A stretch of DNA of 32,778 nucleotides. Source: a virus. Numbering within the stretch: the stretch's first letter is position 1; each line of letters starts with the position of its first letter. This document shows, one piece after another, positions 1 to 32,778 of this stretch. The DNA lies in IMG/VR virus record IMGVR_UViG_3300025151_000162, positions 1 to 32,778 of that record. One strand, given 5' to 3'. Made by a program: the position numbers and the translations under genes. The notes under the pieces were generated by a model. That model was given only the letters and a program-made list of their open reading frames with translations, had not been told where the DNA came from and made no database searches.

Positions 1-240
1 ACTACTGAAGAGAAAGTATTCTTTGACCTTGAAAAACTGCGTGATGGTTGTTATGGCAACCGCACAGTTCTCTACATTACCGAAGGTAAGAAAGAGACTG
101 ATAAGTGTAGCAAACTGTTTACCAAAAAACTTATCAAGTCTCAAGAGAAGGGAGAGATTGCAGAGAATGTTTATGTTCTCCCTTATAGCCAACTGACTAA
201 AGATCTTCTGGTTGAAGTTGCATCTCAACACAAAAACTGA
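1..240 (+). CDS. Unidentified protein, C-terminal fragment
   Basis: The reading frame is open from the first base of the window and ends at a TGA at 238-240, so only the last 79 residues are present. The fragment is charged and lysine-rich and contains a VLYITEGKKE segment followed by a KLFTKKL stretch. I see no membrane segment, signal peptide or catalytic motif and do not recognise the family. The codon choice and direction match the genes that follow. The next gene starts 27 bases downstream, and the short gap contains the string ACTCACC, a fragment of the repeated element found later. Function unknown; that it is coding is fairly sure from the open frame. Confidence 0.7.
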   Translation, partial: TTEEKVFFDLEKLRDGCYGNRTVLYITEGKKETDKCSKLFTKKLIKSQEKGEIAENVYVLPYSQLTKDLLVEVASQHKN

Positions 241-267
241 TAGAATACATCAATTAGGCACTCACCA

Positions 268-1113
268 ATGAAGACATCCATTCAACCAATGTTTAAGTGG
301 ACTGGTTCTAAACAGCGTATGTTGGAACAGTATGCACCACACTTTTTCCCCGAGGAAGACTTCAACCAGTTCGTTGACTTGTTTTCTGGTGGACTCACTA
401 ACTCTCTGTGGGTTTATGAGAAGTATCCGAACAAAAACTTTGTGGTGAATGACTGGAATGGTGAGTTGACATTGTTGTATGCTACCTTGGCAGATAGCAG
501 CGATGAAGTTATTGGTGAGTGGTTCAAATGTGTTGAGAAATGGTTGAGTCTTTCTGAAGTAGAAGACCGTAAGGCATATTATTATGACTTGCGTGAGATC
601 TATTGTCTTCAAAATGAAGGTAAGTCTGATGTATATCTGTCTGCACTATTGTTGTTCATGTTACAAGTGAACTTCAATGGTATGTGGAAAGCATACAAGA
701 AATGTAATGAGAGATATTCTACACCTCCTGGAACTTGTTTGCAGAAGCAAGCATTTTTTGATGTGAATAAAATCAAGAATGTTGCATCTTTCCTTCGGAA
801 GGCAACTATCACAAATGGTGACTTTGCTGCTTATCAACCAAAGTCTGGCGACTGGCTATATGCTGACCCACCATATCGTGACAGTATTGTTCTCTATCAA
901 GGTGGTTTTACTGAAGACGACCAAGTTAGGTTGGCACGTTATCTTACCGAGTCTGGATGTATGTTTGCTTACTCAAATAAGGACATTGGAGATGGATTCT
1001 ATGAGCGTAACTTTGAAGGTTGCAATGTGTTAGAAATGTCTGCCAAATATACTGCTGGACGTGGTACATCAACTCTGGATGTGAAAGAGGTTCTTGTTAC
1101 TAACTATGGATGA
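268..1113 (+). CDS. D12-class N6-adenine DNA methyltransferase
   Basis: This 281-residue protein has the layout of the D12 (Dam-like) adenine methyltransferases, which move a methyl group from S-adenosylmethionine to the N6 of adenine in a short DNA site. The FKWTGSK segment at residues 9-15 matches the N-terminal SAM-binding motif. DLFSGG at 37-42 fits the next conserved block, NFNG lies at 135-138, and the catalytic DPPY is at 200-203. Length is typical for a complete enzyme. Its likely role is protecting phage DNA from host restriction or marking it, which fits the antirestriction-like gene at 7556. The following small gene overlaps its last codons, so the two are probably cotranslated. 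Target sequence cannot be read from the protein. Family assignment is firm. Confidence 0.93.
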   Translation: MKTSIQPMFKWTGSKQRMLEQYAPHFFPEEDFNQFVDLFSGGLTNSLWVYEKYPNKNFVVNDWNGELTLLYATLADSSDEVIGEWFKCVEKWLSLSEVEDRKAYYYDLREIYCLQNEGKSDVYLSALLLFMLQVNFNGMWKAYKKCNERYSTPPGTCLQKQAFFDVNKIKNVASFLRKATITNGDFAAYQPKSGDWLYADPPYRDSIVLYQGGFTEDDQVRLARYLTESGCMFAYSNKDIGDGFYERNFEGCNVLEMSAKYTAGRGTSTLDVKEVLVTNYG

Positions 1114-1402
1114 ACTGCATAAGAATGGTTTTCCATGGAGGTTAGAGAATGGCAAAACTGTATGTCATTTTCAATGTAAAGAACACTTGCAAAAATATAT
1201 TGATAGGTATAAACTAAAAGCAAAACAATGCAACATCAGTAATAAAGATGGAGAACCCTTTGAACCCCGTAAAAAACACAAGAGAGACGTGGAATCGTCA
1301 ACTGGAAAAAGTAGTAACCGAGGTGCAAGTTCAGTTCGGAAAAGAAAACCCCGCATGGATTCCACTGGAAACACTACTCGCAATGCAAGAAAAAAGAAGT
1401 AA
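1106..1402 (+). CDS. Small basic hypothetical protein
   Basis: The 98-residue protein starts at the ATG at 1106, inside the last codons of the methyltransferase gene (8-base overlap); an in-frame TTG at 1094 is a less likely start. The N-terminal half looks folded and contains the KTVCHFQCKEHLQKYIDRYK segment. The C-terminal half, from about residue 50, is low-complexity and rich in Lys, Arg, Ser and Asn. Such a basic tail suggests contact with nucleic acid, but that is inference only. The overlap suggests it is translated together with the methyltransferase. The first copy of the repeated promoter-like element follows 5 bases after its stop. I do not recognise the family. Confidence 0.75.
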   Translation: MDELHKNGFPWRLENGKTVCHFQCKEHLQKYIDRYKLKAKQCNISNKDGEPFEPRKKHKRDVESSTGKSSNRGASSVRKRKPRMDSTGNTTRNARKKK

Positions 1403-1407
1403 TTAAA

Positions 1408-1443
1408 GTTACTCACCTCCAAAGTGTCCTTATAGTGTAAGCA
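1408..1443 (+). promoter_or_regulatory. Repeated promoter-like element, copy 1
   Basis: GTTACTCACCTCCAAAGTGT followed by a -10-like TATAGT at 1431-1436 and TGTAAGCA. It lies 49 bases before the ATG at 1457 and starts just after the previous stop. It is the best-formed of 13 copies and served as the alignment reference. Promoter function is inferred from the -10-like box and position. Confidence 0.7.
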
Positions 1444-1456
1444 CTCAACCAACACA

Positions 1457-1852
1457 ATGGGAACCCGCTCACGCATCGGTATTCAACTTCAAGATGACTC
1501 TATTCTTTCTGTTTATCATCATTGGGATGGTTATCCTCAGTGGTTGGGTAAAACACTCAAGGCACAATACAATACAAAGGAGAAAGTAGCAGAACTCATT
1601 GATGGTGGTGATATGTCAACCTGTTGGGCAGATGAGATCTGGGGTAAGAAACTTCCTGAGGGTGAATATGCTCCTGAGTATTATTCTGCTCGCGGTGAGA
1701 ATTGCCCTCCTAGTTTGATGAAATTCAATGAGTATCTGAATAAGAATAACAATGAAGAATATGCTTACATTTTCCGTAACAATGAGTGGGTATGTTATGA
1801 TATGAACGAGTTCAACGATAAGGAACCTGAACTGACTGAAATTCCTGCCTGA
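1457..1852 (+). CDS. Conserved phage protein beginning GTRSRIGI
   Basis: The 131-residue product begins MGTRSRIGIQ and continues with a YHHWDGYPQWLG segment at residues 19-30. I associate this pattern with a small protein family found in many tailed phages, but I know no established function. It has several Trp and Tyr residues, no membrane segment and an acidic C-terminus. The start is fixed by the upstream element at 1408 and by conservation of the GTRSRIG start. There is no Shine-Dalgarno sequence: the leader is CAACCAACACA. It is a monocistronic unit between copies 1 and 2 of the repeated element. Expression is probably early or middle, judged from the element and not measured. Confidence 0.85.
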   Translation: MGTRSRIGIQLQDDSILSVYHHWDGYPQWLGKTLKAQYNTKEKVAELIDGGDMSTCWADEIWGKKLPEGEYAPEYYSARGENCPPSLMKFNEYLNKNNNEEYAYIFRNNEWVCYDMNEFNDKEPELTEIPA

Positions 1853-1854
1853 TT

Positions 1855-1890
1855 ATTACTCACCTCCAAACTGTTTTATTATTGTAAGCA
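1855..1890 (+). promoter_or_regulatory. Repeated promoter-like element, copy 2
   Basis: ATTACTCACCTCCAAACTGT with a TATTAT -10-like box at 1877-1882 and TGTAAGCA. It begins directly after the stop of the 1457 gene and lies 44 bases before the ATG at 1899. One base (A for G) differs at position 1. Confidence 0.68.
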
Positions 1891-1898
1891 CAACACTT

Positions 1899-2033
1899 AT
1901 GGACTGGTTCGACGACAATCAAGTTGAAGAAATGGAAAACTTTGACTTTGTTTCTGAAGATCTTGAAGACATGATCGAAGAGCAAAAAAAGTTTAACATG
2001 AAAGAGTACCTCAACGGCAACATCGACTACTGA
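1899..2033 (+). CDS. Very small acidic hypothetical protein
   Basis: A 44-residue ORF starts at the ATG at 1899, 44 bases downstream of the repeated element copy 2, and ends at TGA 2031-2033. The product is strongly acidic, with Asp/Glu making up about a third of the residues and a likely helical middle around DLEDMIEEQKKF. The regular position behind the element and the codon use typical of its neighbours argue that it is real. The next gene starts 5 bases after its stop, so the two probably share a transcript. Acidic phage miniproteins can act as DNA mimics or bind host proteins, but nothing in the sequence proves this here. Not a recognised family. Confidence 0.62.
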   Translation: MDWFDDNQVEEMENFDFVSEDLEDMIEEQKKFNMKEYLNGNIDY

Positions 2034-2038
2034 AAACA

Positions 2039-2251
2039 ATGACTGAAACTGTAAACGTCCTTCCACATCTTCAAGAGCTCAAGACTCTTTGGCGGCAACA
2101 AGATTTCCGCTACACTAAAGACCAACGTGAGCAATATGATATGCTTATTGCAGCACGTCGTGAGCGAGTAAAATACTTTTATGAAGCGGGTTTGGTTGCG
2201 AAACCTGGCGAGCGACTGAATAAGGAGCAACAGGAAGAAGAAGACAGTTGA
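2039..2251 (+). CDS. Small hypothetical protein
   Basis: The 70-residue protein starts at the ATG at 2039, five bases after the previous stop, and has no promoter-like element of its own, so it is probably cotranscribed with the 1899 gene. It is highly charged and mostly helical in character, with KTLWRQQDFRYTKDQREQYD in the first half and a Glu-rich C-terminal tail. No membrane segment and no recognised motif are visible. A strong hairpin at 2259-2292 begins 8 bases after its stop and probably ends this transcript. Function unknown. Confidence 0.72.
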   Translation: MTETVNVLPHLQELKTLWRQQDFRYTKDQREQYDMLIAARRERVKYFYEAGLVAKPGERLNKEQQEEEDS

Positions 2252-2258
2252 ATATCTG

Positions 2259-2292
2259 GCACCCTGGTGTCCCCATAGGGGCATCGGGGTGT
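2259..2292 (+). terminator. Long hairpin, probable terminator
   Basis: The left arm GCACCCTGGTG-T-CCCC pairs with the right arm GGGG-CATCGGGGTGT around an ATA loop. This gives about 15 pairs with one bulged T and a few G-T pairs. The following TTATTATAA is only a weak T-tract. The hairpin lies between an early-type gene pair and a late-type promoter, where a terminator makes sense. Confidence 0.65.
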
Positions 2293-2298
2293 TATTAT

Positions 2299-2306
2299 AA
2301 TAAATA
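2299..2306 (+). promoter_or_regulatory. T4-type late promoter (AATAAATA)
   Basis: AATAAATA lies 23 bases before the ATG at 2330. It matches the TATAAATA-like late promoter of T4-type phages, which is read by host RNA polymerase with the phage sigma factor gp55. It directly follows the hairpin at 2259. Confidence 0.7.
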
Positions 2307-2329
2307 ACAGGAGACAAACACTACTCCAG

Positions 2330-2989
2330 ATGAAAACCTTCTCTCAATTTATCACTGAAGTCTATGATAAGGATGTGATGGGTTCATCCCAGATCAAAAA
2401 GTCTGGGGAAGGTGGACGCATCGGAGCAGAAAGGAAGAAAAGTAAACCCGAACGCCGCAGAATGAAGGCAGTCGGTGGTGGTAAGATGGAACCCGTAGAA
2501 TATAAAGACAGAAAAGATATTGGTCAGCAACGCCAACGTTCTGCAAGAGAGCAACAACCAACGCAAGAACGTGGTAGTAAAGAAGTCGCAAAAACATATG
2601 CAGATAAAGTAAAAGAAAGAAGAAGAGCAGAAGCAAGAGCTAGAGCAGCAGCAAAAGCATCTGGTGGTGATACTAAAGCAGCGTCAAAAGCAGCAAAGAC
2701 ATCATCTAGAGAAGCAGAAAAAGCAGCAACTAAACTCTTAACAACTAAAAAGAAAGAAGAGAAGAAACAACCATCAAAACCACGTCGCGACTGGAAAACC
2801 ACTGATGGTGGTGGAATGACTCGCAAGGAGAGAGATGCCGCTAGAAATAGAGAAAAAGGTGCTGCATTGAAAGCACGCAAAGCAGAACTTATTAAAGACT
2901 TCACTGAAAAGAATGGTCGTCCACCTAAAGGTGCAGAACGTACAAAACTCATTGGTTTAGCACACAAAGCAGTAAAAGCAGGCGTCTGA
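2330..2989 (+). CDS. Basic internal-head-like protein with capsid-targeting N-terminus
   Basis: This 219-residue protein is very rich in Lys, Arg and Ala (the middle, about residues 70-160, is nearly all Lys/Arg/Ala/Ser/Glu) and has no hydrophobic core. Its first ten residues, MKTFSQFITE, closely match the T4 capsid-targeting sequence MKTYQEFIAE of internal proteins IPI, IPII and IPIII. That tag is removed by the gp21 prohead protease after an I/L-x-E site; here the cut would follow E10 (ITE|V). A late promoter at 2299 supports virion expression. I infer a protein packaged in the head and possibly injected with the DNA, as T4 internal proteins are. The C-terminal part (about 185-215) looks more structured. 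Identity as an internal protein is inference; the N-terminal match is directly visible. Confidence 0.75.
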   Translation: MKTFSQFITEVYDKDVMGSSQIKKSGEGGRIGAERKKSKPERRRMKAVGGGKMEPVEYKDRKDIGQQRQRSAREQQPTQERGSKEVAKTYADKVKERRRAEARARAAAKASGGDTKAASKAAKTSSREAEKAATKLLTTKKKEEKKQPSKPRRDWKTTDGGGMTRKERDAARNREKGAALKARKAELIKDFTEKNGRPPKGAERTKLIGLAHKAVKAGV

Positions 2990-2991
2990 TT

Positions 2992-3027
2992 GTTACTCAC
3001 CTTGAAAACGTTCCATTGATAGGAACG
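2992..3027 (+). promoter_or_regulatory. Repeated promoter-like element, copy 3 (divergent)
   Basis: GTTACTCACCTTGAAAACGT is well conserved, but the second box is degenerate (ATTGATAGG in place of TAnTAnTGT). This is also the copy farthest from its gene, 69 bases before the ATG at 3061. It may be weak or use a shifted -10. Confidence 0.5.
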
Positions 3028-3060
3028 CCACCAGACACCCCCACAAGCGTCTCTAACACT

Positions 3061-3243
3061 ATGAAACAGGTTTCTATCTACGACTATACCCTTGTGAATG
3101 TAATTCAACGCTTGGAAGAAGCAATAGAGGTAACTTACGCTGCACCAGATAACCCAGAGCAGGGCTATCCTTATGCTGCTGGATACTCACGAGCAGCAAT
3201 GCAGGGTGTTCTTGAGTCTTTGCGTCCTTATTTGGAAGAATAA
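3061..3243 (+). CDS. Small hypothetical protein
   Basis: The 60-residue product starts at the ATG at 3061 (MKQVSIYDYTLVNVIQRLEE); an upstream in-frame TTG at 3016 would fall inside the promoter-like element and is rejected. The segment NPEQGYPYAAGYSRAAMQ at about residues 31-48 followed by a helical, acidic end suggests a small folded protein. No catalytic motif or membrane segment is seen. Element copy 4 begins 2 bases after its stop, so it stands alone as one promoter-gene unit. Family not recognised. Confidence 0.75.
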   Translation: MKQVSIYDYTLVNVIQRLEEAIEVTYAAPDNPEQGYPYAAGYSRAAMQGVLESLRPYLEE

Positions 3244-3245
3244 AA

Positions 3246-3281
3246 GTTACTCACCTCCAAAGTGTCCTAGTAGTGTCCCAA
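3246..3281 (+). promoter_or_regulatory. Repeated promoter-like element, copy 4
   Basis: GTTACTCACCTCCAAAGTGT then CCTAGTAGTGT. It starts right after the stop of the 3061 gene and 48 bases before the ATG at 3294. Confidence 0.68.
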
Positions 3282-3293
3282 ACAACAAACCAC

Positions 3294-3458
3294 ATGACCG
3301 AACGTCCCGAAGTTCTCCTGTCCCGTGCAGATTACATCGAAGACATTAAAGTTCGCTGGGAAATTCATCAGTTTGAAGTAAAAAAACTTCAAGAAGATAT
3401 TTCTCTGTTGGTAAACTGCTTGGTCGATAAGGCATACTATATGTCAACCGACCGATAA
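3294..3458 (+). CDS. Small hypothetical protein, coiled-coil-like
   Basis: The 54-residue protein starts at the ATG at 3294; an in-frame GTG at 3273 lies inside the promoter-like element and is not used here. The sequence is mostly helical in character, with IKVRWEIHQFEVKKLQEDI followed by LVNCLVDKAYYM, compatible with a short coiled coil and oligomer formation. A clear intrinsic terminator follows at 3466-3491, so this is a complete promoter-gene-terminator cassette. Function unknown. Confidence 0.75.
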   Translation: MTERPEVLLSRADYIEDIKVRWEIHQFEVKKLQEDISLLVNCLVDKAYYMSTDR

Positions 3459-3465
3459 GATGAAA

Positions 3466-3491
3466 GGAGGGTATCACTACCCTCTTTTTTT
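3466..3491 (+). terminator. Rho-independent terminator
   Basis: The stem GAGGGTA / TACCCTC (3467-3473 with 3478-3484) has a TCAC loop and is followed by seven T residues (3485-3491). This is a textbook intrinsic terminator just after the 3294 gene. Confidence 0.9.
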
Positions 3492-3505
3492 GTGCCAATG
3501 TCAAT

Positions 3506-3534
3506 GTTACTCACCTCCAAACTGTTTTAGTAGT
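3506..3534 (+). promoter_or_regulatory. Repeated promoter-like element, copy 5 (fused to start codon)
   Basis: GTTACTCACCTCCAAACTGT then TTTAGTAGT. The ATG of the next gene occupies positions 30-32 of the element (3535), where other copies have GTA. A start from the usual -10 distance would leave no untranslated leader. Confidence 0.62.
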
Positions 3535-4437
3535 ATGAAGAACACTCACATTGAACACCCCGAAGACTCTATCCTGACTGGAGATCTTTCGGTTCTTGAC
3601 TGGTTTGCAGAACCCGATAGCTACATCAGTACCAAGATTGATGGTGCTCCTGCTATTGTTTGGGGTACAGATCCTGCGACTGGTACATTTTTTGTTGGAA
3701 CCAAAGCAGTATTCAACAAGGTAAAGATTCGCATTGCTCACACTCATGAAGAAATTGATACGTTCTATCAGGGTAAAGTTGCGCGTATTCTTCACGCTTG
3801 CTTTGACTGCCTACCTCGCACAACTTCTATCATTCAAGGTGATTTTATTGGTTATGGTGGTAGTGATACTTATCGCCCCAATACGGTTACTTACATCTTT
3901 CCTGAAATAATTGCAGAGGATATTATCATTGCACCCCACACCATCTATGTGGCAAAAGGTGACCTTCGTAATGCAGTTTCATCGCCGTTGATACTTTCTC
4001 CCAAAAGCACTGATGAATGTTTGTTTGTGAAACCTGAGGTTTCATTGAACCCTTATCGTGAAGATCTGGGAGACATTTGTAACTTTGCCAAACAAATGGC
4101 AACACTATGTCACTCTTCGTTTTTGGATGACAAAACTGCTGCAAAAGTCAAAAAACATATCAATGACTGCATCCGTAATGAGAATGTCATTGATGAGAAT
4201 GAAATTGCAGAAAAGTTTGACATTGACATCAATGTGATGCGTTTGTGGAAGTTAGTTGCAACTATCAAGGATGATTTGTTCTGCTTCATTGATGAACGCG
4301 ACGACATTGAATGTATGATCGGCAACATGCACACTTTGCATGAAGGTTATGTCATCACCAACAAATATGGTATGTTCAAAGTTGTTGACCGTCAAGAGTT
4401 CAGTCGTGCAAACTTCATCATGGAGAAAACTTGGTGA
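3535..4437 (+). CDS. Ligase/nucleotidyltransferase-like phage protein
   Basis: This 300-residue protein resembles a cyanophage family that looks like the catalytic fold of ATP-dependent DNA/RNA ligases. KIDGAPA at residues 34-40 matches ligase motif I (KxDG), in which the lysine takes up AMP. QGDFIGYGG at 101-109 can be read as motif III, and HEGYVITN at 269-276 with FKVVDR at 281-286 as motifs IV and V. The opening IEHPEDSILTGDLSVLDWF (6-24) is a further block I associate with this family. The spacing between motifs III and IV is longer than in classic ligases and seems to hold an inserted helical part (about 180-260). A longer ATG at 3460 would read through a terminator and the promoter-like element, so 3535 is preferred. 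Enzymatic activity is inferred; RNA or DNA end repair is possible. Confidence 0.8.
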   Translation: MKNTHIEHPEDSILTGDLSVLDWFAEPDSYISTKIDGAPAIVWGTDPATGTFFVGTKAVFNKVKIRIAHTHEEIDTFYQGKVARILHACFDCLPRTTSIIQGDFIGYGGSDTYRPNTVTYIFPEIIAEDIIIAPHTIYVAKGDLRNAVSSPLILSPKSTDECLFVKPEVSLNPYREDLGDICNFAKQMATLCHSSFLDDKTAAKVKKHINDCIRNENVIDENEIAEKFDIDINVMRLWKLVATIKDDLFCFIDERDDIECMIGNMHTLHEGYVITNKYGMFKVVDRQEFSRANFIMEKTW

Positions 4438-4444
4438 GTTAAAA

Positions 4445-4480
4445 GTTACTCACCTCTAAACTGTTCTAGTATTGTAACGC
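4445..4480 (+). promoter_or_regulatory. Repeated promoter-like element, copy 6
   Basis: GTTACTCACCTCTAAACTGT then TCTAGTATTGTAACGC, 45 bases before the ATG at 4490. The -10-like box TAGTAT is at 4467-4472. Confidence 0.68.
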
Positions 4481-4489
4481 CTCAACATT

Positions 4490-4855
4490 ATGCCTACTGA
4501 ATTTGCTGACTTCGTTGCAAGTCAGGATGCTCGTAAAACTATTCAAGAAAACATCGAAAAGCACTGTCTGACGTTATGTGATGCTCTCCAGATGGATTTT
4601 AACAAGAGGGGACACACTCTCGAATACAAGTTCTACATCGAAAGTGGTAGAAAGTATCACAAAATTGTGATGGAAACTGAATCAGGTTCCCGTAGCGCTC
4701 ACGCTTTTGTTGATAAGAAGACTGGTGAAGTTTACAAAGCAGCATCATTCAAAGCACCTGCAAAGCATGTTCGCTACAACTTAAACATCATTTCCAGTCG
4801 TGAAGAATGTTTTGCCCGTGCAGACTGGGCAGGAGGTTATCTCTACATCCGATGA
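4490..4855 (+). CDS. Conserved phage hypothetical protein
   Basis: The 121-residue protein has a helical N-terminal half and a C-terminal half with GSRSAHAFVDKKTGEVYKAA (residues 65-84) followed by SFKAPAKHVRYNL (85-97). I recognise the VDKKTGEVYKxAS-KxPAK pattern from uncharacterised proteins of many tailed phages; no function is known to me. It begins a three-gene run: its stop overlaps the ATG at 4852 (ATGA), and that gene overlaps the next. The run is headed by element copy 6, so the three are probably cotranscribed and translationally coupled. Cytoplasmic; no membrane segment here. Confidence 0.8.
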   Translation: MPTEFADFVASQDARKTIQENIEKHCLTLCDALQMDFNKRGHTLEYKFYIESGRKYHKIVMETESGSRSAHAFVDKKTGEVYKAASFKAPAKHVRYNLNIISSREECFARADWAGGYLYIR

Positions 4856-5055
4856 AATACTCTCGTTCCGATCTTATCAATGCGTTATGTGCAGAGTGGG
4901 ACTATCTCTGCCATGATGACTTTGACCCTGAAAATGATCAAACAACTGAAGAATACCGTGAAGAACTTCAAAACTACAGTTATGAAGAGTTAGTAGAAGA
5001 AACTAGCACTGGTGAAGGTTACACTCTCAAGCAATTCATGGAGAACTGGTTATGA
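4852..5055 (+). CDS. Small acidic hypothetical protein
   Basis: The 67-residue product starts at the ATG at 4852, overlapping the previous stop by ATGA. An upstream in-frame start at 4807 would lie deep inside the preceding gene and is not needed. The protein is strongly acidic (DDFDPENDQTTEEYREELQ at residues 22-40) and probably helical. Its stop overlaps the start of the next gene in the same way, so it is the middle gene of a coupled trio. No recognised motif. Confidence 0.75.
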   Translation: MKYSRSDLINALCAEWDYLCHDDFDPENDQTTEEYREELQNYSYEELVEETSTGEGYTLKQFMENWL

Positions 5056-5375
5056 TTTATGACATCAGAGTTCGTCCGCAAGTAGGACAAACTGACTTGT
5101 TTCAACCTTACATTGAAACGGTTGAAGCTTTGACTGCTCACGATGCAATTTCAATGGTACAACGTAGGAACCCTGGTTGTCTCGTACAATGTGAAGGTTC
5201 TTATAATGAACCGCGTGAAAGTTCTGGAGTTGGTGACATTGTAAGTGCCACAGGTTGGATGATATTGTTAGGGTTTATTTTTGCAGTTTGGCTTGCAATT
5301 GAGTATTGGTACATTGTTATACCTTGTGCTGTTATTCTAGTTGTTGCTATGTTGAGTGTAAAGTTTACCGACTAA
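5052..5375 (+). CDS. Small two-span membrane protein
   Basis: The 107-residue protein has a soluble N-terminal part (about 1-66) and two adjacent hydrophobic segments: residues 69-84 (GWMILLGFIFAVWLAI) and 87-102 (YIVIPCAVILVVAMLS). A short KFTD tail follows. Only a few residues separate them, suggesting a tight hairpin in the inner membrane with the N-terminal domain on one side. The N-terminal pattern YDIRVRPQ...ALTAHDAISMVQRRNPG resembles a small alpha/beta domain. There is no signal peptide. It is the last gene of the coupled trio from 4490. A membrane-remodelling or superinfection role is only a guess. Confidence 0.78.
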   Translation: MIYDIRVRPQVGQTDLFQPYIETVEALTAHDAISMVQRRNPGCLVQCEGSYNEPRESSGVGDIVSATGWMILLGFIFAVWLAIEYWYIVIPCAVILVVAMLSVKFTD

Positions 5376-5377
5376 AA

Positions 5378-5406
5378 GTTACTCACCTCTAAAGTGTTGT
5401 AGTTGT
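5378..5406 (+). promoter_or_regulatory. Repeated promoter-like element, copy 7 (fused to start codon)
   Basis: GTTACTCACCTCTAAAGTGT then TGTAGTTGT, with the ATG of the next gene exactly at element position 30 (5407). Same arrangement as at 3535 and 7212. Confidence 0.62.
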
Positions 5407-5622
5407 ATGGACATCAAAACTTACCCGTTGTTTTCTGAACTTGACAAGATGACAAATGCTCGAAACAAAGTAGTACAACACCTTTCGATTCCTGAAAACC
5501 GCATCAACTATTCGTTTCATTTTCTTGACAACTTCAACGATACATTTGTTGACTGCAAAAAATGTTATGATGCGATAGCAAAATGGTCTGAACAACTTGA
5601 CACATCAGAGGCACATTATTGA
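5407..5622 (+). CDS. Small hypothetical protein
   Basis: The 71-residue protein begins at the ATG fused to element copy 7. The next Met is at residue 15, so a later start would remove a fifth of the protein. It contains FHFLDNFNDTFVDCKKCYDA (about residues 37-56), with a CKKC pair that could bind metal or form a disulfide, though a single CxxC is weak evidence. It heads a run of three overlapping genes (5407, 5622, 5810) joined by TGATG junctions. Family not recognised. Confidence 0.72.
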   Translation: MDIKTYPLFSELDKMTNARNKVVQHLSIPENRINYSFHFLDNFNDTFVDCKKCYDAIAKWSEQLDTSEAHY

Positions 5623-5810
5623 TGCAAACTACCACTGCAACATATAAAATTGAGGTGACAACTGATGAGGGTTCGTTATCATTTTTAAAGGTAATGCCCA
5701 CCAAACCAAAAACATCAAAGGGTATTAAGTCACAGAATACAAAGTTATCGAAGTGGGTAGAAAAACAGTATCCTAACTTCACTGAATACAACATTATTCC
5801 ATTTGACTGA
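5622..5810 (+). CDS. Small hypothetical protein
   Basis: The 62-residue protein starts at the ATG at 5622, whose A is the last base of the preceding TGA, so translation is probably coupled. An in-frame TTG three bases earlier is less likely. The product has a beta-like start (TYKIEVTTDEGSLSFLKVMP) and a Lys/Ser/Thr-rich middle, net basic. No membrane segment or catalytic motif is seen. The next gene begins in the same TGATG fashion. Confidence 0.7.
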   Translation: MQTTTATYKIEVTTDEGSLSFLKVMPTKPKTSKGIKSQNTKLSKWVEKQYPNFTEYNIIPFD

Positions 5811-5977
5811 TGATTACTTCCAAGTCCCAAATGCTCAACATCATGAAAAACTGTGATGGAGCAGATACTCTCACCCGTGAGGAGAAGTTTCAAGTATTCT
5901 GCAATGTATGTGACAATATGTTAGCAGAAGGAAGAATGTCCAAAGCAAACCATAAACGATGGACAAACATTTGGTGA
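5810..5977 (+). CDS. Very small hypothetical protein
   Basis: A 55-residue ORF starts at the ATG at 5810, sharing its A with the stop of the previous gene, and ends at TGA 5975-5977. It is helical in character with two Cys around residues 31-34 (CNVC) and a basic, Trp-ending tail (KANHKRWTNIW). The overlapping start, consistent codon use and the regular element starting 8 bases after its stop make it a likely real gene. Function unknown. Confidence 0.65.
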   Translation: MITSKSQMLNIMKNCDGADTLTREEKFQVFCNVCDNMLAEGRMSKANHKRWTNIW

Positions 5978-5984
5978 GATAAAA

Positions 5985-6020
5985 GTTACTCACCTCCAAA
6001 GTGTCCCTGTAGTGTAAGCA
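5985..6020 (+). promoter_or_regulatory. Repeated promoter-like element, copy 8
   Basis: GTTACTCACCTCCAAAGTGT then CCCTGTAGTGTAAGCA, 48 bases before the ATG at 6033. The 22 bases 6014-6035, from the end of the element through the start codon, are identical to 7537-7558 of copy 12. Confidence 0.7.
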
Positions 6021-6032
6021 ACCATTCATCTC

Positions 6033-6296
6033 ATGAAAACAGTCACACTCAAGCGTAGCGAGTGGGAGTGCTATATTGACACTCCCGACGCTGTTATTGA
6101 CACTGTGAACACTTTTTTCACTTTACTTCTTGCCGACAATGATGATGCAGTCAACGCTCAAAGTGTGATGTATCGTTATTTGAAAGCATATCAAGAATGG
6201 GGTTTTTGTGATAGTGAGTGCAACGAAGTTGTGACTCGTACTATCAACAAACATTATGGAACTTCATTAGACCGTTGGGCATGTTTAGCGTTCTGA
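6033..6296 (+). CDS. Small hypothetical protein
   Basis: The 87-residue protein begins MKTVTLKRSEWECYIDTPDA and ends with a Cys/Trp-containing WACLAF. A central hydrophobic stretch, VNTFFTLLLA (residues 25-34), is too short for a membrane span and probably forms a core helix. The start sits behind element copy 8 at the usual distance and has no Shine-Dalgarno sequence (leader ACCATTCATCTC). A short T-rich stretch follows. No family recognised. Confidence 0.75.
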   Translation: MKTVTLKRSEWECYIDTPDAVIDTVNTFFTLLLADNDDAVNAQSVMYRYLKAYQEWGFCDSECNEVVTRTINKHYGTSLDRWACLAF

Positions 6297-6322
6297 CGCT
6301 TTACATAGTCCTTCTTTTTTTT
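6286..6322 (+). terminator. Possible weak terminator
   Basis: A short stem AGCGT/ACGCT spans the stop codon of the 6033 gene. About 11 bases later there is a run of eight T residues at 6314-6322. The gap between stem and T-run makes termination doubtful. Confidence 0.35.
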
Positions 6323-6332
6323 GTCCTTTAAA

Positions 6333-6368
6333 GTTACTCACCTCTAAACTGTTCTATTATTGTCCGCA
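6333..6368 (+). promoter_or_regulatory. Repeated promoter-like element, copy 9
   Basis: GTTACTCACCTCTAAACTGT then TCTATTATTGT, 47 bases before the ATG at 6380. The -10-like box TATTAT is at 6355-6360. Confidence 0.68.
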
Positions 6369-6379
6369 CCACTTCTGTC

Positions 6380-6619
6380 ATGAACACAACTATTCTACTT
6401 TGTGAAGAACTTGGTTGTGCCTATTCAATAGATTCTGAAGGCACAATGTATTATTCACCTCTTGAGAATAATTCCTGGACACTTGAAACTGATGACTGGT
6501 CAGAAGTAGATTTTATGAGTCTTTTAGGTGAAGAACAATACATTCAAGATACGGTGAATAAGTGTCATGAACAACTCATCACTATGATGAAGTCAGTGGG
6601 GGAGTATTACCAGAAATAA
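6380..6619 (+). CDS. Small acidic hypothetical protein
   Basis: The 79-residue protein begins MNTTILLCEELGCAYSIDSE and has a beta-rich first half (SEGTMYYSPLENNSWTLE), an acidic middle and a helical C-terminal end. It is net acidic with no membrane segment. It is a single-gene unit between element copies 9 and 10; the stop is 2 bases before copy 10. Not a recognised family. Confidence 0.75.
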   Translation: MNTTILLCEELGCAYSIDSEGTMYYSPLENNSWTLETDDWSEVDFMSLLGEEQYIQDTVNKCHEQLITMMKSVGEYYQK

Positions 6620-6621
6620 AA

Positions 6622-6657
6622 GTTACTCACCTTTAAACTGTTCTAATAACGTACCGC
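6622..6657 (+). promoter_or_regulatory. Repeated promoter-like element, copy 10
   Basis: GTTACTCACCTTTAAACTGT then TCTAATAACGTACCGC, 49 bases before the ATG at 6671. The -10-like box is TAATAA at 6644-6649. Confidence 0.66.
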
Positions 6658-6670
6658 ACTTCTTCATCTT

Positions 6671-6937
6671 ATGCAAGTCACTAACTCTGCTGTCATTGTT
6701 GACTATTTCCCCGAAGCATTTGTTGCCGAGTCTGATGACATCAAAGGGATGAAAGTTACCATCCGACGTTTCATCAAACGAGTGCATTTCCGCGCTAATG
6801 GTATGAAGTCTTATAGCGTAGTTAAAGCTACTGATGCGAAATATGATTGGAGTGCTCGTATCAACAACGGTTCACAAGTTACTGGTTTCAATACAGACAA
6901 AATGCCACAATCTGAGTATATGCCGATGATGTGCTGA
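6671..6937 (+). CDS. Small hypothetical protein
   Basis: The 88-residue protein begins MQVTNSAVIVDYFPEAFVAE, with a basic central part (KVTIRRFIKRVHFRANG, about residues 28-44) and a C-terminal QVTGFNTDKMPQSEYMPMMC. The alternation of charged and hydrophobic residues suggests a small beta-rich fold. It sits behind element copy 10 at the standard distance. The next gene, 46 bases downstream, has no element and may share this transcript. No recognised function. Confidence 0.75.
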   Translation: MQVTNSAVIVDYFPEAFVAESDDIKGMKVTIRRFIKRVHFRANGMKSYSVVKATDAKYDWSARINNGSQVTGFNTDKMPQSEYMPMMC

Positions 6938-6983
6938 TGCTATATTTCTTGTCCGTTATTGTTATTATTGTTTCTCTATTATC

Positions 6984-7181
6984 ATGACTGAAACCAAAGA
7001 CAACATCATCAACCGCGATGAACTTCAAGCATCATATATCAACCAAGTTTTGGATGATATGGACATCAAAGATATGATGGCGATTCTTTATGATTATATG
7101 GACGTTGAGTTTGATAAGTATTCAGTTGATGAATTGATAGAAGAAGTTGAAGAGTATTATCCACATCTTTTGGAGGAATAA
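6984..7181 (+). CDS. Small acidic hypothetical protein
   Basis: The 65-residue protein is one of the most acidic in the window, with long helical stretches such as VLDDMDIKDMMAILYDYMDV and a C-terminal ELIEEVEEYYPHLLEE. It has no own copy of the repeated element; the 46-base gap before it is T-rich (TTATTGTTATTATTG), so it is probably read from the 6671 transcript. The acidic, helical character would suit a protein-binding or DNA-mimic role, but this is inference. Element copy 11 starts 2 bases after its stop. Confidence 0.73.
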   Translation: MTETKDNIINRDELQASYINQVLDDMDIKDMMAILYDYMDVEFDKYSVDELIEEVEEYYPHLLEE

Positions 7182-7182
7182 A

Positions 7183-7211
7183 GTTACTCACCTTGAAAGT
7201 GTTGTAGTTGT
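7183..7211 (+). promoter_or_regulatory. Repeated promoter-like element, copy 11 (fused to start codon)
   Basis: GTTACTCACCTTGAAAGTGT then TGTAGTTGT, with the ATG at element position 30 (7212). This is the third case of a start codon embedded at the same position. Confidence 0.62.
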
Positions 7212-7454
7212 ATGAATGACACTATGAAAAACAAAATGACTTTCCGCTATGCACTTTCTGTTCTTGAGGAACAATTTGACTCCACATATCGTGGCATTGC
7301 AACTGTTAAAGAAATGACAACAGATTTACAATCTGCCATTGCATTTGAGGGTGAAAAACCCGAGACTGTTTATCATCGGTTTGAGACTAAAGTTGGTCCG
7401 AATCGTATTGTTAAAGAGGATCAAGTTATTGCACTTGCACAACATTATGTTTAA
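7212..7454 (+). CDS. Small hypothetical protein
   Basis: The 80-residue protein begins MNDTMKNKMTFRYALSVLEE at the ATG fused to element copy 11. In-frame ATGs at 7224 and 7236 (residues 5 and 9) are possible true starts, and a leader would exist for them. The segment YRGIATVKEMTTDLQSAI reads as a helix, followed by a more extended C-terminal half. No motif or membrane segment. A short AT-rich inverted repeat (TTAAGA...TCTTAA, 7451-7470) follows the stop and could weakly terminate. Confidence 0.72.
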   Translation: MNDTMKNKMTFRYALSVLEEQFDSTYRGIATVKEMTTDLQSAIAFEGEKPETVYHRFETKVGPNRIVKEDQVIALAQHYV

Positions 7455-7507
7455 GATTTTCACGTCTTAAAAGTTACACATAAAACTCTTATTCTCATCG
7501 AATAAAA

Positions 7508-7543
7508 GTTACTCACCTCCAAAGTGTTCCAATAACGTAAGCA
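7508..7543 (+). promoter_or_regulatory. Repeated promoter-like element, copy 12
   Basis: GTTACTCACCTCCAAAGTGT then TCCAATAACGTAAGCA, 48 bases before the ATG at 7556. About 35 bases upstream, AAAAGTTACACA (7470-7481) looks like a decayed first half of another copy. Confidence 0.68.
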
Positions 7544-7555
7544 ACCATTCATCTC

Positions 7556-8032
7556 ATGCTCAAAGGTCAAGAACTCCTCAACGCAGTTTCACTCTACACT
7601 CAACAAGGAATGTCCCGAGTTGATATGTGCCGCGCCTGTGGTTATGAAGTAGATGGAAAGGCAAAGTTCACTGCTTTTTATGAGTCTATTATGGAAGCAA
7701 AAGGTATCACAACCGCTGCCGTTGCTGAACAACAAGACGAAGTAATTGCAGAGGATACTAACAACCAAGAGACTATCAATGAACTCTTGGAAGACTATCC
7801 CGCTGCTGCTATTGAGGAGTTTATTGAATACTTCGGTGAAGGTAGTATTGACTCCTTTACTGATGCTTACCAAGGTCAAATGTCAGGTGCAGAGTTTGCA
7901 GAACAACTCACTACTGATTGTTACTGTCTCGACATTCCTGCCTTCCTTTGTATTGACTGGGAAGCAACCTGGAATGAACTCTCCCATGACTATGTTGACC
8001 TCGGAGGTTACATCTTCTGCTGTAACTTCTGA
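7556..8032 (+). CDS. ArdA-like antirestriction protein with cyanobacterial AbrB-like N-terminus
   Basis: The 158-residue protein joins two recognisable parts. Residues 1-51 (MLKGQELLNAV..., CRACGY at 25-30, FTAFYESIMEAKGI at 38-51) match the N-terminal region of cyanobacterial AbrB-like regulators, whose usual start is LTGKALL...ACGY...FYEALLEAKG. A Gln/Glu/Asp-rich linker follows. Residues about 78-158 (FTDAYQGQMSGAEFAEQL at 101-118, LDIPAFLCIDWEATWNEL at 125-142, GGYIF near the end) match the C-terminal part of ArdA antirestriction proteins, acidic DNA mimics that inhibit type I restriction enzymes. The usual ArdA N-terminal domain and the AbrB DNA-binding half are both missing. It is followed by a strong terminator. 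Role in blocking host restriction is inferred from the family. Confidence 0.85.
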   Translation: MLKGQELLNAVSLYTQQGMSRVDMCRACGYEVDGKAKFTAFYESIMEAKGITTAAVAEQQDEVIAEDTNNQETINELLEDYPAAAIEEFIEYFGEGSIDSFTDAYQGQMSGAEFAEQLTTDCYCLDIPAFLCIDWEATWNELSHDYVDLGGYIFCCNF

Positions 8033-8052
8033 TAGGTAGTAAACACTCTAAA

Positions 8053-8096
8053 AGCAGTCCTTTTGTGCCATTATACATAAGGATTGCTCTTTTTTT
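8053..8096 (+). terminator. Rho-independent terminator
   Basis: A 10-pair stem AGCAGTCCTT / AAGGATTGCT (8053-8062 with 8079-8088, one G-T pair) carries a 16-base loop. It is followed by CTTTTTTT. It closes the small-gene island behind the ArdA-like gene. Confidence 0.88.
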
Positions 8097-8210
8097 ATAT
8101 TAAAAAAGGTTTTTTAAATGTATTTTGATTGTTTGTATCGAGTCTAACATTATGAAGAAGAAGTTACTTAAGAGGGTATCTGAAGGGTCTCTAGAGTATC
8201 TTCCGAGGTA

Positions 8211-8265
8211 CTTTATGCCTCTCTAAATGTCTCTTATGCCTGCCACTTTATGTCTCTCTAAATGT
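8211..8265. repeat. 20-base direct repeat pair
   Basis: CTTTATGCCTCTCTAAATGT at 8211-8230 recurs at 8246-8265 with a single change (C to T at the eighth base). The start-to-start distance is 35 bases. CTCTTATGCC between them is a partial third copy. Confidence 0.8.
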
Positions 8266-8363
8266 GTCAGTACCTTGTGATCTTAGCCCGCACTCTATCA
8301 CAAGAGCACAGAAATGTCAAGCACCCGCTCATAAGTTTTCCCGGGACTTGACACGCAAAAAAC

Positions 8364-8416
8364 ATAAGCGTCCCTCATAAATAGCGGTTATGAGGTTGAC
8401 ATATAGAGACGCTTAT
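8364..8416. repeat. Nested inverted repeats around a -35 box
   Basis: Outer arms ATAAGCGTC (8364-8372) and GACGCTTAT (8408-8416) pair perfectly. Inside them CCTCATAA (8373-8380) and TTATGAGG (8388-8395) pair around a 7-base loop. The only unpaired interior stretch is 8396-8407, which begins with the TTGACA -35 box. Confidence 0.8.
8376..8383 (+). promoter_or_regulatory. Possible late promoter (CATAAATA)
   Basis: CATAAATA matches the NATAAATA late pattern and lies 70 bases before the 8454 gene, farther than the other late promoters here. It overlaps the inner hairpin. It may be coincidental. Confidence 0.3.
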
Positions 8417-8424
8417 TCTACACT
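8396..8424 (+). promoter_or_regulatory. Sigma-70-like promoter
   Basis: TTGACA at 8396-8401, a 17-base spacer, and TACACT at 8419-8424 (4 of 6 matches to TATAAT). This gives a predicted start near 8431, about 20 bases before the ATG at 8454. It is likely used by host polymerase early after infection. Confidence 0.7.
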
Positions 8425-8453
8425 GTAACAGTCTTCACACCACTCGGAGAATC

Positions 8454-8627
8454 ATGCCTGCTATCTATCAACAAGCACAGAAGCAACGTTATCGCATCAC
8501 CTTGGATATTGAGGCATTGGGAGATTTCGACCCCCATAATATCAACTGGGAAAGGTTGTTCCAACTTGAAGGTTCTGAGAGGTGTGATGCTTATGTGGAG
8601 GACCTGAGTACACCTGACACCTGGTGA
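8454..8627 (+). CDS. Small conserved-type hypothetical protein
   Basis: The 57-residue protein (MPAIYQQAQKQRYRITLDIE ... TPDTW) starts at the ATG at 8454 behind a sigma-70-like promoter. It holds a beta-like RYRITLDIEAL followed by DFDPHNINWERLFQLEG and an acidic end. I associate this pattern with small unnamed cyanophage proteins, but I cannot give a function. No membrane segment or catalytic residues. Copy 13 of the repeated element follows after 15 bases. Confidence 0.72.
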   Translation: MPAIYQQAQKQRYRITLDIEALGDFDPHNINWERLFQLEGSERCDAYVEDLSTPDTW

Positions 8628-8642
8628 TTATAGTGCTTCATT

Positions 8643-8678
8643 ATTACTCACCTTGAAAGTGTCCTTATAGTGTAAGGG
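8643..8678 (+). promoter_or_regulatory. Repeated promoter-like element, copy 13
   Basis: ATTACTCACCTTGAAAGTGT then CCTTATAGTGTAAGGG, 53 bases before the ATG at 8696. This copy lies outside the main island, beyond the terminator at 8053. Confidence 0.68.
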
Positions 8679-8695
8679 TCACACATTTCCACGTC

Positions 8696-9040
8696 ATGAA
8701 CACCGCCACCAACCTGGTTAGTATCATTGAAGACCTCGAATCTTTGGGTGTTACTCCCAAGGTGAAAAAACTGAAAAGCACTATCAAAAAGACCCGTAAG
8801 TCTGCACTGGGTAAGACTAACAGCAGTGGCAAGAATGCACTAGGTACACATGACACCAGTAAAGGATCTTATGTGGGCAGTGGTGACATCTCGATCGGTT
8901 CTGGTCGTATGGGTACACTCAACCCCGTGAATTCTTTGGGTCGTCAGTATACTGGTGATAAGGCAAAGGTCGCCGCTATCTATAAGCAACAGGTCGCCGC
9001 TGATCGTAAGGCAGCAGCACTTGATCGCCTCGCTGCTTGA
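8696..9040 (+). CDS. Basic, Gly/Ser-rich hypothetical protein
   Basis: The 114-residue protein has a short helical start (NLVSIIEDLESLGVTPKVKK), then a basic low-complexity middle rich in Lys, Thr, Ser and Gly, including a YVGSGDISIGSGRMGTLNP stretch at about residues 59-77. An Ala/Lys/Arg-rich helical tail ends it. Net charge is clearly positive. It lacks the capsid-targeting start of the 2330 protein and uses the early-type element, so a head protein is unlikely; nucleic acid binding is possible but unproven. The usual leader (ATTTCCACGTC) has no Shine-Dalgarno sequence. Confidence 0.72.
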   Translation: MNTATNLVSIIEDLESLGVTPKVKKLKSTIKKTRKSALGKTNSSGKNALGTHDTSKGSYVGSGDISIGSGRMGTLNPVNSLGRQYTGDKAKVAAIYKQQVAADRKAAALDRLAA

Positions 9041-9044
9041 TACA

Positions 9045-9113
9045 AACTGGGCAGCACAGTAAGTGTTATAAGTCCCAGTTATTACACTCCGTTCATTAAC
9101 ACTCTCTTTTTTT
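9045..9113 (+). terminator. Overlapping hairpins with T-run, possible attenuator
   Basis: AACTGGG (9045-9051) pairs with CCCAGTT (9074-9080). Separately AGTGTTA (9062-9068) pairs with TAACACT (9097-9103), followed by CTCTTTTTTT. The stems interleave, so they either compete or form a pseudoknot. The T-run ends 3 bases before the next ATG. Confidence 0.45.
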
Positions 9114-9116
9114 ATT

Positions 9117-9251
9117 ATGTCCCGCGAAGTTGCACTTGGTATGCTGCGAGTTGGTAACACTGGTGATGATATTCTTCAGATCCTTGATGTTATCGTAGCA
9201 GATATTGAGTCTGAGAAAACTGTGAATGAGATTGCAGACATTCTGTTCTGA
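9117..9251 (+). CDS. Very small hypothetical protein
   Basis: A 44-residue ORF starts at the ATG at 9117, just after the T-run of the overlapping hairpins, and ends at TGA 9249-9251. The product (MSREVALGMLRVGNTGDDIL...) looks like a compact helical protein with regular hydrophobic spacing (ILQILDVIVADIES). Codon use fits the neighbouring small genes. The hairpin directly before it suggests that its expression may be set by partial read-through. Family not recognised. Confidence 0.62.
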   Translation: MSREVALGMLRVGNTGDDILQILDVIVADIESEKTVNEIADILF

Positions 9252-9276
9252 GTGACACTTATGAGGGGCACGGTGG

Positions 9277-9306
9277 TTGACACTTTGTCCCTTTATGTGT
9301 TATGAT
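9277..9306 (+). promoter_or_regulatory. Strong sigma-70-like promoter
   Basis: TTGACA at 9277-9282, an 18-base spacer, and TATGAT at 9301-9306 (5 of 6 matches). The start would be near 9313, leaving a long leader of about 200 bases before the ATG at 9515. Confidence 0.72.
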
Positions 9307-9514
9307 GGCAGTATTCGTATTCGGCAGTTATTGTGCCCTTATGTGTTAACGTGCGGGGCGCGTAACGGGGGGCGTTATAAAAACCCATAACTACCCTAAC
9401 CTACAGAGGTGACAAAACGCGAGCTCTATTTCATTCTCATAAAAAATTCCCGGGCAGATATATAAAACATGAAAGGGTTTTATAGTGAAGCAAATTATTT
9501 CCGGAGAAAATTTT
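9307..9514. other. Long leader / non-coding region before the cupin gene
   Basis: About 200 bases without a convincing gene. It holds a locally G-rich stretch with a small hairpin (TAACG/CGTTA, 9363-9367 with 9373-9377, five-G loop). It also holds a CTCATAA heptamer followed by TTCCCGGG (9436-9454), resembling 8328-8345. A 26-codon ORF at 9469 overlaps the cupin start and is not supported. Confidence 0.5.
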
Positions 9515-9853
9515 ATGAGTCAGGAGACCCGTCCATGGGGGTGGTATGAGACATTTATAGAGGAGGTAGGGTATAAGGTCAAGCGTATCACAGTAGTTGC
9601 GGAGCAGAGTATATCATTACAGTATCATAACCACAGAGAGGAGCACTGGACTATTGTTGATGGTGAGGGGTATATAACTATTGAAGGTGTTGAATATTAT
9701 GGAAAGGTTGGTGATAGTTTCCATATCAAGACTGGGGAGGTACATCGAATACGTGGAGGAGAGAGGGGAGTTATATTTGTAGAGGTACAGATAGGAGATA
9801 AATGTGAGGAGAAGGACATTGTAAGACTGGAGGATGAGTATGGTAGAAACTAA
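9515..9853 (+). CDS. Mannose-6-phosphate isomerase-type cupin
   Basis: The 112-residue protein matches the cupin domain found as the C-terminal part of type II phosphomannose isomerase / mannose-1-phosphate guanylyltransferase enzymes. RPWGWYETF opens the domain, SLQYHNHREEHW (34-45) is the first cupin motif with metal-binding His38, His40 and Glu43, KTGEVHRI (72-79) is the second with His77, and the end DIVRLEDEYGR is typical. It would interconvert fructose-6-phosphate and mannose-6-phosphate, supplying mannose for glycans; the glycosyltransferase two genes on would fit. The ATG at 9515 has a GGAG Shine-Dalgarno 8 bases upstream, unusual here; a GTG at 9485 is less likely. Codons (AGA, GGA, ATA, GGG) differ from the genes upstream. 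Confidence 0.85.
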   Translation: MSQETRPWGWYETFIEEVGYKVKRITVVAEQSISLQYHNHREEHWTIVDGEGYITIEGVEYYGKVGDSFHIKTGEVHRIRGGERGVIFVEVQIGDKCEEKDIVRLEDEYGRN

Positions 9854-10031
9854 GATGTATCACATTTATGCAAAAGATAAGTGTTTATATCACTGTGTAG
9901 ATGAGGAAGAGTTCAAGACTACTTGGGAGTCATTAAAGGGTATGGTAGGACTTATGAAGACTGACTATACGTTAGATGACTTAAGTTATGAGGAGTTAAC
10001 CGTACAGAAAGGTGATGAACCTTCTTATTGA
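9840..10031 (+). CDS. Small conserved-type hypothetical protein
   Basis: The 63-residue product begins MVETKMYHIYAKDKCLYHCV and overlaps the end of the cupin gene by 14 bases. The ATG at 9840 is preferred because GGAGG lies 6 bases before it; ATGs at 9834 and 9855 are alternatives. The protein ends with TDYTLDDLSYEELTVQKGDE and is net acidic, with no membrane segment. The overlap and shared codon bias with the cupin gene suggest one transcript and possibly one origin. I associate the YHIYAKDKCLYH pattern with unnamed cyanophage proteins; no function known. Confidence 0.75.
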   Translation: MVETKMYHIYAKDKCLYHCVDEEEFKTTWESLKGMVGLMKTDYTLDDLSYEELTVQKGDEPSY

Positions 10032-10077
10032 CAACTAATACATAATAGGATAAAATTGAGTTGAGTTTACAAGACTT

Positions 10078-10848
10078 ATGGCAAAAGGATTCACAGTAAA
10101 AGCAGCAGCACCAAAGAAGAAAGAGAAAGTTGACTTTGATTATGATGCTATCAAAGCACGTATGAAAGGAAAGCAGATTGTATTTTGTTTACCAGGAAGA
10201 GGATGTAGTTTTATCTTCTTGAAAGCATTTGTACAACTGTGCTTTGACTTAGTACAGAATGGTATGGGTATTCAGATTAGTCAAGACTATTCGTCAATGG
10301 TTAACTTTGCGAGGTGTAAGGTACTTGGAGCAAATGTATTGCGTGGTCCAGGTCAGATTCCATGGGATGGGAAGTTAAAGTATGACTATCAACTTTGGAT
10401 TGACTCGGATATTGTCTTTGACACAAATAAGTTCTGGCAACTGTGTGATATGGCACTGAATGAAGAGGGCGAGGAGAAGGAGATTGTCGCAGGATGGTAT
10501 GCCACAGAAGATGGGCACACGACCTCAGTAGCACATTGGTTAGAAGAAGATGACTTCCGCAAGAATGGTGGAGTCATGAACCATGAGACTGTAGAGAGTA
10601 TTCAACGTCGTAAGAAGCCATTCACTGTAGACTACACTGGGTTTGGTTGGGTTATGATTAAGAATGGAGTTTTTGAGAACTTAGAGTATCCTTGGTTTGC
10701 TCCTAAGATGCAAGTCTTTGAGTCTGGTAAAGTACAGGATATGTGTGGAGAGGATGTATCCTTCTGTCTTGATGCAAAGGAAGAAGGTTTTGAAATCTGG
10801 TGCGATCCTCGCATTCGCGTTGGACATGAAAAAACTCGTGTTATCTGA
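10078..10848 (+). CDS. GT-A-like glycosyltransferase
   Basis: This 256-residue protein has features of GT-A-fold glycosyltransferases, which pass a sugar from a nucleotide-sugar to an acceptor with the help of a metal ion. KQIVFCLPGRGCSFIFLKAF (32-51) fits the start of the fold, LWIDSDIVF (106-114) contains the DxD-like motif (Asp109, Asp111) for metal and nucleotide binding, and CGEDVSFCLDAKEEGFEIW (223-241) followed by VGHEKT resembles the C-terminal catalytic acid region. The Lys-rich first 18 residues may be flexible. It probably decorates a phage or host surface molecule; substrate unknown. The next small gene overlaps its stop (ATGA). A cupin for mannose-phosphate metabolism lies upstream, which may be related. 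Confidence 0.82.
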   Translation: MAKGFTVKAAAPKKKEKVDFDYDAIKARMKGKQIVFCLPGRGCSFIFLKAFVQLCFDLVQNGMGIQISQDYSSMVNFARCKVLGANVLRGPGQIPWDGKLKYDYQLWIDSDIVFDTNKFWQLCDMALNEEGEEKEIVAGWYATEDGHTTSVAHWLEEDDFRKNGGVMNHETVESIQRRKKPFTVDYTGFGWVMIKNGVFENLEYPWFAPKMQVFESGKVQDMCGEDVSFCLDAKEEGFEIWCDPRIRVGHEKTRVI

Positions 10849-11018
10849 TGAAATATAATATTCTTTATAAAGGTGAGAGGTTGCATAGCGACCTCTCGTT
10901 GGATGAATGCTTAGACATTATGACTGATATGTCACTTGACTTTTATGAAGATGGCACTTATGATCCTAATGAAATTAAACTAGAGGTAATAAAAAATGGC
11001 AATGATGAAGCAGGGTAA
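10848..11018 (+). CDS. Very small hypothetical protein
   Basis: A 56-residue ORF starts at the ATG at 10848, overlapping the glycosyltransferase stop, and ends at TAA 11016-11018. It begins with a beta-like KYNILYKGERLH, followed by an acidic helical DLSLDECLDIMTDMSLDFYE. Its end overlaps the next small gene by 23 bases in another frame. The chain of overlaps argues for a real, coupled gene. Function unknown. Confidence 0.7.
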   Translation: MKYNILYKGERLHSDLSLDECLDIMTDMSLDFYEDGTYDPNEIKLEVIKNGNDEAG

Positions 11019-11130
11019 CTACATCCCCGGAAAACCGAAAAAGACTCGTCAAGGGTGTTCACAAAATACATTGTTGGCAGCAAGTTCACGTAATAAGAAA
11101 AAGAAGCGTTATCGCGGACAGGGTAAATAG
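10996..11130 (+). CDS. Small basic conserved-type cyanophage protein
   Basis: The 44-residue protein (MAMMKQGNYIPGKPKKTRQG...) is very basic, ending KKKKRYRGQGK. I recognise this kind of short Pro/Lys-rich protein as a frequent neighbour of the baseplate cluster in T4-like cyanophages, where it is left unnamed. The composition suggests nucleic acid or ribosome binding, or a small virion component; none is proven. It overlaps the preceding gene by 23 bases. The following 21 bases hold a small hairpin (GTAAC/GTTAC, 11133-11148) just before the next ATG. Confidence 0.72.
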   Translation: MAMMKQGNYIPGKPKKTRQGCSQNTLLAASSRNKKKKRYRGQGK

Positions 11131-11151
11131 ATGTAACGACTTTGTTACTTT

Positions 11152-11886
11152 ATGGCTGCATTAATTTGTAACTTGCCCTCTGTTGAAGTATGGGTAAGAA
11201 AAGAATATCTCACTGACCATAAAAGTGGTCATGGTGAATTTGTAAAGGGCGTTTGGGTGTCGTGTAAGTCGATACCTGGACGTGCTTTTTATTTTGAGAC
11301 ATACTTACCAGAGTATGCGGCAATGTATGATAAGTTACCTATTAGTGCCTTTGTCAGTGAACCTGAGACTCCATCGCCTGATATGAACCTACCAAACCTA
11401 CAGTTTTGGAACTGTATGGACTATGGTGTTGTAAGTGTTACGAAACAATTCATTGGTAGTATGGACTTTGAATGTTATACACGCGACCATGGCATTCAAA
11501 AAGGTACATATGTATGCACTATTGATAACTATCATCAAGATCCTGATGTTATAGACTATGCAACAAGTGAAAACCCTGCTGAACATAAGTCTCATAACCT
11601 CATTGAACTTGATAATGGTCAGTATGCACTGTATCCAAACAACAGATTACGTATTTTTGATAACAGTTTGACACCAGTTGACCCCAAAATGCCTGACTTT
11701 AAGGTATCAACGCAATATTATTCCGTTGAAAATGGCTTTGAACGTCTTGGAATGGGACGTGAAGATGAATATTTCTGGAAAACGTCAAAGGAACGTAAAA
11801 AAGAAGAAGAAAATGATGAAAAATTCCATAATACAATGGAAGAAATGTACAAGTCACAAGAGGGGCGTCCTCTTGACACTCAATAA
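11152..11886 (+). CDS. Conserved-type protein upstream of gp25
   Basis: The 244-residue protein begins MAALICNLPSVEVWVRKEYL. The first part (about 1-110) looks beta-rich, with GVWVSCKSIPGRAFYFETYL (33-52) and a Pro-rich linker. A middle part continues to about 205, and a highly charged helical tail (SKERKKEEENDEKFHNTMEE) ends it. I associate this arrangement with an unnamed protein next to gene 25 in cyanophages; a virion or assembly role is suggested only by position. There is no signal peptide or membrane segment. The late promoter of the next gene overlaps its stop codon. Confidence 0.75.
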   Translation: MAALICNLPSVEVWVRKEYLTDHKSGHGEFVKGVWVSCKSIPGRAFYFETYLPEYAAMYDKLPISAFVSEPETPSPDMNLPNLQFWNCMDYGVVSVTKQFIGSMDFECYTRDHGIQKGTYVCTIDNYHQDPDVIDYATSENPAEHKSHNLIELDNGQYALYPNNRLRIFDNSLTPVDPKMPDFKVSTQYYSVENGFERLGMGREDEYFWKTSKERKKEEENDEKFHNTMEEMYKSQEGRPLDTQ

Positions 11887-11889
11887 ATA
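11882..11889 (+). promoter_or_regulatory. T4-type late promoter (AATAAATA)
   Basis: AATAAATA overlaps the TAA stop of the upstream gene and lies 14 bases before the ATG at 11904. Confidence 0.7.
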
Positions 11890-11903
11890 AAGAAAAGGTT
11901 ACT

Positions 11904-12098
11904 ATGGGTAATTCAAAAGTCGATAGAGACAGAGAATATATGAGAAAAATGTGGGGAACCACTAAATTGACATCAGATTATGAAGCATTTCAACCAGAAA
12001 ATGACTTTTTAGATAATTTGGCAAATGAGCAGTACCAAAAAGTGCTGCGTGAGATTGAAAATGATGATTTTGACGACAATAATGTCATAAAAGGGTAA
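11904..12098 (+). CDS. Small late hypothetical protein
   Basis: The 64-residue protein begins MGNSKVDRDREYMRKMWGTT and has a basic first third and an acidic last two thirds (about residues 27-60), likely helical around FLDNLANEQYQKVLREIE. It sits between two late promoters (11882 and 12097), so it is expressed late and possibly from its own short transcript. A virion or assembly role is plausible by context; the family is not recognised. Confidence 0.72.
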   Translation: MGNSKVDRDREYMRKMWGTTKLTSDYEAFQPENDFLDNLANEQYQKVLREIENDDFDDNNVIKG

Positions 12099-12104
12099 TA
12101 AATA
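12097..12104 (+). promoter_or_regulatory. T4-type late promoter (AATAAATA) of the baseplate operon
   Basis: AATAAATA, preceded by T, 21 bases before the ATG of gp25. It overlaps the stop of the previous gene and probably drives gp25, gp6 and the giant gp7. Confidence 0.78.
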
Positions 12105-12125
12105 AGTTAGGTTTATAATTTATCC

Positions 12126-12527
12126 ATGCCTGTACAAAGGGTAAGTAAGAGTTTTAAAGATATAGGAAGTACTTTTCAAGTAAATCCTTTATCTAATGAC
12201 ATGCTTGCTATTAAGAATGAAACTGCTATTGCAAGATCAGTCAGAAATCTTGTATTTACCCTTCAAGGTGAGAAGTTTTTTAACCCTGACCTTGGTTCAA
12301 GAGTATCCAGAGCACTATTTGATAACATTGATGGTATATCAGCATCAATTATCAAGGATGAGATTGAAAATACTGTCAATAGATATGAACCAAGAGTTGA
12401 ATTAATCAGTGTTATTGTAGAACCAAACTATGATAACAATGAGTTTAACGTCACAATACAATATAACATTGTTGGTATTGATGCCTTACCACAACAGTTA
12501 TCATTCGCATTACTGCAGACACGATAA
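12126..12527 (+). CDS. gp25: gp25 baseplate wedge subunit
   Basis: The 133-residue protein is a member of the gp25/GpW-like family, a baseplate wedge part at the base of the tail tube and sheath. Characteristic features are TAIARSVRNLVFTLQGEKFF (33-52), NPDLGSRV (53-60), the helical IKDEIENTVNRYEPRVELI segment (75-93) and the final beta strands. The length is close to T4 gp25 (132 residues). In T4-type phages gp25 joins gp6 and the gp53 part to form the wedge. Its stop overlaps the start of gp6 (TAATG), the expected order. Late promoter directly upstream. Confidence 0.95.
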   Translation: MPVQRVSKSFKDIGSTFQVNPLSNDMLAIKNETAIARSVRNLVFTLQGEKFFNPDLGSRVSRALFDNIDGISASIIKDEIENTVNRYEPRVELISVIVEPNYDNNEFNVTIQYNIVGIDALPQQLSFALLQTR

Positions 12528-14440
12528 TGCCATTAGTTAATTTCACAAACTTAGACTTTGACCAGGTAAAAGCGTCTATTAAAGACTACCTGAGAGCAAA
12601 TTCAAACTTCACCGACTATGATTTTGAAGGTTCTAACCTTTCAACAATCATTGATACGTTAGCGTATAATACTTATATCTCCTCATACAACGCTAACATG
12701 ATTAGCAATGAGGTGTTTATTGATAGTGCGACGTTAAGAGAGAACGTTGTATCTTTGGCACGTAATATTGGATATGTTCCAAGGTCAACAACTGCATCAA
12801 GAGCAAATATTTCATTCTTTGTTGATACTACAGACTTTGATACTAAGCCCATCACATTAACCCTTAAGAAGGGCGTAGTTACCTCTACAAACTCGTTTGG
12901 TGGTGATAGTTATACATTTGGTATCCCAGAAGACATTACCGTTCCTGTCGTCAATGGCGTTGCATCTTTTGACGATATTGATGTATTTGAAGGAACATTT
13001 TTGGTTGACAACTTTACGGTTCAGTCAGCAAACCCAGCACCACCTACAAGATATATTTTAAGTAACCCAAATATTGATACATCGACTCTTAGAGTTAGTG
13101 TAAGAGATACTGAATCAAGCACAAGTAGCAGAAAGTTTATCCTTTCAAATAGTTTATTCAATATCACATCAAAATCAAGAATATTCTTCATTCAAGAAAT
13201 TGAAGATCAAAGATATGAACTTATCTTTGGTGATGGTATTTTTGGCGAAGAACTTGAAAGTTTAAACTACATTGAAGTTTCTTACATCAGAACAAGTGGT
13301 GAAGCAGCAAACGGGTTATCCGACTTTTCATTTAGTGGAAGAATATTAGATAACAACGGTGTTTCGGTTACAGATAATATCTCTGTAGTCAGCACAAATA
13401 TTGCTGCTGATGGTGGTAAACCAATAGAATCTGTTGATTCTATCAAAAACTATGCAACAAGAATCTATGCTTCTCAAAATAGAGCAGTAACTGCTGCAGA
13501 CTATGAAGCACTGATGCCTGTTATCTATGCAGAAACTCAGTCTGTTTCTGCATATGGTGGTGAAACATTAGATCCACCACAGTTTGGTAAAGTCTTTATT
13601 AGTTTGAAACCTTTCAATAGTCAGTTCGTACCAAATAGCATTAAAGATAACCTAGTAAGAGAACTTAGAAACTATAGTGTTGCTGGCATTGTACCAGAAA
13701 TTGTTGACCTTAAGTATCTGTTTGTTGAAGTAGATACCACTGTTTATTATAACTCAAACTTAGCACCTACTGCAGAAGCAGTCAAGAGCATTGTTTCTAA
13801 CAATATCAACTTATATGCAGACTCTGTAGAGTTGAATAAGTTTGGTGCAAGGTTTAAGTATAGTAAGTATCAGAAGATTGTAGATGATAGTCATGAGTCT
13901 ATCACATCAAACATCACAAAGGTTCAAATGAGAAGAGACCTTCGTGCTACTTTGAATGTAAATGCTGAGTATGAAATTTGCTATGGTAATAAATTCCATA
14001 TCAAGAGACTTGATGGCTATAACATTAAGTCATCTGGCTTTAGAGTGAATGGTATCAATCAAACTCTTTACTTGGGCGATCTTCCAAACGAAGATGAAAA
14101 GACTGGAACGATATTCTTCTTTACTGATCCAGCACTTGAAGAACCCACTATCGTAAGAAAGTCAGCAGGAACTATTGACTATGAAAAAGGTGAAATACTT
14201 TTGAACCCTGTTAACATTCAGTCAACGGTGAAAAAGACAGGAGATGACTCAATTATTGAAATTGCTGCTATACCATCTTCAAATGATGTCCTCGGAAAAC
14301 AGGATCTTTATTTACAACTAGATATAAGTAAGAGCACTTTGAATATGAAGACAGATGATATTTCATCTGGTTCTGATACCTCTGGTTCATTATATAATGT
14401 AACAACTAGCTACACAAACGGAAGCCGCATAAGACAATAA
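12527..14440 (+). CDS. gp6: gp6 baseplate wedge subunit (J-like)
   Basis: The 637-residue product matches T4-type gp6 in position and length (T4 gp6 has 660 residues) and carries the J-like baseplate wedge fold. The start MPLVNFTNLDFDQVKASIKD is typical, followed by LRANSNFTDYDFEGSNLSTI and LAYNTYISSYNANMISNEVF (48-67). The J-like core is around RFIxGDGIFGEEL-type residues near 230-245 (ELIFGDGIFGEEL). ESVDSIKNYATRIYASQNRAVTAADYEAL (about 302-330) is another family hallmark. gp6 forms the inner ring of the baseplate. It overlaps gp25 by one base and is followed by gp7 after 4 bases, all on one late transcript. A gap-free, complete gene. Confidence 0.95.
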   Translation: MPLVNFTNLDFDQVKASIKDYLRANSNFTDYDFEGSNLSTIIDTLAYNTYISSYNANMISNEVFIDSATLRENVVSLARNIGYVPRSTTASRANISFFVDTTDFDTKPITLTLKKGVVTSTNSFGGDSYTFGIPEDITVPVVNGVASFDDIDVFEGTFLVDNFTVQSANPAPPTRYILSNPNIDTSTLRVSVRDTESSTSSRKFILSNSLFNITSKSRIFFIQEIEDQRYELIFGDGIFGEELESLNYIEVSYIRTSGEAANGLSDFSFSGRILDNNGVSVTDNISVVSTNIAADGGKPIESVDSIKNYATRIYASQNRAVTAADYEALMPVIYAETQSVSAYGGETLDPPQFGKVFISLKPFNSQFVPNSIKDNLVRELRNYSVAGIVPEIVDLKYLFVEVDTTVYYNSNLAPTAEAVKSIVSNNINLYADSVELNKFGARFKYSKYQKIVDDSHESITSNITKVQMRRDLRATLNVNAEYEICYGNKFHIKRLDGYNIKSSGFRVNGINQTLYLGDLPNEDEKTGTIFFFTDPALEEPTIVRKSAGTIDYEKGEILLNPVNIQSTVKKTGDDSIIEIAAIPSSNDVLGKQDLYLQLDISKSTLNMKTDDISSGSDTSGSLYNVTTSYTNGSRIRQ

Positions 14441-14444
14441 AGAC

Positions 14445-17400
14445 ATGATAAACAAAAGGGTTAAGATTAGTTCAGTTGTCGAAAATCAACTGCCTGCTTA
14501 TGTCAGAGATAATTATCCTCTGGTAGGAGAATTTTTATCTCAATATTATACGTCTTTAGATAAACAAAGTGGAGCATACGATATTCTACAGAATATCGAT
14601 CAGTATATAAAACTTGAAGAACTCACAAGTTTAGTTGAATCTACAACACTATCTTCTGGTGTTGAATTTACTGATGACACTATATCTGTAAATTCTACTT
14701 CAGGATTTCCAGATACCTATGGTCTTTTAAAAATCGGTGATGAGATCATTACTTATACCTCTAAGACAAACACCACGTTTGAGGGGTGTATAAGGGGTTT
14801 CAGCGGCGTTACTTCCTATCAAGCGAACAATATACCCGACCAGTTGGTATTTACTGAAACCAACATTGAGGAGCACTCTAACGGGGATACTGTATCTAAT
14901 CTTAGTATTCTTTTCCTAAAAGCGTTCTTTAAAAAAGTAAAGAAACAATTCGTTCCTGGTTTTGATGAAAGAACTTTAGACTCAGATCTAAACCAAAATC
15001 TTTTCATCAAACAGGCTAAGGACTTTTACTCTTCAAAGGGTACAGATGAGTCTTTTGAAATTCTTTTTAGAGCACTGTTTGGCGAAGATGTAGAAACCAT
15101 CAGACCACAAGATTATCTGTTCATCCCATCAGACTCTCAGTATAGAGTTACTAAAGACCTTGTAGTTAGGGCAGTAGAGGGTGATCCAGAAAACTTACTC
15201 AACCAAACACTATATCAAGACAAAACTGACTTTTTTAACTCTGCATCTGGTGCTATCTCAAAAGTAGAAAAGATTACCAGAGGCGATGATGTCTACTATG
15301 TTTTAAGTTTAGACTATGACTATAGTAGAGACATTAATGCGGAAGGATCTGTTATCGGTGAGTTCCCCATTCATTCAAAAACTAAAGTTGTAACTCCCGC
15401 AGAAATTAATTCTGATACTTTAGATGTTGACTCGACTGTTGGTTTCCCAGACTCGGGAGAGTTGATTGCTTATATGAGCAATGGTACAACTGTAACGTTT
15501 ACCTATGAGTCAAAGTCATATACACAGTTCTTCGGATGTTCTAATATCGATCAATTACTTGATGAAGGACAAGATGTCTACATCAACACTTTTGCGTATG
15601 GATATGTTGGACAAGGAACTAATGATATCGTAAAAGTTCTTATTACTGGTGTTCTCTCTGACCTTTCTATTGACGAAGAAACTAAACTGTATACTGCCGG
15701 CGATACTATTACAATAAAGACGCTTGGTAAAGATGATAGAAGTGCATTATCTGATAGTTGGATTTATAATATTGCAACAACATATGATGTTGAAAATATC
15801 ACTCTAGTTGATGCTGCAAACTTTACTTATAGAGTTGATACGTTTGATGATACGGACTTTTCTATTGGTGATAGAGTAAAGTTTAAGTTCACCGATGGTT
15901 CTGAGAAAGTATCCAACGTTGTTGCGGTTTTTGCTGTTGCATCTGATAGTTCTTTCTTCGTTGCAGGACAGGGTGCTATTGATGTAAACAGAAAGTATCA
16001 AGTTCAGAGAACAATTCTGAAAGGAGACTTTTCAAATTATTCAAAACTTGACAATCAAGCTGCTAATATTCAGAACACATACGTTGGCCCACAAAATAAT
16101 TCTTTCTTTGTAACTTCAAACTCACTGCCATCATATTTGAATGAAGAGATTGATGTTGATGATAGATCTGTAACGTTTGGTGGAACTTTCAACGGCGAAG
16201 AGTTAGATATCGGTTCTCATGGTTTCTATACAGGAGATGCTGTATACTACAAACCTGCAAGTGATACAAATACCCTCAATATTGCTGAAGGAATTTACTT
16301 CACTGAAAAAGTAAACTCCACAACTGTAAAAATTGCCCGCAGTAGATCTAATCTATTCAAACAAGACTATCTGACGATAACTGGTACAGTATCAGATAAT
16401 AAGTTTGAATTCAATGACCTGGCAAACCAAACTTTAGAATCTCAGAAAATTGTTAGAACGATTGACAGTCCATCTTCAGATGGTGATGTATATGAAACTG
16501 AGTTTGGTGCAACTGGTATCTTAGTTAACGGTGTTGAGATATTAAATTACAAGTCAAAGAATAGTGTTTTCTATGGAGCACTTGATGACATTCAAGTTCT
16601 TTCTCCAGGTGAAGACTATGATGTAATTAATCCACCAGTCTTAGAAATTACTGATGTTGTTGGTACTGGTGCAACAGGTTTCTGTGAAGTTGTGGGTAAC
16701 TTTGATAGTATTAACGTCATTGATGGTGGTTTTGACTATCTGAGTACTCCTGTTGTCAATATTTCTGGCGGCGGTGGTTCTGGTGCAAAAGCAGAAGCAA
16801 ACTTATTCACCGTTGAGCACGAAGCATCATTCAATTCAATATTAATAGCAAACCAAGTTAATCTTTCAAATAATACTATTGGTTTCTCTTCCTTCCACAA
16901 GTTTAGAGATGCTGAGAAAGTTATCTATCAACCTGATGGACAACAGGCTATTGGTGGTTTAACTACTAGTGCAGCATATTATGTTTCTGTTCAGGATGCA
17001 TATACGGTAACGTTACATAATACTCGAACTGATGCTGCCGATGACGTTAACCCAGTTGACCTGACTTCATATGGTGTAGGAAACCATAGAGTTATATCTA
17101 CCAATCTTAAAAAACAAATTACCTCTATCACATGTACTGATAAGGGTCAAAACTATAGAAACAGAAAAGTTTCTGTTCCCTCTTCTAATATTGATTCATA
17201 TTCAGACACTATTGTTGCTAAAAACCACGGGTATAACTCTGGTGATGTCTTAGTATATTCTGCTACTGGAACTGCAGCATCTGGTTTAGTAGATGGTAAC
17301 TCATATTATATCACTGTTGTAGATGAAAACTCATTTAAGTTATCAGTATTAGGAACTTCACCTCTTGCAGAAGACTTCTACTACAGCACAAAGCAATATA

Positions 17401-20400
17401 TTCATATTGAGGATAGTGGTTCTGGATATCATTCTTTCAACTATCAACCTATTGTAGTTACTGTTAATGGTGTTGTTGGTGTATCTACAAGAACTGGGCA
17501 AGATTTCAATGCTATTGTACAACCCATTGTTAGAGGAGAAATACGTTCTATCTTCTTAGAAGACGGTGGTTCTGACTATGGCGCAGAAGAGTTTATCAAC
17601 TTTAACAGACAACCAGTTATTGCTGTTGATAGTGGTAGTGGTGCTGAGGTTATTCCAGTAATCCTTGGTGGTAGAATTAGAGAGGTTCTTGTTACTAGTG
17701 GTGGAACTGGATATAACTCTCCTCCTAAGTTTGTCTTCAATGGTCCAGGATATGGATGCAAGTTGACTCCTGTTCTTAGTAACGGCATATTATCTGAAGT
17801 AAAAGTTGTTTATGGTGGAATTGGATATGCCGAAGAAAAAACCACTATTGATGTAGTTGCATCTGGTAGGAATGCTAGATTTGAATCTTTTGCAACGCGA
17901 TGGAATATTAACGTTGTAGAAAGACTACTTCAAAACAATCAAGTTAGTGATGATGACGGTATCCTTGATACTGGTTTGAGTTCAGACTATGGTTTGCAAT
18001 ACACTCATGCATATGCACCAAGAAAGTTAAGAAGAACTATACTGTCTGAAAGACTTGTATCTGGGCAACCAATTTATGTTCCAGACTTAGATATTCAAAA
18101 CAATCAAGAGGTAGCATCTACTTCACACTCACCTATCATTGGTTGGGCATATGATGGTAATCCAATCTATGGTCCATATGGATTTACTAATATCAATGGT
18201 ACTGGTGTAATTAAGGCAATGGAGTCTAGTTACATATTAAACCTAGATGCAGCGAGACCAAATACAAGCACTTACCCACAAGGGTTCTTTGTTAATGACT
18301 ATAAGTATAATGCTTCAGGTGATTTGGATGAGCACAATGGTAGATTTTGCGTAACACCAGAATATCCAAACGGTGTGTATGCATATTTTACTACTATCAA
18401 TACCATCATTGAGTCTTCTGGCGTATTCAGAAACTACAGAAAACCAGTATTCCCATATTTTATTGGAAACGAGTATAAATCAACACCAATTGCATATAAC
18501 TACAACCCAAGATCAAATCAAGATGTTATTGATTTGAACAACACTGGTTTACTAAGAAATACTAAACCATATAACCTCTTACAAGATATGAGTGGTTATG
18601 AATATGTTGTTGTTCCAAATGACATTAGACCACAAGAGTCTATCGTAACTTATGCTTCTGTTGGTGGTGTAAATTCTGTTGGTATTAACACTGGGGGAAC
18701 TGGATATAAAGTTGGCGATAGAGTTATTTTTGATAATACTAACTCTGGTGGTCAAAATGCAACGGCATTAGTTAGACATGTAGGTGGCAAAGCAGTCAGT
18801 CAAATTTCAGCATCTCAACAGTCTGTATTTAACGTAGAATTTACTTCTCTGCCCCAAAACCAGAATACTTACATTGGTTTCTCATCTGGCCCTCATGGAC
18901 TTAAGGACAGAGACATTGTAAACATCACTGGATTAAGTACCGTTGGCACACAACTGTCAGGTTCTTACAGAGTTGGAGTTAGGTCAGATACATTCTCTCT
19001 GATTTCTGGTATTGGTTCTACTTCTGTCACTGGGTTTGTTACGTATTTCAGTTTGTATGGCAACCTGTCATATCCTGCTATCAGAGAAAATGATATTCTT
19101 CAAGTAGAGTCTGAGAGACTTAAAGTTCTGAATGTTGATACAGAATCGACTAGAGTTCGTGTTGAAAGAGCAAAAGATGGAACAATCGGCGTAGCACATA
19201 CTAACGGAGTTCTTGCTTTCAACCAGTCTAGGAAGTTTACATTCCCCGTAGGAATAAACTCAAACGTTTTCCAATATAAGTACAACAGACAACTATACTT
19301 CAACCCATCTGAAGCAGTTGCTTTAGGAACTGCTTATGGTGTAGGTATTGGATCTACTTTATCTTTTACTAACCCTGGTGTTGGTGCAACTATCTTGTTC
19401 GTACCAACTAGATCAGTATATCTACCAGACCACAAGTTAGAGACTGGAGATAAGTTAATCTATTCTGCAAATGGAGAAAATGCCATTGCTGTATCTACAG
19501 ATGGTGCTACTTCATTTACTCTATCTGAGAATGATGTAGTTTATGCTGCAAGAATTAATGATAACTTGATTGGTATTGCAACGAATAGAGTTGGTCTTGG
19601 TTCTACTGGTGGTTTTGTTGGTATTAATAGTGCAGTAACAACTGACATTCTCTACTTCACTGGTATTGGAACTGGCGTTATTCATAGTTTTAGAACCAAC
19701 TATGACAATGTAGTGACTGGTGAAGTTGATAAGAATGAAGTTACAGTTTCTACAGCATCGACTCATGGTTTGCTATTTGCTGACACTGTAAACGTTTCTT
19801 GTGTAACTGGAGTAACTACTACATTTAAAGTAAAATATAATGACGAAACCAGACGTTTACTGATTGACCCCAGAGAGTTCACTGCTGGTAATATTACGAC
19901 ATCTACAAATACTATCAATATTGGTGGTCATGGATATCGTGATGGTCAAAAAGTAGTTCATACTGCAACAACCCCATCTGGTGGTTTATCTGATAATAAC
20001 ATCTACTATATCGTAAAAGTTGATAATGATAACGTTAAGTTAGCACAAAGTTTCTATGATGCAACTAGAATAGATCCAGTCTTTATTGACATTACTAGCG
20101 CGTCATCTGGCGAACTGTCACTTGTCAACCCAGAACTGCTTGGACATAAGAACCAACCAGTAGCATTTGATCTTTCGGATGAATCTCTGTCTTATATTCA
20201 AGGTGCTGTAAAATACTCTGCGTTTGACTTCAAGTTCTACACTGATGCAGCACTACAGAATCCATTTGAGACTACTCAAGAAGGTAGAACATTCAATGTT
20301 ATCCGTAATGGTGATATTGGTATTTCTTCTGATGCTAAGGTTACTATAAACCTTGATGAAAATGTACCAGATGAGTTGTTCTATACATTAGAACCTGTTA

Positions 20401-23400
20401 ACAGAGTTGATAACAGTCAAACGAAGTTAGAATATTTCAACGATTCTCAAAATATTGTCAACCATAACAAAATACTTGTTTCTGATAGTGTATATGCAGG
20501 ATCATATTCTATTTCTGGAGTAACTTCGACTACATTTACATATAGTGTAGATAGAGCTCCCGAAAAAGGATCATATATTTCATCTGAAGCGACTATTAAA
20601 TACTCCACATCTTCTAAAACTACCACTGGCACCATTGAAGATGTATTGGTTATTGATTCAGGTATAAAATATTCTAGACTTCCTGGTATTACTTCAGTCA
20701 GAAGTGATGATGGCGAAGGTGCTCTCTTAGAATTAGATACTGAAACTATTGGTAATGTAGTATCTTATGAGATACAAAATATTGGTTTTGAGTATTCTGT
20801 AGATAGCACATTACGTCCTACTGCAAAACTTCCACAACTCTTGAAGATCTCTCCATTTGCAAGTTTTGACCGAATCGGAATTACATCGGTTGGAAGATTC
20901 TACACAATTGCACCAGATCTTATTGTCATTGACTCACTTACTAATGATGTTATTAATGACGTTGATCTAACATATGATCTTGGAGATCAAGAAGTAACCA
21001 TTCTCAAGAACACGAAGGGAATTACTGATATTCAACCAGAAATTATTCCTATCAATAATAGTAATGGTGTTGGTATCAACTCTATAACTTTTAATTATGC
21101 AACACGACAGGTAACCGTTGGTCTGGCAGTAAGTTATAGCGATGCATCAAATTATCCTTTTGCTGTTGGTGATAAAGTTCTCATTGAAAATACAAGTGTT
21201 GGTATTGGATCTACTCAAAGAGGATATAACTCTTCTGCATATGGGTATGATAGATTTACATTAACGTCAATTGATCCCAATATTGGTGGTGCAAATGGAA
21301 CTGTAACGTACAGTCTTGACGATTATCTGTCATTTGGAGAAAATCCAGGCACATTTAACCTGACATATTCTTCTGGCAGAATTACTCCAGAGAAATTCTT
21401 CCCAATATTTGATATTTCTCTTAAAACCAACACTTTCCCCAAAGGAGAAACTGTAATATCTGGAGAAAATACAGGTATTGTTGAAGATTGGGATAGTGTT
21501 AATAGAGTGTTGAAAGTTTCAAGTAAGGAATCTTTCACCAAAGGTCAATATATCATTGCAGAAGACTCTCAGAATGAAGGTCTTATTAGTTCTGTTGATG
21601 AGTATAACGCAGTTTACACAGTTTCTTCAAATTCTATTGTTCAACAGGGTTCACATACCGAAAGAGGGTTCTTAAACAACAGTTTCCAAAGAATTCATGA
21701 TAATGACTACTATCAATACTTCTCTTATTCACTCAAATCTAAGGTTGAGTACGAAGATTGGGATGATGCTGTAAGTAGCATGAACCATACTGCTGGATTT
21801 AAGAAGTTCAGTGACTTGATTATTGAATCTGAGGATGGTGGAGACTTCTCAGGCATATCAACTGCTCAAAATGAAGGAGACTTCTCTGGACTTGCTGATT
21901 TCATCAGCGTTATGGACGTAGAATGTGTTAATGACTTTGACCTTGCAACAGAAAAAACCCTCACTATTGGTTCGGACTTGATTTCTGATGAAATTGTCTT
22001 CAATTCCGTTATTTTACAAGATTATTTTGAGTCTGTTGGTAACAGAGTTCTTCTTATTGATGACTTTAGTGAACTTTTCAATAGCGAGCCAAGATCAACT
22101 CGTTTTGTTGCTGTCGGAACCTTTGGTCTTGATACTGGAAATGCTCGTAAGTTCATTACTTTTGTCAGAGACAGAAGATTTACTGCTGAAAGACAAATTT
22201 ACCTGGTAACTTTACTTCATGACGAAACTTTTGGGTATATTAACCAATATGGTAGAGTTGAAACTGCTGCTGAGTTGGGTTCATTTGACTTCTCACTGTC
22301 TGGTGACGAAGGAGTTCTTGAGTTCTACCCAATTGACTATGAAGTTAACAACTTTGACGTAACTTATGTCTCATATAACCTGAAAGATACCATTTCGGGT
22401 GTTGGATCAACTGTATTAGGTGATGTTGTTGAACTAAAAGTTTCAAACAAACTGATTTCTGCTGGTTCTACTGCTGCAAACACCATTGTTGGAATTGAAA
22501 CTTCAAATACGGCATCTAAGGTTCTCGTTGAAATTGCTGGAACTGATGGAAGTTATTATGAGTTCAATGAGGTAATGATCCTCCACGATGGAACAAATGT
22601 TGGATTTATTGACTATGGTCAAATAGTAAGTTCTTCTGGCGCATCATCAACTTCTGGTATTGGAACCTATCATGTTGAATATTCTGGTTCTAATATTAAC
22701 CTTGTATTAACTCCAACCGTTGGTGCAGGTGTTTCTTACGTCGTTAATACGATGCAAGTCTCTATTGCTAATACAGCATCAACTGGTATTGGAACTGAGG
22801 ACTTGAATACTGGTATTTTGAACTCTCACTATACAGCTATTTCTTCATCAGGTTCACCTTCTCAGACAACTATTGCTCAGTATGACAACACTGCATACAA
22901 TGTTGCATATTACATCGTATCAGTAGAAGATACAACCAACTCAAATACTCAAGTATCTGAGGTTGTCGTCGCTGATGATGGAAGTTTTGCATCTATCACT
23001 GAGTTTGGTCAGTTATACTCTAATGCAAGTCTTGGTACTATTGATGCAGGAGTTTCTGGTTCAACAACAAAACTCTACTTTACTCCAAATGCAGGAATAA
23101 ACGTTCAAGTTAGAGTATTCCAAAATGCAGTCGGTGATATCAATGAAGAATCTACAAATGACTTCATTGACCTCACAAGTGGTTCTGTTGATACCAGTTT
23201 TGCTGTTTACAGAGGAACTCGGAGTGATATTATGAGAGAGTTTAACTTAACTCATGATGAACTCCCAATATTTGAGCGTTACTTTGATGGTAGCGATGTT
23301 TCTATCGCAAATACAACAACTAATAGAATTAAGATTCCAAATCACTTCTTCGTTACAGGCGAAGAACTGACATACACTCATTCTGGAGCAGGAACAACTC

Positions 23401-26400
23401 AAGCAATCGGAATTACATCAACAAATATTGTTGGTTTTGGAGTTACCGATAAACTTCCATCTACATTATATGCAGTTAAAGTTGATGACCTTCATATCAG
23501 AGTTGCAGGAAGCGCAGAGAATGCTCTTGCTGCACTGCCAACAACACTTGACTTAACTCACGTAGGTATTGGAACGTCTCATAGATTTGTTGCTAGAAAA
23601 CAGAATTCAAGAGCACTTGTTTCTATTGATAATGTCATCCAGTCTCCAGTTGTTGCAACGGCAGTAACGTCTTCACTTGCACTTGAAGCAAAAGTCATTG
23701 ATGACTTGGTAACATTAACAGGTATTACTTCAATATTTGGCGGTGACCTGTTAAGGATTAATGATGAGATTGTGAGAGTCAACTCTGTTGGTATTGGATC
23801 TACAAATAGAGTTCTTGTTGAAAGAGGATGGATGGGGACTGGGTTATCCACTCATTCTCCAAGTGCATTGGTCACTAAAGTTCAGGGTGACTATAACATT
23901 GTTGACAATAAGATCAACTTTGTTACTGCTCCATATGGTCCAATGCCATTGAGCACAACTTCAAACCCACCAGACTCTAGAGACTGGACTGGTATTACCA
24001 CTCATTCCACATTTAGTGGAAGAACATTCATGAGATCTGGGATTGTGGGTGCAACCACTCACCCATATGCTAAGAACTACATCTTTGACAGCATCTCTAA
24101 TGGTTTTAATGGCATCACAACTCAGTTCACTCTTAAGAGTGGTGGAGTTAACGTCACTGGTATTTCTACAAGTAATGGAATTGTACTTGTTAATGAAATT
24201 TTCCAAAAACCACAACCAGCCACTGCACCATTTGATGGAACATATACTATCATTGAAAATGCTGGTATTTCTAGCATTCAATACACTGGCGCTGCAACAT
24301 CTGCATTCTACGATATTAATACATCTACACTCCCAATCGGTGGTGTTATAGTTTCGGTTGGTTCTAGTGAAGGACTTGGATATCAACCATTAGTTGCTGC
24401 AGGTGGCACTGCTACTATCTCTGGTCTCGGCACTATCTCTGCTATTAGTATCGGAAATAGTGGTTCTGGTTATAGATCAGGTGTTCAAACTGTGGTCAAC
24501 GTTGGTATTGCAACATCTAGCACTGGAACTCCAAATATTGAGTTTATTGGCACTGCTGCTATTAGTGGCGGACATATTGTTAGTGTTGCTATCACTAATC
24601 CAGGTGCTGGATACACTGCAACCAACCCACCAGTAGTTGTATTTGATGATCCACTATCATACACCAATATTCCACTGACGTATAGTTCTACATCTTCTGG
24701 CAATGGAAGTAATGCAACCATTGATATTGTTGTTGGACAAGGTTCTAGTGTAATTGACTTTGAAATTAAAAACACTGGATATGGTTATGGTCAAGGCGAA
24801 GCACTTACCGTTGCTATTGGTGGAACTGCTGGTATTCCAACTAATACATCATATTCATTTGAAGAGTTCCAGATCAGAATAGACAGAACTCAGTCGGATA
24901 CATTCAGTGGATGGACGGTTGGGGATCTGCAAGTATTTGATACCATTGATAACCTCTTTGATGGTGTAACTCTTACATACCCACTTTCTGTTAATGGAAA
25001 CCAGACAACCATCAGAGCAAGATCTGGTTCTATCATTGATATCAAAGCAACTCTGCTGGTATTCATCAATGATATTCTTCAGGTTCCCGATCAAGGTTAT
25101 ATCTTTGATGGTGGTAGTTATCTGACCTTTACTGAAGCACCAAAACAAGGTGATACTTGCAAGATTATATTCTATAGAGGAACTGGTGACGTTGATGTTG
25201 TTGATGTTGACGTTTTAGAGACTATTAAAGTAGGTGATAACGTAAGACTCAATGACGATGACCTTGCATACAAAGAAGATGAGAGATTAGTTACTGATGT
25301 TGTTTCTACGGACACTATCCATACTAATGCATACGCTGGTCCTGGAATAACCAAAAATGAGACTTATAGCAGACCTCTCATCTGGTGCAGACAGAGAGAT
25401 GACTTGTTTATTGATGGCAAAGAAGTCACTAAAGACAGAATTATCTATGAACCACTAATTCAACCAACCACAAATACCATTGAACATTTTGGAGTTGGTT
25501 CAACAGTGATGTATGTTGAAAGTGTCAGAACTTTCTTTGACAATGAGCAAGAAAACTCAACTAAGCAGGGCAAGATAACGATTATCTCGCAAGATTCTAA
25601 GGTTACTGCAGCAGCAACTGCTACGGTTTCTGGTTTGGGAACTATTTCTGCAATTAATATTACAAATATTGGTTATGGATATAGTACAGTTCCTTCTGTA
25701 ACTATCGCAAACCCAGTTGGTCTTGGAACTACTCAAAGAGCATCTGCAGTTGCGAATATTACTGGCGGAATTGTTGATTTGATAACTGTTACCTCACCTG
25801 GAACGGGTTATACTTCTACAAACCCACCAGTTGTAATAATAGAGGAACCAAAACCAACAACCGAAGTTATCAACAATGTTTCATACGCTGGTGATTTTGG
25901 AGTTATCGTTGGTTATGGACTTTCTACTCTTGGTGCTGATGATAATGCAATATTTGACTTCTACATCCCAGAAGATTCATACCTGAGAGATACAAGTGTT
26001 GTTGGAACTGCTGTTACTATTAGTGGTATTGGAACTGGCGACTTCTTTGTTGTCAACAACTCTAATGCTGGTCTTGCAAATACAACATCCTTCACTTTTA
26101 GAACTGATGGCACAATTATTGGTATTTCTACTCAATACGTTGATGGTATTTACCAAGTAAATAGAACTGAAATTATTCAAAAACAGATTGTTGGTATTGG
26201 TACAACTACTGTGACTAGAGTATTCAGTATTGTTGAACCAAGTGCAGGAGTCAGCACTATCAGTATGGGTGCAACTGATTTATTCTACGACTCTACATAC
26301 TACACTTGGGATAGTGCTGGTGTCACAACATACAGTGGCTCTATCAGCACTTCAAACTACCTTGGAGACTTTACCTGGGGTAAGATCTACAACCTCACAA

Positions 26401-26504
26401 GACCTGATCCACAACAGTTCACTTCTTACGGTTATACTGGCATCAATACATCGCCAGTTGTAGTTCGCACTAACCCCCTGAGATATATCAACTACGACAC
26501 CTGA
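14445..26504 (+). CDS. gp7: Giant gp7-like baseplate wedge protein
   Basis: A single open frame of 4019 residues follows gp6 in the place of gp7, the wedge initiator; T4 gp7 is only 1032 residues. The N-terminal ~300 residues (VENQLPAYVRDNYPLVGEFL, then LFIKQAKDFYSSKGTDESFE) are gp7-like. The rest is modular. Seven HGxxxGDxVxY-type modules start near residues 590, 816, 926, 1482, 1661, 1827 and 2965. A YHYH-type motif GWAYDGNPIYGPYG lies at 1233-1246. VERG..GT..xH modules occur near 1590 and 3130. There are many GxGYxxxPPxV modules (about 720-790, 1030-1150, 3323-3402, 3727-3800). The conserved-looking C-terminus ends NPLRYINYDT. No signal peptide or membrane segment. It may form much of the baseplate surface or host-contact parts. 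Gene identity rests on N-terminus and synteny. Confidence 0.85.
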   Translation: MINKRVKISSVVENQLPAYVRDNYPLVGEFLSQYYTSLDKQSGAYDILQNIDQYIKLEELTSLVESTTLSSGVEFTDDTISVNSTSGFPDTYGLLKIGDEIITYTSKTNTTFEGCIRGFSGVTSYQANNIPDQLVFTETNIEEHSNGDTVSNLSILFLKAFFKKVKKQFVPGFDERTLDSDLNQNLFIKQAKDFYSSKGTDESFEILFRALFGEDVETIRPQDYLFIPSDSQYRVTKDLVVRAVEGDPENLLNQTLYQDKTDFFNSASGAISKVEKITRGDDVYYVLSLDYDYSRDINAEGSVIGEFPIHSKTKVVTPAEINSDTLDVDSTVGFPDSGELIAYMSNGTTVTFTYESKSYTQFFGCSNIDQLLDEGQDVYINTFAYGYVGQGTNDIVKVLITGVLSDLSIDEETKLYTAGDTITIKTLGKDDRSALSDSWIYNIATTYDVENITLVDAANFTYRVDTFDDTDFSIGDRVKFKFTDGSEKVSNVVAVFAVASDSSFFVAGQGAIDVNRKYQVQRTILKGDFSNYSKLDNQAANIQNTYVGPQNNSFFVTSNSLPSYLNEEIDVDDRSVTFGGTFNGEELDIGSHGFYTGDAVYYKPASDTNTLNIAEGIYFTEKVNSTTVKIARSRSNLFKQDYLTITGTVSDNKFEFNDLANQTLESQKIVRTIDSPSSDGDVYETEFGATGILVNGVEILNYKSKNSVFYGALDDIQVLSPGEDYDVINPPVLEITDVVGTGATGFCEVVGNFDSINVIDGGFDYLSTPVVNISGGGGSGAKAEANLFTVEHEASFNSILIANQVNLSNNTIGFSSFHKFRDAEKVIYQPDGQQAIGGLTTSAAYYVSVQDAYTVTLHNTRTDAADDVNPVDLTSYGVGNHRVISTNLKKQITSITCTDKGQNYRNRKVSVPSSNIDSYSDTIVAKNHGYNSGDVLVYSATGTAASGLVDGNSYYITVVDENSFKLSVLGTSPLAEDFYYSTKQYIHIEDSGSGYHSFNYQPIVVTVNGVVGVSTRTGQDFNAIVQPIVRGEIRSIFLEDGGSDYGAEEFINFNRQPVIAVDSGSGAEVIPVILGGRIREVLVTSGGTGYNSPPKFVFNGPGYGCKLTPVLSNGILSEVKVVYGGIGYAEEKTTIDVVASGRNARFESFATRWNINVVERLLQNNQVSDDDGILDTGLSSDYGLQYTHAYAPRKLRRTILSERLVSGQPIYVPDLDIQNNQEVASTSHSPIIGWAYDGNPIYGPYGFTNINGTGVIKAMESSYILNLDAARPNTSTYPQGFFVNDYKYNASGDLDEHNGRFCVTPEYPNGVYAYFTTINTIIESSGVFRNYRKPVFPYFIGNEYKSTPIAYNYNPRSNQDVIDLNNTGLLRNTKPYNLLQDMSGYEYVVVPNDIRPQESIVTYASVGGVNSVGINTGGTGYKVGDRVIFDNTNSGGQNATALVRHVGGKAVSQISASQQSVFNVEFTSLPQNQNTYIGFSSGPHGLKDRDIVNITGLSTVGTQLSGSYRVGVRSDTFSLISGIGSTSVTGFVTYFSLYGNLSYPAIRENDILQVESERLKVLNVDTESTRVRVERAKDGTIGVAHTNGVLAFNQSRKFTFPVGINSNVFQYKYNRQLYFNPSEAVALGTAYGVGIGSTLSFTNPGVGATILFVPTRSVYLPDHKLETGDKLIYSANGENAIAVSTDGATSFTLSENDVVYAARINDNLIGIATNRVGLGSTGGFVGINSAVTTDILYFTGIGTGVIHSFRTNYDNVVTGEVDKNEVTVSTASTHGLLFADTVNVSCVTGVTTTFKVKYNDETRRLLIDPREFTAGNITTSTNTINIGGHGYRDGQKVVHTATTPSGGLSDNNIYYIVKVDNDNVKLAQSFYDATRIDPVFIDITSASSGELSLVNPELLGHKNQPVAFDLSDESLSYIQGAVKYSAFDFKFYTDAALQNPFETTQEGRTFNVIRNGDIGISSDAKVTINLDENVPDELFYTLEPVNRVDNSQTKLEYFNDSQNIVNHNKILVSDSVYAGSYSISGVTSTTFTYSVDRAPEKGSYISSEATIKYSTSSKTTTGTIEDVLVIDSGIKYSRLPGITSVRSDDGEGALLELDTETIGNVVSYEIQNIGFEYSVDSTLRPTAKLPQLLKISPFASFDRIGITSVGRFYTIAPDLIVIDSLTNDVINDVDLTYDLGDQEVTILKNTKGITDIQPEIIPINNSNGVGINSITFNYATRQVTVGLAVSYSDASNYPFAVGDKVLIENTSVGIGSTQRGYNSSAYGYDRFTLTSIDPNIGGANGTVTYSLDDYLSFGENPGTFNLTYSSGRITPEKFFPIFDISLKTNTFPKGETVISGENTGIVEDWDSVNRVLKVSSKESFTKGQYIIAEDSQNEGLISSVDEYNAVYTVSSNSIVQQGSHTERGFLNNSFQRIHDNDYYQYFSYSLKSKVEYEDWDDAVSSMNHTAGFKKFSDLIIESEDGGDFSGISTAQNEGDFSGLADFISVMDVECVNDFDLATEKTLTIGSDLISDEIVFNSVILQDYFESVGNRVLLIDDFSELFNSEPRSTRFVAVGTFGLDTGNARKFITFVRDRRFTAERQIYLVTLLHDETFGYINQYGRVETAAELGSFDFSLSGDEGVLEFYPIDYEVNNFDVTYVSYNLKDTISGVGSTVLGDVVELKVSNKLISAGSTAANTIVGIETSNTASKVLVEIAGTDGSYYEFNEVMILHDGTNVGFIDYGQIVSSSGASSTSGIGTYHVEYSGSNINLVLTPTVGAGVSYVVNTMQVSIANTASTGIGTEDLNTGILNSHYTAISSSGSPSQTTIAQYDNTAYNVAYYIVSVEDTTNSNTQVSEVVVADDGSFASITEFGQLYSNASLGTIDAGVSGSTTKLYFTPNAGINVQVRVFQNAVGDINEESTNDFIDLTSGSVDTSFAVYRGTRSDIMREFNLTHDELPIFERYFDGSDVSIANTTTNRIKIPNHFFVTGEELTYTHSGAGTTQAIGITSTNIVGFGVTDKLPSTLYAVKVDDLHIRVAGSAENALAALPTTLDLTHVGIGTSHRFVARKQNSRALVSIDNVIQSPVVATAVTSSLALEAKVIDDLVTLTGITSIFGGDLLRINDEIVRVNSVGIGSTNRVLVERGWMGTGLSTHSPSALVTKVQGDYNIVDNKINFVTAPYGPMPLSTTSNPPDSRDWTGITTHSTFSGRTFMRSGIVGATTHPYAKNYIFDSISNGFNGITTQFTLKSGGVNVTGISTSNGIVLVNEIFQKPQPATAPFDGTYTIIENAGISSIQYTGAATSAFYDINTSTLPIGGVIVSVGSSEGLGYQPLVAAGGTATISGLGTISAISIGNSGSGYRSGVQTVVNVGIATSSTGTPNIEFIGTAAISGGHIVSVAITNPGAGYTATNPPVVVFDDPLSYTNIPLTYSSTSSGNGSNATIDIVVGQGSSVIDFEIKNTGYGYGQGEALTVAIGGTAGIPTNTSYSFEEFQIRIDRTQSDTFSGWTVGDLQVFDTIDNLFDGVTLTYPLSVNGNQTTIRARSGSIIDIKATLLVFINDILQVPDQGYIFDGGSYLTFTEAPKQGDTCKIIFYRGTGDVDVVDVDVLETIKVGDNVRLNDDDLAYKEDERLVTDVVSTDTIHTNAYAGPGITKNETYSRPLIWCRQRDDLFIDGKEVTKDRIIYEPLIQPTTNTIEHFGVGSTVMYVESVRTFFDNEQENSTKQGKITIISQDSKVTAAATATVSGLGTISAINITNIGYGYSTVPSVTIANPVGLGTTQRASAVANITGGIVDLITVTSPGTGYTSTNPPVVIIEEPKPTTEVINNVSYAGDFGVIVGYGLSTLGADDNAIFDFYIPEDSYLRDTSVVGTAVTISGIGTGDFFVVNNSNAGLANTTSFTFRTDGTIIGISTQYVDGIYQVNRTEIIQKQIVGIGTTTVTRVFSIVEPSAGVSTISMGATDLFYDSTYYTWDSAGVTTYSGSISTSNYLGDFTWGKIYNLTRPDPQQFTSYGYTGINTSPVVVRTNPLRYINYDT
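24409..25860 (+). repeat. Duplicated GLGTISAI...GYTxTNPPVV modules inside gp7
   Basis: Residues about 3323-3402 (nt 24409-24650) and 3727-3800 (nt 25620-25845) share the order SGLGTISAI, a GY segment, a glycine-rich turn, and PGxGYTxTNPPVV ending in an acidic Pro motif. This is an internal protein-level duplication separated by about 320 residues. Confidence 0.75.
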
Positions 26505-26510
26505 TAAATA
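26503..26510 (+). promoter_or_regulatory. T4-type late promoter (GATAAATA)
   Basis: GATAAATA overlaps the TGA stop of the giant gene and lies 22 bases before the ATG at 26533. Confidence 0.75.
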
Positions 26511-26532
26511 CAACTAAAAGAACTTTCTATCA

Positions 26533-29500
26533 ATGGCAAAGTTAGGAATAAATACAGGTTCTGCGCCCGATGCTGGAGATGGCGATAGTCTCCAGCAAGG
26601 TGCTATAAAAATTAATAGTAACTTTGATGAGGTTTATACTCTGCTTGGAAACGGTACTGCACTGGCTCCAGGTATTGTAACCTCTATCGTTGGTGGAAAT
26701 AATATAGCAGTATCTACATCTGTAGGTCAAGTTACCTTAAATGTCACAGGTAACACTTGGGACGATAATACTACTGGTATTCATACTTTATCCAATGTCG
26801 GCATTGGCACAACTAATGCAACGGATGAACTTAAGGTTTCTGGAACTGTAAAGACAGACCAAATAGTTGTTGTTGGCGTTTCTACGTTTCTAAATGATGT
26901 AAACTTTAATTATGACTTGACAATTGGAGAAGATGCTTCTCTTGAAAGAAACTTAAAAGTCACTGGTGTTTCTACTTTTGTTGGAGAATCTAACTTTAAT
27001 GATAGTGTTTTAATTGCGGGTATTACTACTTGTAGCAATGACCTTGATGTATCTAATGATATTATCGTCGGGGGTGGAGTTTCAGTAGCTGATATTTCTA
27101 CATTCGCAGATGGAATTAGAATTGGTAGCTCATCTCAGAGTATTGTTCCTAGTGGATCTAATGATGTAACATTCAAGAATGCATTTACTGGAGGTGCAAT
27201 CAAATTACGTGCTGCTGGTAATGTAGAGATTCAAAGTTATCAAGGTTCTACTTTATTAAAGACAAACACACAGGCAGTAACTCAAGGTGGACTTTCGTTA
27301 TACTATGCTACTGGTCTGGGTGCAGAATCTAAGAAACTTGAAACCACAAACACTGGTGTAACAGTTACAGGAGCACTCAATGCAACCTCATTTGTAGGTG
27401 ATGGTTCTGGACTGACTGGTATTAATGCTACCGGAACAGGAGTTTCTATATCTGATGGTGGTTCTTTTATTGGTGTAGCATCAGCAATCAACTTCGGTAG
27501 TAACCTATCAGTATCTTCTATCTCTGCGGGTATTGTTACTGTAACTGGTCAAGCTGGTGGTGGTTCAACTGCTAATGTAGTAACTAACTCTTTGGTCGTT
27601 TCTGGTGTTTCTACTTTTGCTGGTATTATTACCGCATCTCAAATTAGATTTGGCAGCATTGGAACGTTCACCGATCTAAATTCTGATATGCGTCAAGCAA
27701 ATACCTTGACGTTTGGTGACGGGGAAATGGCAATGTTTACCCGACTTGATGGTGCTAATAGTTATAGTCAGATAGTTGTAGATAATTATCCACTTTACAT
27801 TGGAACACAGGGTGAACAGAGTGGTAATTATTATTACACCAGTCTATTAACTATAGATCCTGGTAACGATTCTGGTACTGTTGGAACTAATGATGCTTAT
27901 TCTGCTTTAGGTCATGGAAAAAATATAAGTGATGGTGCTGGTGGCAATACATTATTCAGATTAAGAACTACTGGAACAGGCACTACGGCATTTGGTGATT
28001 TTGATGTAGTTTCTGGTGACATCACGGCAACCAATAACATTAAGGTATCTGGTGTTTCTACATTTACGGGTAATGTTTCTTTTGCTTCTAGTGCTCTCTT
28101 TGGTGATAGTGATAAGATACTGTTAGGTTCCGATAATGATTTTGAAATTTATCATGATGGTTCCAATGGTTTTATCGAAAATGCTACAGGTGAACTGTAT
28201 ATTAGAGATACCAATGCATCTGGAACTAATAGAATCTTTATCCAAGCAAAATCTGGTGAAGATGGAATTATCGCATATGAAGATGGTCAGGTAGAACTCT
28301 TCTATGATGATTCTAAGAAATTTGAAACCACAAATACTGGTGTAACAGTTACAGGAGCAGTTAATGCAACCTCATTTGTAGGTGATGGTTCTGGATTATC
28401 TGGCGTTAATGCTACTGGAACAGGAGTTTCTGCATTTAATAGTGGTGCTTTTGTTGGCGTAGCATCAGCATTCAACTTTGCTGATAACTTAACCCTATCT
28501 CCTATTTCTGCAGGTCTTGTTACTGTAACTGCTGGTGCTGCTTCAACTGCTGATGTAAGAACTAACACTTTGAATGTGTCTGGAATGACTACACTTGCCA
28601 TGGGTTATTATGGTTCTGGAAGTGAAGTTCGTTTTTATAGTGAAGAAAGTTCTGGCGGTAGTCTATCAATTTCACACGCTGCAGGGAATCCCAACGGTGT
28701 CTATATGAGATTTGCGAGTCATGATGGTGACGATGCCACCATTGAGACTGATTCAAATGCCAACATGACCATTGATGCTGGTGCTAATATACACTTAAAG
28801 GTAAATGGTGATAGTGTTCTTTCTGGCACAGAAAATTCTGGAACAACACTTTATTATAGCAGTGCCCCAAAACTTGGTACTACTTCAGGTGGTATTAATG
28901 TAACTGGACACGTTGAGACTGATACCTTAAATGTTTCTGGTATCTCTTCAATTGGTGGAAATATTATTGTTGGACATAATCCGAGCACTCAGGGAAGTGG
29001 GTCTATTCTAAAAGCTAACGAACTTAATCTTACTGGTCCTAATAGCGGTGATTCAAACTCTACTTATTATAGCAATATTAGAGCAAATAAAGTCGGTGGT
29101 GGGTTTAAATATGATATAGAATTCCATTCCAATGGTTATTCTTCTGGTGACATTGGTGACTTCATCTTCTATAGAAGAGGGACAAGTTCCCAAAGATATG
29201 AAAGAATGAGGTTGAGTGGTGAAACTGGAAAACTGACCGTAACTGGTGATGGTAGTTTTGCTGGTAGTTTAATATCTCCTTATACAGGTAGTACAAAAAC
29301 ATATACAGTAACTACTGCTACTAAAACAGCAGCACACAGATACAATGGAACGGGAAGTGGAACTGGATATCTTATTGATGGAGTTGAGGCACCATTCTTA
29401 ACACTCACTCCTGGAAGAACTTATAGATTCACAAACGACAATACAGGTTCTCATCCACTCAAGTTCTATCTTGAGGCAGATAAGACCACTGAATATACAA

Positions 29501-30927
29501 CGGGTGTAACTTTTAACAATGCTTATACTGAGATAACAGTATCAGACACTACTCCACAAGTTCTTCATTACCAATGCACTAACCATGCATATATGGGTAA
29601 TGCAGTAAATACAAATACAAACAAGGTACAAACTCCATATAGTGCCTCTGTTGGAGCAGGTTCATCCGTCAATGGAGTCGATTCTCCTGCACTTACATTA
29701 TCACATAACAACCCAATTCTTACTGGAACTGCAGGAACCACGGGTCAAATTAAGCAGATTGGTGGAGCACCATTCTATTATGATGGAAGTTCTTGGAGAG
29801 AGTTCGTTCTTTCTTCGGGAACACCAGTAACTGTTCCCGAAGATACCGATTGGGATAATGTTATCTATAGAAACACCTTTGATAGTAACTTCGTAGACGC
29901 AAAGTTTAATGTAAATGGAACAGTTGGTAGCGGTGCTACTATTGCAGGATCTCCAGTTAAAGTTGGAGGAGGTTCTTTCCGTATTGCTGGCAATCAGGTA
30001 GGTGCCGGTGTAAGTTATCCAAACAGAAGTGAATATAATTTCACAGGTTCGTGGACTATTGAGGGTTGGTTATTCTTAGATAGCTATGTCAGCAATCGAG
30101 ATTATATCATCGTTAGCATGAGCCGCCATCAGGGAGCATCAGATGATGATTGGGTGTTTGGATATTATACTACTAGTAATGGTAACATTGGCTTCGTCTG
30201 GAATAATGAACGTGATACAGGTGCGACTTTATTAAAGTCGATTCCCAACGCAGATGTTGAAAGCGACTGGAAAAATAAATGGAGGCACATTGCTTTAGTT
30301 AAAGAAGGTAGCGACGGTAGTCTTCATTTTTACGTAGATGGAGTAGAAGATTCATTAACTGCGAATGGAAATACAACTGATAATAATATTGTTAATAATA
30401 ATCAACATAGTTTGATTATTGGCGGGATACCGGACAGTGCTGGACCCGTCGTAAACAATATAACTTATAATAATAATTATACTGGAGATTATTCCCTTGA
30501 TGATTTAAGAATTACTGCAGGTGTTGGAACTGCTGGTCAAAGATATACTTCTGTTGGTTCTTCTACTGCACAAGTATTCACACCATCAACTGTTGCACTT
30601 CCTACCACCGGAACACTTTCATCTAATACTAACCCGCCAGGTGATAAATATGGTGAAATTGTTCTTGGAGGATCTCCTTCTTGGGTTGGAACATCAGGAA
30701 TTACTGTGAGTCAGCAGTCTTCTGGCAATTATCGTTTGACTTTTGCGACATCTCACACTAATAGTAATGATTACTTTGTATTGACACAAGCAATGGATCA
30801 AGGTTTTGCTTCATATGTTGGTGTTGCGAGATCTACAAGTCACGTTGATTTCTCAGTTAATAGAGAGAGTAATGATGCTGCTGTTGATACTGGTTCTCTC
30901 TCAGTTCAGATTAAAAATCACAGTTGA
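26533..30927 (+). CDS. Fiber-like virion protein with cupredoxin-like and LamG domains
   Basis: The 1464-residue protein starts MAKLGINTGSAPDAGDGDSL and GAIKINSNFDEVYTLLGNG, an N-terminal pattern of cyanophage tail/baseplate-attached proteins similar to the start domain of T4 short-fiber-type proteins. Repeats follow: LKVSGVSTF / LKVTGVSTF (about 98-520), the FEIYHDGSNG-type module (about 538-610), and two near-identical VGDGSGL modules at 270-305 and 598-633. Residues about 919-1030 form a cupredoxin-like domain with His974, Cys1015, His1018 and Met1021 placed as in a type-1 copper site. Residues about 1145-1337 are LamG-like (WTIEGW at 1174, WRHIALVKEG, FYVDGV, LDDLRIT). Likely a trimeric fiber or spike that binds host surface glycans. 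The exact structural name (gp9/gp10/gp12 counterpart) is uncertain. Confidence 0.8.
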   Translation: MAKLGINTGSAPDAGDGDSLQQGAIKINSNFDEVYTLLGNGTALAPGIVTSIVGGNNIAVSTSVGQVTLNVTGNTWDDNTTGIHTLSNVGIGTTNATDELKVSGTVKTDQIVVVGVSTFLNDVNFNYDLTIGEDASLERNLKVTGVSTFVGESNFNDSVLIAGITTCSNDLDVSNDIIVGGGVSVADISTFADGIRIGSSSQSIVPSGSNDVTFKNAFTGGAIKLRAAGNVEIQSYQGSTLLKTNTQAVTQGGLSLYYATGLGAESKKLETTNTGVTVTGALNATSFVGDGSGLTGINATGTGVSISDGGSFIGVASAINFGSNLSVSSISAGIVTVTGQAGGGSTANVVTNSLVVSGVSTFAGIITASQIRFGSIGTFTDLNSDMRQANTLTFGDGEMAMFTRLDGANSYSQIVVDNYPLYIGTQGEQSGNYYYTSLLTIDPGNDSGTVGTNDAYSALGHGKNISDGAGGNTLFRLRTTGTGTTAFGDFDVVSGDITATNNIKVSGVSTFTGNVSFASSALFGDSDKILLGSDNDFEIYHDGSNGFIENATGELYIRDTNASGTNRIFIQAKSGEDGIIAYEDGQVELFYDDSKKFETTNTGVTVTGAVNATSFVGDGSGLSGVNATGTGVSAFNSGAFVGVASAFNFADNLTLSPISAGLVTVTAGAASTADVRTNTLNVSGMTTLAMGYYGSGSEVRFYSEESSGGSLSISHAAGNPNGVYMRFASHDGDDATIETDSNANMTIDAGANIHLKVNGDSVLSGTENSGTTLYYSSAPKLGTTSGGINVTGHVETDTLNVSGISSIGGNIIVGHNPSTQGSGSILKANELNLTGPNSGDSNSTYYSNIRANKVGGGFKYDIEFHSNGYSSGDIGDFIFYRRGTSSQRYERMRLSGETGKLTVTGDGSFAGSLISPYTGSTKTYTVTTATKTAAHRYNGTGSGTGYLIDGVEAPFLTLTPGRTYRFTNDNTGSHPLKFYLEADKTTEYTTGVTFNNAYTEITVSDTTPQVLHYQCTNHAYMGNAVNTNTNKVQTPYSASVGAGSSVNGVDSPALTLSHNNPILTGTAGTTGQIKQIGGAPFYYDGSSWREFVLSSGTPVTVPEDTDWDNVIYRNTFDSNFVDAKFNVNGTVGSGATIAGSPVKVGGGSFRIAGNQVGAGVSYPNRSEYNFTGSWTIEGWLFLDSYVSNRDYIIVSMSRHQGASDDDWVFGYYTTSNGNIGFVWNNERDTGATLLKSIPNADVESDWKNKWRHIALVKEGSDGSLHFYVDGVEDSLTANGNTTDNNIVNNNQHSLIIGGIPDSAGPVVNNITYNNNYTGDYSLDDLRITAGVGTAGQRYTSVGSSTAQVFTPSTVALPTTGTLSSNTNPPGDKYGEIVLGGSPSWVGTSGITVSQQSSGNYRLTFATSHTNSNDYFVLTQAMDQGFASYVGVARSTSHVDFSVNRESNDAAVDTGSLSVQIKNHS
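27340..28431 (+). repeat. 108-base internal direct repeat
   Basis: Bases 27340-27447 and 28324-28431 match at about 99 of 108 positions by eye. Both encode ETTNTGVTVTGAxNATSFVG and the following DGSGL...GTGVS segment. They are in frame and 984 bases apart, suggesting duplication or a recombination hotspot within the fiber gene. Confidence 0.85.
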
Positions 30928-30949
30928 TTTTTAAACAGTAAAAAACCTC

Positions 30950-30961
30950 AATAAATAAATA
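30950..30961 (+). promoter_or_regulatory. Doubled late promoter (AATAAATAAATA)
   Basis: Two overlapping AATAAATA boxes (30950-30957 and 30954-30961) lie 15-19 bases before the ATG of gp8. They probably drive gp8 and the following DUF4815 gene. Confidence 0.75.
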
Positions 30962-30975
30962 AAAACTCCCGCAAA

Positions 30976-32529
30976 ATGTCTGCAATAATTACTGATCAAC
31001 TTAGGATATTGAATGCAAAAAGTTTTGTATCTGCGGCTACCACGGATACAAACTCTTTTTATGCATTTGTTGGTCTTCCTAATGCATCGGACTATAGTTC
31101 TACATGGGAAACTACTCCTCCTGCTCCTAAAGATAACTTTGAGCAGGAGAATGATTATTGGGATACAATGATTGCGTTGAAGAAAGTCAACGATGGAGAT
31201 GTGAAGCAGGTTGTACAGAAGAACACCTGGACTTCTGGTACAACTTACGACATGTATCGTCATGATATCAGTAGAACTAATACTTCAAAACCATCAGGTG
31301 CAACTAACTTATATAATGCAAACTATTATGTTGTAAATGAAGACTATAAGGTTTATATTTGTCTTCAAAATGGCACTAACCCAGAAAACCCAACTGGAAG
31401 ACCTTCTTTAGACCAACCAACTTTTACTGACTTAGAACCAAGAACTGCTGGCGATAGTGGTGATGGATATCTGTGGAAATATCTTTATACTATCAAACCA
31501 AGTGATATCGTAAAGTTTGACTCTACAAACTTTATGCCAGTTCCAAGAGACTGGGAAACCAATACAGATGATGCTGCTATCAGAAATAACGCTGAGAATA
31601 GTGGTCAACTGAAAATTATTACCATCACCAACCGTGGAGTTGGTGTTGGAACTGCAAATAGAACTTATACAAAAGTTCCCATCAAAGGTGATGGAAGTGG
31701 TGCTGAAGCAACCATCGTTATTAATAATGAGTCAAAGGTAGACTCTATTACCTTATCTAAAGGTGGAAGTGGATATACCTACGGCAGCGTTGACTTAGAA
31801 ACTGCAAATGTTCCAACAGGAACTACCCGACCAACTTTTGATATTATTATTCCTCCTCAGGGTGGACATGGTGCAGATATCTATAGAGAACTTGGTGCAT
31901 ATAATGTTCTTGTATATTCAAGAATTGAAAATGATGATGAAAACCCAGACTTCATCACTGGAAACCAGATTGCAAGAATTGGTATTGTAGAGAACCCAGA
32001 ACAGTTTGGCAGTTCTTTACTTTTATCTGAGGCAAAAGCAAGTGCTGTTTACGCATTGAAACTTGCGGGCGCTGGTTATAGCACTGCATCATTCTCGGCA
32101 GACTCATATATCACTCAAACGATTGGAGTTGGTTCTACTGCTGTTGGTAGAGTGGTTTCTTATGATGAAAATACTGGCGTTCTTAAGTATTGGCAGGATA
32201 AGTCTTTAGTTGGTTTTAATACGGATGGTTCTCAAAATAATGCACCAACATATGGTTTTGAACTGAACAGATTTACATCATCTCCTGCGACAGGTGGTTC
32301 AGTAAATATTGTTGGTGGTAGTGTCACCTTGGGTATTCAAACTACATTTAGTGGTGTATCAACCTCAATAAATAGTAGGACATATTACCTTGGTCAAACA
32401 TTTACTGAAGGGGTATCAAATCCAGAGGTCAAAAAGTATTCTGGAAATATAGTTTATGTTGACAACAGACCTTCAATTACAAGGTCTGCGAATCAAAAAG
32501 AAGATATCAAAGTTATTTTGCAGTTCTAA
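30976..32529 (+). CDS. gp8: gp8 baseplate wedge subunit
   Basis: The 517-residue protein begins MSAIITDQLRILNAKSFVSA and contains TDTNSFYAFVGLPNA and the FEQENDYWDTMIALKKVNDG region, a pattern I recognise from gp8 of T4-like cyanophages. It is longer than T4 gp8 (334 residues). gp8 occurs as a dimer in each baseplate wedge and contacts gp7 and gp10. A GxGY module (GGSGYTYGSVDLE around 262-275) resembles the modules of the giant gp7, so wedge partners share a building block. Late promoters lie just upstream; the next gene starts 6 bases after its stop. The intervening fiber gene separates it from gp7. Confidence 0.87.
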   Translation: MSAIITDQLRILNAKSFVSAATTDTNSFYAFVGLPNASDYSSTWETTPPAPKDNFEQENDYWDTMIALKKVNDGDVKQVVQKNTWTSGTTYDMYRHDISRTNTSKPSGATNLYNANYYVVNEDYKVYICLQNGTNPENPTGRPSLDQPTFTDLEPRTAGDSGDGYLWKYLYTIKPSDIVKFDSTNFMPVPRDWETNTDDAAIRNNAENSGQLKIITITNRGVGVGTANRTYTKVPIKGDGSGAEATIVINNESKVDSITLSKGGSGYTYGSVDLETANVPTGTTRPTFDIIIPPQGGHGADIYRELGAYNVLVYSRIENDDENPDFITGNQIARIGIVENPEQFGSSLLLSEAKASAVYALKLAGAGYSTASFSADSYITQTIGVGSTAVGRVVSYDENTGVLKYWQDKSLVGFNTDGSQNNAPTYGFELNRFTSSPATGGSVNIVGGSVTLGIQTTFSGVSTSINSRTYYLGQTFTEGVSNPEVKKYSGNIVYVDNRPSITRSANQKEDIKVILQF

Positions 32530-32535
32530 AGAATC

Positions 32536-32778
32536 ATGCCACAGGAAACAAATCTCAACGTCTCTCCTTATTTTGATGACTTTAATCGTGATAATTCATA
32601 TTATAGAGTCTTATTCAAGCCTGGGTATCCGGTTCAAGCAAGAGAACTGACAACAATGCAGTCCATGCTGCAGAATCAGATTGAGCAGTTTGGAAATCAT
32701 ACATTCAAAGAGGGATCGGTTGTTATTCCTGGACAGTTAAGTTACAGGAATGATCTGAGTTATGTAAAACTCGAAAAT
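32536..32778 (+). CDS. DUF4815-type virion protein, N-terminal fragment
   Basis: Only the first 81 residues are in the window; the frame runs off the end. MPQETNLNVSPYFDDFNRDN and the FKPGYPVQARELTTMQSMLQ segment (28-47), then NQIEQFGNHTFKEGSVV, are the hallmark start of the DUF4815 proteins, large structural proteins encoded next to the baseplate genes in T4-like cyanophages. It starts 6 bases after gp8 and is probably on the same late transcript. A role in the baseplate or tail fibers is likely by family and position, but the C-terminal part is not visible. Confidence 0.88.
   Translation, partial: MPQETNLNVSPYFDDFNRDNSYYRVLFKPGYPVQARELTTMQSMLQNQIEQFGNHTFKEGSVVIPGQLSYRNDLSYVKLEN

Follow-up and report, generated by a model that had tools for sequence, protein, structure and literature searches.

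Thirteen copies of a repeated element in the window

The window, by which we mean the whole stretch of 32,778 nucleotides that was analysed, is a fragment of a T4-like cyanophage. Exact copies of the box TTACTCACCT occur 13 times in the window scan, all on the + strand and spanning 1409–8653; the − strand and the stretch from 8.7 to 32.8 kb are free of them. The chance expectation for the window, from base counts alone, is about 0.06. The longer pattern TTACTCACCTNNAAANTGT was present in 12 of the 13 copies and gave no match on the reverse strand, nor did its reversed control pattern match anywhere in the window. A matrix scan, of the kind proposed in an earlier, sequence-only reading of this DNA, bore out the set: with a matrix trained on other contigs the 13 copies scored 26–73 bits, compared with −11.9 for the next best window site on either strand and −4.6 for the best among 20 shuffles.

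Twelve copies, all on the + strand, are full. In three of them the gene ATG lies within the element itself, at offset 28 from its first base: element 5 (3507–3537, ATG at 3535), element 7 (5379–5409, ATG at 5407) and element 11 (7184–7214, ATG at 7212). In the remaining full copies the ATG follows 43–52 bases past the element start, as in element 1 at 1409–1439 (TTACTCACCT, CCAAAGTGT and TATAGTGT; ATG 1457, offset 48; 69.7 bits), element 2 at 1856–1886 (ATG 1899, offset 43; 37.6 bits), element 4 at 3247–3277 (ATG 3294, offset 47), element 6 at 4446–4476 (ATG 4490, offset 44), element 8 at 5986–6016 (ATG 6033, offset 47; 72.6 bits), element 9 at 6334–6364 (ATG 6380, offset 46), element 10 at 6623–6653 (ATG 6671, offset 48), element 12 at 7509–7539 (ATG 7556, offset 47) and element 13 at 8644–8674 (ATG 8696, offset 52; 44.4 bits). 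Element 3, at 2993–3023 on the + strand (26.1 bits), is deviant. Its left box is followed by an inverted repeat, CGTTCC-ATTGATA-GGAACG, the AAAnTGT and TAnTAn boxes are absent, and the next gene ATG, at 3061, lies 68 bases past the element start.

The sequence-only reading had described thirteen copies of one element. All thirteen boxes stand, and the copy at 2993 is the one in which the middle and right boxes are missing; each start had been placed one base too low (the first box begins at 1409, not 1408), and the layout of one element to one gene agrees with the positions of the elements before genes. The third box is better written as TATAGTRT/TAGTAGTRT, then RAGCAC. Conservation also reaches upstream, with AWTAAAG immediately 5′ of the box and AA.TT at −19 to −15.

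A constant core with a genome-specific left box

The right half of the element, AAAGTGTCC-TATAGTRTRAGCAC, was found in hundreds of cyanophage contigs, and the core occurs with many different left boxes, 1025 copies being counted across 275 stretches. Boxes were compared by Hamming distance; single linkage fused types via intermediates, and the contig box types were labelled by medoid. Mean distance for the 10-bp left box was 0.64 within a contig vs 5.18 between contigs, with mixed box types in few contigs (L101, L346 and L406), and the distance from left box to core was fixed at 2 nt across box types. Within a genome the copies form one cluster in one orientation, with 12 in SynMITS9220M01 and 15 in a 222-kb contig, and none were found elsewhere in the genomes searched. 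The window shows the same arrangement: the constant core AAASTGTCC-TATAGTRT, a genome-specific left box and many copies on one strand. Together with the injected activator model developed below, with which it shares our somewhat better than even confidence, the element is read here as a two-part phage promoter, in which a core common to a large clade of T4-like cyanophages would be joined to a left-box specificity site.

The left box was also considered as a host regulatory site and rejected; 84,980 species genomes yielded 59 single matches, none titled Synechococcus or Prochlorococcus. We take as coincidental the likeness between TTACTCACC and the complement of a conserved stretch of 16S rRNA, and that between CACTATAG and the T7 promoter.

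Start codons and a terminator place the transcript start within the element

Of 321 TTACTCACCT copies, 140 use as start codon the ATG at offset 28, which falls inside the TAnTAn box; frames relative to the downstream ORF are distributed 98:13:3. The same ATG opens the gene at 297 elements whose left box differs (208:20:6), and overall about half of the element copies use it. Start codons lie at offset 28 or from 42 onward, with almost none between, a spread consistent with transcription starting exactly at offset 28.

The DUF6267 gene provides a second line of evidence. This gene (phrog_455; 3535–4437, + strand, MKNTHIEHPEDSILTGD...) begins within element 5, its start being set by homologues including that of Bellamy. 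An intrinsic terminator, AGGAGGGTA TCAC TACCCTC followed by a T run, lies directly 5′ of this element at 3466–3491 on the + strand, and a terminator is found about 20 nt ahead of the element at the DUF6267 gene in the window and in ten other contigs, with differing stems. Transcription would therefore have to start within the element, no further in than offset 28. This makes it doubtful that TAnTAn is a −10 with a start about 7 bases later, as had been suggested from the sequence, and it alters what 5′-end mapping should look for. Where the ATG lies further downstream, the upstream AT-rich tracts and TAnnnT at offsets 24–29 would also fit a start at 34–36.

A model built on that later start would have TAnTAn act as a sigma-70 −10, with the left box replacing the −35 and being read by an activator. 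The TAnnnT hexamer lies 18 nt past TTACTC, the AT-rich tracts lie where UP elements would be, and C33-A34 is conserved. We nevertheless consider this model unlikely. It does not account for the offset-28 start codon at so many copies, and the DUF6267 terminator leaves no other source of a transcript with that ATG. Conservation of codons 2–5 of the DUF6267 gene is moreover at the protein level, and in Bellamy the orthologue starts at the same residue despite a different promoter.

The element differs from sigma-70, MotA, T4-type late and dyad-type promoters

Sigma-70 sites were called at none of the 13 elements. The second hexamer is partly represented, as TATAGT/TAGTRT, and the combination of a TTGACA-like and a TATAAT-like hexamer 16–18 nt apart is lacking. 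TTACTCACCT does not fit the consensus of the MotA box, and the T4-type late promoter, TATAAATA or NATAAATA, is absent from the elements. The earlier judgement that the first box is neither a sigma-70 −35 nor a MotA box holds, as does its premise that cyanophages do without MotA and AsiA: marine T4-like cyanophages lack motA/asiA and also alt/modA/modB (PMC2984593).

A different arrangement was computed in the early regions of Syn9, P-TIM40, P-SSM4, S-RIM2, ACG-2014f and Bellamy, where a dyad TGTGACAGTTG-N4-AAGTGGCACA lies about 37 nt 5′ of an extended −10 such as TGCTATACT. The half-site AA[G/C]TGTCC is similar in both types and may be shared, whereas the window element has another left box and its core stands directly at the start codon; the left half of the dyad and the distant −10 are absent from the window elements. 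Doron et al. 2016 (ISME J 10:1437) reportedly described, for the T4-like cyanophages Syn9 and P-TIM40, a novel regulatory element of early genes that is not of T4 type. Like the window's, the Syn9/P-TIM40 early element is repeated before small genes, upstream of gp25-gp6-gp7.

One protein covaries with the left box

Analysis of 90 orthogroups from the region identified a single one that tracks the left box. Its member in the window is encoded at 2330–2989 on the + strand, a Lys/Arg-rich protein of 219 aa that we regard as the candidate trans-acting factor. The sequence-only reading had pointed to an early/middle activator or sigma factor, and a strong candidate can now be named, with binding and activation proposed from sequence. 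For this protein, the nearest relative at <90% identity shares the box in 76% of cases, compared with at most 55% for other real families, and mean box distance to the nearest relative is 1.39 vs 4.56 for random. A 55-aa orthogroup that ranked first was set aside, as it was confined to contigs of one box type and appears to be the candidate gene read in another frame.

The signal resides in the C-terminal 58 aa, which covary with the left box (rho −0.46, partial −0.48; 0/200 permutations). With each of four control genes (DUF6267, helicase, DUF7717-like and one further neighbour) taken into account, rho was −0.51 to −0.54 (0/199 permutations each). For the N-terminal 95 aa of the protein, covariation with the box gave a rho of +0.04, and for the four control genes themselves 0.01–0.08; over N-terminus and controls together the values were 0.01–0.14. 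Phylogeny as the driver of the covariation is rejected on these controls and on the protein's own N-terminus. Taken alone, the covariation is compatible with a repressor as well as an activator.

The residue following [ST]xxE[RK] is D with the TCACCT box (39/41), M with TAACCT, N with GGATCGT, L with TTGGATC and K with GGGG/GGGCC. In the window the protein is of the MTRKERD type, fitting its box TTACTCACCT, and this motif sits where the last helix pair begins. Prediction was also carried outside the training set. Among contigs retrieved by the protein and not by the element, 56 of 58 carry the element, and nearest-neighbour prediction of the box on such contigs succeeded for 41/43 with the C-terminus and 22/43 with the N-terminus (random, 37%). 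Further cases from outside the training set are AG-345-O18 (K type, box GGGGGGTCGC), S-B05 (D type, box TTACTCACCT) and AG-345-E15 (Q type, box ACTGAAGCGT).

Searches with the window protein returned no PHROG and no sequence match in the PDB, and across 45 members of its family only scattered, chance-level Pfam matches. Confident structure prediction is limited to the C-terminal two helices, for which the best fold match (Z 6.4 over 54 residues) reflects the two-helix arrangement; it is weak and excludes no family. Among 50,697 phage records the protein was found only in S-B05, RN05-S, RB11-B, SynMITS9220M01, S-SM2, P-TIM68, AG-345-E15 and AG-345-O18, and all eight also carry the element. S-SM2 and SynMITS9220M01 are isolates on Synechococcus, on strains WH8017 and MIT S9220 respectively. 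It was not found in Syn9, S-RIM2, P-TIM40, P-SSM4, ACG-2014f or Bellamy within the same records. S-B43 has two copies of the element, yet no homologue of the protein was found there.

The candidate factor is probably packaged and injected

No copy of the element precedes the candidate factor gene in the window, nor in any of 98 homologues (0%). Upstream lies instead a late-promoter-like sequence, AATAAATA (2299–2306, + strand), and [AC]TAAATA occurs within 70 nt upstream in 98% of the 98 homologues; a T4-type late promoter precedes both this gene and gp25. The N-terminus, MKTFSQFITEV, resembles MKTYQEFIAEA of T4 IpII and IpIII and conforms, over these 11 residues, to the targeting pattern MKT(Y/F)xxF...E of T4 internal proteins. 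Late expression, as in that class, is suggested by the promoter motif. Because it combines a T4-type capsid-targeting N-terminus with a late promoter, the candidate factor is probably packaged in the head and injected with the DNA.

From these computed patterns we infer, as rather more probable than not overall, a box-specific injected activator that would steer host RNA polymerase to early promoters. The factor would be made late, from its T4-type late promoter, packed into the head via the N-terminal sequence resembling IpII/IpIII, and then injected along with the DNA. Inside the next cell its C-terminal two-helix region would recognise the left boxes, and the bound factor would recruit the host's RNA polymerase, unmodified, to early promoters; the small early genes could in this way be transcribed without Alt, MotA or AsiA. 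The most likely transcript start is the purine at offset 28; mRNAs would be leaderless wherever this base is the first of the ATG, and elsewhere would carry leaders of some 14–24 nt.

Other roles for the protein and the box are less probable. The covarying protein may instead be a late repressor, closing early promoters or blocking a second phage of the same type, with activation left to another factor. Its late promoter and the location of the site within the core promoter would suit such a role, but we give it little weight: an injected repressor, as the capsid-targeting N-terminus would imply, would be mistimed, the fixed 2-nt distance between box and core suits an activator or sigma-like factor better than an operator, and the core by itself resembles no known strong promoter.

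It is very improbable that the box is read in the mRNA, for processing or translation, from transcripts starting upstream. The direct linkage to start codons and the absence of a Shine-Dalgarno sequence are in keeping with this, but a start codon 0 or 14–24 nt past the element would be odd for a ribosome site. Terminators just 5′ of the element place the start within it, which also tells against an RNA element inside stable mRNAs, the outcome that the earlier reading had allowed for, and conservation of AA.TT and AWTAAAG extends back into the previous gene. There is no conserved stem; the sole candidate hairpin, a CAC...GTG pairing in the element, is disrupted by AAAC variants (17%). Least probable of all is a mark that an internal protein would use in packaging the DNA, countering restriction or organising the chromosome, the promoter position being secondary; for this one could cite the anti-restriction protein among T4 internal proteins acting after injection (PMC3012670) and the DNA methyltransferase gene at 268–1110 of the window. 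Against it, essentially all copies stand before genes with equal spacing and the same core, and none elsewhere in the searched genomes.

Comparison with known systems

The proposed injected activator has partial parallels in several phages. T4 internal proteins are packaged and injected (PMC3012670). The candidate factor shares with IpI, IpII and IpIII a capsid-targeting N-terminus and a small, basic character, although beyond the N-terminal stretch a relation is undetectable. To our knowledge, no T4 internal protein binds a specific promoter sequence. Alt acts on RNA polymerase by enzymatic modification. It too is packaged, and it favours early promoters (PMC5780444). As with T4 MotA, a phage DNA-binding protein would take the −35 role for host RNA polymerase; the box sequence, however, is unrelated, MotA is made after infection, and these cyanophages lack motA/asiA. 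T7, T3 and SP6 promoters likewise combine a common core with a specificity block that diverges along with its phage reader, but the window element is about 30 bp, compared with 23 bp for promoters of this type, and here the candidate is a basic protein of about 200 aa, with no single-subunit polymerase identified. N4 and phiKZ-like phages carry RNA polymerases in the virion (PMC4496689, PMC5312081). Early transcription would in both cases be steered by a factor delivered with the DNA, a polymerase there and a small, putative DNA-binding protein here.

Implications

T4-like cyanophages are among the most abundant marine viruses. How their transcription starts is an open question because alt, modA, motA and asiA are missing, and an injected, box-matched protein would explain how such viruses turn on their first genes. 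The analysis puts forward a candidate cis element, a trans factor to match it and a proposed delivery route, and the residue-to-base code may be tested by swapping. The closely related, putative DNA-binding domains, which together cover a dozen distinct 10-bp specificities, form a natural data set for the evolution of promoter specificity, and the left box may serve as a sequence tag of phage lineages in metagenomes.

We would put at roughly even chances the wider view that these proteins form a hypervariable family of virion-delivered activators, each lineage having its own promoter password and a matching injected reader, with early genes answering only to it. If so, the recognition helix would evolve fast and in concert with 10–20 sites per genome, by a readable residue-to-base code, and passwords would turn over without following the phylogeny of neighbouring genes, a turnover that competition among co-infecting phages, or countermeasures of the host, might drive.

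Distribution and anatomy of the repeated element

The element consists of a 10-bp left box and a core, with offsets counted from the first base of the left box. The thirteen boxes of the sequence-only reading are present at the sites it named, though their true starts lie one base further on. All are on the + strand and confined to 7.3 kb of the 32.8-kb IMG/VR fragment. A matrix trained on contigs other than the window scored the 13 copies at 26–73 bits, versus ≤−11.9 for anything else in the window. One copy (2993–3023), directly after the candidate factor gene (2330–2989, 219 aa), retains its left box, but its core is replaced by an inverted repeat. Downstream of the cluster, the presence of gp25, gp6 and gp7 at 12–26 kb identifies the window as a T4-like cyanophage. 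The gp7-like baseplate protein (14445–26504) is very long, at 4019 aa, as in related cyanophages. Within the early cluster lie genes for a D12-class DNA adenine methyltransferase (PF02086, 268–1110) and an anti-restriction-like protein (phrog_36653, 7556–8032); a Cupin/mannose-6-phosphate isomerase C-terminal-like protein (PF01050, 9485–9853), with a GTG start, is encoded 3′ of the cassette region.

Scanning of IMG/VR gave up to 13 exact-pattern copies per contig among the matches listed. The exact pattern was also found in isolates SynMITS9220M01, S-B05, RN05-S and RB11-B, and weakly in S-B43. In genomes searched whole, the copies formed one cluster on one strand, 5′ of gp25. Bacterial species genomes gave scattered single matches only, none titled Synechococcus or Prochlorococcus, which argues that the element was not copied from a host; a copied host site was thus rejected for the left box.

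A logo of 331 distinct copies showed AA.TT at −19 to −15, AWTAAAG at −8 to −1, the left box TTACTCACCT at 0–9, CYAAASTGTCC at 10–20, TAGTAGTRT or TATAGTRT up to 29, and RAGCAC thereafter, with some conserved positions falling within the preceding gene. The element is very probably a promoter.

Transcript start

Start codons occurred at offset 28 in 140/321 copies and otherwise at ≥42, leaving offsets 29–41 nearly vacant. An ATG at 28 was in frame with the downstream ORF (frame counts 98:13:3), while copies lacking it showed no preference (57:46:51). Contigs with other left boxes independently repeated the pattern (297 starts at 28, 11 at 29–42; frames 208:20:6). Offset 28 is a purine preceded by T nearly everywhere.

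The DUF6267 gene (phrog_455, 3535–4437), which in many contigs has its own terminator and promoter directly 5′, starts with the ATG at offset 28 of its element. An intrinsic terminator ends ~20 nt 5′ of this element, both in the window and in ten further contigs, its stem sequence varying among them. The Bellamy orthologue has the same first residue, though its promoter differs. Terminator and ATG together place the transcript start of such genes between them, at or before 28, and a start at offset 28 itself seems the better guess. About half of the genes would then have leaderless mRNAs, and most others leaders of ~14–24 nt. These observations speak against the earlier proposal that TAnTAn is a −10 with initiation 7 bases later.

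Genome-specific left boxes and a second promoter class

A search of IMG/VR with only the core retrieved 1025 copies, spread over 275 stretches. The mean Hamming distance between left boxes was 0.64 within contigs versus 5.18 between contigs; the boxes included TTACTCACCT, TAGCTCACCT, TTAGTAACCT, TTAGGATCGT, CTTGGATCCT, ACTGGGCCCC, TCTGGGGCCT, GGGGGGACGT, ACTGAAGCCT and ACTGTAGCCC, among others. Such a "password", uniform in each genome and changing together between genomes, implies a factor that changes along with the boxes. Four contigs (L101, L346, L406 and L310) carried mixed left boxes; perhaps phages of different passwords have recently exchanged promoter-gene cassettes by recombination.

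Ten further phages were subjected to motif discovery over the corresponding region; together with anchored alignments, this revealed a dyad, TGTGACAGTTG-N4-AAGTGGCACA, at a fixed distance of ~37 nt upstream of an extended −10. This second promoter class was found in Syn9 (L130/L132), S-RIM2 (L139), P-TIM40 (L133), P-SSM4 (L138), ACG-2014f (L140; at least 18 copies) and Bellamy (L135). The promoter swap was directly visible upstream of orthologous DUF6267 genes. S-SM2 and P-TIM68 had a core like that of the window and different left boxes (GGGGGGTCGC, TTAGTTACCT).

Covariation of a candidate factor with the left box

Grouping the ORFs of 248 contigs gave 90 families represented in at least 15 contigs each. 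For the family of the candidate factor, nearest relatives had the same box in 76% of cases; all other real families reached ≤55%, typically ~30%. When the protein was divided, the signal was confined to the C-terminal 58 residues. Partial correlation against four neighbouring control genes in the same contigs was −0.51 to −0.54 (0/199 permutations), and box type was tracked by the residue following [ST]xxE[RK].

Among out-of-sample contigs retrieved by protein profile, the element was present in 56/58 tested. With relatives of >0.85 similarity left out, the C-terminal nearest neighbour predicted the box correctly in 41/43 distinct cases, the N-terminus in 22/43, and random choice in 37%. Single-cell viruses AG-345-O18 and AG-345-E15 (the latter at 8/10 positions) and isolate S-B05 had the box expected from the C-terminus. 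Of 50,697 phage records, only ten, from eight phages, contained the candidate protein, and every one had the element; in contrast, DUF6267 of the same cluster occurred in 465, nearly all cyanophages. An exception was S-B43, with two element copies, where a search for the candidate protein found none. An own-type box lay ≤25 nt from the stop codon of the candidate gene in 84/101 homologues, and in S-B05, where this gene is located away from the cluster, two extra copies adjoin it. AlphaFold2 modelled a C-terminal two-helix unit confidently in two members (pLDDT 85–95), with the rest at low confidence. Comparisons with Pfam and the PDB gave no informative relative, the fold matches being weak. 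Recognition of the left box by the C-terminus is very likely.

Predicted delivery and role of the candidate factor

The candidate factor begins MKTFSQFITEV, resembling the capsid-targeting N-terminus of T4 IpII and IpIII (MKTYQEFIAEA), a sequence that packages internal proteins in T4 (PMC3012670). A search of the early region in dyad-type phages revealed no capsid-targeted protein of this kind. A T4-type-late-promoter-like motif, [AC]TAAATA, was present ≤70 nt 5′ of the candidate gene in 98% of homologues, and the early element in none; the same check gave 100% for the late gene gp25. Cluster position and gene types suggest early timing of the genes behind the element. The candidate factor is probably packaged and injected, and we lean, slightly less firmly, towards its acting there as an activator rather than a repressor.
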